A stretch of DNA of 64,000 nucleotides from Rhodobacter sp. (GTDB lineage: Bacteria > Pseudomonadota > Alphaproteobacteria > Rhodobacterales > Rhodobacteraceae), in assembly GCA_027484145.1 (NCBI GenBank), contig JAIXUH010000033.1, positions 1 through 64,000 of the forward strand. The letters run 5' to 3'. Below are positions 1-64,000 of this stretch, piece after piece. The notes beneath the pieces are model-generated. The model was not told where the DNA came from, did no database searches, and saw nothing but the letters and a program-made list of their open reading frames with translations. Numbering within the stretch: position 1 is the stretch's first letter; each line of letters opens with the position of its first letter. The translations under genes were made by a program, and so were the position numbers.

Positions 1-1572
1 GCGATCCGCGCGCTTCTCGACCTCGCGCCGAAGACAGCGCGGCGCATTCTGCCGGACGGAACCGAATACGATGCGCCTTTGGAGAACATCATGGAGGGCG
101 ACCGGCTGCGTGTGCGCCCTGGAGACGCTGTGCCAGTGGACGGCGTGGTGATCGAAGGTCATTCATTCTTGGACGAAAGCATGCTGACCGGCGAGTCGAT
201 GCCGGTCGAAAAAGGGCCGGGAGATGCGGTGACCGGGGCCACCATCAACAAGAACGGAAGTCTTGTTATCGAGGCAGGCAAGGTCGGCTCCGACACCGTC
301 TTGGCGCAGATCGTGGCCATGGTGTCGAACGCGCGTCGATCGCGTGCACCGATCCAAGGGCTGGCAGATCGCGTGTCCGCAATATTTGTACCGACCGTGG
401 TTGGGATCGCAATACTGGCCTTCGCAGCCTGGATGATCTTTGGTCCTGAGCCTGCCCTGGTCTTTGCCATCGCCTCGGCGGTGTCGGTGCTGATCATTGC
501 CTGCCCCTGCGCGTTGGGTCTTGCCACCCCGATCTCGATCACAACAGCGGCTGGACGCGGCGCTCAGGCGGGCGTGCTGATCAAAGACGCTGAGGCACTG
601 GAGCGGATGGCAGGGGTTGATACGCTGATCGTCGACAAGACGGGCACGCTGACCATGGGCAAGCCCAAGCTCACCGATACGGTGACGCTTGGGGACATGG
701 CAGTCACAGACCTGTTGTCCCTTGCTGCGGCGCTGGAACGTGGGTCGGAACACCCGCTGGCCGAAGCCGTTGTCGAGGGGGCTGACGCAAAAGGCGCGTC
801 CCGGCAGGAGGCGTCGGATTTCGAGGCGGTCACTGGCAAGGGTGTGCGTGGCAAGGTCAAAGGCCGCTCGGTTGCGCTTGGCAACGCGGCCATGATGCAG
901 GAAATGGGCCTGGACACTGCGCGCGCGGCGACACAGGCGGACACTCTGCGCGCCGAGGGCAAGACCGCGATGTTCATCGCTGTCGATGGTGCGCTCGCAG
1001 GTATCGTCGCCGTGGCTGACCCAATCAAGGAGTCGACCGCACAGGCGATAAAGGAACTGCACGCTCAGGGGCTGCGCGTCATCATGGCAACCGGCGACAA
1101 CGAACGCACCGCACAAGCGGTAGCGGGCAAGCTTGGCATAGACGAGGTGCGCGCGGGAGTGTTGCCCGAGGCCAAGAAAGACCTGATCGACCAGTTGCGC
1201 CGTGAAGGTCAGAAGATCGCCATGGCCGGCGACGGCGTCAATGACGCGCCTGCACTGGCGGCTGCAGACGTCGGCATTGCCATGGGTACTGGAGCTGACG
1301 TCGCAATGGAAAGCGCGGGCATCACGCTGCTCGGCGGCGACCTGATGGGCATCGTCCGGGCGCGCAAGCTGGCACGCGCAACCTTGCGCAATATCAAGCA
1401 GAACCTGTTCTTTGCCTTTGCTTACAACGCACTTGGCGTACCGATCGCAGCCGGGCTGCTTTATCCGATAACCGGCCTTCTTCTGTCACCGATGATTGCA
1501 GCCGCTGCGATGAGCCTGTCGTCGGTCTCCGTTATCACCAATGCATTGCGTCTGCGGAGGGTTGATCTGTGA
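1..1572 (+). CDS. Cu(I)-translocating P1B-type ATPase, C-terminal part (5' truncated by window)
   Basis: Exports Cu(I) from the cytoplasm across the inner membrane at the cost of ATP. The reading frame is open from base 1, so the N-terminal metal-binding domain and first membrane helices lie outside the window; the ATG/TTG codons near 79 are internal. Visible motifs are the actuator TGES, the membrane metal site CPC in [11 protein letters not shown], the phosphorylation site DKTGTLT, the SEHPLAEA nucleotide-binding motif and the hinge [10 protein letters not shown]. The CPC plus SEHP combination is that of the CopA/ActP group. A second complete copy lies at 12296, so the island carries two Cu ATPases. 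About 220 bp of sequence without a convincing gene separate it from the multicopper oxidase. Family call is firm; silver versus copper preference cannot be told. Confidence 0.95.
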
Positions 1573-1795
1573 ATCACCAAGAGCTGCAGGAAAGAGGGTT
1601 GGTAGATCGAAGAGAGTTTCCCAGCTTCATCGGCGGTACCGGCCATTCTCCAAGGCAACACCCTTTTCGCTGCCCGTCGCACGCAATCGCGCACCTCGGG
1701 CGGCCTCTCAAGATCGAGGTGATCTGAATTGGTGGTTCTGACCTCGGCCAATGACCACACGTCTTGCTCTTATCGCGATATTCAGGAGAATTCGC

Positions 1796-3286
1796 ATGTC
1801 GACTCTTTCTCGCCGCGGCTTTTTAGCCACCACTGCCGCTTCGGCTGCTTCCCTTTTGCTTCCCGGCCGGGTCCGGGCTCAATCCAGCCGGCTGTCCTTG
1901 ACCGCCACCACCCGCACAATCGACGTGCGCGGCAGAGCCGCCTCCGTCTGGGGACTGCTTGGTAGCAATGGCCAGTCGGGCCTCGTCTTGGATCCGGGGC
2001 AGCGCTTTGCTGTGGATCTGACGAATGCGCTCGCCGATCCGACGATCATCCATTGGCACGGGCAGATCCCGGACAATGCTCAAGACGGCGTCCCAGACAT
2101 GCCGATGCCAGTGCTGCAACCAGGCGAAACCCGGGCCTACGACTTTCCCGCGCGGGCCGGCACACACTGGATGCATGCGCATATTCCGGCGCACGAGATG
2201 ATGCTCCTTGCCGCGCCACTGGTCGTTCGGCGGGCCGAGGACGTGTCGGCGGACCGGCAGGAGGTGACGCTCTTTCTGCACGATTTCTCATTCAGGTCTC
2301 CAGTCGAGGTTCTCGCCGAGATTACGGGCGGGGCATCGATGGCAGGCATGGATCACAGCCAGATGGCATCAGACGGACAGACAATGGGCGGCATGGATCA
2401 TTCGGGAATGGACACGGGTGCCACCGGGCAGGGCGATATGATGGCGATGCCGGGTATGGACGGCATGGCGATGGACCTGAACGACTACAACTTCGATGCC
2501 TATCTAACGAATGATCGGACACTGGATGATCCCGAGGTGGTGCAGGTTGACAAAGGCGGCCGTGTCCTTGTCCGGGTGATCAATGCCGCAGCGGCGACTG
2601 TGTTCTGGATCGACACGGGCACGCTGCCTTGCCGACTGGTCGCCGTCGACGGCGAGCCAGTCCACCCTCTTCCCGGACCCCGTTTCGGTCTAGCAATGGG
2701 TCAGCGGCTTGACATCGAACTTGATGTTCCTGGCGAAGGCGGATCGTTCCCGATCCTAGCCTTGCGCGAGGGTGCCAGGGAAAGGACCGGCGTGATCCTC
2801 GCTACCAAGGGCGCTGTTGTGACGAGGCTCGCAGACATGTCGGAGGCCGACCATCCGGCATTCAGCGGCGATCTGCTCCAGGAAACCGCTTTGCGAGCGA
2901 TCACGCCTTTGCCAGCCCGTGCGCCGACGTCACAGCCGATGCTGATGCTGGGTGGTTCGATGATGCCTTATGTCTGGACGATAAACGGCCAAACGTGGGG
3001 TACCCATGTTCCGGTGACAGCAAGGTCAGGCGAGCGGGTGGAGATGATGTTTCACAACATGTCGATGATGGCACATCCGATGCACCTGCACGGCCATGCC
3101 TTCCAGGTCGTCGGTGTCGGCAACAAACGAATCGCAGGCGCTGTGCGTGATACTGTGCACGTACCGCCGATGGGCATGGTGACGGTTGCGTTGGATGCAG
3201 GCGAAGCCGCGCGCTGGATGCTCCATTGTCACCACATGCCCCATCTCTCTACGGGCATGATGACAGAGTTCACGGTTTCCGCCTGA
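1796..3286 (+). CDS. Periplasmic multicopper oxidase (CopA/CueO type), Tat exported
   Basis: Oxidises Cu(I) to the less toxic Cu(II) in the periplasm, as CueO and PcoA/CopA do. The start at 1796 is chosen because AGGAG lies 8 bases upstream and because it opens a Tat signal (SRRGFLATTAA, then AXA-like RVRAQ); an in-frame ATG at 1751 has no such support. The protein is 496 residues. All four copper-ligand blocks are visible: HWHG near residue 85, HWMHAHIPAHE near 123, HPMHLHGHAF near 428 and HCHHMPHLSTGM near 476. Between them, near residues 180-225, is a Met/His/Asp-rich insert with repeated GMDHS and MPGMDGM, the kind that binds Cu(I) in CueO and PcoA. It stands between the Cu ATPase and the two-component system. 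Confidence 0.95.
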   Translation: MSTLSRRGFLATTAASAASLLLPGRVRAQSSRLSLTATTRTIDVRGRAASVWGLLGSNGQSGLVLDPGQRFAVDLTNALADPTIIHWHGQIPDNAQDGVPDMPMPVLQPGETRAYDFPARAGTHWMHAHIPAHEMMLLAAPLVVRRAEDVSADRQEVTLFLHDFSFRSPVEVLAEITGGASMAGMDHSQMASDGQTMGGMDHSGMDTGATGQGDMMAMPGMDGMAMDLNDYNFDAYLTNDRTLDDPEVVQVDKGGRVLVRVINAAAATVFWIDTGTLPCRLVAVDGEPVHPLPGPRFGLAMGQRLDIELDVPGEGGSFPILALREGARERTGVILATKGAVVTRLADMSEADHPAFSGDLLQETALRAITPLPARAPTSQPMLMLGGSMMPYVWTINGQTWGTHVPVTARSGERVEMMFHNMSMMAHPMHLHGHAFQVVGVGNKRIAGAVRDTVHVPPMGMVTVALDAGEAARWMLHCHHMPHLSTGMMTEFTVSA

Positions 3287-3678
3287 TGCTCGCTGGACCT
3301 GCGGAAGCACCGCAGGTCCAGACTTATCTCTCAGGACATGCCATTCCTGACTGCATCGAACGCCGGGATCGCCCTTGGACGCGAATTCCATACGGAAGTC
3401 GGCATCCGGCATCTGCCGCTCTTATGGGCGGGGCCAACAAGAGCCTAACTCGCCTTCGCTTTCATCGGACTGCCGACAACGCTGCTGTACGAGAGCCGAG
3501 GGAGCGAAATCGGTCGCCTTCAGGGGCCGTTCAAATGGGATGGTCGGCGCGCTGTTGATCAGCTCCCGGATATCATTGGCCAGAGAAAAGCCACTGCAAC
3601 AAATCGATACAATCTGGCAACAGTGTCGTAGTGTCTGAGTGCCATCCAGCGTGTGCCCAAAAACGAGACCGAAGAACA
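3287..3678. other. Non-coding interval between multicopper oxidase and response regulator
   Basis: Reading frames in this stretch are short, lack ribosome sites and encode no recognisable domain. It presumably holds the promoter of the two-component operon, but I see no convincing -35/-10 pair or operator dyad. A GTG at 3631 in frame with the response regulator could extend that gene upstream, with no homology support. Confidence 0.4.
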
Positions 3679-4413
3679 ATGTTGCAACAGCCGACCGCAG
3701 TTCAAGCGACCGAAGGAAAGGTTCTTGTCGTCGACGATGACGGAGAGATCTTGTCGCTTGTTGCCAAGTTCCTGCGCGCCAACGGATTTGTCGTCTCGAC
3801 CGCCCGCAATGGCGCAGAGATGAAGGCCCAGATGCAGTCATCCCAAGTCGATCTTGTTGTGCTGGACATCATGTTGCCGGGGACGAACGGTCTGGACCTG
3901 TGTCGGGCGTTGCGCGCTGAAAGCGCGGTGCCGGTCGTAATGCTGACGGCGAAGGGCGACGAGATCGACCGCATTGTTGGGTTGGAGGTCGGTGCCGATG
4001 ACTACCTGCCGAAACCCTTCAACCCGCGCGAACTTCTGGCACGCATCAAGGCTGTCCTTCGGCGCAGCCGGTCAGTAGAGGGGTTGGCCCCCCAAGGGTC
4101 GGGGCGGTCGATCGAGTTCGAGGGGTGGCAGTTGGATACCCTGAAGCGAGAGCTGGCGAACCCAGGCGGTGTGGTCGTTGACCTGTCAGGCGGCGAGTAT
4201 GATTTGCTGCTGACGTTTCTCGAAGCACCGCAGCGTGTTCTGTCGCGAGACTACCTTCTCGACAGCACTAAAAACAGAACCCTCGACGTGTTTGACCGTT
4301 CGATCGACGTGCAGGTCAGCCGCTTGCGCCGGAAGATCGAGGCGCAAGGAGAGTTGATCAAGACCATCCGCGGCGCAGGCTATCTGTTCGCTGCAGACGT
4401 GCGGCGTAAGTGA
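3679..4413 (+). CDS. OmpR/PhoB-family response regulator, probably metal responsive
   Basis: DNA-binding response regulator. The receiver domain (about residues 12-125) shows the acidic pocket VVDDD, the phospho-acceptor aspartate in VVLDIMLPGTNG and the conserved lysine in LPKPFNPREL. A winged-helix effector domain follows, with DRSIDVQVSRLRRKIE and the terminal TIRGAGYLF that mark the OmpR group. The start at 3679 gives a normal-length N terminus; an in-frame GTG at 3631 would add 16 residues of unlikely sequence. Its stop overlaps the GTG start of the sensor kinase, so the two are co-translated. Position between copper oxidase and RND pump suggests it controls the pump, as CusR does, but no Cus box was identified. 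Confidence 0.93.
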   Translation: MLQQPTAVQATEGKVLVVDDDGEILSLVAKFLRANGFVVSTARNGAEMKAQMQSSQVDLVVLDIMLPGTNGLDLCRALRAESAVPVVMLTAKGDEIDRIVGLEVGADDYLPKPFNPRELLARIKAVLRRSRSVEGLAPQGSGRSIEFEGWQLDTLKRELANPGGVVVDLSGGEYDLLLTFLEAPQRVLSRDYLLDSTKNRTLDVFDRSIDVQVSRLRRKIEAQGELIKTIRGAGYLFAADVRRK

Positions 4414-5768
4414 CGGGCCCCCGCGCGCTGCTGCGTGCAGCTATGGCAGTAAGGTTCGACACTCTGGTTGCCCGAACGACCATCGTCCTGATCCTTGGCA
4501 TCGCCACGGTCCAGATTGTGGGATTGCAGACCTATCGCGCATCGCTCAGTGCCGATCTGTCCGAAGCGACTGAACGGCGGCTCGCAGATCGGTTGCTGAC
4601 CATTAAGCGCACGCTGGCTGGGTTACCGGAGGAACTTCGGGAAGATGCCGCGCATGACCTGTCGAGTGGTCCGATCGAGGCCCATTGGAGCCGGGAGGAG
4701 CGGGCGGTCGAAGCTGACGCAACCAACCCGCTGTGGACGGATCTGCAAAAACGATTGGTCGAATTGGCCCCTGAACTTGGGGAAGATGGCCTGATCGTCG
4801 GCGAACAGGACGGAGCAAGCGCAGACCCGCATGTCGCGCTGATCTCGATGCGCCTCACGGACGGCACATGGTTGAATGTCAGCCTGCTCAGTTGGACACC
4901 CCGCATCCCAGGCGCACCGCAGACCGTGATGGTGGCTTGGATGATCGCAGCCGTCGCTCTGGCCACAGCTGTGTTGCTGGTGCGCTGGATATCGCGGCCG
5001 CTGGCGCGGTTCGCTGAGGCGGCTAACGGGTTCTACACCACCGGCAAGGTTGCGGCGGTGCCCGAGACCGGTCCTTATGAGGTTGCCGTTCTGGCCCGTG
5101 CCTTCAATGACTTGCAGGACCGTCTTGCTCGGTCAATCGAAGATCGCACCCAAGCTCTGGCTGCAGTATCCCACGACCTGAAAACACCAATCACCCGGTT
5201 GCGTCTGCGCGCCGAAGAGATCGACAGTGACCCTCTCGCCCGGTCCATCGCGCATGATCTGGACGAAATGGAGCGGATGATCGATCAGACGCTGTCTTAT
5301 CTGCGCGGCGACCGGTCCGATGAACCGATACGCCCGGTGGACTTGGTCGCAATCCTTGAGACCGTGACTGATGATCAGACGGATCAAGGTGCAGTCGTTT
5401 CTTTCACCGGGCCGCGCTCAGCCGTTGTTCCTGGGCGGCGGCTGGGTTTGAAGCGGGCCTTTGCCAACCTCGTAGGCAATGCTGTCAAATATGGCGGCAC
5501 AGCCCGGGTGTCGGTTTCCGAACACGCGCAGGAAGTGGCCGTAGTGATTGATGATGACGGTCAGGGCATTGCCGCAGCGGACCGGGACCGCGTGCTTTTG
5601 CCCTTTGTCCGGCTTGAATCCTCGCGCAACAGCCAGACCGGTGGCTTTGGGCTGGGGCTGACAATTGCACGCGCTGTGATCGACGGCCACGGCGGCACGT
5701 TGGAGCTTGGCGAAGGGCCGACCGGTGGCCTGCGCGTCACTGTGTCACTACCCCGACAGGGGCGCTGA
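4410..5768 (+). CDS. Sensor histidine kinase, partner of the upstream regulator
   Basis: Inner-membrane sensor kinase of 452 residues. It has an N-terminal membrane helix (about 18-38), a periplasmic sensor segment of about 130 residues, a second helix near 168-190, a HAMP-like linker, and HisKA with the phospho-acceptor in AVSHDLKTPITRLR. The ATPase domain shows the N box NLVGNAVKYG, the G1 box DDDGQGI and the G2 box GGFGLGLTIAR. The start is GTG at 4410, forming a GTGA overlap with the stop of the response regulator. The sensor loop lacks an obvious Met/His/Cys metal cluster, so its ligand cannot be read from sequence; copper or silver is inferred from the neighbours. Confidence 0.92.
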   Translation: MTGPRALLRAAMAVRFDTLVARTTIVLILGIATVQIVGLQTYRASLSADLSEATERRLADRLLTIKRTLAGLPEELREDAAHDLSSGPIEAHWSREERAVEADATNPLWTDLQKRLVELAPELGEDGLIVGEQDGASADPHVALISMRLTDGTWLNVSLLSWTPRIPGAPQTVMVAWMIAAVALATAVLLVRWISRPLARFAEAANGFYTTGKVAAVPETGPYEVAVLARAFNDLQDRLARSIEDRTQALAAVSHDLKTPITRLRLRAEEIDSDPLARSIAHDLDEMERMIDQTLSYLRGDRSDEPIRPVDLVAILETVTDDQTDQGAVVSFTGPRSAVVPGRRLGLKRAFANLVGNAVKYGGTARVSVSEHAQEVAVVIDDDGQGIAAADRDRVLLPFVRLESSRNSQTGGFGLGLTIARAVIDGHGGTLELGEGPTGGLRVTVSLPRQGR

Positions 5769-5852
5769 AACACTCGGTTACAAAGCGGCAATCGTTCAGA
5801 GACGTCTGTCGGTCATCTCGACACCAACAAAAACAGGCGTCGGGGTTCGGAT

Positions 5853-7541
5853 ATGCGGTTTGTAGGGGCTTTGGCCGTTGTTGTAATGTTTGCCTTCACG
5901 GGCGGCGTGGCCGCACATGAAGGCCATGATCATGGCGCCCCGCCGCCGGTCAGCACCACCATCGCCCCTCGGGTCGAAGCAGCATCGACGGTGTTCGAGG
6001 CGGTTGTCATAGCCCGCAGCGCTGAGCTGCAGGTCTATATCGACACATTCGACACCAACGCGCCCGTTGCCGGGGCTGCGGTCGAGATGGACACGCCCTC
6101 TGGTGTTATCATCGGCACGGAAACGGAGCCGGGGATCTATGCCTTTTCTGCACCTTGGGTCGCGACACCCGGCAGCTACGATCTTGCGATCACCGTTATT
6201 GCCGATGCAGGCTTCGATGTTCTGGTCGGGTCGCTGACAATCCCCGCGGCACCGCCCGTGGCAGTGGTTGAGCCGAACGGCGCAGCGGCGATTGGCGCGA
6301 GTGTTCTGGGTGACTTGCAGGCGCGGCTGGAGACACGCGATCTAACACTCGCCGCGGCGGCGGGGATCGGCCTGCTGGTGGGGGTTTTCGGCATGCTGCT
6401 GTTGCGGCGCAATCGCCGGCCCGTTGCACCTGCCAAGCTTGCGGTTCTGTTGGTAGCTATTCTGCTTATCCCGCCGTCGCAGGGGCAGGCGGAGGTCGCT
6501 GCCGCTAGCGCGGCCAACGCAGCACTGCCCATGCCTGCCGCTGCGACGCGCGATGTCGCCCAACGCTTTCCAGATGGGGCCATCTTTGTTCCGAAAGGGA
6601 CGCAGCGCGTATTGGGCATTCGAACGCTTGTTACGGAAACGGCTTTGCATGGGCGGCGCATCGAACTTCCGGGGCGCATCATTCCAGATCCGAACGCCTC
6701 GGGCTATGTGCAGGCGTCACTTGAGGGCAGGCTGGTCGCCCCTCCGGGTGGTTTTCCACAGCTCGGGTCCTTGGTGAAGGCAGGTCAGATCGTCGCCATC
6801 GTCGAGCCGACCATCGGTGCGGTAGATCTTGCCGACCGCCAACAGCAAATTCGCGAGATCGAACAAGAATTGCAGCTTGTCACCCGCCGTCTTGACCGGA
6901 ACCGCCAATTGGCGACGGCGGTGGCAAGGACCGAGATCGAGGAACTCGAGATCGAGCAGGAAAGTCTGATCGCACAACGCGACGCCTTGGTGTCGCTCAC
7001 GGATGTCTCGGAAAATCTGATTGCGCCGGTTGACGGGGTCATTGCCGCAGGTCAAGCCATCGCGGGCCAAATCGCTGCACCCGGCGTCACGGTCTATGAG
7101 ATCGTTGACCCAGGAAGGTTCTGGGTTGAGGCGCTGAGTTACCGATCAGAAGCTTTGGGCTTGGAAGCAGTGGCGGTCTTCGCTGACGGATCGACCATCG
7201 ATCTTGCCTATCAGGGGACGGGTCTTGCTGACCAAGGACAGGCCGTTCCGGTGCGGTTTTCTGTCGTAGGAGACGCGGCTGGATTGCGGGCTGGTCAGTT
7301 GCTGAGGGTGATCGCGGCCACTCCGGCAGAGCATGAGGGCATCGTCGTACCTCGCGATGCTGTCTTGCGCGGAGCCAATGGGCAACTCGTGGTTTATGTG
7401 AAAAGCAATGCCGAACGCTTCGTCCAGCGCGAGGTTCGAGTAGAACCGCTGGACGGTGACACAGTGCTTGTCGTGGCGGGCCTTGAGGTCGGGCTGCGTG
7501 TCGTGGCCGAGGGTGCCGAACTTCTTAACCAGATCCGATAG
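5853..7541 (+). CDS. RND efflux periplasmic adaptor (CusB/CzcB-like) with extra N-terminal periplasmic domain
   Basis: Membrane-fusion component of a heavy-metal RND pump, linking the inner-membrane pump to the outer membrane. The C-terminal half (about 230-562) is a HlyD/CusB adaptor: a barrel-sandwich segment, a coiled-coil hairpin near 330-375 (REIEQELQLVTRR) and beta-barrel sequence. The N-terminal half is unusual: a signal peptide, a His-rich HEGHDHG, a beta-rich domain of about 110 residues, then two hydrophobic segments (about 165-185 and 195-210) joined by a basic RRNRRP loop. This implies out-in-out topology that returns the adaptor to the periplasm. The gene follows the sensor kinase by 84 bp and precedes the pump by 9 bp. 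No outer-membrane TolC/CusC gene is present in the window. Confidence 0.9.
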   Translation: MRFVGALAVVVMFAFTGGVAAHEGHDHGAPPPVSTTIAPRVEAASTVFEAVVIARSAELQVYIDTFDTNAPVAGAAVEMDTPSGVIIGTETEPGIYAFSAPWVATPGSYDLAITVIADAGFDVLVGSLTIPAAPPVAVVEPNGAAAIGASVLGDLQARLETRDLTLAAAAGIGLLVGVFGMLLLRRNRRPVAPAKLAVLLVAILLIPPSQGQAEVAAASAANAALPMPAAATRDVAQRFPDGAIFVPKGTQRVLGIRTLVTETALHGRRIELPGRIIPDPNASGYVQASLEGRLVAPPGGFPQLGSLVKAGQIVAIVEPTIGAVDLADRQQQIREIEQELQLVTRRLDRNRQLATAVARTEIEELEIEQESLIAQRDALVSLTDVSENLIAPVDGVIAAGQAIAGQIAAPGVTVYEIVDPGRFWVEALSYRSEALGLEAVAVFADGSTIDLAYQGTGLADQGQAVPVRFSVVGDAAGLRAGQLLRVIAATPAEHEGIVVPRDAVLRGANGQLVVYVKSNAERFVQREVRVEPLDGDTVLVVAGLEVGLRVVAEGAELLNQIR

Positions 7542-7550
7542 GCACAGACC

Positions 7551-10500
7551 ATGTTCAATTTTCTGGTCACGCAATCACTGCGCAATCGCATGTTCGTCAT
7601 GGCGATTGCCATCGTCATGGTGCTTTACGGTGCCCTGACGGTCACCCGCCTTCCGGTCGATGTGTTCCCCGATCTCAACCGTCCGACCGTTACAATCATG
7701 ACCGAGGCCGAGGGGCTGGCCCCGCCCGAGGTCGAGCAATTGGTCACCTATCCGCTGGAAACCCAGATGAACGGGCTGCCCGGTGTCACGCGGGTCCGGT
7801 CCACATCGGGCGTGGGCCTGTCGATCGTCTACGTCGAGTTCGACTGGAACACTGACATCTACCGCAACCGTCAGCAGATTGCTGAAAGGCTGACCCTGGT
7901 GCAGGCGCAACTGCCCCAAGGCGTGGTGCCACAGATGGGGCCGGTCGCCTCCATCATGGGGCAGATCATGCTGATCGCTGTGACTGGGCCGGATACCGTC
8001 ACCCCGATGGAGTTGCGCGAGCTGGCCGATTTCACCATCAGGCCACGGCTCTTGACCATTCCGGGGGTGGCAAACGTCATCCCGATCGGCGGCGAGGTAC
8101 GACAGTACCGGGTTGCGCCAAATCCGGCAGCCATGCGCGCCTTTGGCGTGACCTATGAGGATGTGGAAACTGCGCTGACCGGCTTTGGTGCAAACACAGG
8201 CGGAGGCTTTGCCGACCAATACGGCCGCGAGTTTCTGATCCGCAACATCGGGCGCACGCAAAGCCTCGATGACCTTAGAAACCTTGTCGTGGCCTCGGTG
8301 AATGGCCAGCCGGTGGCTTTGGATCAGGTGGCTGAGGTCAGCTTTGCACCCCGCACCAAGCGCGGCGATGCCGGGTTCATGGGCGACGATGCGGTGATCG
8401 TCTCGGTTGAAAAGCAACCGGATGTAGACTCCATCGCGCTGACCCAGCAGGTCGAAGTTGCCTTGGCAGAGATGAGTGCGGCCCTGCCGGACGGGGTGAA
8501 GGCGGACAATATTCTGTTCCGCCAGGCAACCTTCATCGAGACATCGATCAGCAATGTGCAGAAGGTACTACTAGAGGCCATCGCGGTCGTTGCAGTGGTG
8601 TTGTTCCTGTTCCTGTTGAACTTGCGCACCACGATCATCTCGCTGACCGCTATCCCCGTCTCGATCCTTGTGTCGGCCATCATCTTTTACTGGATGGGCC
8701 TTTCGATCAACACTATGACCCTTGGCGGCCTTGCCATCGCGATTGGCGAGCTGGTCGATGATGCTGTCGTCGATGTGGAAAACATCTTCCGCCGCCTGCG
8801 GGAGAATCGCGAAAAGGGAAATCCCCGTTCCGTGTTCGACGTGGTCGTTTCTGCCAGCCAAGAAGTGCGTTCGGGCATTGTTTACGCCACGATGACCATC
8901 GTTTTGGTCTTTGTGCCGTTGTTTGCGCTGTCGGGCATTGAAGGGCGGCTCTTTGCGCCGCTGGGGCAGGCCTACATCATTTCCATTCTCGCCAGCCTTG
9001 TGGTGTCAATCACGCTGACCCCGGTCATGGCTTATTACATGCTGCCCGGGTTGAAGCGGCTGGATGAGCATGAAGGCATGGTCGTTCGGGTGCTGAAACG
9101 CGGCAACCGCAAACTGCTCGACTGGTCTTTCGGGCACCCGTGCCTGTTGATTGCAGGGGTTGTGGCGGCTGTGATCACAGCAGGCAGTTTCGCCACGCAG
9201 CTGCCACGCGCGTTTCTGCCCCCGTTCAACGAAGGCACACTGACGATCAGCATGCTCTTCAACCCTGGCATATCCCTCGAGGAAAGCCAGCGGATCGGGC
9301 TGGTAGCCGAGCAGTTGATCCTTGAGGTGCCCGAGGTTGTGCTGGTTGGGCGCCGGACGGGCCGTGCGGAACTGGATGAACATGCCGAAGGGGTGCATTC
9401 GTCCGAGGTCGAGGTGGAACTGGCCCAAGACGGCCGCCCGAAAACGGAGATCGAGGCGGATATCCGCGCGCGTCTATCCGTGCTGCCGGTGGTGACGAAC
9501 ATCGGCCAGCCGATCTCGCACCGGCTTGATCACATGCTTTCAGGGGTGCGGGCGCAAATTGCGCTCAAGATCTTTGGCGAGGACCTCGACACGATGCGCG
9601 CCATTGCCGAAGAATTCCGGGTGGCGCTGGATGAAATTCCCGGCGTGGTCGATCTTCAGCTCGAAAAGCAGGTCCGCATCCCACAACTTGAGATCATCGT
9701 CGATTACGGACGCGCGGCACTTTATGGTTTGCAGCCCGCCGCCGTGACCGAACAGCTGGAACAGTTGTCCAACGGTCGTATCGTTTCGCGGATCGTTGAT
9801 GGCAACAAGCGCTTTGACGTGGTGCTGCGCCTTCAGGATGAGGAACGCACGACGCGCGGTCTTGGCGATCTCTTGATCGAAACCCCGACCGGCTGGATCC
9901 CGGTCAGTCAGATTGCCGACGTGGTCGAAACCGATGGCCCGAACCAGATCCTGCGCGAAAACGGCAAACGACGGCTTGTCGTGTTGGCCAACTCGGACGG
10001 GCAGACCGACATGGCGCAGATCGTGGAACAGATCCGCGCCGTTATGGCCAAAAAGGACTTGCCCACCGGGTTTTTCGCGACGCTGGAAGGCACCTTTCAG
10101 GCGCAGGAAGAATCAATGCGCACCATCGGCCTGTTGTCGATCCTGTCGCTGGCAATGATCTTCGCCATCCTTTACAGCCGCTACCGCTCGCCGCTGTTCG
10201 TCGGCATCATCATGGCGTCCGTGCCTTTGGCCCTGATCGGCAGCGTCGCGGCACTGTGGTGGTCAGGTCAGCCGCTGTCGGTGGCGTCCATGGTGGGCTT
10301 CATCACGCTGACCGGGATTGCCACCCGCAACGGCATCCTGAAGATCAGCCACTACATCAACCTCGCCATTCAGGAAGACATGCCGTTCGGGCGCGACCTT
10401 GTCATTCGCGGCAGTCTGGAGCGGCTGACGCCGGTGCTGATGACCGCCTTGTCGGCGGGGGTGGCCCTTGTGCCGCTGATGCTTGGCGCTGATGCGCCTG

Positions 10501-10700
10501 GCAAGGAAATCCTCCATCCCGTCGCCATCACCATCTTTGGTGGTCTGGTGACAGCCACGATCCTTGACACTGTCCTGACACCGACCCTGTTCCTGCGCTA
10601 TGGCCGCGCCCCGCTGGAACGCCTCGTGGCGCAGGCACGGGCCGAGGCTGCCAAGCAGTCGCAGGACACAGGTCGTGCATCCACAATCGAAGCTTACTGA
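7551..10700 (+). CDS. Heavy-metal RND efflux pump (CusA/CzcA family)
   Basis: Proton-driven inner-membrane pump of 1049 residues, full length for the HME-RND family. The N terminus shows a first transmembrane helix followed by [13 protein letters not shown] and the porter-domain motif [11 protein letters not shown]. Transmembrane helix 4 carries [17 protein letters not shown], the proton-relay acidic cluster. That motif differs from both the CzcA and CusA forms I recall, so the exported metal is uncertain; copper/silver is inferred from the island. It is translationally close to the adaptor (9 bp gap) and is followed by a small periplasmic gene 15 bp downstream, so kinase, adaptor, pump and the small gene probably form one transcription unit. 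Confidence 0.95.
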
Positions 10701-10715
10701 ACATCGGAGCCGAAA

Positions 10716-11099
10716 ATGACCAAATCCAAACTCTCTGTCCGTCTCGGACTGTCTGCCTTGGCGTCTGTTGTCGCCCTTGCCGCCTTCGCCCACGAGCCAC
10801 GGCCCGGACCGAACGGCGGTTGGAAAGTCGATGCAGGTATATGGCACGCAGAACTGGTGGCGAACGAAACTCCTAATGTGGTTGTCTACCTTTATGACGG
10901 GGCAGATCAGCCATTGTCGGCTGAGGGATGGACCGGCAACGCAATCTTGCTAGTCGATGGCAGTGCACAGCGGTTTGAGCTTACTCCCGATGCCAACGGT
11001 CAACTCATCGGGGTTGCTGCCGTCGCGGTTGCTAAAGAGGTCAAAGGAGCGCTCCAGCTTGTTGCCCCAGATGGAACGACGGCCCAGGCAAAGTACTAA
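10716..11099 (+). CDS. Small exported protein of the RND operon, function unknown
   Basis: A 127-residue protein with an N-terminal signal segment (hydrophobic about 10-25, ending in FAHEP). The mature part is predicted from sequence to be beta-rich, with His and Gly near the new N terminus (HEPRPGPNGGW) and no cysteines. It follows the pump by 15 bp with a plausible ribosome site, so it is likely co-transcribed. The HEPRPGPNGG start resembles the N-termini of periplasmic metal-handling proteins, which with its position suggests a metal-binding accessory role. I do not recognise a named family. Confidence 0.7.
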   Translation: MTKSKLSVRLGLSALASVVALAAFAHEPRPGPNGGWKVDAGIWHAELVANETPNVVVYLYDGADQPLSAEGWTGNAILLVDGSAQRFELTPDANGQLIGVAAVAVAKEVKGALQLVAPDGTTAQAKY

Positions 11100-11491
11100 A
11101 ATGAAACGGCCGCCAGCTCGCCGAGTTGGTGGCCGCCCTATCCCGGTAGTATAACTGACAAGATCGCGCCGCGGATGGGCGACAAGACACAGCGGGGCAA
11201 AACGACGTTAGTGCTTGGAACGTATCCCGTAGCATCATTGCATCCACATCGACCTGTCTGTACCGAAAGCAGTTCTCGTGGGACTTAACAGCAGAGCGCT
11301 CGGCAACGGCTTCAGGCGACACATGCAGCAACTACCGACGCAATTGCACGTCACCTCTTCAGCCGATCAGACAGGAAAGGAACTGCCCAACGAACTCGCC
11401 CCGGTCGGGGCGAGCAAAGAGATTTTGTCTTCCGCTTCAGGATGCCGGGCAAATGCAGGGAATCATGGAAGTGAGCCCCCGCTAAAACACG
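11100..11491. other. Intergenic stretch with a possible terminator hairpin
   Basis: No convincing gene; the small frames here have neither start support nor domains. Immediately after the preceding gene, about 11105-11136, two imperfect arms (CGGCCGCCAGC and GTTGGTGGCCG) can pair with two G-U wobbles, giving a hairpin that may end the pump operon. It has no T-run, so it is not a classic intrinsic terminator. The rest separates this operon from the convergent DUF305 gene. Confidence 0.4.
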
Positions 11492-11926
11492 TTACTGACC
11501 GCGTGCAGAAAGCCAGGCTTTCATCTGCGCAATCTCGCGCTCTTGCGCCACAATGACCTCTTCCGCCAAGGCGCGCACTTCGGGATCGGTGCCATGTTCC
11601 AAGACAATACGAGCCATCGCGACAGCAGCTTCGTGGTGCGGGATCATACCCACCATGAAATCCACGTCCGGATCGCCAGTATAGGGCACCATCATGTCGG
11701 CCAGCATCTTGTCCATGGCATCGGCATAGGCGTTCGTGGCCGTGTCATTGGCAAATTCGGGTGGGATGAGCGAGGAATGGTCCATCATGGCCATGCCTTC
11801 CATCGATCCGCCAGCCATGTTGCCGTGATCCATGTTTGAATGATCCATGTCCTCCATCTGGGCAAAGGCGATGCCGCCCGCAACAACGAGGGTGGCAGCG
11901 GTCAGGGCAATTACGGTCTTCTTCAT
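11492..11926 (-). CDS. DUF305 periplasmic copper-binding protein (CopM-like)
   Basis: Exported 144-residue protein of the DUF305 ferritin-like four-helix family; CopM, a member, binds copper in the periplasm. The start at 11926 is set by AAAGGAGAAGAAA before the ATG; the longer frame from 11950 adds no signal-like sequence. It has a signal peptide (about 1-22), a Met/His/Asp-rich segment with repeated [10 protein letters not shown] (residues 25-50), and the family signature [12 protein letters not shown] at about 94-105. It lies 20 bp downstream of copZ on the same strand, so both are probably transcribed from the minus-strand CueR-type promoter. Confidence 0.93.
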
Positions 11927-11946
11927 TTTCTTCTCCTTTGGATCAA

Positions 11947-12135
11947 TCACGCGGGCGCAAAGCCTGCTTCAGTCAGGGCAGCGACGATTTGTTCGCGCGG
12001 CGCGGTCGTGGTCACATCAACACGGCGGTTTGGCGGATCGGCCGTGACAGTGGCGGCGGCGTCGACGCCTTGGATCGCTTTGGTCACACCCCGGGCGCAG
12101 CCGCCACAAGTCATCGTTTCGATATGGAACTGCAT
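11947..12135 (-). CDS. copZ: CopZ-like copper chaperone (heavy-metal-associated domain)
   Basis: A 62-residue cytoplasmic ferredoxin-like HMA domain that delivers Cu(I) to CopA. The metal site is MTCGGC at about residues 8-13, and the fold ends in the typical [10 protein letters not shown]. The ATG at 12135 is preferred over a GTG one codon upstream because GAGGA lies seven bases before it. It is divergent from copA with a promoter region carrying two MerR-type operators, and is followed by the DUF305 gene. Confidence 0.92.
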
Positions 12136-12168
12136 CACATCCTCGATCAGTTGAACTTCGATATACGA

Positions 12169-12199
12169 GACATGGAGCTTCCAAGCGTTGGAAGGTCAA
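12169..12199 (-). promoter_or_regulatory. CueR-type promoter/operator driving copZ and the DUF305 gene
   Basis: On the minus strand a TTGACC -35 (12194-12199) is followed, after a 19-base spacer, by CATGTC (12169-12174) as a weak -10. The spacer carries the dyad CTTCCAA-CGC-TTGGAAG (12178-12194). A 19-base spacer with a centred dyad is the hallmark of MerR-family promoters, and CTTCCAA arms are of CueR type. The dyad is seen directly; regulation by the CueR encoded at 14779 is inferred. Confidence 0.8.
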
Positions 12200-12225
12200 G
12201 AGCACGTTTTTGTGTAATTTGAAGC

Positions 12226-12256
12226 TTGACCTTCCAATGATTGGAAGCCCTATCTG
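12226..12256 (+). promoter_or_regulatory. CueR-type promoter/operator driving copA-cueR
   Basis: TTGACC (12226-12231), 19-base spacer, TATCTG (12251-12256). The spacer contains a perfect 8-1-8 palindrome CTTCCAAT-G-ATTGGAAG (12231-12247). This is the layout that CueR untwists when bound to Cu(I). It implies transcription starts near 12263, supporting the copA start at 12296 rather than the upstream GTG at 12260. Confidence 0.88.
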
Positions 12257-12295
12257 TGAGTGCGACCCGACCCATTTCTGAACAGGACAGTCGCC

Positions 12296-14782
12296 ATGAA
12301 CGCCCGCTTTGCACCACCGTCTCTCATCACACAGAACTTGCCCGTCGAAGGAATGACCTGCGCTTCATGCGTGGTGCGGGTGGAGCGCGCACTGGCGGGG
12401 GTGCCGGGTGTCACGTCTGCAACAGTCAATCTGGCAACAGAACGGGCCGAGGTGTCGTCATCGAACCCGATTGATCGTGTGCTCTTGGTCGACGCCCTGG
12501 AGCGCATCGGCTATGCCGTTCCGGCGCAGACAGTTGATATCGCGATAGACGGCATGACCTGCGCTTCTTGCGTGGCGCGGGTTGAGCGAGCCTTGAAGGC
12601 CGTGCCTGGCGTTGCGTCGGCCAGCGTCAATCTGGCGACAGAACGGGCGACCGTGACCGGAACGGCGGATGCCGCCCGGCTGCATCAGGCGATTGAGGCG
12701 GCAGGCTATGGCGCGAGATCGGTTCAAGCCTCGGTCGCGGGGGACACCGAAGGGGCAACCCGCAAGGAGGCCGAAGAAGCCTTGCTGCGCCGCGACCTGA
12801 TGATTGTGGCAGCGCTGAGCCTGCCCGTCTTCGTGCTGGAAATGGGCTCGCATCTCTTTGCGCCGATCCATCATATGATCATGACCACCATCGGCATGCA
12901 GGCGAGCTGGGTGCTGCAATTTGTGCTGACTGCGCTTGTCCTTCTGGGGCCGGGGCGACGGTTCTACCTCAGGGGTTATCCGGCGTTGTGGCGGCTGGCT
13001 CCCGACATGAACAGTCTGGTCGCGGTGGGCACGACGGCGGCCTTTACCTATTCGGTGGTAGCGACCTTCTTGCCGGGCCTTCTGCCGCCGGGCACGGTGA
13101 ACGTCTATTTCGAGGCAGCGGCCGTGATCGTCACGCTTATCCTGCTGGGCCGGTTTCTGGAAGCGCGGGCCAAGGGCCGCACGTCGCAGGCGATCAGCCG
13201 GTTGGTCGGCTTGCAGCCGCGTATGGCTCGCGTTCATCGGAATGGCGCGGTGATCGAAGTGCCGATTGACGAGGTGCAGGCAGGCGATCTGCTGGACCTG
13301 CGTCCCGGCGAACGCGTGCCGGTCGATGGCGAAGTGACGGCGGGCGACAGCTGGATCGACGAGTCCATGATCACCGGCGAACCCGCCCCCGTTGCCAAGG
13401 GCGCCGGGACTGCGGTCACCGGGGGCACGGTCAACCAGACCGGCGCGCTGACCTTCCGCGCGACGGCGGTGGGCGAGGCCACGATGCTGGCCCAGATCAT
13501 CCGCATGGTCGAGGCAGCGCAGGGCGGCAAGCTGCCCATCCAGGGGCTGGTGGACCGTATCACCCTTTGGTTCGTGCCGGTGGTGATGGCGCTGGCCGCG
13601 CTGACGTTCGCCGTCTGGCTGATCCTCGGCCCCGACCCGGCGCTGACCTTTGGTCTGGTGAATGCGGTGGCGGTTCTGATTATCGCCTGCCCCTGCGCGA
13701 TGGGGCTGGCGACGCCCACGTCGATCATGGTGGGCACCGGGCGTGGCGCGGAACTCGGCGTTCTGTTCCGCAAGGGCGAGGCGTTGCAGGCGCTGCAATC
13801 CGTCCGTGTCGTGGCGCTGGACAAGACCGGAACGCTGACCGCTGGCAAGCCAGCGCTGACCGACCTGATCCTAGCCCCCGGGTTTGACCGGGCCGAGGTG
13901 CTGGCGCTGGTGGCATCGGTCGAGGCGCGGTCGGAACACCCAATTGCCCGCGCCATTGTGGCGGCAGCCGAGGCCGAGGGGGTGAGCCTGCCCGTCGTAA
14001 CCGGCTTTGCCTCGGAAACCGGGTTCGGGGTCACAGCCATGGCAGGCGCGGTGCCGGTGCAGATTGGCGCAGACCGCTACATGGCCCGGTTGGGGCTGGA
14101 CGTGGCCCCCTTTGCCGAAGATGCCTCGCGCCTTGGGGCAGAGGGCAAATCCCCGCTCTATGCAGCCATCGGCGGGCGCTTGGCGGCGATGATGGCCGTG
14201 GCCGATCCGATCAAGCCCACGACCCCAGCGGCGATCAGGGCGTTGCATGATCTTGGCCTTAAAGTCGCGATGATCACTGGCGACAACGCCCGCACCGCAC
14301 AGGCCATCGCCCGCCAACTGGGCATCGATGCCGTGGTGGCCGAGGTCCTGCCGGGCGGCAAGGTCGAAGCGATCAAGCGCCTGCGCAGAGATCACGGTCC
14401 GCTGGCCTTTGTCGGGGACGGCATCAATGATGCTCCAGCTCTGGCCGAGGCGGATGTGGGCCTGGCCATTGGTACGGGCACCGATATTGCCATCGAGGCG
14501 GCGGATGTCGTGCTGATGTCGGGCCGGTTGACCGGCGTGCCCGATTCCATCGCCCTCAGCCGGGCCACGATGGGCAATATCCAGCAGAACCTGTTCTGGG
14601 CCTTTGTCTATAACGCGGCCCTTATCCCGGTGGCGGCAGGGGCGCTTTATCCAGCCTTTGGCATCCTTCTGTCGCCCGTCTTTGCGGCGGGGGCCATGGC
14701 CTTGTCCAGCGTGTTCGTGCTGGGCAATGCCCTGCGCCTGCGCCGCTTCCAGCCAACGCAAACCAATGGAGCACCGGCATGA
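12296..14782 (+). CDS. copA: Copper-exporting P1B ATPase CopA with two HMA domains
   Basis: Complete 828-residue Cu(I) exporter. Two N-terminal metal-binding domains carry GMTCASC (about residues 19-25 and 86-92). The membrane metal site CPC is at 465-467, the phosphorylated aspartate in DKTGTLT at about 509, followed by SEHPIARA and the hinge [10 protein letters not shown]. The start at 12296 fits the transcription start predicted from the CueR-type promoter. Its stop overlaps the ATG of cueR by four bases, so exporter and regulator are co-translated. It receives copper from the divergently transcribed CopZ. Confidence 0.97.
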
Positions 14783-15216
14783 ACATCGGAGAAGCCGCCA
14801 AGCATTCGGGCGTTTCAGCCAAGATGATCCGCTACTATGAGCAGACGGGCCTGATCCCTTCAGCCGGGCGCACCGCATCGGGCTACCGCACCTATACCGG
14901 CACCGATGTCCAGATGCTGCGCTTCATCCGCCGCGCCCGCGATCTGGGGTTTCAGGTTGAAGCAATTGGCGAACTTCTGGCCCTTTGGCGGGACCGCGGC
15001 CGCCACAGCGCGGACGTCAAGCAACTGGCAGAGGCCCAGATCGCTGGCCTGCGCCGCAAGATCGTGGAGATGCAAAGCATGGTCGCCACGCTTGACCATC
15101 TGGCGCAGGGTTGTTCCGGCGATGATCGGCCCGATTGCCCGATCCTCGCCGATCTGGAGGGGGAGGCATCACTCGTTGCTCCCGCCTGCCACAGCGGGCC
15201 GGGCTTCAATCGATAA
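14779..15216 (+). CDS. cueR: CueR, Cu(I)-responsive MerR-family activator
   Basis: A 145-residue MerR regulator. The N-terminal winged helix shows [20 protein letters not shown] and GYRTY. The metal loop cysteines fall at 112 and 120 (CSGDDRPDC), and Ser77 in RHSADVK occupies the position that distinguishes monovalent-metal sensors; these match E. coli CueR numbering. The tail after residue 128 has one further Cys and a His (ACHSG). It forms an operon with copA (ATGA overlap) and very likely acts on the two dyads between copZ and copA. Confidence 0.96.
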
Positions 15217-15297
15217 CCGCGACGTCCCAGCCACTTGCCTTTCAGTGGCAGCGGGCCAAACTTCCTTTCAATTAATTACATTCGCTGGAGAGACCCA

Positions 15298-15771
15298 ATG
15301 ATCCTCACTCGTCGCCATGTCCTGTCCGCGACCGCCAGTCTGATCAGCCTCGGCATTCTTCCAGGCCGGACCTTTGCCCAAGACTTGGAGACGATCGAAG
15401 TCTTCAAGACGGCCACCTGTGGATGCTGTCACGATTGGATCGCGCATATGCAAGACGCAGACTTTGCCGTCACTGCACAGGATCTGGAGTATGACGCACT
15501 CGCCGACCTAAAGCAGACGGCGGGGGTGCCAGAAGGCCTTGTGTCCTGCCACACCGGCCGGATCGCTGGCTATGTCATCGAGGGCCATGTCCCCGCCGCC
15601 GACATCCGCCGACTGCTGGTCGAAAGGCCCGAGGCCATTGGTCTGTCGGTCCCAGGCATGCCCTTTGGCTCACCCGGAATGGGACCAGAAGACCAGCGCG
15701 AAGCCTATGACGTGATCCTGATCGGGCGCGATGGGGCGACCATGGTGTTCGCGTCCTATCCGGCTGCCTGA
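15298..15771 (+). CDS. DUF411 periplasmic metal-binding protein
   Basis: A 157-residue exported protein of the DUF411 family, common in copper and silver islands. A Tat-like signal (TRRHVLSATASL) is followed by the family motif KTATCGCCHDW near residues 37-47, then CHTG and the conserved PGMPFGSPGM near the end. The ATG at 15298 opens the signal peptide; the in-frame extension from 15235 is unlikely. It lies about 80 bp downstream of cueR and may be read through from the CueR promoter. Members are thought to bind or deliver metal in the periplasm; the exact role is not settled. Confidence 0.9.
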   Translation: MILTRRHVLSATASLISLGILPGRTFAQDLETIEVFKTATCGCCHDWIAHMQDADFAVTAQDLEYDALADLKQTAGVPEGLVSCHTGRIAGYVIEGHVPAADIRRLLVERPEAIGLSVPGMPFGSPGMGPEDQREAYDVILIGRDGATMVFASYPAA

Positions 15772-15836
15772 ACACGGTCAGGTCCGAAGCAGGCAAGAAG
15801 CCGAACGAACCCAGCCAGCGGCCTTTCCGGAACGAA

Positions 15837-15860
15837 AACGCCAGCCCGAAGGCTGGCGTT
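15837..15860 (-). terminator. Perfect 10-bp stem-loop, intrinsic terminator of the cysteine-peptide gene
   Basis: AACGCCAGCC and GGCTGGCGTT form a perfect 10-bp stem with a CGAA loop. Read on the minus strand the stem is followed by TTTTCGTT, which fits termination of the 15884-16009 gene. On the plus strand no T-run follows, though the hairpin may still help insulate the convergent DUF411 gene. Confidence 0.8.
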
Positions 15861-15883
15861 CCCCTCGTTCAGTCAAGTGCAGA

Positions 15884-16009
15884 TCAGAAGCAGCACTCGA
15901 ACATCGCAGCACAGCAGGCCATCAGATCACCGCAGCAATCCGACGCCGCAAAGGCGGCGCCGCCAAATGCGAGCAATGCTGCCGCAGCAGCAAGTGTGGT
16001 TTTCATCAT
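15884..16009 (-). CDS. 41-residue exported cysteine-pair peptide
   Basis: A tiny gene on the minus strand. The ATG at 16009 (second ATG at 16006) is preceded by AAGGAG at good spacing, and the stop is followed by a terminator hairpin at 15837-15860. The product has a signal-like start (MMKTTLAAAAALLAFGGAAF) and a mature part of about 18 residues with three CC pairs: DCCGDLMACCAAMFECCF. Six cysteines in 16 residues suggest a Cu(I)- or Ag(I)-binding periplasmic peptide; that function is inferred from composition and from its place at the end of a copper island. I do not recognise a named family. Confidence 0.8.
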   Translation of the reverse strand: MMKTTLAAAAALLAFGGAAFAASDCCGDLMACCAAMFECCF

Positions 16010-16045
16010 AGGTCTCCTTGATGAGGTTGAATTGGGAGTGTCATC

Positions 16046-16372
16046 TCAACCAAGGGATCGGGGGGGTGGCACGTCCGGCTCTGTCAGGATGCCTGCAAAC
16101 CTTAGAACCGTCGGGACGGGCAGAACGGATATCTCGCCGACAAAGGCGGGTGCGGTCTGAACGCTATAATGGAATGGCACGCCACAGGCCAAAACGCAGA
16201 TGCCATCTTGGGTTTCCATGTCCAAGTCCATGTCTGCCATCGCGCAGTCGGTCTGACCCGTCGGGCAATAGTCGGAGCTCAACATCACAAGCCCGAGGCC
16301 AACCATGATGGCGCTGGCCCGTACGAGCCGAATGAAAGATCTCAAAAGATGCGTTGCCAGGCCAGTTTGCAT
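16046..16372 (-). CDS. Small membrane or exported protein with conserved cysteines, copper-island end
   Basis: A 108-residue open frame upstream of the cysteine-pair peptide, same strand, 36 bp apart, so probably one operon. It has a hydrophobic segment (about 18-33), then CPTGQTDC, an acidic/Met stretch MADMDLDMETQ and CVLACGVPF. A signal-anchored, cysteine- and methionine-containing small protein fits the copper context. The overall look recalls small CopL/DUF2946-like proteins but I cannot confirm this. Coding is supported by plausible composition and gene order only. Confidence 0.55.
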   Translation of the reverse strand: MQTGLATHLLRSFIRLVRASAIMVGLGLVMLSSDYCPTGQTDCAMADMDLDMETQDGICVLACGVPFHYSVQTAPAFVGEISVLPVPTVLRFAGILTEPDVPPPRSLG

Positions 16373-16691
16373 GGCCGAACGATCATCTGTCCGGCTCTTT
16401 GACGCAAATCACAAACGGGACAGCTCGCTGACCCTTTGTGTTGAGAGGGAGCACTCTTTTCTCCGATTGCACCTCACGGTCCGACCGCAGTCTGAAAAGA
16501 CTACGAGCTCGCACTCAGGCGCAGTCATCACGCATCGGCACCACCGACGGGATGGCGACGGCCTTCTTCAAGCGGCGCAACAAGGTCTAGGAGGCATTGT
16601 TCGCCTCCGTGAAGCAAGGCTTTGACCAGCGGATACCACGCCTTCTGGTAGCAGCCGAATAGCGGATTCCAACCCCGAAAAGACCTTGGCC
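16373..16691. other. Non-coding junction between copper island and plasmid-type genes
   Basis: No frame with domain or start support was found. The sequence is unlike either flank in codon rhythm and may be a remnant at the island boundary, but I see no inverted repeats, transposase fragment or target-site duplication to prove it. Confidence 0.35.
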
Positions 16692-17534
16692 TCACCGTGA
16701 AATCTCCCCGGCCAATACTGATCGTCCGTGGACAGCGAGGGCGGCTGTGAACCTCGGGCAGCCGAACTTCCTTACCATGTCCAGGACCCGAACGTCATAG
16801 GCGGCTTGACCGATCATGCGACGCAGATCCGATGCGTGAAACTCCCGATTTTTGCTGGGCGCCGCCTTGATCAGGCGGTGCAACTCCTGCTCAGACGGAT
16901 CAGGCGCGCGACGAGATTTGGCATCCGCAATGGACCTCGTTCCCGCACCTGCCGAACTCCGCCACTTCCGCATGAATCCGAGCAAAAACCCCGCGGGCAC
17001 CGCTGAGTTTCCCCTCGCCTTGTTGAAGGCCACGAAGCGATCCCAGATAGCCTGGGTATCGACATTCCAACAAGCGAGCGAGGTTTTCGCAACTTTGATC
17101 ATCTCAGCCCAAGGTGTGAGATAAACGTTCCATGCCGCGTCGATTTCGATCTTTCCAGCGAAGATAGTTTTGTTCTTAGATTCTCTAGATAGTGATGTGT
17201 CGCCTGTGGCTGACACGACATCTTGCAAGACTGCAACGTCTTCGCCCGCGCCGAAGCGAAACAGCCAGGGTGCAAACTTGCCGTTCGGCTTCCAGCGAAC
17301 AAGTTCAAGAGTGGACGCTGCCAGTTCGGCGAGAAGCGCGGTCAAATGCTGCCGCGACACCCCCATTTTGTCAGCTAAATGCGCAAGCGTGAACGCTGCT
17401 GTCCCTCGCTCAAGGCCATTATAGCCGTCCTTCCAGGCGATACCGTCGAGGATGATCGTCGCGAGCTTGTGGCATGCGGCCGAAAGGTCGGCTTCAGTGA
17501 TGCGGCGCAGAATGGCGCCGGTGGTCAGGTTCAT
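16692..17534 (-). CDS. Helix-turn-helix protein of a mobile element, function unknown
   Basis: A 280-residue protein, ATG start at 17534. A helix-turn-helix is visible at about 52-78 (LAHLADKMGVSRQHLTALLA), followed by a short WKPNGKFAPW strand region typical of a wing. The middle has a polar, lower-GC stretch (SLSRESKNKT), and the C-terminal third is basic and helical. It stands alone between the copper island and the transfer genes. It might be a replication or transfer regulator; nothing proves that it is a replication initiator. The long frame with normal composition supports a real gene. Confidence 0.6.
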   Translation of the reverse strand: MNLTTGAILRRITEADLSAACHKLATIILDGIAWKDGYNGLERGTAAFTLAHLADKMGVSRQHLTALLAELAASTLELVRWKPNGKFAPWLFRFGAGEDVAVLQDVVSATGDTSLSRESKNKTIFAGKIEIDAAWNVYLTPWAEMIKVAKTSLACWNVDTQAIWDRFVAFNKARGNSAVPAGFLLGFMRKWRSSAGAGTRSIADAKSRRAPDPSEQELHRLIKAAPSKNREFHASDLRRMIGQAAYDVRVLDMVRKFGCPRFTAALAVHGRSVLAGEISR

Positions 17535-17737
17535 GGGAGTGCCGTCCTGGTTTTAGGACGCCAGACGATAGAGCGCAAAAATTCGTTCGGGCAAAATGCT
17601 TTGCCGGTTGAACGGATGCTTCACTCGCGATAAATTTCTCGTGCAACGGAGAAATCAGCGCGGCGTCGGACCTATGGTCTGGCGTCGTTTCTGTTTCTGG
17701 GGTGGTCCGGTCTGGTTAAGGGCGGAGATCGCCGCGG

Positions 17738-18379
17738 TTAGTAGTGCACCTCCTCATGGCCATAGGTGCCCTCATAATCCCGCCATTCGACAAAGACTGA
17801 GCGGTGCCAGTAATTGCCGCAGTTGGCGGGGACGCCAAAATCTGAGGCCTCTGGAACAGCGGATATGTTGCTCCGCCGCCTGGTGTAGTCACCCTGTTCG
17901 CCGTAGCTGCCCATGAAGACCGTCCCCCAACTGTTGCAGTCGCCATCAGAACTGCGGCGCTGTTGGTAGGTGATCTCAAACACCCGGATCGAGCGGACGA
18001 AGTCGAAAGCAGCATCGGAAATGTCGACATCAGCCTGAGCGTTGACAAGGATCGGCGCGGCCGAGACACCCGGAAGCGACATAGCTGGCGGAGCCAAGTC
18101 AGCCCGGAATGCGATGTCGTAGAGGCGTTCAATCGGCCGCTGCTCGCCCCGAAAACTCGCCCGCATCGGACAGTTCCAGATCTGCAGCGGCGGCTCGATC
18201 GGCCAAGGCGTGATGCGACGGATGAACACCGCGCGGGCATGAGCGCATTCGGCAGATGCGGGCCAGCCCCCGGCAAGGCACAGAAGGATCGCGCAATCGA
18301 CCGGGTAGGCGGCTGCCGGTGTGATGGTCGCGGTAGAGAGGCCAAGACCAAGGAGCAGGGCAGGGAGAAGAGGTTTCAC
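17738..18379 (-). CDS. Exported protein at the edge of the transfer region, function unknown
   Basis: A 213-residue protein with a clear signal peptide (about 1-24, ending TPAAA). The mature part starts YPVDCAILLCLAGGWP and contains six cysteines in all, suggesting disulfides. The start is GTG at 18379, overlapping the stop of the upstream small gene (GTGA), so the two are co-translated. It lies on the opposite strand to the virB operon. I believe similar proteins accompany alphaproteobacterial conjugation loci but cannot name the family. A role at the cell surface during transfer is an inference. Confidence 0.7.
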   Translation of the reverse strand: MKPLLPALLLGLGLSTATITPAAAYPVDCAILLCLAGGWPASAECAHARAVFIRRITPWPIEPPLQIWNCPMRASFRGEQRPIERLYDIAFRADLAPPAMSLPGVSAAPILVNAQADVDISDAAFDFVRSIRVFEITYQQRRSSDGDCNSWGTVFMGSYGEQGDYTRRRSNISAVPEASDFGVPANCGNYWHRSVFVEWRDYEGTYGHEEVHY

Positions 18380-18684
18380 GGGAGGTCCTTTTGGGCTGGG
18401 GGGGCGTTGAGGAAGGTTGAGTAGGCCTCGGTGGCCAAGCGGGCTTCGGACAAGGCTCGACTGCGCTCACTGTCGAGACAGGCGATGTGATCGCTCAGAT
18501 CTGCGAAATACGCCTCGAACTCGGCCGCGATTTCCGCGCGGTATTCGGCGAGAACCGCTTCTGGCAGGTCGGTGATCGGTACCTCGGGCGCCAGACAGCG
18601 AATCACCTTTGGTTGCGCAAGGGCTGCAGAGCTCACCGAAACCGCCATGCAGATCGCGGGCAGCAGCTGAGCCCATCGGCACAT
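18376..18684 (-). CDS. Small exported protein co-translated with the 17738 gene
   Basis: A 102-residue protein: signal peptide about 1-23 (ICMAVSVSSAALA), then a mostly helical acidic segment AVLAEYRAEIAAEFEAYF and a few cysteines. The start at 18684 is chosen because it opens the signal peptide; the open frame continues upstream to 19236 but that part reads as antisense of the next gene. Its TGA overlaps the GTG of the following gene. The roughly 290 bp upstream is AT-richer than its surroundings and probably contains divergent promoters for this pair and the virB operon. Confidence 0.65.
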   Translation of the reverse strand: MCRWAQLLPAICMAVSVSSAALAQPKVIRCLAPEVPITDLPEAVLAEYRAEIAAEFEAYFADLSDHIACLDSERSRALSEARLATEAYSTFLNAPPAQKDLP

Positions 18685-18975
18685 TTGGTGCGCTTTGCCG
18701 AACCAAGAAGCAGTGCCTGGAGGTGGACGATCTCTCAACATTTCTTGGGCTTTTCCCAACTTCGCACGCTCATATTTCGGCTCCATTTTTCCGACTGGGG
18801 AAGGCTCGGACTGCTGGCCTTGGCCGAGCATCCGATCCTTCATCCGCCGATGCACACAGCCTTCTTTTATCGTGTTTGTCATTTTCGTGTTGAATACGCC
18901 ATACTTTCTGTTAGGCATCGCTTCACAAGAAAATCTGCGATACAACGTTCCCAACAGATGATCCGAGGGGACCCT

Positions 18976-19314
18976 ATGAATACCAAACGGCGCGCATTGC
19001 CTGTCTTGCTGGAACGCGACTTCCGCAAGCTGGCCGCATCCGAAGGAGCGACTGTTGAGATCGAGTGTGTCAGTGCGCCCAACCCCGACGAACGGTTCTC
19101 GGGGGAATGGCTGTTCTACGTTGTCAGCCCCACGGGCGAGCGTTTCCTGCTGGTCACGGCCCTTGCGCGGGAACGTATCGTCAACTCGCCAATCGGCATG
19201 TTTGGCCTCGCCTTCGGCAAGCTCAACCTCGATCATCTCGACGTGCCTGCTGTCGCTGGCACTGTCTGCACTGGCATGCGGAGCCGCCCAGGCGGAAGTG
19301 ATCCGCTGGAATGA
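18976..19314 (+). CDS. Small cytoplasmic protein preceding the virB operon
   Basis: A 112-residue frame with GAGGGG five bases before the ATG at 18976. The product has basic N-terminal residues ([16 protein letters not shown]) and a central beta-rich [23 protein letters not shown], with no signal peptide or membrane helix. Its last third overlaps the start of the transglycosylase gene in another frame, so either this gene ends late or the neighbour starts late. It could be a small regulator of the transfer operon; no family recognised. Confidence 0.6.
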
Positions 19315-19921
19315 GCCGGAAGGCCAGGGCGGTGAAGTCCAGCTTGCCGCGCTTGATACATCCGTCCTGCGCTATGACGGTCAGGGGCAGCTGATTGTCC
19401 CGGTTCGTCCTGAACAGGTTAACGAAGAGACCCGAGAAGGGGAGGGGGCAGAAGCAGCAGCCGACATCTCCTACAGCACCAAAGACGTGGCGGCCCCAAG
19501 GGATGTCCTGCCATCGATCCGGCTGATTGCCACCCGCTATCAGGACCATCCAGCCTTGGCGCGGTTGAAGCTTTCCCCGGCCGAATGGTCTGCCTTCTTC
19601 CAGGCAATGATCAAGGTGGAAAGCAATTACACCCAAGGGGCGATCAGCCATGCAGGTGCCCTCGGCCTTGCGCAACTGATGCCCGGGACGGCTGACTACC
19701 TGAATGTTGATCCTGCCGACCCCATCGAAAACCTCGACGGGGGCGCGCGCTATCTCCTGGAACAGATGGCGGCTTTTGGCAGCCTCGAGCTTGCCCTTGC
19801 CGCCTACAACGCCGGCCCCGAGGCCGTGCGCAAATACGACGGCGTGCCGCCCTACGCCGAGACCCAATCCCACATCGTAAAGGTGATGGCGGTCTACGAC
19901 CGCATCCTCACCGAACTCTGA
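19202..19921 (+). CDS. virB1: VirB1-like lytic transglycosylase
   Basis: Opens the peptidoglycan layer for assembly of the type IV secretion channel. The SLT/goose-lysozyme fold is clear: catalytic glutamate in KVESNYTQG, then [24 protein letters not shown] and [12 protein letters not shown]. The N terminus is a signal peptide ([17 protein letters not shown]). No good ATG precedes it; a TTG at 19202 gives a sensible signal peptide and 239 residues, although the frame is open from 19055. It overlaps the 18976 gene. A second transglycosylase is encoded at 23072. Confidence 0.85.
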
Positions 19922-19942
19922 CCCAAGAAGGACAATCCCCTC

Positions 19943-20242
19943 ATGCGTAACCAACACGTGGCTCTTCTGGGCCTGACCCTTTGCACCCTTTTTCTGGCGC
20001 AGTCTGAGCCTGCGCTGGCGCAAGTGGTCTTCACCAAGGCCGAAACGGTCGCGACGGGCGTTCTGGCCTCGTTCCGGGGAACCCTTGCGACGGCCTTCTT
20101 TGGCATCGCCTTCGTGGTGACTGGCTTCCTCGCGGCCTTTAACCGGATCAGCTGGGCCTGGGTGGCACTGGTCGTGGTTGGCGCCTTCCTTGTCTTCGCC
20201 GGCCCCGCCATCGTCGCAAACCTGCGCTCGTCGTTCAGCTGA
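19943..20242 (+). CDS. virB2: VirB2/TrbC major pilin
   Basis: A 99-residue pilin precursor: long signal peptide ending SEPALAQ, then two hydrophobic helices (about 45-68 and 72-92) separated by FNRISW. This is the VirB2/TrbC layout. It lies 21 bp after virB1 and 15 bp before virB3. Confidence 0.9.
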   Translation: MRNQHVALLGLTLCTLFLAQSEPALAQVVFTKAETVATGVLASFRGTLATAFFGIAFVVTGFLAAFNRISWAWVALVVVGAFLVFAGPAIVANLRSSFS

Positions 20243-20257
20243 GGCGAGAGAAGAACC

Positions 20258-20524
20258 ATGGAGAAAAGCGCGGTCATCCTCGGGCTCTCGCGGCAAGCCA
20301 AGTTTCTCGGCCTGCCGATGCCCTATGCCATGGCAGTGGGAGCGATGACCGTGCTGCCCTTCATCTTGTTCAAGCCGGTCTGGTGGTTCCTGACCGCCCC
20401 GATCTGGTATGGGCTGGCCCGCTTTGCGACCAAGCTGAACCCGAATGGGCATCATGTCTTTGCTGTCATGATGCAGGTGACGCCGATGGCCATCCTGCGG
20501 AAAGGGCGGCGTCATGTTTCTTGA
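20258..20524 (+). CDS. virB3: VirB3 inner-membrane protein
   Basis: An 88-residue protein with a single hydrophobic region (about 22-48), including the VirB3-like GLPMPYAMAVGAM and FKPVWWFLTAPIWYGLARF. It ends with an 11-base overlap with virB4, with which VirB3 functions and to which it is fused in some systems. Confidence 0.9.
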   Translation: MEKSAVILGLSRQAKFLGLPMPYAMAVGAMTVLPFILFKPVWWFLTAPIWYGLARFATKLNPNGHHVFAVMMQVTPMAILRKGRRHVS

Positions 20525-22856
20525 ACGGGAAGGGTTGAAGGGCAGGGCGCGTGCTTTGATCCCGGTGGACCCGAAGATCTATGCACATCTGCCTTATGTC
20601 ATCGAGCTGGATGACGAGGTGGTGCGCACCCGCGACAACGGGCTGATGATCTCGCTCGAAGTGACCGGCATCGACGGGATCACTTCCGGGTCTTCAGCCA
20701 TCAGCGCCCTGCGCGCCGGATTCGCGCACCTCCTCGATACGCTGGATGAGCGCTTCAGCTTCTATCTACACCGGATGATGCGGCCGGCCCAAGCACAGTT
20801 GAAGCCGATCCACGGCCAAAGCTTTGCCGCTGATATCGACCATGCGTGGAGTACCGAGCTCCAACGCCGCAACCTGCAGGAATCCGTGCTGATCCTGACG
20901 GTCGTCCGGCGGCAGGTTGCGCCGCTAGCGGTGCCGCTCTTTGGCAAAGCTGCCGCAAAGGTCTGGGGCGAGGATACCGACCGTCGGCTGGAAGAGTTGC
21001 GTGAAGTGGTCTCGATCCTTGAGACCGGACTTGGTGTGAAATCCCACCGCCTCAAGATCAGCGATGGGAGCCTGATCGGCTTTTATGCCTCGCTTTTGAC
21101 TGGCGAGTTGCGCAGCAAACCGCGCAGCCCGTTTGGGATTATCGCTGAGGATGCCAGCGATGCCGCCATTCGTTTCGGCAAAGGCCAGTTCACCGTGGAG
21201 GAGGGGGCAGAAACGCCGCGCGTTGGCGCCGTCCTCTATGTCAAATCCTACGCCACCTCGACCTGGCCCGGCATGCTCGATGCACTCGGCGCTTCACGAG
21301 ATACCATCATCACTCACATCTACACTCCAATCGAACGCGGTAGCATCACGGAACGGGTCAAGCGCCGGGTCGCGCAAATGCGGGCCTCCGAGGACATCGC
21401 CGCCACGATCGAGGCGCAGCTTTTTGAGGCCGCCGACAAGTCCGAAAGCGGCGAGCTCGGGTTTGGGATCCATCAGATGACCATCACCGTCTTTGCCAGT
21501 GATCAGGCGGCGCTCGATATCGAGGTCGCCCGCATCCGCGGCATTGCGCATCAAAACGGCATGCGGCTGGTCCGCGAGGTCACAGCGCTTGAGGCTGCGT
21601 TCTTTGCCATGCACCCCGGCAACATGGATTACCGGGCGCGGGACATGACGGTCTCGTCCTTGAATTTCGCCGATATGACGGCGCTGCATGCCGCTGACAT
21701 CGGGACCGAAGCTGCGCGCCTGCCGTGGCAAACGCCGCTGACGCTGTTCCAAACCCTGCAGGGCAGCTTGCACCGGTTCAGCTTCCATGAACCGGGTGAT
21801 CCGTTGGCGGAACCGACCAACGGCCATACTCTTGTCTTGGGCAAATCCGGCGGCGGCAAAACCACCACCGTCGCCTTCCTCGCAGCCCAAGCCCAAAGGG
21901 CAGGGGGCCGCACGATCATCTTCGACAAGGAGGCGGGTCTAAAGATGGCAGTCCGCGCTCTTGACGGTCGCTACGCCGAAATCCGCGCCGGACGTCCGAC
22001 AGGGCTCAATCCGCTTGCCACTGAATCCGGCGAACGCGGCGAGGCGTGGTTCTTGGACTGGCTGGTGGCGCTGCTTGAATCTCGCAGCGGGCCGATGGCG
22101 CCGCTGCAGTCCGAGGCGCTGAAATCCGCGATCACTCAGAACGGCAAGGCCCGGGAAGGCCTGCGGAACTTCCGCGCGTTTCAGGAGCTGTTTGGCGATG
22201 TCGGCGACGGCCTCGATCTGGCGCAGAGGATCAGCGAATGGGGCCCCGAAGGTCGCTATGGCTGGGTCTTCGGCGAAGCCGACGAGCCGGTGGTGGATTT
22301 CACCAGCCATGACGTCACGGCCGTCGATCTGACAGAGATCCTCGATCTCGGCACCGAACGCACCGCGATCCTCGGCTATCTCTTCCGCCGCATCGAGATG
22401 CTGATCGAAGAAAAGCGGCCGACGCTGATCCTGATCGACGAGGCCTGGAAGGTGCTCGATGACGAGTACTTCGCCAAAAAGCTCGCCGAATGGCTGGTGA
22501 CCGCGCGCAAGAAGAACGTCGTCGTCGTGATGATGACCCAGTTTCCAAGCCAGATCCGGGGATCAAAAGCCCGCTCCATCCTCGAAGCACTGCCGAACCA
22601 GCTTCTGTTCCCGAACGGCGAAGCCGCAAGTGCGGACTATGACGGGTTCCGGCTGACCGATGGCGAGTTGGACTTTGTCCTGAGCCCGATCCCGGGCCAG
22701 CGGATGGTGCTGTCGCGCACGCCGCGCAGCTCGACGGTGCTGAACGTCGATCTCAAGGCCCTTGGGCCGCTTCTGACGGCGCTTGGCGGTGGTCAGGCCG
22801 GACTCAACGCCTTTGGCGCGGACTATGCCGCACGGCCCAAATTCTGGAAGGAATGA
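20514..22856 (+). CDS. virB4: VirB4 secretion ATPase
   Basis: A 780-residue energising ATPase of the type IV channel, at the inner membrane. The N-terminal CagE/TrbE/VirB domain is followed by Walker A GKSGGGKTTT near residue 443 and Walker B LILIDEAWKVLDD; ARKKNVVVVMMTQFPSQI is the usual sensor region. The length is normal. The start overlaps virB3 by 11 bases. Confidence 0.97.
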   Translation: MFLEREGLKGRARALIPVDPKIYAHLPYVIELDDEVVRTRDNGLMISLEVTGIDGITSGSSAISALRAGFAHLLDTLDERFSFYLHRMMRPAQAQLKPIHGQSFAADIDHAWSTELQRRNLQESVLILTVVRRQVAPLAVPLFGKAAAKVWGEDTDRRLEELREVVSILETGLGVKSHRLKISDGSLIGFYASLLTGELRSKPRSPFGIIAEDASDAAIRFGKGQFTVEEGAETPRVGAVLYVKSYATSTWPGMLDALGASRDTIITHIYTPIERGSITERVKRRVAQMRASEDIAATIEAQLFEAADKSESGELGFGIHQMTITVFASDQAALDIEVARIRGIAHQNGMRLVREVTALEAAFFAMHPGNMDYRARDMTVSSLNFADMTALHAADIGTEAARLPWQTPLTLFQTLQGSLHRFSFHEPGDPLAEPTNGHTLVLGKSGGGKTTTVAFLAAQAQRAGGRTIIFDKEAGLKMAVRALDGRYAEIRAGRPTGLNPLATESGERGEAWFLDWLVALLESRSGPMAPLQSEALKSAITQNGKAREGLRNFRAFQELFGDVGDGLDLAQRISEWGPEGRYGWVFGEADEPVVDFTSHDVTAVDLTEILDLGTERTAILGYLFRRIEMLIEEKRPTLILIDEAWKVLDDEYFAKKLAEWLVTARKKNVVVVMMTQFPSQIRGSKARSILEALPNQLLFPNGEAASADYDGFRLTDGELDFVLSPIPGQRMVLSRTPRSSTVLNVDLKALGPLLTALGGGQAGLNAFGADYAARPKFWKE

Positions 22857-22863
22857 TTGTCCA

Positions 22864-23091
22864 ATGAAATCAGTATATTACATAACCTTGATTATGCGAG
22901 TCCGATTTTGGGCTGTCATGATGGGTGCATCCCTCGGTCTTGCAGCCTGCACCGGTGTGCCGATTGCCAAAACCAATTGCTGGGCCACCGCTGGGTCCAC
23001 TGTGACCACTTCCACCAAGGGCGCAAGTCCGGATGCGGCGCTTGTCTCACGCGGCAACACTTCGGGTCTTGATGTCATTCCATGCGAATAA
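22864..23091 (+). CDS. Small lipoprotein in VirB7-like role
   Basis: A 75-residue protein with a hydrophobic start and lipobox LGLAAC, so it should be lipidated and exported. The mature part is short, Ser/Thr-rich and has two more cysteines (TNCW and the near-terminal PCE). VirB7 is a small lipoprotein that stabilises VirB9, and no other candidate is present between virB6 and virB8; the position between virB4 and virB5 is atypical, so the VirB7 assignment is inferred. It overlaps the next gene by 20 bases. Confidence 0.7.
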   Translation: MKSVYYITLIMRVRFWAVMMGASLGLAACTGVPIAKTNCWATAGSTVTTSTKGASPDAALVSRGNTSGLDVIPCE

Positions 23092-24214
23092 GCCTCTTGG
23101 CCTGATCGGGGCATTGGCCTTGGGCGTGGCGGTCCTGCCTTGGCCTGCGACGGCGCAAGGCGTGCCGATTGTCGACCCGAAGTCGATCATCCAGCACGGC
23201 CTGGAGATCGCACAGATGTCCTATCTGACCGGTGGGCGTGAGCTTGAGGCCGACAAGAAGCGCCGCATTGATGAATTGCACCAGGACCAACTTGACGCGC
23301 TGGATGCCACACTGGCGATGATGACCGGCCAGACACCGTGGATAGCTGATCTCGAAGTGATCCCCGGCGCTGAAGCCGAAGTCCTCTATGCCGTGGAGGA
23401 CAACAACCCCTACGCTGACCGGCTTTTTGGCGATGCCAAGACCAGCATCGAAGAGATGATCGTGGCAACCGCGCAGAAATACGCAGGGCACCCGGGTCTT
23501 GCTCGCGCGGGGCTGAACCCCGTCGAGTTCCGCATCTGGTTCCAAAGCCTCGTAAAGCAGGAATCGGGGTTTTCCATCGGGGCACGCAGCCCGGTTGGGG
23601 CCTTTGGTTTGACGCAGGTGATGCCGGACACTGCAAAAGACCTCGGCATTTATCCCGCCTATTATGATGATCCGATGCTGCAGCTGGATGGTGGCGCGCG
23701 GTACTTTCTGACGCAGCTTAACAAGTTTGGCTCGGTGCCGCTCGCCCTGGCCGCCTATAACGCCGGACCCGGCAACGTCACGAAGTATGGCGGCATCCCG
23801 CCGTTTGAGGAGACGCAGAATTACGTCATCCGCATCACCGGGTTTTTCAACGCCTATGCTGGCAAGATCACCGGCGTGGATCAGGTCGGCACTTTCGATC
23901 CGCGCGACATGGCAATCGCCGAGGCCAGCAACACTTCGGATGCTGGCCTGCACTATGGGATGACCGCCTCGCTCGAGATCGAGGCGTCGCTGAAGCGGTT
24001 GCGTTCCATCATCGAGCGCATCCCCACGACCAAATCGACCAAAGAGGCGTTGGACCTCAACAGCTATGCCCGGGCCGAAGCCGTCCGCATCGGGCTCATG
24101 GTCGAGCGGGTCAAGGCAGCCCGCGTGAAGGTCGATCAGGCGCGCTACGCCCTCTGGCTGCAGGCCTATGCCATCGACGCAACATTCATCAAAGTGAAGG
24201 GTGGTTCCGAATGA
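23072..24214 (+). CDS. Secreted lytic transglycosylase with VirB5-like N-terminal region
   Basis: A 380-residue exported protein. After the signal peptide (to about residue 29) it begins GVPIVDPKSIIQHGLEIAQM, closely like the mature start of the VirB5 protein next door (GVPTVDLTSIAKIGEVLTEA). A transglycosylase domain follows at about 140-270: catalytic glutamate in VKQESGFSIG, then GAFGLTQVMPDTA and [12 protein letters not shown]. The last 100 residues are helical. It looks like a VirB5-type scaffold carrying a VirB1-type enzyme. The ATG at 23072 opens the signal peptide, and the stop overlaps virB5 (ATGA). Confidence 0.88.
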   Translation: MSFHANKPLGLIGALALGVAVLPWPATAQGVPIVDPKSIIQHGLEIAQMSYLTGGRELEADKKRRIDELHQDQLDALDATLAMMTGQTPWIADLEVIPGAEAEVLYAVEDNNPYADRLFGDAKTSIEEMIVATAQKYAGHPGLARAGLNPVEFRIWFQSLVKQESGFSIGARSPVGAFGLTQVMPDTAKDLGIYPAYYDDPMLQLDGGARYFLTQLNKFGSVPLALAAYNAGPGNVTKYGGIPPFEETQNYVIRITGFFNAYAGKITGVDQVGTFDPRDMAIAEASNTSDAGLHYGMTASLEIEASLKRLRSIIERIPTTKSTKEALDLNSYARAEAVRIGLMVERVKAARVKVDQARYALWLQAYAIDATFIKVKGGSE

Positions 24215-25008
24215 TCCGCAAACTTGTCCGGGGTCTTGGCCCTCTTATGATTTCGGCAGCCCTGCTTTCTTCGGCCCCTGCCCTCGCGCAGGGGGTGCCC
24301 ACGGTTGACCTTACGAGTATCGCCAAGATCGGCGAAGTGCTGACCGAGGCCAAGCTGCAGGTAAAAGAGATGATCGCCTCCAACCTGAAGCTCGATGAGC
24401 AGATCCTGAAGCAGATCGAACAGATCGCCACCCTGAAGGCGCAGCTTGACGCCTTGCGCAACGGGCTGACCTTGGAGGCTTTGGGCATCCCAGACCCGGA
24501 CACCTTCTTTGACGACATCCTGCCCGATGTGGCGGATCTGACCGGTGGGCTGATTGCGGCCAAGGACGGCAGCTATTCCCTGATGACCACGTCGGGCAAG
24601 GTTGGCAACAAGCCCGCCGCGCAATATGTCTCGGAGTTCTTCGCCTCGGCCGGGCTTGATGTGGCCACGGTCGACACCCTTGCGAACAGTGAAGACGAGG
24701 GGGCCGCCCGGATCGGTACGCAAGCCAACACTGCCGCCTTCCTCTCGGCCGCGGCTGAAACCTCCTCGGTCAAGGCCTCGGAAAGCCTCGAGCGGGTCCA
24801 CGAGCTCGTGCAGGAAATTCCGGACACCGAAGGCCTGAAAGAGGCCATCGACCTCAACACTCGCGTGACAGCGGAACTGTCGATCGCACTCGCCAATATC
24901 TGGAACATGGAATCCGCCCAACTGATAGGCATGGGCGAAGCGGGCGTCATGGATGCCGCCACCGCCGCCGAGGAACAGAAGTTCATCAAAGTCCTTGGAG
25001 GAGAATGA
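24211..25008 (+). CDS. virB5: VirB5/TrbJ-like minor pilus protein
   Basis: A 265-residue exported protein: signal peptide about 1-26, then a long helical region with heptad-like LKLDEQILKQIEQIATLKAQLDAL (about 70-93, quoted in part) and a second helical segment near 190-235. These are typical of VirB5/TrbJ proteins at the pilus tip. It is joined to both neighbours by four-base ATGA overlaps. Confidence 0.85.
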   Translation: MIRKLVRGLGPLMISAALLSSAPALAQGVPTVDLTSIAKIGEVLTEAKLQVKEMIASNLKLDEQILKQIEQIATLKAQLDALRNGLTLEALGIPDPDTFFDDILPDVADLTGGLIAAKDGSYSLMTTSGKVGNKPAAQYVSEFFASAGLDVATVDTLANSEDEGAARIGTQANTAAFLSAAAETSSVKASESLERVHELVQEIPDTEGLKEAIDLNTRVTAELSIALANIWNMESAQLIGMGEAGVMDAATAAEEQKFIKVLGGE

Positions 25009-25493
25009 GCATGGTCAACGCTTTCAAAGTGCGAATGATGGGCGGTGCCCTTGGGCTGATCGCGGTTTTCTCGGCCGCATCTTGGGCCGAAACCCCTGTC
25101 CCGGCAGACCTTGCCCAAGAGGAAGCTTATCTCGACGTTTTGCCGAAGGTCGAGATCCCCGAAAATGTGCAGCCGATCCCGGGAGCAGTGAATGAAGAAT
25201 TCCGGAACTGTCGGGCTTTGTGGCCTGCTGAATATGATCAGGTGCAGTCCGGCCCGGAAGCGCGGGCGCTGCGTGACATCTACGGTTATGTTCAGGCTCG
25301 AAATGTGGTTGCGACCCAAGACTGCGCCTGCACCGGGAAAGTCGCGTCGTGGGCAGACGTCGAAACTTTGACGACGGCCCTGCGCGCAGAATTGGGGGCG
25401 CAGCGTCTGACTTGGCAACATACCAAGACGATCGCTGAAGAGGCTGATCGCTTGACTGCAATCGCAGAGACCATGTGTGGCGGCAGCTTCTGA
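25005..25493 (+). CDS. Exported protein between virB5 and virB6, function unknown
   Basis: A 162-residue protein with a signal peptide (about 5-27, ending AASWAE). The mature part has five cysteines, including a CAC triplet in QDCACTGKVASW and a terminal MCGGSF. It is embedded in the operon by overlaps with both neighbours, so it is very probably part of the secretion apparatus. An internal ATG at 25011 is an alternative start. No family recognised. Confidence 0.8.
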   Translation: MSMVNAFKVRMMGGALGLIAVFSAASWAETPVPADLAQEEAYLDVLPKVEIPENVQPIPGAVNEEFRNCRALWPAEYDQVQSGPEARALRDIYGYVQARNVVATQDCACTGKVASWADVETLTTALRAELGAQRLTWQHTKTIAEEADRLTAIAETMCGGSF

Positions 25494-26491
25494 TGGATAG
25501 TGTCTCGACCATTCTGACGACGCTGGATGCGGCGATCACTTCTGCGGGGCGGAAGTATTTTGAGGCGACAGCCGGTGCTGTCGGGCCGATCTACACGACC
25601 TTGCTTGCCCTTCTGCTCGTCATGGTCGGGATAAACGCGGCCTTGAATGTTTACCGAATCTCCATGCGCGACGCGGTGCAGCTGTCGTTCCGCATCGTCA
25701 TGGTCCTGATGTTCGGTCTGACCTGGTCCAACTTCACCCAGATCTATGAGGCCGCCAGCAACGGGCTCAGTGCTCTTGCACTGGAATACTTTCGGCTCGG
25801 GGGTGGCGGTGTCGGTGCATCCGCCACTGCAGCGATGGATGACATGGCGAACATGATGGCCGGAAACGTGGATTCCGTGTCTTCGGCCATGTCCTCAATC
25901 ATGCGGGGCTTTGTGGCCGCTGTTCTCTACGTGGTGCTGGGCGTGTTGATGGCAGTCTATGTTTTCATCGTCGGCTTCTCGAAGCTGATGATCGCCTTCC
26001 TTCTCGGGGTCGCTCCGATCGCCATCGGTGCCACGATCTTCGAGAAGACCAAGGGCATGTTCGAGGCCTGGCTCTCGGCCATGATCGGCTACCTGATGTA
26101 TCCGGTCGCCTCGGCTGGGGTCATCGTGGCCGTGGTAACGGTAGCTCACGACGTCTTTCGCGAAGCCAAACACGTTACTGACCTCGGCTCGATCCTTGGT
26201 TTCTTCGTCATCGTCTTCGTCGGCATCTTCGCCCTTATGGCGATCCCGAATGCCGTGACCCACATCACCGGCCAGATCAGCCTCGCGAGCATTGCACCGC
26301 AGGCTCTGCGGGTTGCGGGCAAGCCGCTGGAAAAGGCTTCCGACTATTCGGCGCGCCGGATGAACGAAGTGCGCTCGGGTTTCATGCACGGCAAGACCGA
26401 ACACCACCATTTGCGCGATCAGGCGCGGTCCGATGCCGAGCGCGGCCAAGCCGCAAGGGCGCGTTTGGGTCAATTCATCCGCGACAGTTGA
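25493..26491 (+). CDS. virB6: VirB6 polytopic inner-membrane channel protein
   Basis: A 332-residue protein with several membrane segments (about 30-50, 60-85, 140-165, 170-190, 200-225, 230-255) and a charged C-terminal tail, the VirB6/TrbL pattern. The ATG at 25493 overlaps the stop of the upstream gene; the in-frame extension from 25475 is not needed. A 66-bp gap separates it from virB8. Confidence 0.92.
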   Translation: MDSVSTILTTLDAAITSAGRKYFEATAGAVGPIYTTLLALLLVMVGINAALNVYRISMRDAVQLSFRIVMVLMFGLTWSNFTQIYEAASNGLSALALEYFRLGGGGVGASATAAMDDMANMMAGNVDSVSSAMSSIMRGFVAAVLYVVLGVLMAVYVFIVGFSKLMIAFLLGVAPIAIGATIFEKTKGMFEAWLSAMIGYLMYPVASAGVIVAVVTVAHDVFREAKHVTDLGSILGFFVIVFVGIFALMAIPNAVTHITGQISLASIAPQALRVAGKPLEKASDYSARRMNEVRSGFMHGKTEHHHLRDQARSDAERGQAARARLGQFIRDS

Positions 26492-26557
26492 CGCCGACGA
26501 ACTGGCCCACGCCGCACAACTGCCGATCGCGCAATTCCCTATTTCCGGAGCAAGACA

Positions 26558-27238
26558 ATGACAGGATCGCCCCCTGAATTGAGAAGTTTTCTCGAGGCCG
26601 AGATGTTCTACGGCGTCAAAAAGCGCGAACGGATCGCCTATGCCGTGGCGGGCGGCGGTCTTGCCATCGGCCTCATGGGCATGATCGCCGTCGTCACGAT
26701 GCTCCCCTTGAAACAGACCGAGGCCTTCCTTGCCATCGTCGACAAGGACACCGGGGTCGCTGAACGCGTGGTTGCGGTGGAAAAGGCCGGGATCGAGCAG
26801 GCCGAGGCCATCCGGCAAAGCCTGCTCTTTGCCTATGTCACCGACCGCGAAACCTATGACCAGCACGACAATGAAAGCCGCATTCTGCGCGCCTACACCT
26901 GGTCCGAAGGCAATGCCCGCCAAGGGCTGGTGAGCCTCTGGACGGAAGGCAACGCCAACTATCCGCCCAAGCTTTACGGCCAGAACTCGAAAGTGGTCAT
27001 CGACATCCTGTCGATCACCCCGGTGACGGACACTACCGCGCAAGTGCGCTTCACCAAGACCTGGGTCTCCGATGGCGAAGGCGTGCCTGACAGGATCGGC
27101 AAGTTCACCGCGACCGTCACCTATCGCTTCGAGCCCTCCAAACAGACCGCGCTCGATCTCGTTTGGCAGAACCCCACCGGGTTTTTGGTGACGGACTACC
27201 GCATCACCGCAGAAACCTTGGCCCCTACGGAGGAATGA
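26558..27238 (+). CDS. virB8: VirB8 inner-membrane assembly factor
   Basis: A 226-residue bitopic protein: short cytoplasmic start, a membrane helix at about 28-50, and a periplasmic NTF2-like domain containing ESRILRAYTW and VRFTKTW. It nucleates assembly with VirB9 and VirB10. It is followed by virB9 one base later. Confidence 0.95.
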   Translation: MTGSPPELRSFLEAEMFYGVKKRERIAYAVAGGGLAIGLMGMIAVVTMLPLKQTEAFLAIVDKDTGVAERVVAVEKAGIEQAEAIRQSLLFAYVTDRETYDQHDNESRILRAYTWSEGNARQGLVSLWTEGNANYPPKLYGQNSKVVIDILSITPVTDTTAQVRFTKTWVSDGEGVPDRIGKFTATVTYRFEPSKQTALDLVWQNPTGFLVTDYRITAETLAPTEE

Positions 27239-27239
27239 C

Positions 27240-27956
27240 ATGACCCATCCCCTGACCCTTCCTGCGCTAGGGCTTCTGATCTCGATCACCGCCCTGCCCG
27301 CCTTGTCCGAAACTGCGCCCAAACCCGGCAGTCATGATGCCCGTGTGACCTATGCCACCTATCAGGAGGGGCAGGTTTACCGGATAAACACGCGCCTCAG
27401 GAATGTGACCCTCGTTGAGCTTGGTGAAGGTGAGAAAATCCAGTCCATCGCCATCGGCGATCTCGAAAGCTTCAAGATCGACAAACTGGAGCGCGCCAAC
27501 CTCTTCATCATCAAGCCTGTCGTCACCGGGGCCTCGACCAACCTGACGGTCGAGACGCAGCGCAACATCTACTTTCTGCAAGTGACGGAAGGTGGTCGTG
27601 GTGAGCCGAACTATTCGGTGAAGTTCACCGTGCCTGGCAGCACGCGTGCGGCAGCAACCGGCACTGACATCCCACCCTCCCTGCCCATGAGCTACAAGAT
27701 CATGAAAAAGGGCCGCGCCCTGCCCGGCTTTGCGCCGGTGTCGATTTCGGATGATGGGCGCAAGACCACTTTTGTCATCCCGCCTGGCGCACCGATGCCG
27801 ACGATTTTCCGCGCGGATGCCAAGGGTCAGGAATACTCGGTCAATGCTGCGGTCCGCGGGACCACCATCACCGTCAGCACCCGCTCTGAACGTTGGGTGC
27901 TGCGCTATGGCGATGACTACGTCTGTGTCACGGCCGAGCCGGGGGTGAGCCAATGA
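27240..27956 (+). CDS. virB9: VirB9 outer-membrane complex protein
   Basis: A 238-residue periplasmic protein with a signal peptide. Beta-rich N-terminal region, DLESFKIDKLERANLFIIKP, then the C-terminal lobe with PPSLPMSYK and TTFVIPPGAPMPTIF, as in VirB9/CagX. It forms the outer-membrane core with VirB10 and a VirB7-type lipoprotein. The stop overlaps virB10. Confidence 0.95.
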   Translation: MTHPLTLPALGLLISITALPALSETAPKPGSHDARVTYATYQEGQVYRINTRLRNVTLVELGEGEKIQSIAIGDLESFKIDKLERANLFIIKPVVTGASTNLTVETQRNIYFLQVTEGGRGEPNYSVKFTVPGSTRAAATGTDIPPSLPMSYKIMKKGRALPGFAPVSISDDGRKTTFVIPPGAPMPTIFRADAKGQEYSVNAAVRGTTITVSTRSERWVLRYGDDYVCVTAEPGVSQ

Positions 27957-29284
27957 GTGACGAGACCCAAGCCGAAAAGCTGACCGCCCGTATGGAGCGC
28001 ATGAAACCTTCCGAGGCCCCAAAGCGCCGCCGGGGTGTCAACCCGTACGCACTTTCTGCGGTCACAGCCGTCGCAGGTGTCGGCGTTGGGGCATGGCTGG
28101 TGCTGGCCGCACCCGATGCCCCTGCCCCGGCACCCGCCATCGAGACCGCTTCGGTCAGCGATTTTCAGGGCGATGGCACGGGCACCGATGGCTTCAGCGT
28201 CTCACGGCCAAAGCCGCAGATCGTCCCGGCTGCGCCCGACACCTCGGAGGCGGAACGTTTGCAGGCCGAGATCGAGGCGCTGAACGCCCAGATCGCCGAT
28301 CTGAAAGCCAATCCGGTGACCGTTACCGACGAGGCCGCACTGGCAGACCTGAAAGCGCAGGTTGCAGCCCTTGATGCCGAGGCAAAGGCCCGGGCTGCAG
28401 CCCTCTCCGATCTTGAGCGCGAGAACATTCGGCTGCAAACCGAGCTTGAAACCAAGGCGCTGATCGATGGCGACTCCGAGGCTGAAGCGGCCCGCGCTCG
28501 GGAAGAAGAACTGGCCCGGCGCAGGCAAGAAGCCGAGATGCTGAATGAGGCACAGATCCATTCCGATATGGTCGCCTTGCGATCCAGTATGGATATGGGC
28601 GGGGATGCGGGCGGAATTGCTGGGCCCGGGGCCCCTGCCTCGGGCGCGCCCGGGCAAGCCGCAACCGGCGATGATGCGTTTCGCAGGGCCGGGGCCAAGG
28701 CGGCCGAGGTCCGGCAAGCCGAGGTCATCGCCGATCCTGCCCATACCGTGATGCAAGGCACGCTGATCGAAGCAGCCCTTGAGACCGCGATCAGCACCGA
28801 TCTTGCCGGCAACGTCTCGGCTATCGTCAGCCATGATGTCTGGTCGTTCGACATGTCCCGCGTACTCATCCCACGCGGCTCGCGTCTCTTCGGGCGCTAC
28901 GATTCCGAAGTTGATGCCGGTCAGCGGCGTGTGCTCATCGCTTGGGACCGGTTGGTCACAACCGATGGTCAATCCGTCACCCTTGCTGCCTACGGCACCG
29001 ATCGGATCGGGCGCTCGGGTTTGCCCGGCACGGTGCGAAACCACTTCCTCCAGCGTTTTGGCACTGCCGCTCTGATTTCCCTGATCGGGGCCGTACCAAC
29101 ACTGGCAGCCGACAAATACGCGGCCAATGAGGTGGCCTCGGACACCGCCGAGAATGTCGGCACCGATCTCGGCGAAGCGGTCAACACGGTGATGGCCGAT
29201 TATCTCAGCATCCCGCCGACGATCAGCGTCAACCAGGGCGCAGTCGTGATGATCCGTGTCGACGCGGATCTGGCGTTTTACTGA
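27953..29284 (+). CDS. virB10: VirB10 core-complex protein
   Basis: A 443-residue protein spanning the envelope: cytoplasmic start, membrane helix about 28-50, an Ala/Pro-rich then coiled-coil region at about 95-205 (long runs of EIEALNAQIADLKA type), and the C-terminal beta-barrel with GTLIEAALETAIS and PRGSRLFGRYDSEV. Overlaps virB9 and virB11 by four bases and one base respectively. Confidence 0.96.
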   Translation: MSDETQAEKLTARMERMKPSEAPKRRRGVNPYALSAVTAVAGVGVGAWLVLAAPDAPAPAPAIETASVSDFQGDGTGTDGFSVSRPKPQIVPAAPDTSEAERLQAEIEALNAQIADLKANPVTVTDEAALADLKAQVAALDAEAKARAAALSDLERENIRLQTELETKALIDGDSEAEAARAREEELARRRQEAEMLNEAQIHSDMVALRSSMDMGGDAGGIAGPGAPASGAPGQAATGDDAFRRAGAKAAEVRQAEVIADPAHTVMQGTLIEAALETAISTDLAGNVSAIVSHDVWSFDMSRVLIPRGSRLFGRYDSEVDAGQRRVLIAWDRLVTTDGQSVTLAAYGTDRIGRSGLPGTVRNHFLQRFGTAALISLIGAVPTLAADKYAANEVASDTAENVGTDLGEAVNTVMADYLSIPPTISVNQGAVVMIRVDADLAFY

Positions 29285-30270
29285 TGAGCTATCTCGACAC
29301 CTATCTCGGGCAGCTCGACGCCGCCCTGTCGGACCCGGCCGTCATGGAACTGGCGATCAACGCCGATGGGTCGATCTGGCTGGAACGTGCGGGGCAAATC
29401 CACATGACACCAAGTGGTCTTGCCGCCCTGCCCGCGCGGTCCGTGCGGGATCTGGCCTCCCAGATCGCCAACTCGACGTCGAACACATTCACCGAAACTG
29501 CGCCTCTGGTTTCGGCAGCAGTGCGGTATCGGGACTTGATGCTGCGCTGTCAGGTGGTGGGCAGCCCTGCTGTCTCGGGCGGCACGGTGATTGGCATCCG
29601 GGTGTTTCGGTCCCGACATGGGGATGTTCGGCGTGTGGCCAAATCCTTCAGCTTTCTGCGGGGTCAAGAAAACTCCCTGGAAGAGGAGCGCCGCGCGATG
29701 GTGGCTGAGATCCGCGCCGGATCAGAAGGAGCGGATGTCGAAGCATTCCTTGGCAAACTGGTCTCCGAGCGGCTGAACGTCATCGTCTCGGGGGGCACCT
29801 CGACCGGCAAAACCGAGTTGGGCCGCAAACTTCTGGAAATGGTCGCCTCCGACGAGCGGATCATCACCATTGAGGATTCCCTCGAACTCCTGCCCGGTCA
29901 GCCCAACACCGTGAGTCTCATCGCGCAGCGCGATGAAGGCTCGCCCCGCTCTGCCGACAAGCTTTTGCAGGCCACGCTGCGCCTGCGACCTGACCGGATC
30001 ATTCTGGGCGAATTGCGCGGGGCCGAAGCCGCGACGTTTCTAGATGCGATCAACACCGGGCATTCGGGATCCTTCACCACGCTGCACGCCCATTCGGCCC
30101 GCAAGGCCATGGACCGTCTGGCGCTTCTGGTGATGGCCCAAGGCACCAAGCTCAGTTTCGGCGAAGTCATCCGATACCTTCAGACCTCGATCGACGTGAT
30201 CCTGCAGATGGGCCGCATCGGCGATCAGCGCGGGATCATGGAGATGTATTTCCCCGGCCTCGACGACTGA
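29284..30270 (+). CDS. virB11: VirB11 hexameric secretion ATPase
   Basis: A 328-residue traffic ATPase. Walker A GGTSTGKTEL lies near residue 170, followed by the Asp box EDSLEL, the His box GHSGSFTTLHAHSA and a Walker B-like RIILGELRGAEA. It powers pilus assembly and substrate transfer with VirB4 and VirD4. The ATG shares its A with the TGA of virB10. Confidence 0.97.
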   Translation: MSYLDTYLGQLDAALSDPAVMELAINADGSIWLERAGQIHMTPSGLAALPARSVRDLASQIANSTSNTFTETAPLVSAAVRYRDLMLRCQVVGSPAVSGGTVIGIRVFRSRHGDVRRVAKSFSFLRGQENSLEEERRAMVAEIRAGSEGADVEAFLGKLVSERLNVIVSGGTSTGKTELGRKLLEMVASDERIITIEDSLELLPGQPNTVSLIAQRDEGSPRSADKLLQATLRLRPDRIILGELRGAEAATFLDAINTGHSGSFTTLHAHSARKAMDRLALLVMAQGTKLSFGEVIRYLQTSIDVILQMGRIGDQRGIMEMYFPGLDD

Positions 30271-30341
30271 CGCCGCCGCAGCGCCCGACCGCGCCCCCCC
30301 CATCTCTTCCCTCTTTCCGGCTCTTTGCCCGCAGGTACCCC

Positions 30342-32525
30342 ATGGAAAACGACAGCAATGCAGGGCTGAAACGCCCGGAAACAGAGCGCCGCGATTTGGA
30401 GCCTCCGGCCACAGAGCGACCCAAGGAATACTTCTCGGTTCGCCTGACGCTTTCGGGGGCAGCACAGGAGTTCGAAGACCCCCGTCTGGCGGGCGAGGCG
30501 TTCTTCCGCGCCGATCCGGCAGAGCGGCCATCGGTCGCGCATATCGATGGCAATACTGCACGGACTATGGCGCGCACCGAAATTCACGGGGTCCATGAAA
30601 GCGGCGAGAAGCGGTATTTCAAAAGCCTGCCGGACTCGCATGCGCCGGATGCCGAGTTCCGCGCCGGGTTTCTGAATGCGATGGAGGCCTCGCTGACGGA
30701 GCGGTTGGGCAATGTCGAGTGGGGAAAAGACGGCCCCGCAGTGACCGAGCGGCTTGATACAGGTTTGAGGGACGATCTCGAGGCCCTCGCGCGTCGGGAG
30801 CCAGAAAAGGCGGCGACGCTTTGGGCAGATCGCAGTGACGCGGTCCCGCCCGGGCCGACATTGCGCGAGGCGGTGCAAGCCCTCGAAGCAACCGCAGATC
30901 GTGACGTCGCTGCCCACCAGGACGCCCCTGCCGAAAAGCCATCCATCATCGCAACAGGCGACTGGGTCACGACTGATGCAAATGTCGAACTGAGGCCCGT
31001 GGCGGTAGCAAGTGATCGGGGCATTCACGCAGGCTACGAGGCAAATCTGCCGGGATGGGAGAATGAAGTCACAGTCTCCGAGCGCACCTTCCCGAATTCC
31101 CGCGAGGCGCTGCGCCATGCTTATGATTTCTACGAGGGTGGTGAGGAAGGTCTCGAAGTGGCGGTGAGTCGTGCAGCCGAGATTGATCGCGAGTTGGCGG
31201 AAGAACCCGACCGTGGACCTGAAGGGCTCGTCCTTGAGCATCGGCCACAGCCCGAGTTTGCCCGCCCCGAGACTGCGATCTATGCGGGCGATGAAGCGCA
31301 GCTTGTCCTGACCCTTGGCCGAGACACTGAAAACACCCGTGACCTAGCCGAGCGGCTCGTCGCCGACCCGGAATTTCGGAAGGTGGTAGCCGACCATATC
31401 CCTGATGTGGACGGCACGCTTGGCACCGGTCGCTTTGTCGACGGCGAAGGCTCCGCAGGATTTCTACCCTACGAGCTTTTGGCCGTTACCTCCTATGGTC
31501 GCAATGGCGGCGCCGAAGTTCTGGCGAAATTCCCCGATGAGGGTCCGCTCAGTGAAGCCTTGGCCAAGCATCTGACGCATAGCCCGGTGATGGCGGCCTA
31601 TGTCGAAGAGGAACAGCAGCGTAGCGATTTTGCTTCCGACCCGGCGCGGGCAATCTCGGCCTGGGTGGCGCAATCAACCGCGCAGATCGACAGATTGCCG
31701 TCGGACCGGCAGGACGACCTGCGATCTGAAATGCAGGGCATCGCCAAGGAAGCAGCGGCGGCCTTTGGGCTGGATCGACAGCAGTCGGAAATCGAAGCCC
31801 CGCCCCGTTCGACACTGTATAGCACCACCATCGGCGCAAACACGTTGGCGATTGCCGGGGCCGAGAAAGACCTCGACGAAAGCAGTGCCAAGATGTTGAG
31901 CGCTACTTTGAGTTCATATGCGAACATCGCTGGGATCGATTTCAAGAAGCTTGAGACGCGACTCGAAACTGGGGCGGCCAACGCCCGCGAAGAAGAGTCG
32001 TGGGTGAAATCCGATATTGCCGATGTCGCCAAGCGGCATGGCTTTGATCTCAGCAGCGCCCAAGGTCGCAGTTCGGCGGCCGAGCGGGTGGATCGTTTCT
32101 ACGAGCGTGCAGCCGAATTGATCCAGTCCGCCCGCAGCATTGAAGTGACCCGTGGACCTGACCCGCTGGTGGAGGCTTTGGGTTCACTGGCGCGCGTCCA
32201 TGCCAGCCAGGGATCCGTCGCCTTCCGAAACGAAAATCAGGCGCGGGACTTCGCGGAAGAGATGAAGGAGCGCTACGGGGCGACGGTATTGAAAGACATT
32301 GCCGCAGGCCGGACGGAGGCACTGGCCAAGGACGTGCCCGACCCGGCCGCTCGGGCGGCAATGGCCGTTGCCGTCGTCTCCGCTGCCAAGGAACACCCCG
32401 CGCTTGGTCTCAGCGCGCATGAAGCCGAAGCGGCGGAACGCAGAATGGTGGCGCAAGCGGCGTCGCGGCCACCTGAACACGCGCGGGCGCATGCCCACGA
32501 TCGCAATCAGGACCGGGAGTTTTGA
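30342..32525 (+). CDS. Relaxase-tail paralogue between virB11 and virD4, no relaxase domain
   Basis: A 727-residue, acidic, mostly helical protein without signal or membrane helices. Its last 200 residues match the tail of the MobA relaxase encoded at 42868: for example LETGAANAREEESWVKSDI against LATGAANAWEERDWVRSDL, and AGRTEALAKD with AVAVVSAAKEHPALGLS against SGRTEALERD with ARAVVSAAKSHVAFGLT. The N-terminal part lacks the three-histidine motif and the catalytic tyrosine. The shared tail may be a VirD4/T4SS docking region, which would make this a secreted or coupling accessory protein; that is inference. It ends in a TTGA overlap with virD4. Confidence 0.75.
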   Translation: MENDSNAGLKRPETERRDLEPPATERPKEYFSVRLTLSGAAQEFEDPRLAGEAFFRADPAERPSVAHIDGNTARTMARTEIHGVHESGEKRYFKSLPDSHAPDAEFRAGFLNAMEASLTERLGNVEWGKDGPAVTERLDTGLRDDLEALARREPEKAATLWADRSDAVPPGPTLREAVQALEATADRDVAAHQDAPAEKPSIIATGDWVTTDANVELRPVAVASDRGIHAGYEANLPGWENEVTVSERTFPNSREALRHAYDFYEGGEEGLEVAVSRAAEIDRELAEEPDRGPEGLVLEHRPQPEFARPETAIYAGDEAQLVLTLGRDTENTRDLAERLVADPEFRKVVADHIPDVDGTLGTGRFVDGEGSAGFLPYELLAVTSYGRNGGAEVLAKFPDEGPLSEALAKHLTHSPVMAAYVEEEQQRSDFASDPARAISAWVAQSTAQIDRLPSDRQDDLRSEMQGIAKEAAAAFGLDRQQSEIEAPPRSTLYSTTIGANTLAIAGAEKDLDESSAKMLSATLSSYANIAGIDFKKLETRLETGAANAREEESWVKSDIADVAKRHGFDLSSAQGRSSAAERVDRFYERAAELIQSARSIEVTRGPDPLVEALGSLARVHASQGSVAFRNENQARDFAEEMKERYGATVLKDIAAGRTEALAKDVPDPAARAAMAVAVVSAAKEHPALGLSAHEAEAAERRMVAQAASRPPEHARAHAHDRNQDREF

Positions 32526-34519
32526 TCTTGCAACGCATTGCTTTGCTGCTTCCCCTTGGTCTCACCTCCGGCCTGCTTGTCGGCCTCATCGCCGGGGGTC
32601 TTGTCCTCAACCTGATCTTGGGGCGCGATCCGAACGCAACCGGCATCTTTGTCCTGATTGCCGAGTTCCCCGGTTTCGCACGGCTGACCTCAGTGCCCTG
32701 GGTCCTGCCTTGGCAGATCGTCGGTGCATCAACGGTGCTCTTCACGATTGCGGCGGTCGCCCTGACCTTCCGCCAGCAGCTGACCGAATATGGTCAGGCC
32801 AAGTTCCAGGCGCGCGCTGAGATGAAGGCCAATGGCCTTATGCAGCCCTTGGGCGCAGGCATGGTCTTCGGCAAGCTGGGCGCCCCTTCAAAGACCGCGC
32901 CTTACGTCAGCGCCACGTTCCAGAAGTTTCCGCATTGTCTTGTCGTGGCACCAACCAGGGCCGGTAAAGGCGTGGGCTACGTCATTCCGAACACGCTCCT
33001 CTTCAACGGCAGCATCGTGGTGCTCGACGTGAAGGGCGAAATCTTTGAGGCAACTTCCCGGCACCGCCAGGCCGAGGGTGACGCGGTCTATCGCTTTTCG
33101 CCTTTCGATTTTGAACATCCGACCCATCGCTACAACCCGCTCGAGCGCGTCGCCCGCGTTGAAAATCTCGAACAACGCTATACCGAACTGGCCAAGATCT
33201 CAGACTACTTCTTGACGGTTTCCGACAAAGGCACCGCTGGCGACTTCTTGACCGAAGGGCGTGAGTTATTCGTCGCTGCAGGGCTTCTGGCCATTGAGCG
33301 GGGCAAGCCCACCATCGGCGAGATCAGCCGGATCCTCTTTGGCCGGGGCGCCACCCAAGAGGTTTATGGCGAACATGCCGAAGAGGTGAAACACCCGAAC
33401 GCCGCCCAGACCTTCCGCAAGTTCGCGGGGTATTCCGACCGTACCTTGTCTTCCCACGCGTCCGTTCTGGGCGGCGCGGGCATGACGCTTTGGAACAACC
33501 CGGCCGTGGATCGCGCCACCTCCGGCAATGATTTCTCCTTTGCTGACCTGCGCAAGCGGCCGATGTCGATCTATGTCGTCGTTAACGCCGATGACATCCG
33601 CACCTTGTCGCCTTTGGTGCGGCTCTTCTTCGGAGAACTGATCGCCACCATGCGCTCCACTCTCCCCGACCCGAAATCCGAGCCATGGCCGGTCATGGTC
33701 ATGCTTGATGAATTCGACCAGTTGGGGCCAATGCCGATCGTCGAGCAGGCGCTGAAGCAGTTGGCCGGCCACGGTGCGCGGGTGTCGATCATCACCCAGT
33801 CAATCCCCGGTCTTGACAACATCTATGGCGAGAATGTCCGCCTGTCGCTCGAGTCCGCCGCCGGCATGAAGCTCTACCTCGCGGCCAACGACAAGAAGAC
33901 GGCTGGAGAGATTTCGGATGCGTTGGGCAAGACGACCAAGCTTTCGGTCTCGGACAGTGTGTCGAGGGATCGGGACTTCATGCAGCGGCGATCTGTCAGT
34001 CGACGAATGGAAGAGCGGCCACTTCTGACCCCTGATGAGGTGCGGCGGTTGAATCCTGATCAGGCGATCCTCATCCCGGAACGGCAGAACCCGCTACTGG
34101 TCCAGCGGATCGTTTATTTCCAGGACCCGACCTTCAAGAAGCTGTTCGACGCACAGAAGGGTTCCCTGCCCTATCCGCCCAAAGAGGCTGCAGACGTGCA
34201 GGTGCTGACCCAACGGATGGAGGCGTTGGAGCGGCGGCTGGCCGAACGGATGCTGGTGGATTTTGTGCGTCCGGAGAAGGCGAAGGCTGAAGCCCCGGTT
34301 GAGCCGGAGCCGAAACTTGCGGCCGAGATAGTGGCGCGGGATGAGATCGCGCCAGAGGCCGAACTGGCAGCAGTCAAAGCTGATGCGACAACCACAATGG
34401 AACAGGCCGAAGCCATCGCAGACCTCGAGGTTGATCTTGCAGCCTTGAAGCCACCGACCACGATCGCGGTTTCCAAGATAAGTAAGTTTTCTCGGAAGCT
34501 CACTGGCTTAGAAGTGTGA
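32522..34519 (+). CDS. virD4: VirD4/TraG coupling ATPase
   Basis: A 665-residue type IV coupling protein that feeds the relaxase-DNA complex to the channel. Two N-terminal membrane helices (about 5-30 and 60-85), Walker A PTRAGKGVGYV near residue 144, and Walker B VMLDEFDQLGPMP. The C terminus beyond about 540 is variable and acidic/Ala-rich, as expected for a substrate-specificity region. The start is TTG at 32522, overlapping the stop of the upstream gene. This is the last transfer gene before the cargo block. Confidence 0.95.
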   Translation: MILQRIALLLPLGLTSGLLVGLIAGGLVLNLILGRDPNATGIFVLIAEFPGFARLTSVPWVLPWQIVGASTVLFTIAAVALTFRQQLTEYGQAKFQARAEMKANGLMQPLGAGMVFGKLGAPSKTAPYVSATFQKFPHCLVVAPTRAGKGVGYVIPNTLLFNGSIVVLDVKGEIFEATSRHRQAEGDAVYRFSPFDFEHPTHRYNPLERVARVENLEQRYTELAKISDYFLTVSDKGTAGDFLTEGRELFVAAGLLAIERGKPTIGEISRILFGRGATQEVYGEHAEEVKHPNAAQTFRKFAGYSDRTLSSHASVLGGAGMTLWNNPAVDRATSGNDFSFADLRKRPMSIYVVVNADDIRTLSPLVRLFFGELIATMRSTLPDPKSEPWPVMVMLDEFDQLGPMPIVEQALKQLAGHGARVSIITQSIPGLDNIYGENVRLSLESAAGMKLYLAANDKKTAGEISDALGKTTKLSVSDSVSRDRDFMQRRSVSRRMEERPLLTPDEVRRLNPDQAILIPERQNPLLVQRIVYFQDPTFKKLFDAQKGSLPYPPKEAADVQVLTQRMEALERRLAERMLVDFVRPEKAKAEAPVEPEPKLAAEIVARDEIAPEAELAAVKADATTTMEQAEAIADLEVDLAALKPPTTIAVSKISKFSRKLTGLEV

Positions 34520-34644
34520 CGACACGGCTCTTCACAAGCTCAACCACCGTCTGCCAGATCACGTATCATACTGCAGCGTGCACAGACGTTCCCAAAGTGG
34601 CTACCGGCAGTTCCAGCGAACTGCTTTTATGGTACTTTCTCAGC

Positions 34645-34672
34645 TTGCTCCTGCGTCATCCCCAGTTATGAT
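34645..34672 (+). promoter_or_regulatory. Candidate promoter of the phosphoribosyltransferase operon
   Basis: TTGCTC (34645-34650), 16-base spacer, TATGAT (34667-34672). Transcription would start near the ATG at 34679, and no Shine-Dalgarno sequence precedes that ATG, so the message could be leaderless. This is pattern matching only. Confidence 0.35.
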
Positions 34673-34678
34673 CTGCCT

Positions 34679-35899
34679 ATGATTTCAAATGGCCTCGCTC
34701 TAACGCTTATTGCAGATGTAATGGAATGGGACGGGCCGACCGCAACCCGAGAGTTCGGTTGGCTCAGACTCATGGCGGCTGTGAAATATGACGGATATGC
34801 TGATTTCGCTGCTGGTGCCGGCTTTCTGGAGGCATTGGTCGATTGGATGCGTCAGTTCGACACCGCTGCTGATCGAAATGTTGCCTATCGTTTCGTGAAG
34901 GATCGACTTGTCTACATATCGACAGCAGAGATGCATCGTGTTGTGGAGGCTTTTCTCCCAGAAATCGTCACTCCATATCTTCGTCAAGAGGTGGCTCGGG
35001 CGCATGGTATAGCACCTTGGCGGGTCTGGGCCTCGCCAGAGTCTGCAAAGGCATTCGAAGAACACCTCCGTCGATGCCTTTTTGTAGGACTGAGCGATGG
35101 TAGCCGCATCGACGTCCTGCGACGCTCCAATGTAGGCCGTCTCTCACAGGAACAGGTTGTTCCCATGATGAATGTGGACGAAGCCAAGTGGGAGAGTCTC
35201 GGCGTGGATCTGATGAAGGAAACGGGGCAAGGTCCTGAATCGCGCTTCCAGGACGTCTATTTAATCGATGACTTCACAGCGTCGGGTACCACCTTTATTA
35301 GACAAAGCGGTGGCGAGGTGAAGGGTAAGTTAAAGAAATTTAACGATATAGTCGTTGCGGCTCGAAAGTCGATCGAAGCTCGAGGAAAAGTGTTTCCGAT
35401 CGCGAAGGACTATAACCTCCATATCCATCATCATATCTCAACTGCTCAGGCACGCGCAGCCCTCGTGACGCGCGTGGACCAGCTTGCTTTGGGCCTCGAA
35501 GGGCGTGACTTCAACGATTGTGTGCGGGTCACCGAATGCTTGTTGTTGGGAAATGACCTTCCGCTCGGCCACGCACAGACCGGTCTTAAAGCTGCAGGTG
35601 CGGTCGAGCAGGACGCAGTTGGTTTCGCTCCAAACCGATGTGGCGCGAACACAATTGACCGGGCAGTGCTCGACCTTTGCGAGAAAACTTACGACCCTGC
35701 ACTTTTCAAGCAGGCCGAGAAGCATTGCAGAGAAGCCGGGATGGCGACTATGTGCTACGGTTATGGCGGCTGCGCCTTGCCTCTTGTTCTGGAACACAAC
35801 ACGCCCAACAATTCAATTCCGTTGATTTGGTCAGAGACCGGCCCCGCAATCAACCCGCGAATGAGGCCGCTCTTCCAGCGTCGCCAACGGCACGGTTAA
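34679..35899 (+). CDS. Phosphoribosyltransferase-like protein, first gene of the cargo operon
   Basis: A 406-residue protein whose centre carries the PRPP-binding signature VYLIDDFTASGTT (residues 193-205): two acidic residues followed by the phosphate loop. The N-terminal 130 residues are helical and could be a wHTH-like or recognition domain. Other striking blocks are LRRSNVGRLSQEQVVPM (about 147-163) and LVLEHNTPNNSIPLIW near the end. I recall a group of phosphoribosyltransferase-like proteins with such an HNTPNN block placed among conflict systems, but could not check it. It probably uses PRPP or a ribosyl-phosphate ligand. The ATPase gene starts 3 bp downstream. Base composition is lower in GC than the transfer genes. 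Confidence 0.82.
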   Translation: MISNGLALTLIADVMEWDGPTATREFGWLRLMAAVKYDGYADFAAGAGFLEALVDWMRQFDTAADRNVAYRFVKDRLVYISTAEMHRVVEAFLPEIVTPYLRQEVARAHGIAPWRVWASPESAKAFEEHLRRCLFVGLSDGSRIDVLRRSNVGRLSQEQVVPMMNVDEAKWESLGVDLMKETGQGPESRFQDVYLIDDFTASGTTFIRQSGGEVKGKLKKFNDIVVAARKSIEARGKVFPIAKDYNLHIHHHISTAQARAALVTRVDQLALGLEGRDFNDCVRVTECLLLGNDLPLGHAQTGLKAAGAVEQDAVGFAPNRCGANTIDRAVLDLCEKTYDPALFKQAEKHCREAGMATMCYGYGGCALPLVLEHNTPNNSIPLIWSETGPAINPRMRPLFQRRQRHG

Positions 35900-35902
35900 A
35901 AT

Positions 35903-37810
35903 ATGGCAAACCCTTTTCTCAGGCGTGCGACAGAATATATCCGCGACGCGGAAGCGTTTCTATCAATAGTTAGCCCGCTACCTTTGACGACATTTTTGGC
36001 CGAAAGCCCTCACAAGGAGCATCTTTTTACGCATTTGATTCGGATCATCGGTTCGCCTGGCACGGGAAAAACAATGTTGGCCACGCTGGCAGAGTTCCGA
36101 ATGGTTGAATCGATCTTGAACGACCAGAGCAGCACTACCAATAAAGCGCTAGCGCGCGCACTCGCAGATGCAGGCTTTGTAGTTGATCAATCCCCTCACG
36201 TGGCAGCGATACGCATTCCAATGGAGTCCGAGTACCGCGATTTTTGGGAGTTGCCTTATCCGGAGGAAGTGCGCACAAAGCTCGCGTTTCGACTCCTCCA
36301 AGCTCGTGCAATGCTTGGACTCATACGCAACCTCACGGCCAAGGGCACTAGATCACTTGATCAGATTCGCTTCAAGTCGCGAGCCGAGTTTGAGGCGCAG
36401 GCAGTTCAGATAGGAGGACTATCGGCAGAAGGATTGCGGCGGCGAGCAATAGAAGTTGAACGTGCGATTTACGGTGTAGGTTCAGGTTTGGTTCCCCCAT
36501 CGTTAGACAAACTGCCAGCCGATGCGATTGCCCCTTATGATCCGTTTGATGTTATCCACGCTATCGAAATCGATTGGAACGGGACTTGGATCGAATTGCG
36601 GCCCCTGGCGATGCTCGATGACGTTCACGACTTACATCACGATCAACTTGAGGCCCTGTTTGTTGCTCTGTCCCGCCGCGAGATGCAGTTCGGCCGTTGG
36701 ATGATGATGAGGCTCGACGCTCTTAGCCCAGGAGCAGTATTGCGATCACCAACCCTTCAGCCTTCCCATAACCGGGCTCAGGGGCGGGACTTCTTTGATG
36801 TACCGATGCAGGTCGACCCTAACAAGGCGCAAGCACGCAAGAAGTTTCGCAAGATGGCGAAGGGTATCGCCGACCTTTATCTTCCGATGATTGAAACTTT
36901 TCGAAACCGTCCTCCTCCACCCCTGCAGGCCTTGCTATCAAGCGCTCCGCCGAAGCTAACACCTACCCAATTGAGCGAACTGCAGCGATCGGTAGACAAA
37001 GATCAGCAAAAGCTCGGTATCACTGCCGCGCGGCGTTCCATGATTAATGAACTAGTCTCCGATTACGCGAAGACTAACGCTTTTGATGTTGGGGATGATG
37101 TCTCTGCCGCAATGACGCGCATACTTTTGCATCGCTACGACAAACGTGTTTCACAATCGACCCCCTCACTTTTTGGTGATGAAGACGATCCGGATCCGAA
37201 AAATCCTCTCAAGGCCGATGGTGATGTAGCACATGGCGCTCGACTGCACCTTCACCATGCGTTTGACCGCCCCTTGCATTACGGTGTCGATGAAGTTTGC
37301 GATGCGAGCAACGAGAACGCCGAGGTCTTTCTAGGGTATGCTGGCGAATTGGTGGGTGAGGTCGAGACGCGAGCCATCCGCAGGCGCCCGCTCGAATTAG
37401 AGCCGACAATTCAACAACGTGTCCTAGCGGGCAGAGCCCGGCGCACCGTAGAACAGTGGGCCTTCCCACAAGCGACTCGTGTGCGTTCGTTGACTAACGC
37501 AATTGGGCAGGCGTGCGTGGCTCGGTCGCTTGAGCCCAATGCACCACTCGGCGCAGGTGCAAACGCAGTGGCAGTCTTGGAAGAAGAGTTCGGAAAGCTA
37601 CAAAGCGATGATGTGGTTCTTCTTGTTCTTAAGCATGCTGTCGCCAGCGGCGCAGTTACGATCGAGCGTGATTATGGACAAGGCGGCAGATTGTGGTGCC
37701 TTATCGAACTCACAGGAACAGTCGCGCTGGTCCATGGACTGACTTTTATTCGTGGCGGATTCATCCCCGTAAAGGAGCGATTTTTGCGCGAGGCCATCGA
37801 GAATGCGTGA
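35903..37810 (+). CDS. AAA ATPase of ORC/CDC6-like type, second gene of the cargo operon
   Basis: A 635-residue P-loop ATPase. Walker A GSPGTGKT at residues 50-57 sits very near the N terminus, and LAMLDDVHDLHHDQLEALF near 235-253 provides Walker B with a following acidic pair. The region after 330 is helical, and residues near 500-560 may form winged-helix modules. The layout resembles the ORC/CDC6-like ATPases I associate with phosphoribosyltransferase-like partners; the name is recalled and not checked. It probably senses a DNA or protein trigger, or remodels a partner, using ATP. It starts 3 bp after the previous stop and overlaps the next gene by 8 bases. Confidence 0.8.
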   Translation: MANPFLRRATEYIRDAEAFLSIVSPLPLTTFLAESPHKEHLFTHLIRIIGSPGTGKTMLATLAEFRMVESILNDQSSTTNKALARALADAGFVVDQSPHVAAIRIPMESEYRDFWELPYPEEVRTKLAFRLLQARAMLGLIRNLTAKGTRSLDQIRFKSRAEFEAQAVQIGGLSAEGLRRRAIEVERAIYGVGSGLVPPSLDKLPADAIAPYDPFDVIHAIEIDWNGTWIELRPLAMLDDVHDLHHDQLEALFVALSRREMQFGRWMMMRLDALSPGAVLRSPTLQPSHNRAQGRDFFDVPMQVDPNKAQARKKFRKMAKGIADLYLPMIETFRNRPPPPLQALLSSAPPKLTPTQLSELQRSVDKDQQKLGITAARRSMINELVSDYAKTNAFDVGDDVSAAMTRILLHRYDKRVSQSTPSLFGDEDDPDPKNPLKADGDVAHGARLHLHHAFDRPLHYGVDEVCDASNENAEVFLGYAGELVGEVETRAIRRRPLELEPTIQQRVLAGRARRTVEQWAFPQATRVRSLTNAIGQACVARSLEPNAPLGAGANAVAVLEEEFGKLQSDDVVLLVLKHAVASGAVTIERDYGQGGRLWCLIELTGTVALVHGLTFIRGGFIPVKERFLREAIENA

Positions 37811-38987
37811 TCATTGGATGAACTGCATCACTCATCGTGACAAGGAGGTAGACACGTTCTTAGCCGACTATTTCGATGACACATCGAGACATGTCCTATT
37901 GGTAGCCGGAGCAGGCTTTGATCCACGGTCACGCATGGTCGCTGAGAAGCTAGCATTAACTCTGGGAAGTCGGCTAACTGCAATCTTCATACGAGAAGAG
38001 AGGCCGGGCGCGGATGCGATGTTGCGGGAACGTGCCGATGGAAATCAAGCTTTGCTTTTTGCCGCCGTGCCCAACAGCGAGGTGATTGAGGTCAATATAT
38101 TTGCTGATGATGGTGCGCCTGTTGGAGGTGCGCGCATTGCTGCAGAACTAGCTGGTCGACCACTTCCCAGCAACGTTACCGACGTTCTCCTTGATTTAAG
38201 TGCGTTGTCGATCGGGGTTGGATTTCCTGCTGCCAAGCTGTTACTTGAGCGTTGCGAGCAAACTGAGCACACGGCATTCCACCTAATTGTCGCTTCCAAC
38301 CCAGTGCTCGATGATTGTATCCGTAGCGAGTCGTCCGATCGTCCAAGTCCCGTGAGAGGTTTCGCACCACTAGCTGATACCAATGGGGATCAGAGTGACC
38401 TAGAGGTGGCACAGGTCTGGATTCCGCAACTTGCTCGAGGGCTTACAAAAACCCTGCATCGCATCGGACGGCAGCTGCAGGTCCGCGACTTTTACAAAGT
38501 TTGCCCAGTACTGCCGTTTCCGGCGCGTGACCCACGGCGTGCCGATGATCTAATAGGCGAGTATGAGGAACAGATTACACAAGAGTGGCACGTCGATCCA
38601 CGCGATTTCATCTATGCTTCTGAATGGAACCCGCTGGACACCTATCGAAGGCTGTCTAGACTGAAGCTTCGGTTCGACAGGACCATGCGTGGTACTTTCG
38701 CTCTCCAGATGATCTTGTCGCCCATCGGCAGCAAAGTCATGGCTGCAGGCGCGCTCATGGCCGCAATCGAACACGATATGGTTGTGCAGTACGTTGAGAC
38801 TGAGAGCTACTCTTTGGACAACACTTCTCAAGAAGTTGGTGGAAAAACAATTGATCATGATGGCAATGCGTCTCTGGTACATGTAATTCTTTCAGGGCCT
38901 CTTTACGGCGCATTCCCGTCCACAGTGTCATCGCTTCCAGGCACACAGGAAGAAGATGCCAATCTGTCCAATGTCGCCACAAAATGA
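37803..38987 (+). CDS. Unknown protein with two Rossmann-like motif regions, third gene of the cargo operon
   Basis: A 394-residue soluble protein that I do not recognise. Near the N terminus, a beta strand and glycine loop HVLLVAGAGFDPRSR (residues 30-44) look like a nucleotide- or ligand-binding Rossmann loop; a second strand-loop SPIGSKVMAAGALMAAIE (306-323) followed by VVQYVETESY resembles the ligand loop of CARF-type sensor domains. The middle contains VCPVLPFPARDPRRADD. It could be a sensor or an enzyme acting on a sugar-nucleotide. It is locked into the operon by an 8-base overlap upstream and an ATGA overlap downstream. The fold assignments are inference. Confidence 0.75.
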   Translation: MRDHWMNCITHRDKEVDTFLADYFDDTSRHVLLVAGAGFDPRSRMVAEKLALTLGSRLTAIFIREERPGADAMLRERADGNQALLFAAVPNSEVIEVNIFADDGAPVGGARIAAELAGRPLPSNVTDVLLDLSALSIGVGFPAAKLLLERCEQTEHTAFHLIVASNPVLDDCIRSESSDRPSPVRGFAPLADTNGDQSDLEVAQVWIPQLARGLTKTLHRIGRQLQVRDFYKVCPVLPFPARDPRRADDLIGEYEEQITQEWHVDPRDFIYASEWNPLDTYRRLSRLKLRFDRTMRGTFALQMILSPIGSKVMAAGALMAAIEHDMVVQYVETESYSLDNTSQEVGGKTIDHDGNASLVHVILSGPLYGAFPSTVSSLPGTQEEDANLSNVATK

Positions 38988-40945
38988 CATCGAGGAAGTT
39001 CAGCGCCAAGCTCAGCAGCCTTCCCGACACTCTTGCATTGGTGCGTGAATTTGAGCCAGTGGGGCTTCGAAACGCCCTGGACCGCGCAAGACATAGGCGC
39101 GTCGTGGCAGTCGGAGCTGGAGGCAGCCATGTTTCGGCAGCCTACCTGGCCAGATGCCGCCAAACTCTTGGCCACGCTGCCACAGTAGTTCAGACTCCGA
39201 TGGAGTTGGTTCTCGATGTCTACGATTTAGACGACACTGAGGTTTGGCTGTTTAGCGCAAGCGCGAACAACGCCGACGCCGCCGCAGCGGCCCGTGCTGC
39301 CCTAGACCGCGGCTGCGCAGCCTTCGTTCTATGCACCTGCAATCCTGATGGAGTCGTAGCGCGATGGGTTGTTGATAGCGGTTGCGAAATATGTGTCTTT
39401 CCGGTTGCTGACAGAAAAGACGGCTACCTCGCGACCCATTCTCTGATTGCAACTATCGCCAGCCTCCTCGTCGCCGCCGAATGCCTCGGCGGCATCGAGT
39501 TTGAAGCCGCGCTTGATGAACTGGACCGTGTTTTGGCCCGTTCTCTAGCTACTGAGGCACGAGCAGATCGGATGAGGACTGTAGCTGATCTCAGCGCCGA
39601 CTCAACGATCATTGCAATCTTCGATCCCAGACTGTTCCCGCTTAGATCGCTCATCGAGACCTCGATCTGGGAAGCAGCAATTTGCCCGGTCCAAGTGACC
39701 GATATGCGTAACTTTAGCCACGGCCGCCACGCTTGGCTCCACCACTACGGCGACCGCTCGTGGGTCTTCACAGCCACAGGAAATCTATCAGGAAGTTCGT
39801 GGGAGGCCATACGATCAGTACTCCCCTCACATGTGCCGGTGATAGTTGCGGACTATGGCGACTGTGGACGGGTCGAGACCGCCCGCGCCCTTATTGACGG
39901 GCTTGGGTGGATCGAAGCGATGGGTGCAAGTGTGGGGATCGACCCTGGCAAGCCCGGCACGGGTGAATTTGCACATTTGATGTATGAAGACGAAAGTCTC
40001 GACCTGCTTGCAATCCAACTCTCTCCACCCGTCAGGCAGAAATTAGCTGCCGCAGTTCGAATGGGCATCCAGGCACCCGACGTGATGCTGACCGCTTCAG
40101 CGTGGCGCCGACATTTTGATGGTCTATGCGACGTCGCCATCGGCGGCCTAGTCTTGGATTACGACGGAACTATGGTGACTACGAAAGGGCGTTTCGACCC
40201 ACCGGACCCGGCGATCATTGCCGAATTAATTCGGCTCCACGATCAGGGCTTGGTGGTCGCCTTTGCTTCCGGACGTGGCAAATCGCTTGGCAGCGCCCTA
40301 CGTAGCGTACTTCCAAGTGCTATGGCTGCTGAAACCATTATAGGCTACTATAACGGTGGGCACATTCGCATGGCTTCGGTCGATATCAATACTCCAGGAG
40401 AACGGCCGGAACCTGATCCAAGTATTGCAGAAGCTGCAGGCTGGATCGAGGCTCAACCGAACCTCCTTCGGGCCAGCGAGCTAGATTTTCAGGAAATTCA
40501 AGTTGCAGTCCGCAAATCTGACCTATTGCGCCCAGAATCATTCGCTCACGATCTCAGTGTTTGCCCGGCCGTTGCCGAGGGCCGAATTACAATTGTCTCC
40601 TCGGCCCACAGTTACGACCTCATTCCATCGACTTCGTCGAAACTGCGCGTTGTGAATGCCGTAGCCGAGCGTGTCGGAACTCACCGCGCCGTCCTGTCGA
40701 TGGGCGACAGCGGTGCACCGATGGGTAACGACCACAATTTAATCTTAGGGCCGCACGGGATCAGCGTAGGGACGATTTGTGGCGACCCAGCTGGTTGCTG
40801 GTCGCTCTTCGGCACAATCACAACGGGACCGACAGCGCTTCTCAGAGTACTTCAGGCAATGTTACCATCGGAAGGTGGCGAGATTCGCTTGGACCGAGCG
40901 GCTCTAAACCTTGACGCACGAACACCACACCTCTACAGGCCGTGA
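38984..40945 (+). CDS. SIS-domain and HAD-phosphatase fusion protein
   Basis: A 653-residue two-enzyme fusion. Residues about 25-170 form a sugar-isomerase (SIS) domain: VVAVGAGGSHVSAAYLARC with the phosphosugar loop SASANNADAA at 91-100. The middle may hold a second SIS-like half. Residues about 385-620 form a HAD hydrolase of Cof type: nucleophile motif LVLDYDGTM with Asp392 and Asp394, AFASGRG as motif II, and SMGDSGAPMGND with Asp575 and Asp583. SIS domains bind or isomerise phosphosugars and HAD enzymes remove phosphate, so the protein probably acts on a sugar or ribosyl phosphate. It starts in an ATGA overlap and ends close to or overlapping the kinase. Confidence 0.85.
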   Translation: MTSRKFSAKLSSLPDTLALVREFEPVGLRNALDRARHRRVVAVGAGGSHVSAAYLARCRQTLGHAATVVQTPMELVLDVYDLDDTEVWLFSASANNADAAAAARAALDRGCAAFVLCTCNPDGVVARWVVDSGCEICVFPVADRKDGYLATHSLIATIASLLVAAECLGGIEFEAALDELDRVLARSLATEARADRMRTVADLSADSTIIAIFDPRLFPLRSLIETSIWEAAICPVQVTDMRNFSHGRHAWLHHYGDRSWVFTATGNLSGSSWEAIRSVLPSHVPVIVADYGDCGRVETARALIDGLGWIEAMGASVGIDPGKPGTGEFAHLMYEDESLDLLAIQLSPPVRQKLAAAVRMGIQAPDVMLTASAWRRHFDGLCDVAIGGLVLDYDGTMVTTKGRFDPPDPAIIAELIRLHDQGLVVAFASGRGKSLGSALRSVLPSAMAAETIIGYYNGGHIRMASVDINTPGERPEPDPSIAEAAGWIEAQPNLLRASELDFQEIQVAVRKSDLLRPESFAHDLSVCPAVAEGRITIVSSAHSYDLIPSTSSKLRVVNAVAERVGTHRAVLSMGDSGAPMGNDHNLILGPHGISVGTICGDPAGCWSLFGTITTGPTALLRVLQAMLPSEGGEIRLDRAALNLDARTPHLYRP

Positions 40946-40947
40946 GA

Positions 40948-41898
40948 ATGTCCGACACTCATACACTTGCACCGCGCCTCGACGTGGCTGGAACTGGCTT
41001 TACTGTGCTGGATCGCGTCTATTCCGATGGAGTATTGGCGGACGAGGCTCTAGGCGGCTCGTGCGCCAACGTTTTGGTGTCTCTGGCAATGCTCGGCTAC
41101 CGAGTTGCGCCAGTACTTTGTCTAGGCGCTGATGACACTGGGGCAAAGCTAGTGGAGGAGTTCGTCCAAGCCGGCGCTTTAGTCGAATTCATCTCCCAGA
41201 AGGATCATCTACGATCACCAATCGTCGCCGAAGAGATCGACACAGCCACCGCAAAGCACGGGTTCAGCTTTCGATGCCCTGTTACGCATCTTGACCTGCC
41301 GCGCTATGAACCCATCGGTGTCACCGAACTGATCGATGCTGCGAGCGCTCTCGGCAATTGCTCGATTTTCTATACTGATCGTCTAACGGCGGAAATCCTT
41401 GAAGCAATGCGATGCGCGTCACAGTCTGGAGCACTAGTTATTTTCGAGCCATCCGCGCTGGACGATGCCGAGATGTTCGCTGATGCTCTTCGCGTCACAA
41501 CCATTCTGAAAACGTCCGCGGATCGCATCTCCGGCGAAATTGATAAATGGACTGTGGATTCGAGTACGTACCTTTGGATCGTGACACACGGCCAAGCTGG
41601 GCTGGAACTACGGACCCCGATTAATCGGCTTTGGTGTCCAGCGATACACGCGCCCGTTTTGCGCGATGCCTGTGGGTCAGGCGACATGGTGACGGTCGGC
41701 TTGATCGACGGACTGCTTAGTCGACCCTTTTTGGGCGGTAGGTTAACTACGAACGATGTTGTCGCTGGGGTAATGGCCGGTCAACGATTGGCCGCAGAGA
41801 ACTGTGGATTTGAAGGAGCTCGCGGTCTATTTCGTAAGCGTGGCGCATCCTATGTCCGGGCCATACTTGATAGTACCGGCAATTCCGAAACGGCGTAG
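40948..41898 (+). CDS. PfkB/ribokinase-family sugar or nucleoside kinase
   Basis: A 316-residue PfkB kinase. The N-terminal signature GGSCANVLVSLAMLGY carries the sugar-binding glycines, and the ATP/catalytic motif DACGSGDM contains the catalytic aspartate at about 246. The family phosphorylates ribose, nucleosides, fructose or related sugars. A GTG at 40942 overlapping the previous stop is an alternative start; the ATG at 40948 is preferred. It ends 10 bp from the convergent NADAR gene. Its substrate is not deducible, but with the PRTase and phosphatase it fits a ribosyl-type intermediate. Confidence 0.88.
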   Translation: MSDTHTLAPRLDVAGTGFTVLDRVYSDGVLADEALGGSCANVLVSLAMLGYRVAPVLCLGADDTGAKLVEEFVQAGALVEFISQKDHLRSPIVAEEIDTATAKHGFSFRCPVTHLDLPRYEPIGVTELIDAASALGNCSIFYTDRLTAEILEAMRCASQSGALVIFEPSALDDAEMFADALRVTTILKTSADRISGEIDKWTVDSSTYLWIVTHGQAGLELRTPINRLWCPAIHAPVLRDACGSGDMVTVGLIDGLLSRPFLGGRLTTNDVVAGVMAGQRLAAENCGFEGARGLFRKRGASYVRAILDSTGNSETA

Positions 41899-41908
41899 CT
41901 GTAAAACC

Positions 41909-42400
41909 CTATTCGGCTGCGATCTCGGACTCGGCCGGAAGATCCGCGGGCAGTGCCAATTTGGCCCTAAGCTCCATCAGCATCTCGCCCAACATGTTGC
42001 GCCCTTCGCCGTTCACCTCGCCCCAAAGACGGTTGACGGCATTATCTTCTGTTGCGCTCTCAACGAGTCTTGCCGTTTTTGTGGAGAGTAAGAGATCACG
42101 TAGATCATCGTGCTGAGTAAACTTAGCGTGCAGGACTGCGCGCATGCGATCGAACTTTGTTTTCGACCAGCCGGGAGCTACGTCCCAATAGTACAGACCG
42201 TGGGCCGCCATAGCTAGCAGCGCAGGCGATGGTGCTGCCATCAGCCATGCCCTAACTGCTGGCTTTCGTGCCTTGCCGGCTTGGTAAGCATGTTCGCTCG
42301 TAACAAACCGCTCGCCTTCAAAGACGATTTCTCTACGGAACAGGTTGCTGAACGCTCCGTAGGGTTTCTCACTTGCGCGATAGAAATGTATCTCATCCAT
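41909..42400 (-). CDS. NADAR-family protein (YbiA/RibX-like ADP-ribose or N-glycoside hydrolase)
   Basis: A 163-residue NADAR protein. The fold markers FYRASEKPYGAFSNLF (residues 6-21), SEHAYQAGKA (35-44), DRMRAVLHAKFTQHDDL and the terminal GEGRNMLGEML are all present. Family members cleave N-glycosidic bonds in riboflavin precursors (YbiA/RibX type) or remove ADP-ribose from guanine (as reported for NADAR partners of DarT). The ATG at 42400 is preferred; an upstream TTG at 42430 is possible. It is convergent with the kinase and divergent from the XRE regulator, sharing a 48-bp intergenic region with palindromes. This suggests joint regulation with the cargo genes, which is inference. Confidence 0.88.
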   Translation of the reverse strand: MDEIHFYRASEKPYGAFSNLFRREIVFEGERFVTSEHAYQAGKARKPAVRAWLMAAPSPALLAMAAHGLYYWDVAPGWSKTKFDRMRAVLHAKFTQHDDLRDLLLSTKTARLVESATEDNAVNRLWGEVNGEGRNMLGEMLMELRAKLALPADLPAESEIAAE

Positions 42401-42413
42401 AGAAGTAAAGTCT

Positions 42414-42449
42414 TGCAAATTTCTCTGCAAGTCAACATGCTAATTTGCA
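42414..42449. promoter_or_regulatory. Putative XRE operator between the NADAR and XRE genes
   Basis: Two copies of a TGCAAATTTGCA-like motif sit in the divergent gap: TGCAAATTTCTC with a further TGCAA (42414-42430) and TGCTAATTTGCA (42438-42449), the latter one mismatch from the perfect palindrome found at 42615-42626. The second copy touches the start of the XRE gene. Autoregulation is the simplest reading. Confidence 0.6.
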
Positions 42450-42796
42450 TGAAACTCAAAAGCGACGAGATTGATTCACTTGCACGACGGATTGACGGCC
42501 AGCGGCGTAGAGATGGCCTTACTTATGCAGATTTGGCACGAAAATCTGGAGTGCATCCTTCTCAAGTTCAACGAATTTGCCATGCCGATTTCCGTACGCT
42601 TGGGTCAAATGTCATGCAAATTTGCAGTGTCCTTGGAATTGATTCCTCTTGCGACATCACGATTGGTGCGCCTGCTGACCCGGACTGGCTGGAACTTCAA
42701 CGCACAGTTCGTATGGCTTGGGATGGCACGCCCTCTGGTGCATCTGCCATCGCAGAGTTGATCCGTGCAGCTGTCGCTTTTCGAAGATCCGATTGA
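42449..42796 (+). CDS. XRE-family transcriptional regulator
   Basis: A 115-residue protein with an N-terminal helix-turn-helix at about 24-48 (LTYADLARKSGVHPSQVQRI) followed by the usual third/fourth helices. The C-terminal 45 residues carry DWLELQRTVRMAW. Start candidates are ATG 42449 and ATG 42437 (four residues longer). It is divergent from NADAR and ends 71 bp before the convergent relaxase gene. Palindromes in the gap, inside the gene and just after it suggest an autoregulated switch controlling the neighbouring cargo genes. Confidence 0.82.
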   Translation: MKLKSDEIDSLARRIDGQRRRDGLTYADLARKSGVHPSQVQRICHADFRTLGSNVMQICSVLGIDSSCDITIGAPADPDWLELQRTVRMAWDGTPSGASAIAELIRAAVAFRRSD

Positions 42797-42853
42797 TGTG
42801 CCTACGTCGCATTCACCATTCGATGCAGCAAACTCGCCCCACTGCAAATTGCA
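42615..42853. repeat. Further copies of the TGCAAATTTGCA-type palindrome
   Basis: A perfect 12-base palindrome TGCAAATTTGCA lies inside the XRE gene at 42615-42626, and an 11-base TGCAAATTGCA palindrome lies in the gap downstream at 42843-42853. With the two intergenic copies at 42414-42449 this gives four sites within 440 bp of an otherwise GC-richer replicon. Confidence 0.6.
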
Positions 42854-42867
42854 TGTGCTGTCATGCC

Positions 42868-44694
42868 CTAAAGTTCCAAATGATTACCGCTCCCCAGCCC
42901 CAGTTGGCCTGCCAAATCACGCTCAGCCTTGCACGCTTCGCGCAAAGTTAACCCAAACGCCACATGTGACTTGGCTGCAGAAACAACCGCCCGCGCGATC
43001 CATTGCCGCTGGCGAGCATCCTCGAAATCCCGTTCCAACGCTTCTGTCCGCCCGCTGGCGAGTTCCGCCACAACCCCTTTCCCATACCGCTGCCGCAACT
43101 CATCGGCGAACCGCTCGGCATGAGCATCTCCCCGGAACTCAACCTTGCCATCCGTCTGCATGATGCGGCCCATCGACCCGAGGGCCCGCAGCAGCCGGTC
43201 ACTGTCCGGTGCCACATCATGTTCGCGGGCATGCCCAATTAGCTTGGCCGCCGTCTCATAGAAACCTTCAAGATCATCGACGACCTTCCGGCTCTGATCC
43301 GGGTTGCGAAGATCTGCACGCCGCCGCCCCGATAGGGCCAACAAGTCACTACGCACCCAGTCGCGCTCTTCCCAGGCATTGGCAGCACCGGTCGCCAACC
43401 GTTCAGCCATTCGGTCACCGCTTAGGCCCAAGCCGACAGCTTTGCCGACGATGTCCGTTTTCAGTCGGTCGGCGGCATCTGGCTGCAAAGCAACGGCCTC
43501 TTTGCCCTGCGTCAGCCGGTCACCCTCAAGACCCGTCGCGTAAAGCTTGGTGTGCGGCAACATTTGCAGCAGCTGCGCACCTCTCGCATCGCCCAAGCCT
43601 TTGGCGATTTCGATGGCATAGCCATAAAGCTCGTCCCGCATGTCCTTTCGCTCCGCGACAGGCATCTTCCGGATCTTGCCCTCCGCCTCTGCCATCCAGC
43701 CGCTGAAATGCCGGTCCAGATCGGCGCGTTCCGCCGTAGCCACATCGCCCGGAAATGGCTGCAACACCCCGCCCCGGCGCAGAGCCTTTTCTGCCTCGGC
43801 GATCTTCTCGCCAATCTCCGGCAGGCCTGTGAGCGCTGCAACATAGCTCAGGCGGCGCATGGCATCCGCAGTGCGCGCCATCGTGGCCAACGCATCCTCC
43901 AACGCCTTACCCTCGCGCTGCCTTTCTTCCGGCGCCCGGCCCTCGACCCGCGCCCGTTCGATTTCCGCCCGCGAGGGACCATAGGTCAGCAAGCCGCGCT
44001 CAGCGCGCGAGGTGGCATCCAGAAACACGCCCTCTTCGGCTGCGATGGCCACCATGCGCTCCTTCATGACATCTAGGTTGAAGACATGCTCCTTGGCCAT
44101 GAAGAACCAGCTGTCATTCACAGTGCCCCGGTTGTTGACGACCATGTGCACATGCGGGTGCGCCTTGTCGGAGTGCAGGGCCGCAACATAAGACCAGACA
44201 TCATCCTGATGCTCGCCTGACTGGAACATCTCGAAGGCCCAGGCTTCGGCGATCAGCTTTGCCTTCTCTGGCCGCACATGCGACGGGAAGCTCATCAGGA
44301 GGTGGGTCGTGTGGCCGTTCTTCGGCGAGCCGCGCCAATCCTCGACCCAATCACCGACGATCGCGATGCGCTCATCTTTGGTCAGACCCTTGGCATCGGC
44401 ATCCAGCACGACCCCGTTGCCGAAGATCGAGGCCGACTTCGAGAACAGATAGTCCATCTGGGCGGCCAGTTCCTTGGCATTGGCCGTCCCGCCCTTACCG
44501 ATTTTCTTCAACACAGCAGCGTTTGACCCAAGCGAAAACCGCCATAGCTGGCTGGCCCGGGTCGAGAAACTGAACCCACGCTTTGCGGGCGAAGAACTGC
44601 CCTCCTTCACCCTGCCCTGCTGCGGCCGCAGGAAGTTGATCTCCCCGAGAACCGCCTCTGCAACCCCGATGGGGCAGGACCCAAGCTTAACCAT
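42868..44694 (-). CDS. mobA: MobA/VirD2-type relaxase (MOBP-like)
   Basis: A 608-residue relaxase that nicks oriT and pilots the strand through the type IV channel. The ATG at 44694 has AGGAGG ten bases upstream. Candidate catalytic Tyr is Tyr82 in AQMDYLFSKS; motif III is HPHVHMVVNNRG with the metal-binding histidines at about 179-183, preceded by HTTHLLMSFP. The C-terminal 250 residues are helical and resemble the tail of the 30342 gene product. It overlaps the mobC stop by 8 bases. Its 3' end faces the cargo block. Confidence 0.93.
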   Translation of the reverse strand: MVKLGSCPIGVAEAVLGEINFLRPQQGRVKEGSSSPAKRGFSFSTRASQLWRFSLGSNAAVLKKIGKGGTANAKELAAQMDYLFSKSASIFGNGVVLDADAKGLTKDERIAIVGDWVEDWRGSPKNGHTTHLLMSFPSHVRPEKAKLIAEAWAFEMFQSGEHQDDVWSYVAALHSDKAHPHVHMVVNNRGTVNDSWFFMAKEHVFNLDVMKERMVAIAAEEGVFLDATSRAERGLLTYGPSRAEIERARVEGRAPEERQREGKALEDALATMARTADAMRRLSYVAALTGLPEIGEKIAEAEKALRRGGVLQPFPGDVATAERADLDRHFSGWMAEAEGKIRKMPVAERKDMRDELYGYAIEIAKGLGDARGAQLLQMLPHTKLYATGLEGDRLTQGKEAVALQPDAADRLKTDIVGKAVGLGLSGDRMAERLATGAANAWEERDWVRSDLLALSGRRRADLRNPDQSRKVVDDLEGFYETAAKLIGHAREHDVAPDSDRLLRALGSMGRIMQTDGKVEFRGDAHAERFADELRQRYGKGVVAELASGRTEALERDFEDARQRQWIARAVVSAAKSHVAFGLTLREACKAERDLAGQLGLGSGNHLEL

Positions 44695-45244
44695 GGCGCG
44701 CGCCCTCCTGAGCTTCGACAAACTTGCGGAATAGAGCCACACCTTGCCGCCGGCGTTCGGCGATGATCTGGCTCAGCGCCTTCGCCACCATCGGCAGCGA
44801 CCTTCGCAACTCATCCACCGATGCCCACTGCGCTTTGACCATCGGCGCCCTGCCCCGGTTCGCAGCCAAGGCGATCTGGTTCACGTTGGTGCCGATCTTG
44901 CCCAGCTCATAGCGGATTTCGTCCAGCTTTGCGCAGTCCTCCCGGCTGAACTCGAGGAAACCTGAGGCCATCCGAACCACCGACCGCACCCCATCCGAGC
45001 GGGATTTCGCGCCAATCTGGGTGCAAAGCGCATCGAAGGCATGAAGTTCTTCGGCGGGCAGGCGGCAGCTCACGACCTGGCCCTTGTCTGCCGACCGAGG
45101 CCGTCCGCGTCCACCGACTTGCTGCACCGCAGAATCAGAAACTTCATTGCCAACACCCGCCAAAACCATGGACCGCGATTTAAGTCTTGTTTCGCGAGGA
45201 TCTGATTTTACCGCCAACTTCTGCCACCGATTATTTGTAGACAC
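44687..45244 (-). CDS. mobC: MobC-type relaxosome accessory protein
   Basis: A 185-residue DNA-binding accessory protein that helps the relaxase at oriT. The MobC signature ELGKIGTNVNQIALAANRGR is at about 112-131, and an upstream RHH-like segment VVSCRLPAEELHAFDAL is at about 57-73. The start is GTG at 45244 with a CAGGAA-type ribosome site; an internal ATG at 45169 is possible. It is co-translated with mobA. Confidence 0.88.
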   Translation of the reverse strand: MSTNNRWQKLAVKSDPRETRLKSRSMVLAGVGNEVSDSAVQQVGGRGRPRSADKGQVVSCRLPAEELHAFDALCTQIGAKSRSDGVRSVVRMASGFLEFSREDCAKLDEIRYELGKIGTNVNQIALAANRGRAPMVKAQWASVDELRRSLPMVAKALSQIIAERRRQGVALFRKFVEAQEGARHG

Positions 45245-45781
45245 GTCGCATTTCCTGCCACTCTTCCTATCCCTTCCTTCACCGCCCTTTCAAGTGCAAT
45301 CTAAGCGCGATTTATGCTCTTGCAGATTGTGCTGACCTTGGGTAACTCCCCCGCCACCGAATGCGTTTCGCTGATCGCGCAACACACAAGGTCAGACAGG
45401 GACCGCGCACCCCCAGCCACGTGGCCAGAGGCGCATTTTCCTTGTGAGTATGGGCCTAAAGCCTTGTTTTGTTTACCGTGCGGAGCCTGTCGTTCAGTGT
45501 TCGGGTTCCGGAGAAAGGAAGTGTGGGATGCGTCTTGTGGCATCAGGGATGTGTGTTCGGGGTTCCGCCTTGTGATACACGCATTGCGCGATCAGATAAA
45601 AGATATACGCATCCAGTAATCAGACAAATGATTAAAGAGATACGCCTTGCGCAATAAGATTTGCGCGAGCCGGTTTCTGATATCCGTAGTGTAGCTTTAG
45701 ATTTACGCGATGTGAGTTAAGATAAAAGATTTAAGCGTTCCGCATTGTGCGAAACGCGATCGGCGAAGTGAGGAAGGTGGT
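45245..45781. other. Divergent control region: likely oriT and iteron-like repeats
   Basis: 537 bp without a gene between divergent mobC and the VirC1-like gene. Directly seen: a perfect 9-bp inverted repeat CTGACCTTG (45332-45340) / CAAGGTCAG (45387-45395), and in the AT-rich right half three related 17-base units, AGATAAAAGATATACGC (about 45594), TGATTAAAGAGATACGC (about 45629) and AGATAAAAGATTTAAGC (about 45719). The position suggests oriT next to mobC and binding sites for a VirC1/VirC2-like or partition protein. No nic sequence was recognised. Confidence 0.55.
45594..45736. repeat. AT-rich 17-base direct repeats upstream of the virC1-like gene
   Basis: Units near 45594, 45629 and 45719 share AAAAGA followed by a TACGC or TAAGC end (14-15 of 17 matches between pairs). 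Several nearby TTGCGC and GCGCAA words form additional symmetry. Iterons, a centromere or an overdrive-like enhancer are possible roles. Confidence 0.5.
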
Positions 45782-46507
45782 ATGGGTTACGGGATACGTG
45801 TTGTGCTGGTGATGAACCGCAAGGGGGGATCGGGCAAGAGCACCCTCTGTCGCGCCTTGGCGTCTGCTGCGGCTGCAAAAGGCGAGACGGTGACGATCTT
45901 CGACACCGATGCCTCAAGATCCTGCCTCAAGTGGATGCAGGCGGGAAAGGAGGCAGGCAACTGGTCTCCTTTGGTTGAGGCGATCCACACGTTGGATGCG
46001 CACCGGGTGGCAGAAGCCATCGGGCAGATCTACGAGCAGCCCGATCAAGAGCACCTCATCCTGATCGACACCTTCGGCGGGGGATCAGAGGCACAGGATG
46101 TTCTGGCGGTCGCAGCGCACCGGATCATTTGCCCGATGATGCTGTCGCGGGGCGATCTGAGCGAGACGCTGGAAACGGCCAACTGGTACCTGAAGTTGCG
46201 CGGCCGCGTGGAAAAGCCGGATGAGCTTGCGGGGTTTTCCGTGTTGCTCAACCGGGTGCCTGTGCGGGTGTCAGAGACCGAGCGGGCGGTGGCTGAAGAG
46301 CTGTTCCAGTCCTTGCCTGCCCTTGAGACATATCTTGGTAGCCGCGCTGCTTATGTTCGAATGGACAGAGAAGGGCTTCTCGGGGTGATCGCGGACAAGA
46401 CGCCAAACCGGGCGCTTGCTGCGCATGTCCAGAGTGCCGTGAAGGAGGCAGGGGACCTTCTGGAGGAAATCGACCAACTGATCCTCAATCCGGCGGAGGT
46501 CGAATGA
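45782..46507 (+). CDS. VirC1/ParA-like Walker-type ATPase
   Basis: A 241-residue ParA-superfamily ATPase. The deviant Walker A KGGSGKST lies at about 14-21, followed by IFDTDASRS and LILIDTFGGG. Agrobacterium VirC1, which enhances strand processing at the border, has this size and fold, and the gene sits opposite mobC/mobA, so a VirC1-like role in transfer is favoured over plasmid partition. The ribosome site is GAGGAAGGTGG. It is co-translated with the next gene (ATGA). Confidence 0.85.
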   Translation: MGYGIRVVLVMNRKGGSGKSTLCRALASAAAAKGETVTIFDTDASRSCLKWMQAGKEAGNWSPLVEAIHTLDAHRVAEAIGQIYEQPDQEHLILIDTFGGGSEAQDVLAVAAHRIICPMMLSRGDLSETLETANWYLKLRGRVEKPDELAGFSVLLNRVPVRVSETERAVAEELFQSLPALETYLGSRAAYVRMDREGLLGVIADKTPNRALAAHVQSAVKEAGDLLEEIDQLILNPAEVE

Positions 46508-47220
46508 TGGCGCAGCGCAAGGACATGATGCGGATCATCCGGCAGGACGCAGGGTTTTCGGCCAAGCTGGGTTTTGGTGGGAACGCGGGCACAAGCGATC
46601 AGACTGATAGGGTAATCCGAGTGCAGTCGACGTCGGTTGATGCAGTGACCGAGCCGGAACCTTTGTCGCCCGCGATTGCGGCGGCGGCGGCGATGCCAAG
46701 TGGCGACGCAGGCGAGGTCAGCATCAGACCCTTTGGGTCCAGAGAAGAGTCCCGGGACGAGAAGAAGGCTTTCATTGCCCAGAGGGATTCGGATGCGAAG
46801 GCGGCTGATCTTGCAACTGGGTCAGCTGCGCGCGGGCATGTGGTCCATGTCTCATTGTCGCTGACCACACGTCAGGCGCGGCTGGCAGAAGGGTGGGCCA
46901 CGGCTGCACGTTGCACCGTCCAGTTTTTGATCCGCCGCGTTGCTCAAGGTCTGCGCGATCAGGTCTTCGACGATTGGGAACGGGATGGGATGCCGGATGT
47001 CGAGGAGTCCCGCGGCGCACGAGGGAAGCACCCAACCAGCGTGACCTTGACCTTGCGGCCGCAGTTCGCGGCTGACCTCGCGAAAATTCATGATCCGCTT
47101 GGCATTCTTGGATTGGCGCGCGCCATGGGCCCCGCCTACCGCGCCCGGTTTCAGGAGGCGTTCGACGTGGCCCTGGCCAAGGCAGAAATTCAGACAACAA
47201 ACGAGGGAGACGAACAATGA
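46504..47220 (+). CDS. VirC2-like partner protein (inferred from position)
   Basis: A 238-residue cytoplasmic protein. The first 110 residues are low-complexity and Ala/Ser-rich; the C-terminal half contains HVVHVSLSLTTRQARLAEGW and later HPTSVTLTLRPQFAADLAKI, two beta-helix patterns that could be paired ribbon-helix-helix motifs. VirC2 is a ribbon-helix-helix protein next to VirC1, so the arrangement fits. Overlaps both neighbours. Confidence 0.65.
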   Translation: MMAQRKDMMRIIRQDAGFSAKLGFGGNAGTSDQTDRVIRVQSTSVDAVTEPEPLSPAIAAAAAMPSGDAGEVSIRPFGSREESRDEKKAFIAQRDSDAKAADLATGSAARGHVVHVSLSLTTRQARLAEGWATAARCTVQFLIRRVAQGLRDQVFDDWERDGMPDVEESRGARGKHPTSVTLTLRPQFAADLAKIHDPLGILGLARAMGPAYRARFQEAFDVALAKAEIQTTNEGDEQ

Positions 47221-47438
47221 CCAACACAAAAGCCCCTGCCCTCAAGCGGACCATCCCGCCGTCTGAATTTGACATCGGCACGCCCGTCGAATGGATGGTC
47301 GATCCGGACCAGCGCGAGAAAATCCTCGGGGTGACGTATGAGTTCAGTCAATCAGGCGAGCGCAAGACTGTCTGGTACACGCCCAATAAGCGGCGGGCAA
47401 AGAAGTCCTTGGTCGTGTCTGAGTTGAGCCAGGCGTGA
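47217..47438 (+). CDS. Small conserved-looking protein of the virC-like operon
   Basis: A 73-residue protein with DIGTPVEWMVDPDQREKILG and a basic KKSLVVSEL end. No domain recognised. Its ATG overlaps the upstream stop, which supports translation as the third gene of this operon. Confidence 0.65.
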   Translation: MTNTKAPALKRTIPPSEFDIGTPVEWMVDPDQREKILGVTYEFSQSGERKTVWYTPNKRRAKKSLVVSELSQA

Positions 47439-47556
47439 ATTGGGTTGGCGCGGCGCAGCTTATCCGCCGTTTTTATGCGGGCTGGCTTCCGCGCCAGCTC
47501 GCTTGGGCAACGAAGAGACCCGGCGGCTTGCGCCACCGGGTCTGATCTGCGGGATC

Positions 47557-47961
47557 TTAGCCGGCGAACTGATCCTCGCGGTCGACCAGTTCAGGGTCTT
47601 CGCCCTCACCTGCCTTCGGGCGGCTCAGGAAGTCGACTTTTTCTGCGATGATCTCGCAGCCGTAGCGGTCGACCCCGGCGGCATCAGTCCACTTGGTGTA
47701 GTGGATGCGGCCGTGGACCATCACCTTCATGCCCTTTTCGCAGTTATCGGCGACCGTCTTGCCGAGACCGTTGAAGCAGGTGATGCGGTGCCATTCGGTA
47801 TCCATCACGCGGTAGCCGTTCTCGTCGCGCTGGACCCGGCCTTCGGACAGGCGAGGGCGCGAAGTGGCGAGGGTGAAGTTGGTGATCTTGGTCCCGCCCT
47901 GCGTGGTGCGGACTTCCGGGGACTGACCGATGTTGCCGGCGAGGATGACGATGTTCTGCAT
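47557..47961 (-). CDS. ssb: Single-stranded DNA-binding protein
   Basis: A 134-residue OB-fold SSB: starts MQNIVILAGNIGQSPEVR, with ITNFTLATSRP, the DTEWHRITCFN block and KGMKVMVHGRIHYTKW. The acidic tail ends EDQFAG rather than the canonical DDDIPF. AGGAGCTTCAC precedes the ATG. A plasmid SSB would protect entering single strands during conjugation. Confidence 0.95.
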   Translation of the reverse strand: MQNIVILAGNIGQSPEVRTTQGGTKITNFTLATSRPRLSEGRVQRDENGYRVMDTEWHRITCFNGLGKTVADNCEKGMKVMVHGRIHYTKWTDAAGVDRYGCEIIAEKVDFLSRPKAGEGEDPELVDREDQFAG

Positions 47962-48663
47962 GTGAAGCTCCTGTATCTGGCTGAAGGGACCATCCCTTCG
48001 ACAAGACCCGAATGAAGCCTGTCGGTTGAGGCTTGCACGGTGGTCCTTTCGCCACCGGAAACCCCCGAAGGACCGGGGTGGTGCGGGCAGGAGCGGCGAT
48101 CCACTTCGGATCGCAAACCAACACGGCCCGGCCCTGAGCGGGGTTGCGAGCCAGAGGCCGAACAGGCTTAGGGGATTGTCAGTCGAAGGGAGGTGCCTGA
48201 GCCGGGATCACGGGAAGCGGCAGGGCAGAACCGCTCAAACGAGCAAATGGCAGTGTCAGGCCCAGGAAGAAAGAACCCGGAAAGAGGGAGGGCCATGTCA
48301 ACGTCAACGACAGCGCACGACTTGCAACGCCCGGACTGTCGATGGGGCCAGCCCGAGAAAGGAGGGGAGTTGAAGCGACAAACCGAATGTAACGCCGGCC
48401 AACGCGGGTCGCTGGCCAGTCTCGCAATCTGCAATCTTTGGGCATGACGGTGATGGTTCGTGCCGCCCTGATGGCACCGGTCCGATGTCGCGGCGGGGTT
48501 AACGGGAAGATGCAAGGAATATCACGGAAAGGTCGGTTGCGGGCGCGACCTCAGCGACAGTAACGTGCACAGACCAAACTGTCGCTGCGCAATGACTGTT
48601 CATCAGGATAGGTCCCGCAAGGCAGAACTTGGGCACAAACCGACAGTCAAAGCTGTGCCGCGC
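47962..48663. other. 700-bp non-coding leader upstream of ssb with an inverted repeat
   Basis: No frame here has domain support. A perfect 10-bp inverted repeat CAGCGACAGT / ACTGTCGCTG lies at 48552-48561 and 48578-48587 with a 16-base loop, and GGTCCTT / AAGGACC arms lie around 48034-48075. The interval is large for a bacterial leader and could hold the ssb promoter, a vegetative or lagging-strand origin, or a structured RNA; nothing decides between these. Confidence 0.45.
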
Positions 48664-51600
48664 TCAATCGAACAGGCCGGGTTGAGCTGCAGCTTTGGCT
48701 TTCTTGCCCTTGACCACTGGTGCCGATGCCAAGGCACCCGCGCCCGTCAGAGACGCCTGGGTCAGCAAGGGGGCAGCGCAGATTTCGTCCAGAAGGGTAG
48801 CCTGTGCAGGTTCCAATGCCACCAATCGACCGAGGACGTGCAACAGGTTCAGCAGGTCTTCGGTATACTCGGGCAACCAGTGATCGGGCTGGATCTTGTC
48901 CAGCGCTGATGGCGGGCGGCGGTCGCCGATGACCGGGCGGGTGCGGTCGGCTTTGCGATAGCTGAACCACTGGCGCAGCACGTTGCGACCAGAAACCTGA
49001 TACTCGGCCACGGCGGTTTGGACGTTTTCGATAAACCCCTCCCCCACATGCAGCCGACCCGTGGAAGGGTCGTGATGCATCGTGTCGGGCAAAGGGTTCG
49101 GCGCGCCGGGGATGGTGCCGCCAACCGGGATCGTCGGCCCTTGCCCCTTAGGCATCCGTGGGGGCGCGGCGGGGCGACCGGCGGCAGTGTCGACAAAACG
49201 CTCCCCATAGGTATGCAGCCAGATGACTTCGCGGCCCAAGGCGACCGCGCGGTCGAAGAGCGCGACGTCTGCCGTGACCGGCACGCGCAGGCCGGGGCGG
49301 ATCAAGTCTTCCTTGAAGCGGGCCGTGAAGGCGGGGTGCGCCAGCAGGCCGGCGACATAAGCCATTACATCAGGCGCGGTGACGGGTTTTCCATATGTGG
49401 TGGAGAGGTGAGCGATCAGGGCGGACTTGATGTTCGGGATCGTCGCGGCGGCGTCACGCCAAAGGGGTAGCACACGGCCACCACGACCGTGGTAATGATG
49501 CTGGTCCGGGATGTGGCTCGTTACCGAAAGGGGCGGTCCGTTTTCCGGAGTTTGATCTTCAGGCGAGGTCAAAAACACCTGGAAATTGGAATAGTTTGCC
49601 CAAAGTTCGGGACGCGGATCATTCATCATGCGGGCATCGGCATAGATCCACTGTCGATCTAGCGTACGAAATCCGTACCGCACGGATACAGGAACGGGTC
49701 CGTGATCATTGATCAGAGGTTCCTTTCGCGTTTTAAACTGACCAAGATCCTGCGTCACCAATTTGCGAATATGGCGACTTGCAACTATTCCGCCGCGAAG
49801 TTGCGGATGGTAAAGTGCCTCCTTCTTGTCAGGGTCTGACTCCTTCACCAGTTTCTGCCATCGATCAGCAAGGGTCTGATTGTCAGGGGCGACGGCCCAA
49901 GTTCTGCCGGCCATGACACCCGGCCCAGCCCAATCAAAAAATTCTGTAAGTGCCGGATAAGCGGCCCATTCGCCGTTTGCCTCTTGCATAAACGGTGCGC
50001 GCCAGTCACTCGGCCCTGCAGCCCAACCCAAGTCGGAAAGCGTGATAGCCTCAAGTTCACTGAATTTGCTTTTACGAAGGCCCGTCGTCAGCCTGCGCAC
50101 ATGCAATCGAGCAGGCACATCCCGATCTTTCCCCTTTTTCCGTGCCGCTAGAACAATGCAGACTGGATGTTGCACGCCCTGAAAAATCCTCGTCGGCACC
50201 TCGGGCTGATGGCCTTCCGGCGTGCAATCAATCACCCAGATATCAGAGCAATCGCGACGCAGTTCCATCCGCATCTTCTCAAAGCCTGGACCATTCAGAA
50301 AACCCGAGACAGTAATATAGGAAACGATGCCACCCCGGTCGTCAGTCGCCTGCCCGGTGGTCTCAAACAAATCAGGTGCAAAGACCTTCCATGATGCCCA
50401 CCTCCAGAAGAACACGTAGAGGTTCTTCAGATGTTTGGCATGTGCCCCCTGCCCCCACTCGGGCGGCAAGTCCCAGTGACGCATCGGCGACATGCGGTTC
50501 GGGCTTCCCGCCTCAACCCAGCCGCCACGGCCCTTTGCCTTCTCCTTGTAAGGAGGGTTGCCGATGACCACGGTGATCGGTTCGTCCCGCTTAATCGCGT
50601 TCGCCTCTTTCCGTGAGTTTCCGATGGGGGCAAGCATCGTCGAAAACCCGGTCTGCGCTGCAAAGGGGTCACCCAAGGTGTCGGTCACATAAAGACGCGG
50701 TTGCGGCAGATTGCCCCCTGCCCCTGTGCCCGTGGCCGCAGCTCCCATCAGCGCCCGCATTTCCGCCATTAGCCGCAACTGCGCCACGGCAAAGGGGCCG
50801 AACTGCAATTCGAAGCCGATCAGCCTATGTGCCGCTGCCCCCAAGGCGGGGCCAACTGCGCCCGCGCCCTGATCATCGGCTACCGTCTCGGCGATCTTGC
50901 GCAGCACGCCGAGAAGGAAGGTGCCGGTGCCCGTCGCGGGATCGGCGATGGTGACATCTTTGGCCGCAAGGCCCTCATGACGGCCGAACAGAGTTGGATC
51001 GCGCAAAGCCTCGTCTGTCAGACTGACCATGGCCTGCACCACCTCGGGCGGGGTGTAGTAGCTGCCGGTCTTCTTGCGCAGGGCGTTGTCGTAAACCTCG
51101 AGGAAGTCTTCGTAGAAATAGAGCCATGCATCGGGCTTGCCCTTGGACAGGGTGGGCCAATGCACCTCATGCAGCACGCGGGTCAGGGTCGATGTGGCGG
51201 TGGAGAGGGCCTTTTGCGTCTGCGGATCGTCGGTCAGCAGGCGAAGTGCTGTGCCGATCAGCGTGTTCGTGTCGCGCAAGGCCAGGGCGGCATGGGCGAT
51301 GCCCTTGTCCAAGGGAATGTCCTGCGCCCGTGCCATCAACAGGCCGAAGGTGACGGCCTGCGCATAGCCGTCGGCGAACTGCGCATCATCGGCCTGCGGG
51401 AAGAGGAGCCCCCGCCATTCTGTGGCAAGGTCAGTCAGGCTTTGGGTGCCGTTCTCCAGTTCTTCCAGAACCTCGTCACGCAACAGGCGGCACAGGCGGG
51501 CCGAAACTTCGGCCAGTTTGCGCGGGCTGTCGGGCGGAATCGGGCTCCAGCTCAGGAAATCCGTGAGAAGGGTGACGAGCGTTTGAGGGGCGGTCAGCTT

Positions 51601-52050
51601 GGAACCCGCCGTGTCCAGATCGCCGGACAGATGGATGATCTGGCCAACCAGCGCGCCGTTCTGCCAGAGGCTGAAGGACTGCCCGTCGCTGTAGAGCAGG
51701 TTCGGCAGGGATTTCAGCTTCTGCCACTGGCGCTTGTCATGCGGGTCGGTGAACTTGCGCGGATCGGCCCCTTTGCCAGGGGCTTTCAGTTCGATGAAAC
51801 CCGTCAGAGCACTGCGGACGGTGACGGCATAGTCAGGCCGAGTACCCAAGGCGGAAAGTGTGCTTTCCCCGACGAGCGTGACCCAACCGGGTTGCTGGCC
51901 CGCGGCCACAGCCAGTGCGGTGATCAGTTCTTCGAGCGGCGCACGGATGTTGTCTTCCGGGGCGCCTGTGATTGCAGGGCTTGAAAGTTTGGCCTTGGCG
52001 GTCGCACCGTACTTGGAAATGATCTGGTCAAACATAAACTGCCCCGGCAT
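48664..52050 (-). CDS. Fused restriction-methyltransferase of type ISP/IIG kind
   Basis: Single-chain DNA restriction and N6-adenine methylation enzyme of about 1128 residues. A PD-(D/E)XK nuclease is visible near the N terminus (RPDYAV near residue 72, then GFIELKAPGK near 85). The methyltransferase core has the motif X-like KTGSYYTPPEVV (about 327-338), motif I DPATGTGTF (about 370-378) and catalytic motif IV NPPY (about 498-501). The C-terminal third is probably the target-recognition part. Type ISP enzymes I know of carry a helicase between nuclease and methylase; I see none here. The start could be ATG 52050 or 52035. Confidence 0.9.
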   Translation of the reverse strand: MPGQFMFDQIISKYGATAKAKLSSPAITGAPEDNIRAPLEELITALAVAAGQQPGWVTLVGESTLSALGTRPDYAVTVRSALTGFIELKAPGKGADPRKFTDPHDKRQWQKLKSLPNLLYSDGQSFSLWQNGALVGQIIHLSGDLDTAGSKLTAPQTLVTLLTDFLSWSPIPPDSPRKLAEVSARLCRLLRDEVLEELENGTQSLTDLATEWRGLLFPQADDAQFADGYAQAVTFGLLMARAQDIPLDKGIAHAALALRDTNTLIGTALRLLTDDPQTQKALSTATSTLTRVLHEVHWPTLSKGKPDAWLYFYEDFLEVYDNALRKKTGSYYTPPEVVQAMVSLTDEALRDPTLFGRHEGLAAKDVTIADPATGTGTFLLGVLRKIAETVADDQGAGAVGPALGAAAHRLIGFELQFGPFAVAQLRLMAEMRALMGAAATGTGAGGNLPQPRLYVTDTLGDPFAAQTGFSTMLAPIGNSRKEANAIKRDEPITVVIGNPPYKEKAKGRGGWVEAGSPNRMSPMRHWDLPPEWGQGAHAKHLKNLYVFFWRWASWKVFAPDLFETTGQATDDRGGIVSYITVSGFLNGPGFEKMRMELRRDCSDIWVIDCTPEGHQPEVPTRIFQGVQHPVCIVLAARKKGKDRDVPARLHVRRLTTGLRKSKFSELEAITLSDLGWAAGPSDWRAPFMQEANGEWAAYPALTEFFDWAGPGVMAGRTWAVAPDNQTLADRWQKLVKESDPDKKEALYHPQLRGGIVASRHIRKLVTQDLGQFKTRKEPLINDHGPVPVSVRYGFRTLDRQWIYADARMMNDPRPELWANYSNFQVFLTSPEDQTPENGPPLSVTSHIPDQHHYHGRGGRVLPLWRDAAATIPNIKSALIAHLSTTYGKPVTAPDVMAYVAGLLAHPAFTARFKEDLIRPGLRVPVTADVALFDRAVALGREVIWLHTYGERFVDTAAGRPAAPPRMPKGQGPTIPVGGTIPGAPNPLPDTMHHDPSTGRLHVGEGFIENVQTAVAEYQVSGRNVLRQWFSYRKADRTRPVIGDRRPPSALDKIQPDHWLPEYTEDLLNLLHVLGRLVALEPAQATLLDEICAAPLLTQASLTGAGALASAPVVKGKKAKAAAQPGLFD

Positions 52051-52120
52051 GCTTTTCTGCAACCCTAGCTGGAATGGCTGTCAAAACAAGGCATTGCTGA
52101 CGCTGACCAAGGCCCGGGCA

Positions 52121-52426
52121 CTATCGTTGCTTCAGTTTTCGCATCTCTGGCAGCGCAGTCGCAGGGGGAAGAGCATAGCCCCGTTTGCGTTTGACCGCGG
52201 CCAGTTTCATCAACGCGGTGATCGCCTTGCCTTCGTCATCATGGGTTTCAATCATGACCTGGCCCCGATACCCAATCCGGCCCCACTCCCGAATGAGACA
52301 TGCGCCGCCAAAAAGGTCGCGCTGAACGCTAAGCCGGTAGAAGCGACGCATGTTGCAGGCGGGGTCAATCCGCCTCAAGTGGAGGTCGGTTGGGAAGACT
52401 TCAAGCTGGACAGGCTGATCGAACAT
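52121..52426 (-). CDS. Single WGR-domain protein
   Basis: A 101-residue protein that is mostly one WGR domain: RRFYRLSVQRDLFGGACLI then REWGRIGYRGQ and a helical KAITALMKLAAVKRKRGY. WGR domains bind nucleic acids or PARP-like partners. It lies 58 bp before the restriction-methyltransferase start on the same strand, so the two may be co-transcribed. An inverted repeat overlaps its start. Confidence 0.85.
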   Translation of the reverse strand: MFDQPVQLEVFPTDLHLRRIDPACNMRRFYRLSVQRDLFGGACLIREWGRIGYRGQVMIETHDDEGKAITALMKLAAVKRKRGYALPPATALPEMRKLKQR

Positions 52427-52457
52427 ATAGTGATCCAGATGACTGAAGTAACTATAT
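52425..52457. promoter_or_regulatory. Inverted repeat at the WGR gene start
   Basis: ATATAGT (52425-52431) and ACTATAT (52451-52457) form perfect 7-base arms around 19 bases; the left arm touches the ATG of the WGR gene. This is a possible operator, or an AT-rich promoter feature by chance. Confidence 0.35.
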
Positions 52458-52594
52458 CAGGTAGAAAAGCACGTTTCCATCACGATCACGCTTTTCAACA
52501 GCGAAGTGGAAATGAAGGCCCGATCCTGAAGGGAATTATCCGTTGAACTAACCGAGAGCCGTGAAAGGTAAGGCGGCCCGCACGGTGTCGTTAC

Positions 52595-53326
52595 TCATCC
52601 GCGCGAGGGAAATGGCACCACATTTGTCGATATCGTCTGAGGTTGGAATTCCAGTCCGGCTGACCAAAGTGGGGTCTTGCGCCATATCATTTCGTCGATG
52701 CCGCCTCTGTCTGTGCGAGTTAACAGTCCGGCCCACTCGAGTGGCATAGCGACAGCGCTAAACAACCCGCCCGCCGGACCACGCCATCCACCGCCGACAC
52801 TGGGGCCGTAAAGGAGGTTGGCCAGATCGGGGAGCGTGAAGCCGTCGCACGGCATCCGGTTGATCGCGTACAACCACAAATGCCAGTCTCCGACAGGCGC
52901 CTCACCTGTGCGCCTGCCTTCGGAATGGTCGAACCGAAACATGAACGCGGGCGTGATGGCGGCAAAGGCTGCTTCCGGATCGCCTGCGAGAGCGATGCCG
53001 GGCTTTGTCAGCCGCCAGCCACTGCCCATTTTGCGCCCCAACCGCAAAGACGTGAGCAGGACACGAAGATACTCCAAGGGCGGAACGTCGTATTCATTCA
53101 AGACCTTGTTGACCGAGTAAAGTTTCTCGGCGGTCCAGTTTGGAAAGTCCATCCGCCGCACGACCCAATCAATACAATGCCGGTTCCAAGCGCCAGACTT
53201 GGTCAGCCCGCTCTCGCCGTGCTCCGACTGATAGTCCGCGACGGTCTGATATGCGCGCACCATCGGCGCATTTGCTTGTACCAGGTCGGCTCCGGGATGA
53301 GGTCGAAACTTGACAGAGTTGGTCAT
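52595..53326 (-). CDS. Hypothetical protein in the restriction/toxin block
   Basis: A 243-residue soluble protein, ATG at 53326 (the frame is open further upstream to 53419 without support). No motif recognised; it contains WRLTKPGIALAGDPEAA and a Gly-rich GPSVGGGWRGPAGGLF. Long frame, normal composition and same-strand placement support a real gene. It might be the third part of the restriction or toxin locus; nothing shows a function. Confidence 0.65.
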   Translation of the reverse strand: MTNSVKFRPHPGADLVQANAPMVRAYQTVADYQSEHGESGLTKSGAWNRHCIDWVVRRMDFPNWTAEKLYSVNKVLNEYDVPPLEYLRVLLTSLRLGRKMGSGWRLTKPGIALAGDPEAAFAAITPAFMFRFDHSEGRRTGEAPVGDWHLWLYAINRMPCDGFTLPDLANLLYGPSVGGGWRGPAGGLFSAVAMPLEWAGLLTRTDRGGIDEMIWRKTPLWSAGLEFQPQTISTNVVPFPSRG

Positions 53327-53420
53327 GGGGCAGCCATTGAAGTGGACGACAATCGAAAAGACATCTTCGACAGATTGCGATCTGCCGAACCGTTGCGGCG
53401 GAAAGCCATCACAGGCCAAC

Positions 53421-53984
53421 TCAGATCAGGTTCTCATATTCGCGCAGGAAGTCGGCTGTTTGCAATAATCCCTGCCCTTCGAGTTTCAAAACCAGTGCGG
53501 AAACCGTGTACTTCGGGTCTTTCAATCGCGCCCGCATGTCGCGCAACGCGCCAATTGCAACGGCATGATCCAAATCCATGGCGTTCGAGATAAAGTCATC
53601 AGGAGTCATGACTTCGATCCCCCACCGATCAAGGATCCCTTGAGGGAAATCCTTGAGATTGTCGGTGACCAGCGTATCGCAGCGAGCGGCGATGGCAGCT
53701 GCCAAAACATGCTCATCGCCGGGATCGGGCAACAATCTGATCAGGTCCGGGCCTGAGTTCGGAAACACCATCGCCTCGGGAAATGCCCGCTCGATAGCAT
53801 GGCGTTGACGGCCGGGATCAGCCGTGCCTTTTGAGATCGCCAAGATCGCCTTTTCGGTCTCGTCCAGAATGCGCGCGGACCAGTAAGGTCGAAACAAGCC
53901 AGCCTCAGCCAAACTCAGAATGATGTTCCTCTTGAGGCCACCCCCAAGGACGCAAGCATCGATGATGGCTGCGTATCGGTTCAT
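53421..53984 (-). CDS. PIN-domain toxin (VapC-like ribonuclease)
   Basis: A 187-residue PIN-domain protein. Acidic active-site residues appear as AAIIDACVL near the start, DETEKAI, and DPGDEHVLAAAIAARCDTLVTDNLKDF, the block with the last acidic cluster. PIN toxins cleave RNA when freed from their antitoxin. The ATG at 53984 follows the antitoxin stop by a few bases; a TTG at 53996 overlaps it. The C-terminal extension past 130 is longer than in classical VapC. Confidence 0.88.
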   Translation of the reverse strand: MNRYAAIIDACVLGGGLKRNIILSLAEAGLFRPYWSARILDETEKAILAISKGTADPGRQRHAIERAFPEAMVFPNSGPDLIRLLPDPGDEHVLAAAIAARCDTLVTDNLKDFPQGILDRWGIEVMTPDDFISNAMDLDHAVAIGALRDMRARLKDPKYTVSALVLKLEGQGLLQTADFLREYENLI

Positions 53985-53992
53985 CGGGCCGC

Positions 53993-54457
53993 TCAAATCA
54001 AGTCGCCCTCCGCGTCCAGCCCCGCAAGTTCGGACAGAGCATCAGATCGGGCTCGGTCGCGTTCGGCCATGTAGGCAAAAAGATCCTCTGCCCGCACACG
54101 GCGATGGCGACCAACCGTTGTGAACGGGATGTCGCCCTTTTCGAGCAACTTGATCAGGAAGGGCCGGGAGACATTCAGCATGTCTGCCGCTTCTTGCGTG
54201 GTAAGCTCAGCTTTAACCGGGATCATGCGAAACCCGCGGCCGGTTGAAATCAGGCGGAGAATATCGAGCAAAGTATCGGTGAGCGCCGGCATAAGCGTGA
54301 TGTTGCGCGTCTCGCCACCGTCGACAGCAAGCGAGAGGTCGACCGGTTGGCCCTCAGTCACCTGCGAAGCGATGATGTGACGAAGTTGATCTGCGTTGTT
54401 GATCTCGACCTTTGTGGGTAGCCGGTTCGAAAACCGCTCCTTGTGCAATGCCGCCAT
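53993..54457 (-). CDS. Excisionase-type DNA-binding antitoxin
   Basis: A 154-residue protein with a MerR/excisionase-like helix-turn-helix LTTQEAADMLNVSRPFLIKL (about 90-109) and GRHRRVRAEDLFAYM. AGGAGGGCAAA before the ATG at 54457 sets the start. It precedes and is coupled to the PIN toxin. The N-terminal half probably binds the toxin or an operator. A palindrome lies 73 bp upstream. Confidence 0.85.
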   Translation of the reverse strand: MAALHKERFSNRLPTKVEINNADQLRHIIASQVTEGQPVDLSLAVDGGETRNITLMPALTDTLLDILRLISTGRGFRMIPVKAELTTQEAADMLNVSRPFLIKLLEKGDIPFTTVGRHRRVRAEDLFAYMAERDRARSDALSELAGLDAEGDLI

Positions 54458-54529
54458 TTTGCCCTCCTGCGTCGCCGTTCGGCGTCCATCTAAAGATGGG
54501 TGTGCCATGCAATCGAAGCAAGCGCAACA

Positions 54530-54544
54530 TTCGAATTATTCGAA
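54530..54544 (-). promoter_or_regulatory. Palindromic operator candidate of the PIN toxin-antitoxin operon
   Basis: TTCGAAT-T-ATTCGAA (54530-54544) is a perfect 7-1-7 palindrome 73-87 bp upstream of the antitoxin ATG, with a second small hairpin CCATC-taaa-GATGG near 54486-54499. Antitoxins of this kind usually repress their own promoter. Confidence 0.6.
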
Positions 54545-54747
54545 ACGTCAGTGCATGGCCCTCTCAAACCCGTGACGCTACTTAGCTATCGGCGGCATAT
54601 TGGAAGGCGAAGACAGGCCTAAAACTCTAAGAAACGTAAAGGGCGGAAAGGAGACGTTCGGCCGCTGAAAACATTCAGCCGTATTGCAAGCTTCTCCCCG
54701 TTGCGCGACCTTCTGCATTTGCTTGCGGCGAATCCTGCAGATGTTGC

Positions 54748-55896
54748 TCACGATAAGTCTGGAGCAAAGCCGCGAAGGCGGAGCGCACGGTCTTTCTGAC
54801 GCACGACGAAGCCCGCTTGGCGCGGCCACTCGGCATATGGGTCCTCCGCACCACTCAACTGCAGGCGAGCATGGAGCGGCCAATTGGGATCATCGAGTGC
54901 TATCCGGCCAAGCGCTACAAGATCGGCGTCCCCTTCCCGCACGATAGCTTCGGCGTGGTCGGGTGTTGTGATCAATCCTACGGCCATGGTTGGCAGGCGC
55001 GCCCCGTCCCGCACAGAACGCGCCAGAGCGACCTGATACCCCGGTCCGACCGAAAAAATACCGCCTTCAAAGCCTCCGGACGAGCAGTCGATCAGGTCCG
55101 CGCCAATATCCTTCAACGCGCCGGCGTAAATGATGCTGTCGTCGACGGTCCAGCCACCCTCAATTCCATCTTGCGCCGAGATGCGGACAAACATCGGCTT
55201 TTCCGAAGGCCAAACGTCCCTGACCGCTTTGACCACCGACAGCGGAAAGCGCATCCGGTTCTCGAGGCTGCCGCCGAACGCGTCGTCGCGCTGGTTGGCA
55301 ACGGGCGAGAGGAATTGGTGGAGCAGGTAGCCGTGGGCAGAGTGGACCTCGACAAAATCGAAGCCGGCTCTCTCTGCTCGCTGCGTTGCCGCGACGAAGG
55401 CTGCCCGGATATCGTCCATCTCAAGGACTGTCAGAGCATGCGGCACCTTGTACTCGGACGCATCCGGAGCGTGCGGAATGGCGCTTGGTCCAACCGTTGG
55501 CCAATCCTCGAACCCGACAAGCCGCTTCTCTTCTTCGGTCTCGTCGAAGCGACCACGCCACCAGACAGCAGAGGATGCCTTGCGGCCCGCATGGCCGATC
55601 TGGATGCCCGAGGCTGCCCCTTGGTCGCGCAGGAAGCGCACGATGCGGGCAAGCGGCGGGACATGGTCGTCAGACCACAGGCCCAGATCCGCGTAAGAGA
55701 TGCGCCCCTCGGGTGTGACGGCCGTCGCTTCGACCATGACCGCCCCGAAACCGCCAAGGCCGAACCGGGCGAGGTGGGCAAAGTGATAGTCGTTGGCCAC
55801 CCCTCCCTTGGCTGAATACTGGCACATGGGTGACAGGACGACGCGGTTCTTAAGAGTTAGACCGCGAAACGTGACGGGTGATAAAAGAATGCTCAA
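54748..55896 (-). CDS. Old-yellow-enzyme family NADH:flavin oxidoreductase (YqjM-like)
   Basis: A 382-residue FMN-dependent ene-reductase that reduces activated C=C bonds of electrophiles. Family marks: VLSPMCQYSA (the redox-tuning Cys near residue 25), GIQIGHAGRKAS, HSAHGYLLHQFLSPVANQRDD and FVRISAQDG. The start is TTG at 55896, with AAGGAG 11 bases upstream, and opens the usual LLSPVTFRGLTLKNRVV. It is the last gene of the redox cargo set on this strand. Confidence 0.95.
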   Translation of the reverse strand: MSILLSPVTFRGLTLKNRVVLSPMCQYSAKGGVANDYHFAHLARFGLGGFGAVMVEATAVTPEGRISYADLGLWSDDHVPPLARIVRFLRDQGAASGIQIGHAGRKASSAVWWRGRFDETEEEKRLVGFEDWPTVGPSAIPHAPDASEYKVPHALTVLEMDDIRAAFVAATQRAERAGFDFVEVHSAHGYLLHQFLSPVANQRDDAFGGSLENRMRFPLSVVKAVRDVWPSEKPMFVRISAQDGIEGGWTVDDSIIYAGALKDIGADLIDCSSGGFEGGIFSVGPGYQVALARSVRDGARLPTMAVGLITTPDHAEAIVREGDADLVALGRIALDDPNWPLHARLQLSGAEDPYAEWPRQAGFVVRQKDRALRLRGFAPDLS

Positions 55897-56152
55897 CGAA
55901 GTGGTCTCCTTGCCGGTGTCATACGAGGCCTAGACGATCGGCGGCTTGAGAAGCGAGATGGGGCTGGAAGTCCACCGAGCGGCGCGCACTGAACAAAAGA
56001 GGCCTTAAAGCGAAGACCCTCGATTGTCCAATTTTGGCTTAAAGCAATTCGCGGAAGGTCGTAGCTGAACGTCGACGCTGGGCTGACTGCGTCGATAACG
56101 CGCAGATCGCTGCACACAGCGGAAAGCAGCCATTGGCAGATGCAGAATCGAG

Positions 56153-56698
56153 TTATGCCGCGCTCTTCCACTTGAGCGGCTTGAGGTAAACGATCCGGTC
56201 GCTGACACTCACCATGACTTCGGCGTCCTGGATGTTGATCTGAAATTTCATCGTGCGGTTGGTCAGTTGTGCCAGTTCGCCCGTGTCCTTTTCGGAGAAG
56301 CTGATCACCTCAAGGTTCCCGAAGCGCGCAGCGCTGCCCTTCATTTTGTCCCACCAGATTTTGGCGGTTCTGCCCCCGTATGGATAGACGACCACCCTTT
56401 CGGCCTTGCTACAGGACTGGCGTATCACCTTTTCGCTGGGAAGTCCGAGGGCGACCCAGACATCAAGCCTGCCGCTCAGGCTTTTTTGCCAGATATCCGG
56501 CTCGTCATCCGTCGAGAGGCCCCTGGTCACCTCGAGGCTTTCGTGGGCGTTCAGCGCGAATGCGACGATCCGCACCATCAGCCGCTCGTCCGTCTCGGAC
56601 GGATGTTTGGCGACGGTGAGTTTGTGGGTTTGGTAATAATTGCGGTCCATGTCCGACACGGACAGCTCGACCTTATGAATGGTTGCATTCTGTGCCAT
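56153..56698 (-). CDS. yaeQ: YaeQ-family protein
   Basis: A 181-residue YaeQ protein: ATIHKVELSVSDMDRNYYQTH, the GLSTDDEPDIW block, LPSEKVIRQSCSKAERVVVYPYG and the terminal NIQDAEVMVSV. The family has a PD-(D/E)XK-like fold and its role is not settled. The ATG at 56698 has GGGGAT at proper spacing; ATG 56704 is two codons upstream. A gap of about 255 bp without a gene separates it from the old-yellow-enzyme. Confidence 0.92.
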   Translation of the reverse strand: MAQNATIHKVELSVSDMDRNYYQTHKLTVAKHPSETDERLMVRIVAFALNAHESLEVTRGLSTDDEPDIWQKSLSGRLDVWVALGLPSEKVIRQSCSKAERVVVYPYGGRTAKIWWDKMKGSAARFGNLEVISFSEKDTGELAQLTNRTMKFQINIQDAEVMVSVSDRIVYLKPLKWKSAA

Positions 56699-56794
56699 GT
56701 TCATCCCCGAAGCCCGCAAGGTCCGGTGCTTATCCGGTCTTGGTGCGTTACGAAAGCACGCAAGCTTTGCGGGTGGGGTCGAGCGACAAATGTT

Positions 56795-57823
56795 CTACGT
56801 GGCCCTGAAGGCCGGAGCCACCTCACTCCCCAGCAATTCGATCGACCGCCGCATCGCGGTGGGTTCCAGCATCGCCGAGCTCATCTGGAAGGTCAGGCGT
56901 GAAATGCCCCCGAGGGTTTCGTTGGCGGACCTGATCTTGTCGCGGACCGTTTGCGGGCTGCCGATCAGGAACGCTCCGTGCGGGCCGCACATTGCGTCGA
57001 ACTGGGGGCGGGTTGCGCGGGGCCAGCCGCGTTCTCGGCCGATTTCGGTAAACATATGCGCCCAACCAGGAAAGAAGGCGTCGCGCGCCGCCTCGTCCGT
57101 ATCGGCGACGAAGCCCATCGCGTGGATACCGACGCGCAAGGTTTCGGGGGCATGGCCGGCGGCGCGACCGGCTTGGCGATACAGATCGACCAGAGGGCGG
57201 AAGCGGTCGAAGCTACCGCCGATGATGGCGACCATCAGCGGCAATCCCAGGGTCCCCGCACGCACGAAGCTTTGCGGTGTGCCACCGACGCCAAGCCAGA
57301 CGGGAAGTTGTGCCTGATGCGGGCGCGGATAGACGCCTTGTCCGGTCAGAGCCGGACGGAACCTGCCGCTCCATGTAATCTCGGTGCGGTCGCGCAGTTG
57401 CAAAAGCAGGTCCAGCTTCTCGGCAAACAGGGCGTCGTAATCCTCAAAAGTGAAGCCGAAAAGGGGATAGGCCTCGCCGAAAGACCCGCGACCGACGACG
57501 ATTTCGGCGCGACCTTTCGAGATCAGGTCGATGGTCGCGAATTCCTGAAAAGTCCGCACGGGATCGGCGGCGCTCAACACCGTCACGGCACTGGCAAGTT
57601 TGATCGTCTTTGTCCGCGCCGCTGCTGCCGCGAGTAGAACGGTCGGGGCGGAGTCGAGAAACTCCTTGCGGTGATGCTCGCCGATCCCAAAGACGTCGAG
57701 ACCCACGCGATCCGCCGTCTCCACCTCGTTGAGCAAGGCTGCGATGCGGTCGGCTGGTGAGACCAACTCCCCCGTCGCGGGATTTGGAATAGTTGCTGCG
57801 AAACTGTCGATGCCGATTTCCAT
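56795..57823 (-). CDS. Luciferase-like (LLM class) flavin-dependent oxidoreductase
   Basis: A 342-residue bacterial-luciferase-fold enzyme. It shows the family pattern GEHHRKEFLDSAPTVLLAAA, TIKLASAVTVLSAADPVR, IVVGRGSFGEAYPLF and PVWLGVGG. Such proteins use reduced FMN or F420 to oxidise small substrates. It lies in the same strand direction as the F420-type oxidoreductase and Rrf2 genes, 106 bp downstream, suggesting one regulon. Confidence 0.93.
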   Translation of the reverse strand: MEIGIDSFAATIPNPATGELVSPADRIAALLNEVETADRVGLDVFGIGEHHRKEFLDSAPTVLLAAAAARTKTIKLASAVTVLSAADPVRTFQEFATIDLISKGRAEIVVGRGSFGEAYPLFGFTFEDYDALFAEKLDLLLQLRDRTEITWSGRFRPALTGQGVYPRPHQAQLPVWLGVGGTPQSFVRAGTLGLPLMVAIIGGSFDRFRPLVDLYRQAGRAAGHAPETLRVGIHAMGFVADTDEAARDAFFPGWAHMFTEIGRERGWPRATRPQFDAMCGPHGAFLIGSPQTVRDKIRSANETLGGISRLTFQMSSAMLEPTAMRRSIELLGSEVAPAFRAT

Positions 57824-57929
57824 GGTTTGTCCTTGCCCTGTCGATTTGCCTGCGGCGTGCTCTGTCCCGAAGCCGCTGTTCTGGTGAACGAGCCACCGCG
57901 CTACGGCGATGGCTCGCAGGACTGCTGCC

Positions 57930-58574
57930 TCAGACCTTCACGAAAGCCCCGGCCGCGAGCGGGCCGAAGGGCGGTTCGGCAAGCGGTGCGCCCACATCCA
58001 GCGGGCCGAGGTCGACGGCAAAGAAGCCCATCTTCCCGAGCAATCCGCCAACCTGCGCCTTGGCATCGGCATCATCACCCGAATAGAAAAGCACGCGCTG
58101 TCCGCCAGCCGTTTCCGGCTCGACCAGGGCGCTTACGTCAAGATGGTTGAATGCCTTGACCACACGTGCGCCGGGCAACAGATCCACGATCACCTCGCTA
58201 GAATGGCTCCGGCCATGATTTACCGGCTTGATGCCGTAGACCGCGAGGGGATTGTTCGGGTCGGACCGTTCCGGCGAGTCCGGCGCAAGGAAGGCGACAG
58301 GGTTCGTGGCGTCGATGACGATCCGCCCCTGCCAAGCAGGCAAGGTTTTCAGGACCGCCTCGGCATCCGACCAGCGCAGGCCAAGCACGACGATATCGGC
58401 ACTTGCCGCTTCGGCCAATGTGCCTGCCGTCAGGGTCGGCCCAACTTCGGCGACCAGATCCGCCAAGGTTTCCGGCCCCCTGCTATTCGCGATCGTGGCC
58501 GCTATTCCGGCCTTGGTAAAGGCCCGTGCGACGTTGCTGCCAAGTGCGCCTGCACCGATGATTCCGACTGTCAT
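57930..58574 (-). CDS. F420-dependent NADP oxidoreductase-like protein (NADPH:flavin/F420 family)
   Basis: A 214-residue Rossmann protein: MTVGIIGAGALGSNVARAF dinucleotide loop, ANSRGPETLADL, ADIVVLGLRW and VVKAFNHLDVSAL. Although named for F420, bacterial relatives without F420 use NADPH. The ATG at 58574 is preceded by GGAGAG. It sits directly downstream of the Rrf2 gene, with a dyad-rich 133-bp gap, so it is probably a target of that regulator. Confidence 0.9.
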   Translation of the reverse strand: MTVGIIGAGALGSNVARAFTKAGIAATIANSRGPETLADLVAEVGPTLTAGTLAEAASADIVVLGLRWSDAEAVLKTLPAWQGRIVIDATNPVAFLAPDSPERSDPNNPLAVYGIKPVNHGRSHSSEVIVDLLPGARVVKAFNHLDVSALVEPETAGGQRVLFYSGDDADAKAQVGGLLGKMGFFAVDLGPLDVGAPLAEPPFGPLAAGAFVKV

Positions 58575-58653
58575 GTTACTCTCCGTTTTACAAAGCAGGG
58601 CGATCTTGGCCGTTCCGGCAGCGCCCTGATTGGTGCCGGTTCCGGTTTTATAT

Positions 58654-58680
58654 AAATGTGTTGTAGTCACACTTACATTT
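58654..58680 (-). promoter_or_regulatory. Dyad upstream of the F420-type oxidoreductase gene
   Basis: AAATGT (58654-58659) pairs with ACATTT (58675-58680), and inside them TGTG (58657-58660) with CACA (58668-58671). The minus strand reads AAGTGT near this dyad, as does the dyad before the Rrf2 gene, so both may be Rrf2 sites. Confidence 0.5.
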
Positions 58681-58707
58681 GTGAGCTAAAGAAGGGCAGG
58701 CCTGACC

Positions 58708-59136
58708 TCATGTCGCTGCCAGTTCGCGAATGCTCTCGGCAAGATTGGCGATGGTTGTCTTGCCAAGCTCGGCTTCCAGCGCGGTCCGCGCACGTACGAG
58801 GACCGGGTTGATGACGTCGAGGATATTGGCCCCCACAGGGCATGTGGTGCAGGGCGCGGTGCGATGGACGGCGAACAACTCGGTATCTTCGACTGCCTCG
58901 TAAACATCGAGAAGCCGGATCTCGACCGCCGACTTTGCCAGCAATGCTCCCCCGCCGCTTCCCAGTTGCGACCGCGTCAGACCCGCATCGTTCAGGCGCG
59001 ACAGGATCCCGCGAATGACGACAGCGCTCGTGTTGACCGAGGTGGCGATGTCTTCCGACCGGACGGGCCTGCCATCGGTCATGGCAAGTGCGGTCAGGAT
59101 ATGCGAGGCGACAGCGAAGCGGGTACTGGTGGGCAT
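58708..59136 (-). CDS. Rrf2-family transcriptional regulator
   Basis: A 142-residue Rrf2 regulator: N-terminal wHTH (TRFAVASHILTALAMTDGRP, then VRSEDIATSVNTSAVVIRGI) and a C-terminal cysteine cluster CTTCPVG at about 96-102. Only two closely spaced Cys are visible, so a redox or electrophile switch fits better than an iron-sulfur cluster. It heads the redox cargo genes and probably represses itself and the F420-type gene. Confidence 0.93.
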   Translation of the reverse strand: MPTSTRFAVASHILTALAMTDGRPVRSEDIATSVNTSAVVIRGILSRLNDAGLTRSQLGSGGGALLAKSAVEIRLLDVYEAVEDTELFAVHRTAPCTTCPVGANILDVINPVLVRARTALEAELGKTTIANLAESIRELAAT

Positions 59137-59152
59137 GTTTTTATCCGTTTAT

Positions 59153-59173
59153 GTGTAATCATCACTATTACAC
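59153..59173 (-). promoter_or_regulatory. Perfect dyad upstream of the Rrf2 gene
   Basis: GTGTAAT-CATCACT... read as arms GTGTAAT (59153-59159) and ATTACAC (59167-59173), separated by seven bases, lie 17-37 bp before the Rrf2 ATG. A likely autoregulatory operator. Confidence 0.6.
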
Positions 59174-59307
59174 TTCGCTCCGCTCGTCAACCACCAATGT
59201 TTAAGGCTGTAGTGCTCTCGATATGCGGTACCAATCGAACAAGGTCGAATAGTTAGGCTGGGCACTTCTTGACGGTCCGCAATAGGCCGAAAGTGAAGTC
59301 AGGGGGC

Positions 59308-60243
59308 TCACGCCCCCTTCTCGAACTTCAGAACCGGGATGCCCAGCTTCTTGGCCTTGTCGGCGAGGTTTTCCTGGATGCCGTTGCCTGTGAAGACGAG
59401 GACACCCACGGGCAGCACGTCCAGCATGGCGTCGTTGCGCTTGAAGGGTGCGGCCTTGGCGTGTTTGGTCCAGTCGGGTTTGAAGGCGACCTGCGTGACC
59501 TTGCGGGCTTCGGCCCATTTGGCGGCGATGAGTTCGGCCCCCTTGGGGCTGCCACCATGGAGAAGGACCATGTCGGGATACTTGATCCGGACCTGATCGA
59601 GCTTGCCCCAGATCAGGCGGTGATCGTTGAAGTCGGTCCCACCGGTGAGGGCGATCTTGGTGCCTTGGGGCAGCATCACTTCGGTTTCCGCGCGGCGCTT
59701 GGCGGCCAGGAAATCGCGGCTGTCGATCAGCGCTGCGGTCAGGTGCTTGTGGTTCACCATCGAGCCTGAGCGGGGCCGCCAGGTAGAGCCTATGTGCAGC
59801 TCGAACGCCTCGGCGCTGCGGTCGCGGAAGGCTTCCAGACAATGCCGCCGTTCGACAAGGCTGGTGCCTTCGGCCGTCAGCCGCTCAAGTTCGGTCGATT
59901 TCACCTCAGAGCCGTCCTGTTCGCGCTGCAGGCGGTGTTGCGCCACTTCGTTGTCGTCGAGCAGACGCTCGGTGCGGGCAGCGGCGCGGTGGAAGAGGTT
60001 GACCTGACCCCAGAGCAATTCTTCGAGGTCGGGTTCCATGCGGGTATCGCCGAGGGTTGCTGCGAGGGCATCGAAGATATCGCTGACTGCGTCGATGAGG
60101 CGCTCGGGCTCCGGCATCGGGCGCAGATCGACCTCGTCCTGGAAGGCACGGGTGCCATAGAGCTGAAGCTCTTGAAGCGCCCAGGCGGTCTGGGAAAGGG
60201 CGGGGCTGCGGTCGAAATCCTCGCTCTGGAATTGGGTCGTCAT
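59308..60243 (-). CDS. DUF2493 / YspA-type SLOG-family protein
   Basis: A 311-residue plasmid protein. The C-terminal third is a DUF2493 (SLOG superfamily) Rossmann domain: KIALTGGTDFNDHRLIW, then VLLHGGSPKGAELIAAKWAE and VLVFTGNGIQENLADKAKKL. SLOG domains bind nucleotide or nucleoside ligands. The N-terminal 180 residues are helical with a probable coiled coil. The ATG at 60243 has GGAGG upstream. It is a common companion of the Toprim and strawberry-notch genes on alphaproteobacterial plasmids, from memory. Confidence 0.88.
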   Translation of the reverse strand: MTTQFQSEDFDRSPALSQTAWALQELQLYGTRAFQDEVDLRPMPEPERLIDAVSDIFDALAATLGDTRMEPDLEELLWGQVNLFHRAAARTERLLDDNEVAQHRLQREQDGSEVKSTELERLTAEGTSLVERRHCLEAFRDRSAEAFELHIGSTWRPRSGSMVNHKHLTAALIDSRDFLAAKRRAETEVMLPQGTKIALTGGTDFNDHRLIWGKLDQVRIKYPDMVLLHGGSPKGAELIAAKWAEARKVTQVAFKPDWTKHAKAAPFKRNDAMLDVLPVGVLVFTGNGIQENLADKAKKLGIPVLKFEKGA

Positions 60244-60605
60244 GGTCTTTTGCCTCCGGCTGCTCGGGCCCTCGCGACATCCCGCGCGGCCTTCATGGGC
60301 TGCGAAAGCTGTCACTGGGGATGCCCCTTCACCCCGCCTTCGGGGCCGGAACGCATGTGGAGGAGGACGGGGGGCGGCTGATTTGCTTCGCGATGCAAAG
60401 CGGGGGCTCGTCCCCCGCGGCGGAAATCAGTCGCCCCCTGTCCTTGAAGGGGCGGCCCCTTTGACGGCCGCCTGCCCATCTCTTGAAGGACGTGCGGGTG
60501 TCGGGCGGGTTCGACAGCCGAGATGAGGGAGTAGACGCGACCCTGTTCCTCAAGCGATGCTTGACCCCCTGCCCCGCTCCCTGACTGTCTTTGCGCTTTC
60601 CGAGA
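60244..60605. other. Structured non-coding leader upstream of the DUF2493 gene
   Basis: 362 bp without a supported gene. It holds nested hairpins: outer arms at 60364-60384 and 60424-60444 that match in 19 of 21 positions, an inner perfect GCGGGGG-ctcgt-CCCCCGC (60400-60418), and an adjacent GGCGGCC / GGCCGCC pair near 60450-60472. Could be an attenuator, a terminator for the Toprim gene, or an origin element. Confidence 0.55.
60364..60444. repeat. 21-bp inverted repeat with nested hairpin
   Basis: Two arms of 21 bases pair at 19 positions, the two mismatches being G/A transitions that keep G-U pairs in RNA. The 39-base interior contains a second perfect 7-bp stem. On RNA this would fold into a long branched hairpin in the leader of the DUF2493 message (minus strand). 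Confidence 0.7.
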
Positions 60606-61637
60606 TCAGATCGTCAGCCGATGCTGATCCTTGAAGTCGATCTGCTGTGCCAGATGCTGGCGCAGCGCCTCAGCGCCGTGAGCACGCAGATCATCGTTGA
60701 AATCCCCGAGACGCGGCTCCAGCACCCGCACGGCAATCCCGGCCTTAGTTGCTCTGGCGGTCAACCTTTCCGCCGCGCGCTGCCCCGCCGGATCGCGGTC
60801 GATGGCGATGTAGAGGCGCTGCAATCCATCCGGCAACAGGACGGCCCCGAGGTGACCCGACGAAAGCGCCGCCCAAACGGGCAAAGAAGGTGCGGCCTCG
60901 CGAACGGAAAGCATGGTCTCGATGCCCTCCCCCAATACGAGGATTTGATCTGCGGGGTCGATCCTGACGGCATTGCCGAGGAGGTGACCCATAGCCCGCC
61001 GCGGTGTGTCGACGGCCGCTTTGTCCTTTCCGTCAGGCGCAAGCCAAGTGCGATGTACGCCCTGCAAGGCCCCTGTCTCATCGGTAACCGCAGCAATCAA
61101 CGCCGATCTGGGGACAGGCTTGGTCTGGCCCTCATCCCGATGCCAGCATTTCGGGTGGAAGCGCAGTGTTGAATTCGGCACCGTTTGGGTGACACCCCGA
61201 GTGCGCAAGTAGACCTCGGCCAGAGAACCCGCCAAAGGCAGCGAAGCCGCAAACAAGCGCGCCGCTGCTGCTGGCGTACCCGAGGGGGATTTTCGGCTGC
61301 GCGGGGAATTGGCATCCGGGAGAACCGGCTGCGGACGGCCAAGATGCGCGCGGGCCTCGGCCAGAAGATCGGGAAAGCGGGTGATCCCCGTGCGTTCGCG
61401 GATGATGTCGAGGAGATCGCCGTGTTCGCCAGTTGCTGAATCGGTCCATTTTCCAGAAGCGCCCGCTCCCGATGTCGGGCCCGTCAACCTGACAAACAGC
61501 GACCGCCCCGGATTGTTCTGCAGATCGCCGACCATCCAGTAGGAGCCTTCCCGCCTCCCGGCGGGAAGATAATGGCGGCAAACACTTTCGGCATTTTGCG
61601 AGAGGTCTCGCAACAGATCTGTCGTTTCCAATGACAT
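60606..61637 (-). CDS. Toprim-domain primase-like protein
   Basis: A 343-residue protein of the plasmid DUF7146/Toprim group. The N-terminal third resembles a primase zinc-region variant (QNAESVCRHYLPAGRREG, and WTDSATGEHGDLLDIIRERTG). The Toprim core is visible as ILVLGEGIETMLSVREAAPS then RLYIAIDRDPAGQRAAERL, with the acidic residues E and DxD. It probably makes primers for plasmid replication or transferred strands. It precedes the DUF2493 gene on the strand; the strawberry-notch gene lies 11 bp upstream. Confidence 0.88.
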   Translation of the reverse strand: MSLETTDLLRDLSQNAESVCRHYLPAGRREGSYWMVGDLQNNPGRSLFVRLTGPTSGAGASGKWTDSATGEHGDLLDIIRERTGITRFPDLLAEARAHLGRPQPVLPDANSPRSRKSPSGTPAAAARLFAASLPLAGSLAEVYLRTRGVTQTVPNSTLRFHPKCWHRDEGQTKPVPRSALIAAVTDETGALQGVHRTWLAPDGKDKAAVDTPRRAMGHLLGNAVRIDPADQILVLGEGIETMLSVREAAPSLPVWAALSSGHLGAVLLPDGLQRLYIAIDRDPAGQRAAERLTARATKAGIAVRVLEPRLGDFNDDLRAHGAEALRQHLAQQIDFKDQHRLTI

Positions 61638-61648
61638 GGCACACACGA

Positions 61649-64000
61649 TTAACAACCTTTGCGTGCATGTAGTCCCTGGATGGGGAAACGTGCAAGCAGG
61701 TGATCGAGCACCTTGATCCCGGTGAAATCCGTTGGACAGAAGAGGCGCAGCTTCCAGGCGATGATTTCTGAGAAAAAGCCATCGGCCTTGAGCCGGTCCT
61801 TCTGCGCTTCCATGAAGCCGGAGAGCTCGACCCGGTTGACCCCCATGACCCGGGAGCGGTGCAACTCCATTCCTTCAGCCAGCCGCACCACGGTCTTGCC
61901 CTCCAGAACGAGGGCATGGACCTGCGCTGCACTGAGCTTCGGCGCGTCATCCGCAAGCGTGGTCGCGACCCAGGCGGGTGAGACACGGCGACCGATGATG
62001 CGTTGGCCGTCATCGGTTTGCAGCCGATAGACGCGGGTTTCGTCCTGCGGCAGCTGCTTCCAGATTGGTAACAGAAGCCCCGCGACGATGTGCAGCGTGG
62101 CTTCCGTAAACTCTGGCACCTCGGCCAGTTCTGCGGTCCAGGCGGCGACAAAGGCCGCGCGGTCGGCTTCTAGCCAGTGTGTGTCCTCCATCATCCTGGC
62201 CGGAACTGTGCTCGCCTCTGTCGGGCGGATCAGACGCAGGCGGGGTTCAATCGTACCGTCGTCCAGCATCAGGCTGGTCGCGGGCACCTGCACCGCGGCG
62301 CGGCCCGAGCGGCTGTTGACCAGAAGCCGGGTTTTCGGATCGTGCAGCCAGTCGAGCGCATCCGCGAGCGCGGTCGGCGTGTTGCGACGCTTTTCCGCGA
62401 TGGTTAGGAGCTGGGTTTCGGCGCCGGAACAGGGATGGGTGTAGATCAGCCGAGCATCCGTGATACGGAAGCTCTCGGCGCGCAGCGTCTCGAGCCCGAG
62501 GTCGTAGACCCCGGCAGCGATGGCGCCTTCGATGCGCTGCGCCAAAAGCTCCTCGAAGGCAGTAAACAGGATGCCCTGCATCGCAATCGTCAGCGCCAGC
62601 AGGCGATTGAGGAAGGTCGTGATCGGGGGCAGATCGTCCTTCAGACCGTTGTCATCTGTGAGGCTGAGTCCGGTCGCATCCTCGAAGGCCCCAAGTGAGC
62701 AGCCCGGCAAATCGCCGCGATAGATGCGGCGGTAAAGCTGGCGCAAGGCGTCGCGGGCATAGGGCGACTCGAGATTGTCCTCGGGGCGGAACAGCCCCTG
62801 CCCACCGGTCTGACGCTGACCGCGGGTGATGGCACCCAGCGTGTCGAGGCGGCGCGCGATGGTCGACAAGAACCGCTTCTCCGCCTTCACATCGGTGGCC
62901 ACGGGGCGAAACAGGGGCGGCTGCGCCTGGTTGGTGCGGTTGGTGCGGCCCAGACCTTGGATGGCGGCATCGGCCTTCCAGCCGGGTTCAAGCAGATAAT
63001 GGACGCGCAGGCGCTGATTTTTCGCCCCGAGATCGGCGTGATAGCTGCGGCCCGTGCCGCCTGCATCCGAGAAGATCAGGATACGCTTCTGATCATCCAT
63101 GAAGGAGGCGGTTTCTGCTAAGTTGGCCGAGGCTGCCCGGCTTTCCACGACGAGGCGGGCAGTGGCACCCTCGCCCTTGCGCACGATGCGGCGCGAACGG
63201 CCTGTGACCTCGGCCACGAGATCGGTGCCGAAGCGCTGGACGATTTGGTCGAGTGCCCCCGGCACCGGCGGCAGCGACGCCAGCCTTTCGATCAGCGCGT
63301 CACGTCGGCGGACGGCTTCGCGGCACTCGACCGGCTGGCCATCGCGCACCACGGGTCGCGACGACAGATTGCCCTCGCTGTCGGTGAATGGCTCGTAGAG
63401 CTGCACCGGGAAGGAATGGGCGAGGTAGTCTAGGACGTATTCCCGCGGGGTGATGTCGACACGGATGTCGTTCCATTCCGCGGTCGGGATATCCGACAAG
63501 CGGCGTTCCATCAGCGCCTCGCCGGTCGAGACGATCTGGACGACAGCCGCATGGCCCGCCGCAAGATCGGCTTCAATGCTGGCGATCAGCGTGGGGGTTT
63601 TCATGCCGGTCAGCAGATGGCCAAAGAAGCGCTGCTTGGCAGATTCAAACGCCGAGCGCGCGGCGGACTTGGCCTGGCGGTTGAGCGTGCCGCTGTCGCC
63701 CGTGATGTTGGCCGCCTCCATCGCGGCAGCGAGATTGTTGTGGATGATGGCGAAGGCCCCGGCATAGGCATCGTAGATGCCGCGTTGCTCAGGGGTCAGT
63801 GCATGCTCCAGCATCTCATATTCGACGCCGTCGTAGGAAAGCGATCGGGCGGTGTAGAGACCGAGCGAGCGCATATCGCGCGCGAGCACTTCCATCGCAG
63901 CCACGCCGCCGGCCTCGATGGCTTGCACGAATTCCGCCCGCGTCGCGAACGGGAAATCCTCCCCACCCCAGAGGCCGAGCCGCTGCGCATAGGCGAGGTT
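61649..64000 (-). CDS. Strawberry-notch-like superfamily 2 helicase, C-terminal part (truncated by window)
   Basis: The frame is open to the window edge, so the N terminus (methylase-like and helicase motor part) lies beyond 64000. The visible 783 residues contain the strawberry-notch C-terminal helicase domain: ILIFSDAGGTGRSYHADLG, then AAIQGLGRTNRTNQAQPP, which is the motif VI-like arginine region. A long C-terminal part is specific to the plasmid form. Such genes are frequent on large alphaproteobacterial plasmids and may act in replication or establishment; role inferred. Confidence 0.9.
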   Translation of the reverse strand, partial: NLAYAQRLGLWGGEDFPFATRAEFVQAIEAGGVAAMEVLARDMRSLGLYTARSLSYDGVEYEMLEHALTPEQRGIYDAYAGAFAIIHNNLAAAMEAANITGDSGTLNRQAKSAARSAFESAKQRFFGHLLTGMKTPTLIASIEADLAAGHAAVVQIVSTGEALMERRLSDIPTAEWNDIRVDITPREYVLDYLAHSFPVQLYEPFTDSEGNLSSRPVVRDGQPVECREAVRRRDALIERLASLPPVPGALDQIVQRFGTDLVAEVTGRSRRIVRKGEGATARLVVESRAASANLAETASFMDDQKRILIFSDAGGTGRSYHADLGAKNQRLRVHYLLEPGWKADAAIQGLGRTNRTNQAQPPLFRPVATDVKAEKRFLSTIARRLDTLGAITRGQRQTGGQGLFRPEDNLESPYARDALRQLYRRIYRGDLPGCSLGAFEDATGLSLTDDNGLKDDLPPITTFLNRLLALTIAMQGILFTAFEELLAQRIEGAIAAGVYDLGLETLRAESFRITDARLIYTHPCSGAETQLLTIAEKRRNTPTALADALDWLHDPKTRLLVNSRSGRAAVQVPATSLMLDDGTIEPRLRLIRPTEASTVPARMMEDTHWLEADRAAFVAAWTAELAEVPEFTEATLHIVAGLLLPIWKQLPQDETRVYRLQTDDGQRIIGRRVSPAWVATTLADDAPKLSAAQVHALVLEGKTVVRLAEGMELHRSRVMGVNRVELSGFMEAQKDRLKADGFFSEIIAWKLRLFCPTDFTGIKVLDHLLARFPIQGLHARKGC

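Follow-up and report, generated by a model that had tools for sequence, protein, structure and literature searches.

A block of seven genes in a Rhodobacter sp. contig looks like an undescribed anti-phage system that uses phosphoribose chemistry. Its five-gene core consists of two modules that are inherited together, module A (a phosphoribosyltransferase or PRTase, an ORC/CDC6-like ATPase and a CARF6-family sensor) and module B (a SIS-HAD fusion and a PfkB-family kinase), and is followed by a NADAR gene and a regulator. In the part of the literature that could be searched, no recognised description of this gene set was found, and an earlier one may exist.

Gene block, protein families and plasmid slot

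The block and its borders occupy the following positions of the window, that is, the whole stretch of 64,000 nucleotides that was analysed.

32522..34519, + strand: VirD4/TraG coupling protein, left border of the cargo slot (PF02534, E=8e-96)
34679..35899, + strand: PRTase-CE phosphoribosyltransferase, proposed effector, 406 aa (PF24390, E=3e-18; model pLDDT 89.9)
35903..37810, + strand: ORC/CDC6-like AAA+ ATPase, 635 aa (Walker A/B residues; PF24389 in 13/15 family members)
37803..38987, + strand: CARF6-family sensor, 394 aa (PADLOC CARF6, E=6e-100; model pLDDT 91.2)
38984..40945, + strand: fusion of SIS (phosphosugar-binding) and HAD-IIB phosphatase domains, 653 aa (invariant residues; PDB profile matches)
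40942..41898, + strand: PfkB/ribokinase-family kinase, 318 aa (PF00294, E=2e-11)
41909..42400, - strand: NADAR N-glycosidase of a system-specific clade, proposed antidote (PF08719, E=3e-24)
42437..42796, + strand: XRE-family regulator, divergent from NADAR (HTH_3, E=1e-5; start 42437 or 42449)
42868..44742, - strand: MobA/VirD2-like relaxase, right border of the cargo slot (PF03432, E=6e-9)

The first-pass annotation had described five tightly packed co-directional genes inserted between virD4 and mobA, and the reading frames are indeed found there, separated by one 3-bp gap and joined by one 8-bp and two 4-bp overlaps, with the VirD4/TraG gene on the left, the relaxase gene on the right and MobC-like and VirC1/ParA-like genes also in the flanks. 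The convergent NADAR, whose end lies 10 bp from the PfkB stop, and the divergent XRE gene keep the orientation first assigned to them, but not their starts: the NADAR frame opens at 42430 and alignment to relatives places its probable start at ATG 42400, and the XRE gene begins at 42437 or 42449 instead of 42281, so that the two genes are divergent and no overlap is required. The estimate of about 55% GC inside the block also held (54.5% for 34679-42796, vs 61.2% for the window once 34520-42867 is set aside), whereas the 62-75% proposed for the flanking genes was too high (60.1% for virD4, 61.9% for the relaxase). At the DNA level, two Gemmobacter plasmids match virD4 at about 87% identity, and two plasmids of Gemmobacter fulvus match the relaxase gene at 85-86%. 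In one record, a Gemmobacter aquarius plasmid, the same post-virD4 slot carries Hachiman, which makes it a defence-carrying slot in one related plasmid; two other plasmids with the same virD4 hold other cargo there.

Family searches agree with the PRTase, PfkB, NADAR, HAD and HTH calls made at first sight, at the E-values listed above and at E=1e-4 for the HAD domain. The PRTase scores 66.9 bits against PF24390 (curated cut-off 27), and its PRPP-loop residues D198 and G203, together with the motif H373-N374-P376-N377-N378, are invariant in 103/103 aligned rows, position 197 being D in 98 rows and E in 5. Phosphoribosyl transfer from PRPP is a predicted activity; the family profile found no match among PDB sequences, and a structure search with the model returned dehydrogenases and PRTases mixed (best E=0.0098), with no clear match. 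The ATPase call is weak in the single protein (PF24389, E=0.03, 13.5 bits, below the cut-off of 27), but 13 of 15 family members match at E<=0.01 (best 8e-29), and Walker A residues P52, G53, G55 and K56 and Walker B residue D239 are invariant in 103/103 rows. The SIS domain is likewise weak in the window's protein (E=0.1), but support comes from the family profile, which matches 3hba and 8eol (E=2e-7) as well as HAD-IIB phosphatases in the PDB; HAD residues D392, D394, R431 and D575 and SIS residues R242 and H246-H249 are invariant in 96/96 rows. In the kinase, G245, G247 and D248 are invariant in 90/90 rows.

The 394-aa protein, initially listed as an unknown sensor-like protein, is a CARF6-family member, and thereby has its sensor family in common with CARF-based signalling of type III CRISPR. 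Its model is Rossmann-like and its top structural matches are transporter regulatory domains; the CARF nuclease Can2 (8q42, a structure with bound cA4) is matched at E=1.6e-4 and probability 1.00, but only at rank 33 and with a low TM-score. The family profile gives a single, weak match among PDB sequences (E=0.25), and no nuclease domain was recognised in this protein by family searches, PADLOC included.

Two co-inherited modules in distant bacteria

The five core genes occur together in 56 of 57 homologous loci with adequate flanks, so the block exceeds chance. These 57 remain from 80 loci after removal of 23 with short flanks. In the search for PRTase relatives the best 80 of 330 were kept, so that the most divergent ones lie outside that sample. 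L055, with flanks of 10 kb, holds only the PRTase and a truncated ATPase. Independent searches of 398 Pseudomonadota genomes detected a system-type PRTase in 5 and a full-length SIS-HAD in 6 (the window's own genome included), 5 of them in common, the sixth SIS-HAD genome being represented by a 4-kb contig that carries CARF-HAD-PfkB. Counting in each case the genome of origin, the CARF protein was found in 3/289 genomes of the class and the SIS-HAD in 2/246 genomes of the phylum of a second host, G681. Moreover, every one of 17 plasmid records encoding the CARF protein also belongs to the 18 that have the SIS-HAD protein (two of the 17, CP039919 and CP049221, were left out of the locus reading).

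The system is rare, spans several phyla and lies frequently on plasmids or near mobile genes. Flank families vary among loci, and those that recur consist for the most part of recombinases, transposases and transfer genes; the system is accessory and has no recurring metabolic neighbour. The first-pass annotation had opposed conservation in unrelated hosts to an arrangement confined to one element or owed to a known housekeeping pathway. Conservation is what was found, since the arrangement recurs in distant bacteria, and a housekeeping pathway is judged unlikely given the few genomes concerned and their variable flanks rich in mobile genes. Of the seven-gene set originally proposed, the five-gene core stands, while NADAR and XRE belong to part of the family only: an XRE-like gene appears in 31 of 98 homologous loci surveyed, and NADAR in 37 of 76 distinct complete loci. 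The latter count comes from a survey of 105 loci (106 rows), of which 29 were dropped for short flanks or missing members. A complete locus was required to have PRTase, ATPase, CARF and SIS-HAD, so that only PfkB and NADAR are free in the count: 39 loci have PfkB alone, 3 NADAR alone, 34 both and none neither. L148 is the same locus as L078 and was counted double in the survey, the identity comparison and the tree; L092/L094/L096 and L010/L052 are near copies from different records, and L017, L019-L021 and L105 were left out of the survey.

Within the core, pairwise identities correlate at 0.94-0.96 among PRTase, ATPase and CARF and at 0.94 between SIS-HAD and PfkB, vs 0.73-0.80 between the two blocks. 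Two loci, L003 and L007, combine a module B near that of the window with a distant module A, and L003 and L010 carry two copies of module A with one of module B; in one common gene order, SIS-HAD and PfkB flank the PRTase-ATPase-CARF triad. L139 encodes a distant PRTase-ATPase-CARF-like triad, and SIS-HAD, PfkB and NADAR were not seen in the 20 kb read, which indicates that not every triad needs module B. On the viral side, weak matches to the PRTase (47 bits) and the ATPase (30 bits) are all that contig L105 offers, and neither the ATPase search of viral contigs nor the SIS-HAD search of a phage collection gave anything useful.

NADAR and the relation to known systems

The NADAR of the window is about 61-78% identical to system NADARs elsewhere, which form a clade with support 96/97. 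The tree holds system NADARs from 46 distinct loci in 47 rows, one locus standing twice; L203 is labelled as putative phage, and L201 stands also for L205, with identical ORF starts and lengths. All 8 plasmid records with a NADAR at least 70% identical carry the system, and these records, together with the 46 distinct loci, rule out NADAR/XRE as a chance neighbour. On the other hand, NADAR is missing from 39 of the 76 complete loci, so an antidote beside the system is not universal. The 398 genomes contain seven genes of the clade, four inside the system and three outside; of the latter, one belongs to a prophage that also encodes terminase, portal, head, tape-measure and integrase proteins, another lies among phage-type replication genes and the third is unassigned, virion genes near a stand-alone NADAR being found in one element only. 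The clade is thus common to the system and to phage DNA: the outside copies nest among system NADARs, and one outside group clusters, with support 96/93, with the NADAR that the system carries in the same host family.

In PMC11543638 and PMC11125620, NADARs are described as antitoxins able to reverse the ADP-ribosylation of guanine, and YbiA as cutting the N-glycosidic bond of riboflavin intermediates. As in DarT-NADAR (DarTG1) and YarT-YbiA, a NADAR N-glycosidase here stands beside a predicted base-ribosylating enzyme, but the partner is a PRTase (PRPP) where theirs is an ADP-ribosyltransferase (NAD+), and further enzymes and a CARF sensor are present; the domain search of the block found no match to an ADP-ribosyltransferase (ART) family. 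The Hma-like helicase/methylase/ATPase loci L136 and L137 also have a distant PRTase-CE followed directly by NADAR, but among helicase, DUF1156 methylase and DUF499 ATPase genes, and with no match to the system profiles of CARF, SIS-HAD or PfkB. Closer to module A is the pair of PRTase-CE and ORC-CDC6-like families (PF24390/PF24389), adjacent in L139 as in the system, with a third gene whose profile resembles that of the CARF family (92% probability in a pairwise hhalign comparison, E=7e-7); it differs in the three genes not seen there.

Judged by profile matches, the system shares its PRTase family with the effectors of type III-A retrons, which combine a reverse transcriptase, an ncRNA and a PRTase/winged-helix effector. 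The window's PRTase belongs to PF24390 and matches PADLOC PRTase_III-A (E=1e-10), and in both retron-like loci examined with HMMs PRTase_III-A stands together with RT_III-A; PMC12548924 gives PRTase/WH genes as typical type III-A1 effectors. In contrast, the system has no reverse transcriptase among its seven proteins, adds AAA+, CARF, SIS-HAD, PfkB and NADAR proteins, and its intact PRTase copies score at least 392 bits against the system profile where others score below 50. A scan of 34000-46000 gave no match in Rfam, which need not hold the type III-A retron ncRNA. Ter-linked nucleoside-like pathways, studied by the Aravind group, likewise combine PRTases and HAD phosphatases, but no Ter, PRTase_2, TRSP or PELOTA family was matched in the seven proteins, and a Ter pathway is ruled out.

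Proposed mechanism and alternatives

The best explanation, to which we give about an even chance, is a conflict system in which the AAA+ and CARF proteins control the PRTase and NADAR is the antidote. Module A would be the sensor-effector unit of an anti-phage system, frequently on mobile DNA, made of the two modules plus the antidote. Its AAA+ and CARF proteins would restrain the PRTase until infection released it, and the freed enzyme, with PRPP as donor, would phosphoribosylate a base-type target, either nucleic acid or nucleotide, and so bring growth or phage replication to a halt. The divergent XRE regulator would keep NADAR ready to strip the adduct and protect the host, and the phage copies of its clade may serve as counter-defence. 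Module B would act on the phosphosugar side, either clearing released or misplaced sugar phosphate or making the CARF ligand.

Rather doubtful, though with points in its favour, is a messenger pathway in which the PRTase, PfkB and SIS-HAD jointly produce an antiviral nucleotide or a second messenger of nucleotide type, with the CARF protein as receptor, the AAA+ protein as infection sensor or effector and NADAR degrading the messenger. A CARF protein is conserved together with three enzymes of metabolic type whose active-site motifs are intact, the common order mentioned above places SIS-HAD and PfkB on either side of the triad, and L003 and L010 maintain a single module B for two modules A; moreover, Cas10 proteins and CD-NTases were not convincingly detected in most of 40 hosts, so that the CARF protein would need another source of ligand. 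Against this, 3 of the 76 complete loci do without PfkB, no cyclase or ligase is recognised in the seven proteins, and retrons have the same PRTase family without these enzymes. Very improbable is an accessory effector of type III CRISPR or CBASS, triggered by a cyclic oligoadenylate or cyclic dinucleotide. PMC4012209 describes CARF domains as regulators of defence systems that bind ligands, and the structural matches include Can2 with bound cA4; among 40 system-bearing genomes, a Cas10 palm exceeds the Pfam cut-off in 12 and a SMODS/CD-NTase match exceeds its cut-off in 8, the window's genome among the latter. However, a single Cas10 palm match is strong, at 104 bits, and a second, in a 739-aa frame, is intermediate at 36 bits; the rest over the cut-off reach about 27-33 bits and are probably cross-hits to GGDEF-type domains. 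The window's genome has no Cas10 match, none of the seven proteins is a CD-NTase, and no cas or CD-NTase family was noticed in the recurring flanks. A CRISPR link through the name PRTase_III-A is ruled out, since the name refers to type III-A retrons and convincing Cas10 is rare, as is CBASS as a general rule, with CD-NTase matches in 8/40 genomes.

The enzyme folds are metabolic, and SIS with PfkB is reminiscent of Amadori-sugar kinase/deglycase pairs, to which a weak fructoselysine 6-kinase match (E=0.019) may be added. These features, the occurrence on large plasmids and a lone SIS-HAD that adjoins sugar-transport genes in L017 would suit an ordinary operon for sugar-nucleotide salvage, metabolite repair or plasmid maintenance. 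We nevertheless consider it improbable: few genomes have the genes (CARF in 3/289; SIS-HAD in 6/398 and 2/246), the flanks are variable with mainly mobile families recurring, and the CARF and ORC/CDC6-like proteins and the NADARs in phage DNA would be left unexplained.

Returning to the conflict system, we propose, tentatively and with somewhat more doubt than belief, that it forms an immunity class separate from CBASS, CRISPR, retrons and DarTG, with PRPP-driven phosphoribosylation as weapon or signal, a PRTase gated by AAA+ and CARF proteins, a dedicated SIS-HAD/PfkB phosphosugar module and an eraser, NADAR, captured by phages from their hosts for counter-defence. If true, several phyla would share a conflict system built on phosphoribosyl chemistry, with five core genes, and a testable chemistry would be at hand for CARF6 proteins and for the PRTase-CE effectors, that of retron III-A among them. 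The presence of YbiA-type NADARs in some phages would also have a reason, and the clade common to hosts and phage DNA would offer a handle on the chemistry, since the substrate of NADAR may lead to the product of the PRTase.

Layout and protein families of the block

The five ORFs of the block lie where the first-pass annotation had placed them, with a 3-bp gap followed by overlaps of 8, 4 and 4 bp, and two smaller genes come after them:

34679-41898: the PRTase, ATPase, CARF, SIS-HAD and PfkB ORFs
41909-42400, minus strand: NADAR, with a probable ATG start
42437 or 42449 to 42796: XRE regulator, next after NADAR

The earlier description of a low-GC insert between virD4 and mobA holds for the borders, formed by a VirD4/TraG coupling gene on one side and a relaxase on the other, and for composition (54.5% GC in the block vs 61.2% in the remainder of the window). 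With the probable starts, NADAR and XRE need not overlap; the longer ORFs do so only because both are open upstream of these starts.

The PRTase matches the PRTase-CE profile PF24390; its predicted model (pLDDT 89.9) gives only weak structural matches, and its profile found no match among PDB sequences. The second protein is a P-loop AAA+ ATPase of a family in which 13 of 15 members match ORC-CDC6-like PF24389, the window copy falling below the cut-off. PADLOC assigns the 394-aa protein to CARF6 (E=6e-100); its AlphaFold model (pLDDT 91.2) is Rossmann-like and matches the CARF nuclease Can2 at E=1.6e-4, though at rank 33, after regulatory domains of transporters, and with low TM-scores. The profile of this protein gave a single match among PDB sequences (E=0.25). 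In the fourth protein a SIS part like that of 3hba/8eol is fused with a HAD-IIB phosphatase; the fifth, a PfkB kinase, has fructokinases as its top PDB matches, and the closest PDB relative of the NADAR is Escherichia coli YbiA. The motif residues of the PRPP-loop, Walker, HAD, SIS and PfkB sites are invariant or nearly so over 90-103 aligned rows.

Conservation, architecture and mobility

The block is almost certainly a conserved system. In a plasmid collection, the CARF protein occurs in 17 records and SIS-HAD in 18, which include all of those 17, and 14 of the 15 CARF-positive records read carry all five genes; the exception (L016) lacks PfkB, and in another locus (L008) several of the five are split. 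A scan of GTDB species contigs gave 330 relatives of the PRTase, and among the best 80 of these all five genes are present in 68, and in 56 of the 57 loci whose flanks reach 2.5 kb or more upstream and 6.5 kb or more downstream of the PRTase. These loci span several phyla, so the gene set is conserved in unrelated hosts, as the first-pass annotation had expected of a genuine system. By record titles, isolates include Pseudomonadota, Planctomycetota (Singulisphaera), Actinomycetota (Mycobacterium sp. and Paenarthrobacter), Bacteroidota (Chryseolinea) and Chloroflexota (Kouleothrix), with more phyla contributed by MAGs, of which one labelled 'Chlamydiae' (L028) may be mis-binned.

Across genomes the system is rare. 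PF24390 exceeds its cut-off in 18 of 398 Pseudomonadota genomes, and five of these (the window's, L144, L148, L149 and L150) score above 400 bits with the system PRTase profile; all five of these PRTases lie inside the system, the L150 copy without PfkB. Full-length SIS-HAD was found in six of the 398, with a drop in score from 494 to 36 bits below them; five of the six are the genomes with system PRTases, and the sixth is represented by a 4-kb contig with CARF, SIS-HAD and PfkB in that order. CARF occurs in 3/289 genomes of the class, the window's own included, and SIS-HAD in 2/246 of the phylum of another surveyed genome (G681), itself included. A degraded copy (L055:10007-11796) keeps the PRTase and a truncated ATPase, with no further system gene across the 21 kb read, and on a viral contig (L105:9122-12290) a weak PRTase (47 bits) adjoins a weak ATPase (30 bits), the other system genes not being found.

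Altogether 105 distinct loci were assembled (106 with one counted twice), and 76 count as complete by a rule that requires PRTase, ATPase, CARF and SIS-HAD; of these, 39 add PfkB only, 34 PfkB and NADAR, three NADAR only and none neither. The chief gene orders are SIS-HAD, PRTase, ATPase, CARF, PfkB, and PRTase, ATPase, CARF, SIS-HAD, PfkB with a convergent NADAR. Pairwise identities correlate at 0.94-0.96 among PRTase, ATPase and CARF (module A), at 0.94 between SIS-HAD and PfkB (module B), at 0.73-0.80 between the two modules, and at 0.64-0.76 between NADAR and the other genes. Two loci (L003, L007) join a module B close to the window's to a divergent module A, and L003 and L010 hold two copies of module A with a single module B, one L010 gene being broken. 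NADAR remains about 61-78% identical to the window copy even where the ATPase drops to about 20%.

Other genes were observed beside individual copies: a patatin-like phospholipase gene adjoining or between module copies (L003:14466-16091, also L070 and L073), a caspase-family protease gene immediately past the NADAR of the complete copy in Rhizobium sp. CB3060 (L002:15052-16506), and a nucleoside 2-deoxyribosyltransferase gene with a small partner upstream of a Sphingomonas copy (L007:1248-2656).

The system is found on plasmids and also on large contigs that are possibly chromosomal. Among the flanks of 98 loci, with families named from plasmid annotations and by eye, only an XRE-type regulator is widely recurrent (31 loci), followed by recombinases (11) and an RHE_PE00001-type protein (9); a coupling-protein-like gene lies near five. 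The transfer genes of the window are 86% identical to those of one Gemmobacter aquarius plasmid. There, the slot immediately after virD4 is occupied by Hachiman HamA together with a helicase, and an Abi-family gene lies about 7 kb beyond; two other plasmids carry different cargo after the same virD4.

NADAR copies inside the system and in phage-like DNA

According to passages of PMC11543638 and PMC11125620, and also of PMC9503650, NADARs are established antitoxins that undo the ADP-ribosylation of guanine, and those of phages have been proposed to shield against enzymes of the host; YbiA acts on riboflavin intermediates, which it cleaves. System-type NADARs (at least 277 bits; next best 113 bits) occur at seven places in the 398 genomes, four inside the system and three outside: one (G404, L201:7671-8231) within a prophage that also encodes an integrase, a terminase and portal, head and tape-measure proteins, another (G434, L202:7980-8462) adjoining phage-type exonuclease, helicase and primase genes, and an unassigned second copy in G308 (L203:7739-8197) with a stop within the match. 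On plasmids, eight of 40 NADAR records are at least 70% identical, and all eight carry the system. In IMG/VR, eight of 39 related contigs reach 63-75% identity (the others 27-43%); two carry the system and six, in the stretch read, a stand-alone NADAR, one being the same element as L201. All records of the INPHARED phage set fall below 60%, the top-ranked at 46%.

Most stand-alone NADARs of the system clade (L201, L202, L203, L205 and L207-L211) come from phage DNA or from viral contigs of IMG/VR. A tree built from 65 NADARs places the system copies and the eight stand-alone ones in a single clade apart from ten outgroup rows (support 96/97), although the long outgroup branches make depth within the clade uncertain. 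To account for the stand-alone copies, the labels must change at least three times on well-supported branches, and L201, L202 and L203 group with a system NADAR from the same family of hosts, that of L148 (Magnetococcales by title; the same locus as L078; support 96/93). A phrog_12600 protein lies near the stand-alone NADAR of L210, and a similar one, by eye, near that of L202.

Related PRTases, the CARF ligand and the role of the system

In the other 13 of the 18 PRTase-CE genomes, the system was not found in the stretches read, some of them short contigs. Two of these loci (L141, L147) are type III-A retrons by HMM (PADLOC PRTase_III-A and RT_III-A), and several more resemble them by eye; PRTase/WH genes are typical effectors of type III-A1 retrons, as stated in passages of PMC12548924. 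In Hma-like loci, which include a helicase, a DUF1156 methylase and a DUF499 ATPase (domain matches for L136), a NADAR gene comes immediately after a distant PRTase-CE gene (L136:9102-11035, L137:9333-11267). A divergent triad (L139:9531-13215) joins a PRTase, an ORC-CDC6-like protein (E=1e-126) and a protein similar to the CARF profile, with no SIS-HAD or PfkB found across the 20 kb read; its adjoining ORFs resemble dGTPase and dUTPase by eye.

As for the signal sensed by the CARF protein, a Cas10 palm search of the window's genome gave no match. Among 40 system-bearing genomes, the palm exceeds the Pfam cut-off in 12, with one strong and one intermediate match and the others at about 27-33 bits, which we read as cross-hits; CD-NTase does so in eight, including, weakly (36 bits), that of the window. 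The ligand therefore probably comes, in most hosts, from a source other than Cas10 or CD-NTase. The weak SMODS (CD-NTase) match (G000:C12:33269-33682) lies on a contig other than the window's, and a scan of its surroundings (L187) found no system genes.

A literature search did not find the five-gene set described, though a prior description is possible. Certainty is greatest for a conserved system; a conflict or defence role comes next and is likely, the more specific reading of the PRTase as an effector with NADAR as its antidote is evenly poised, and the exact role of SIS-HAD and PfkB ranks last. The block represents a real, widely scattered and internally coherent system, likely of the conflict type and often carried by mobile DNA.
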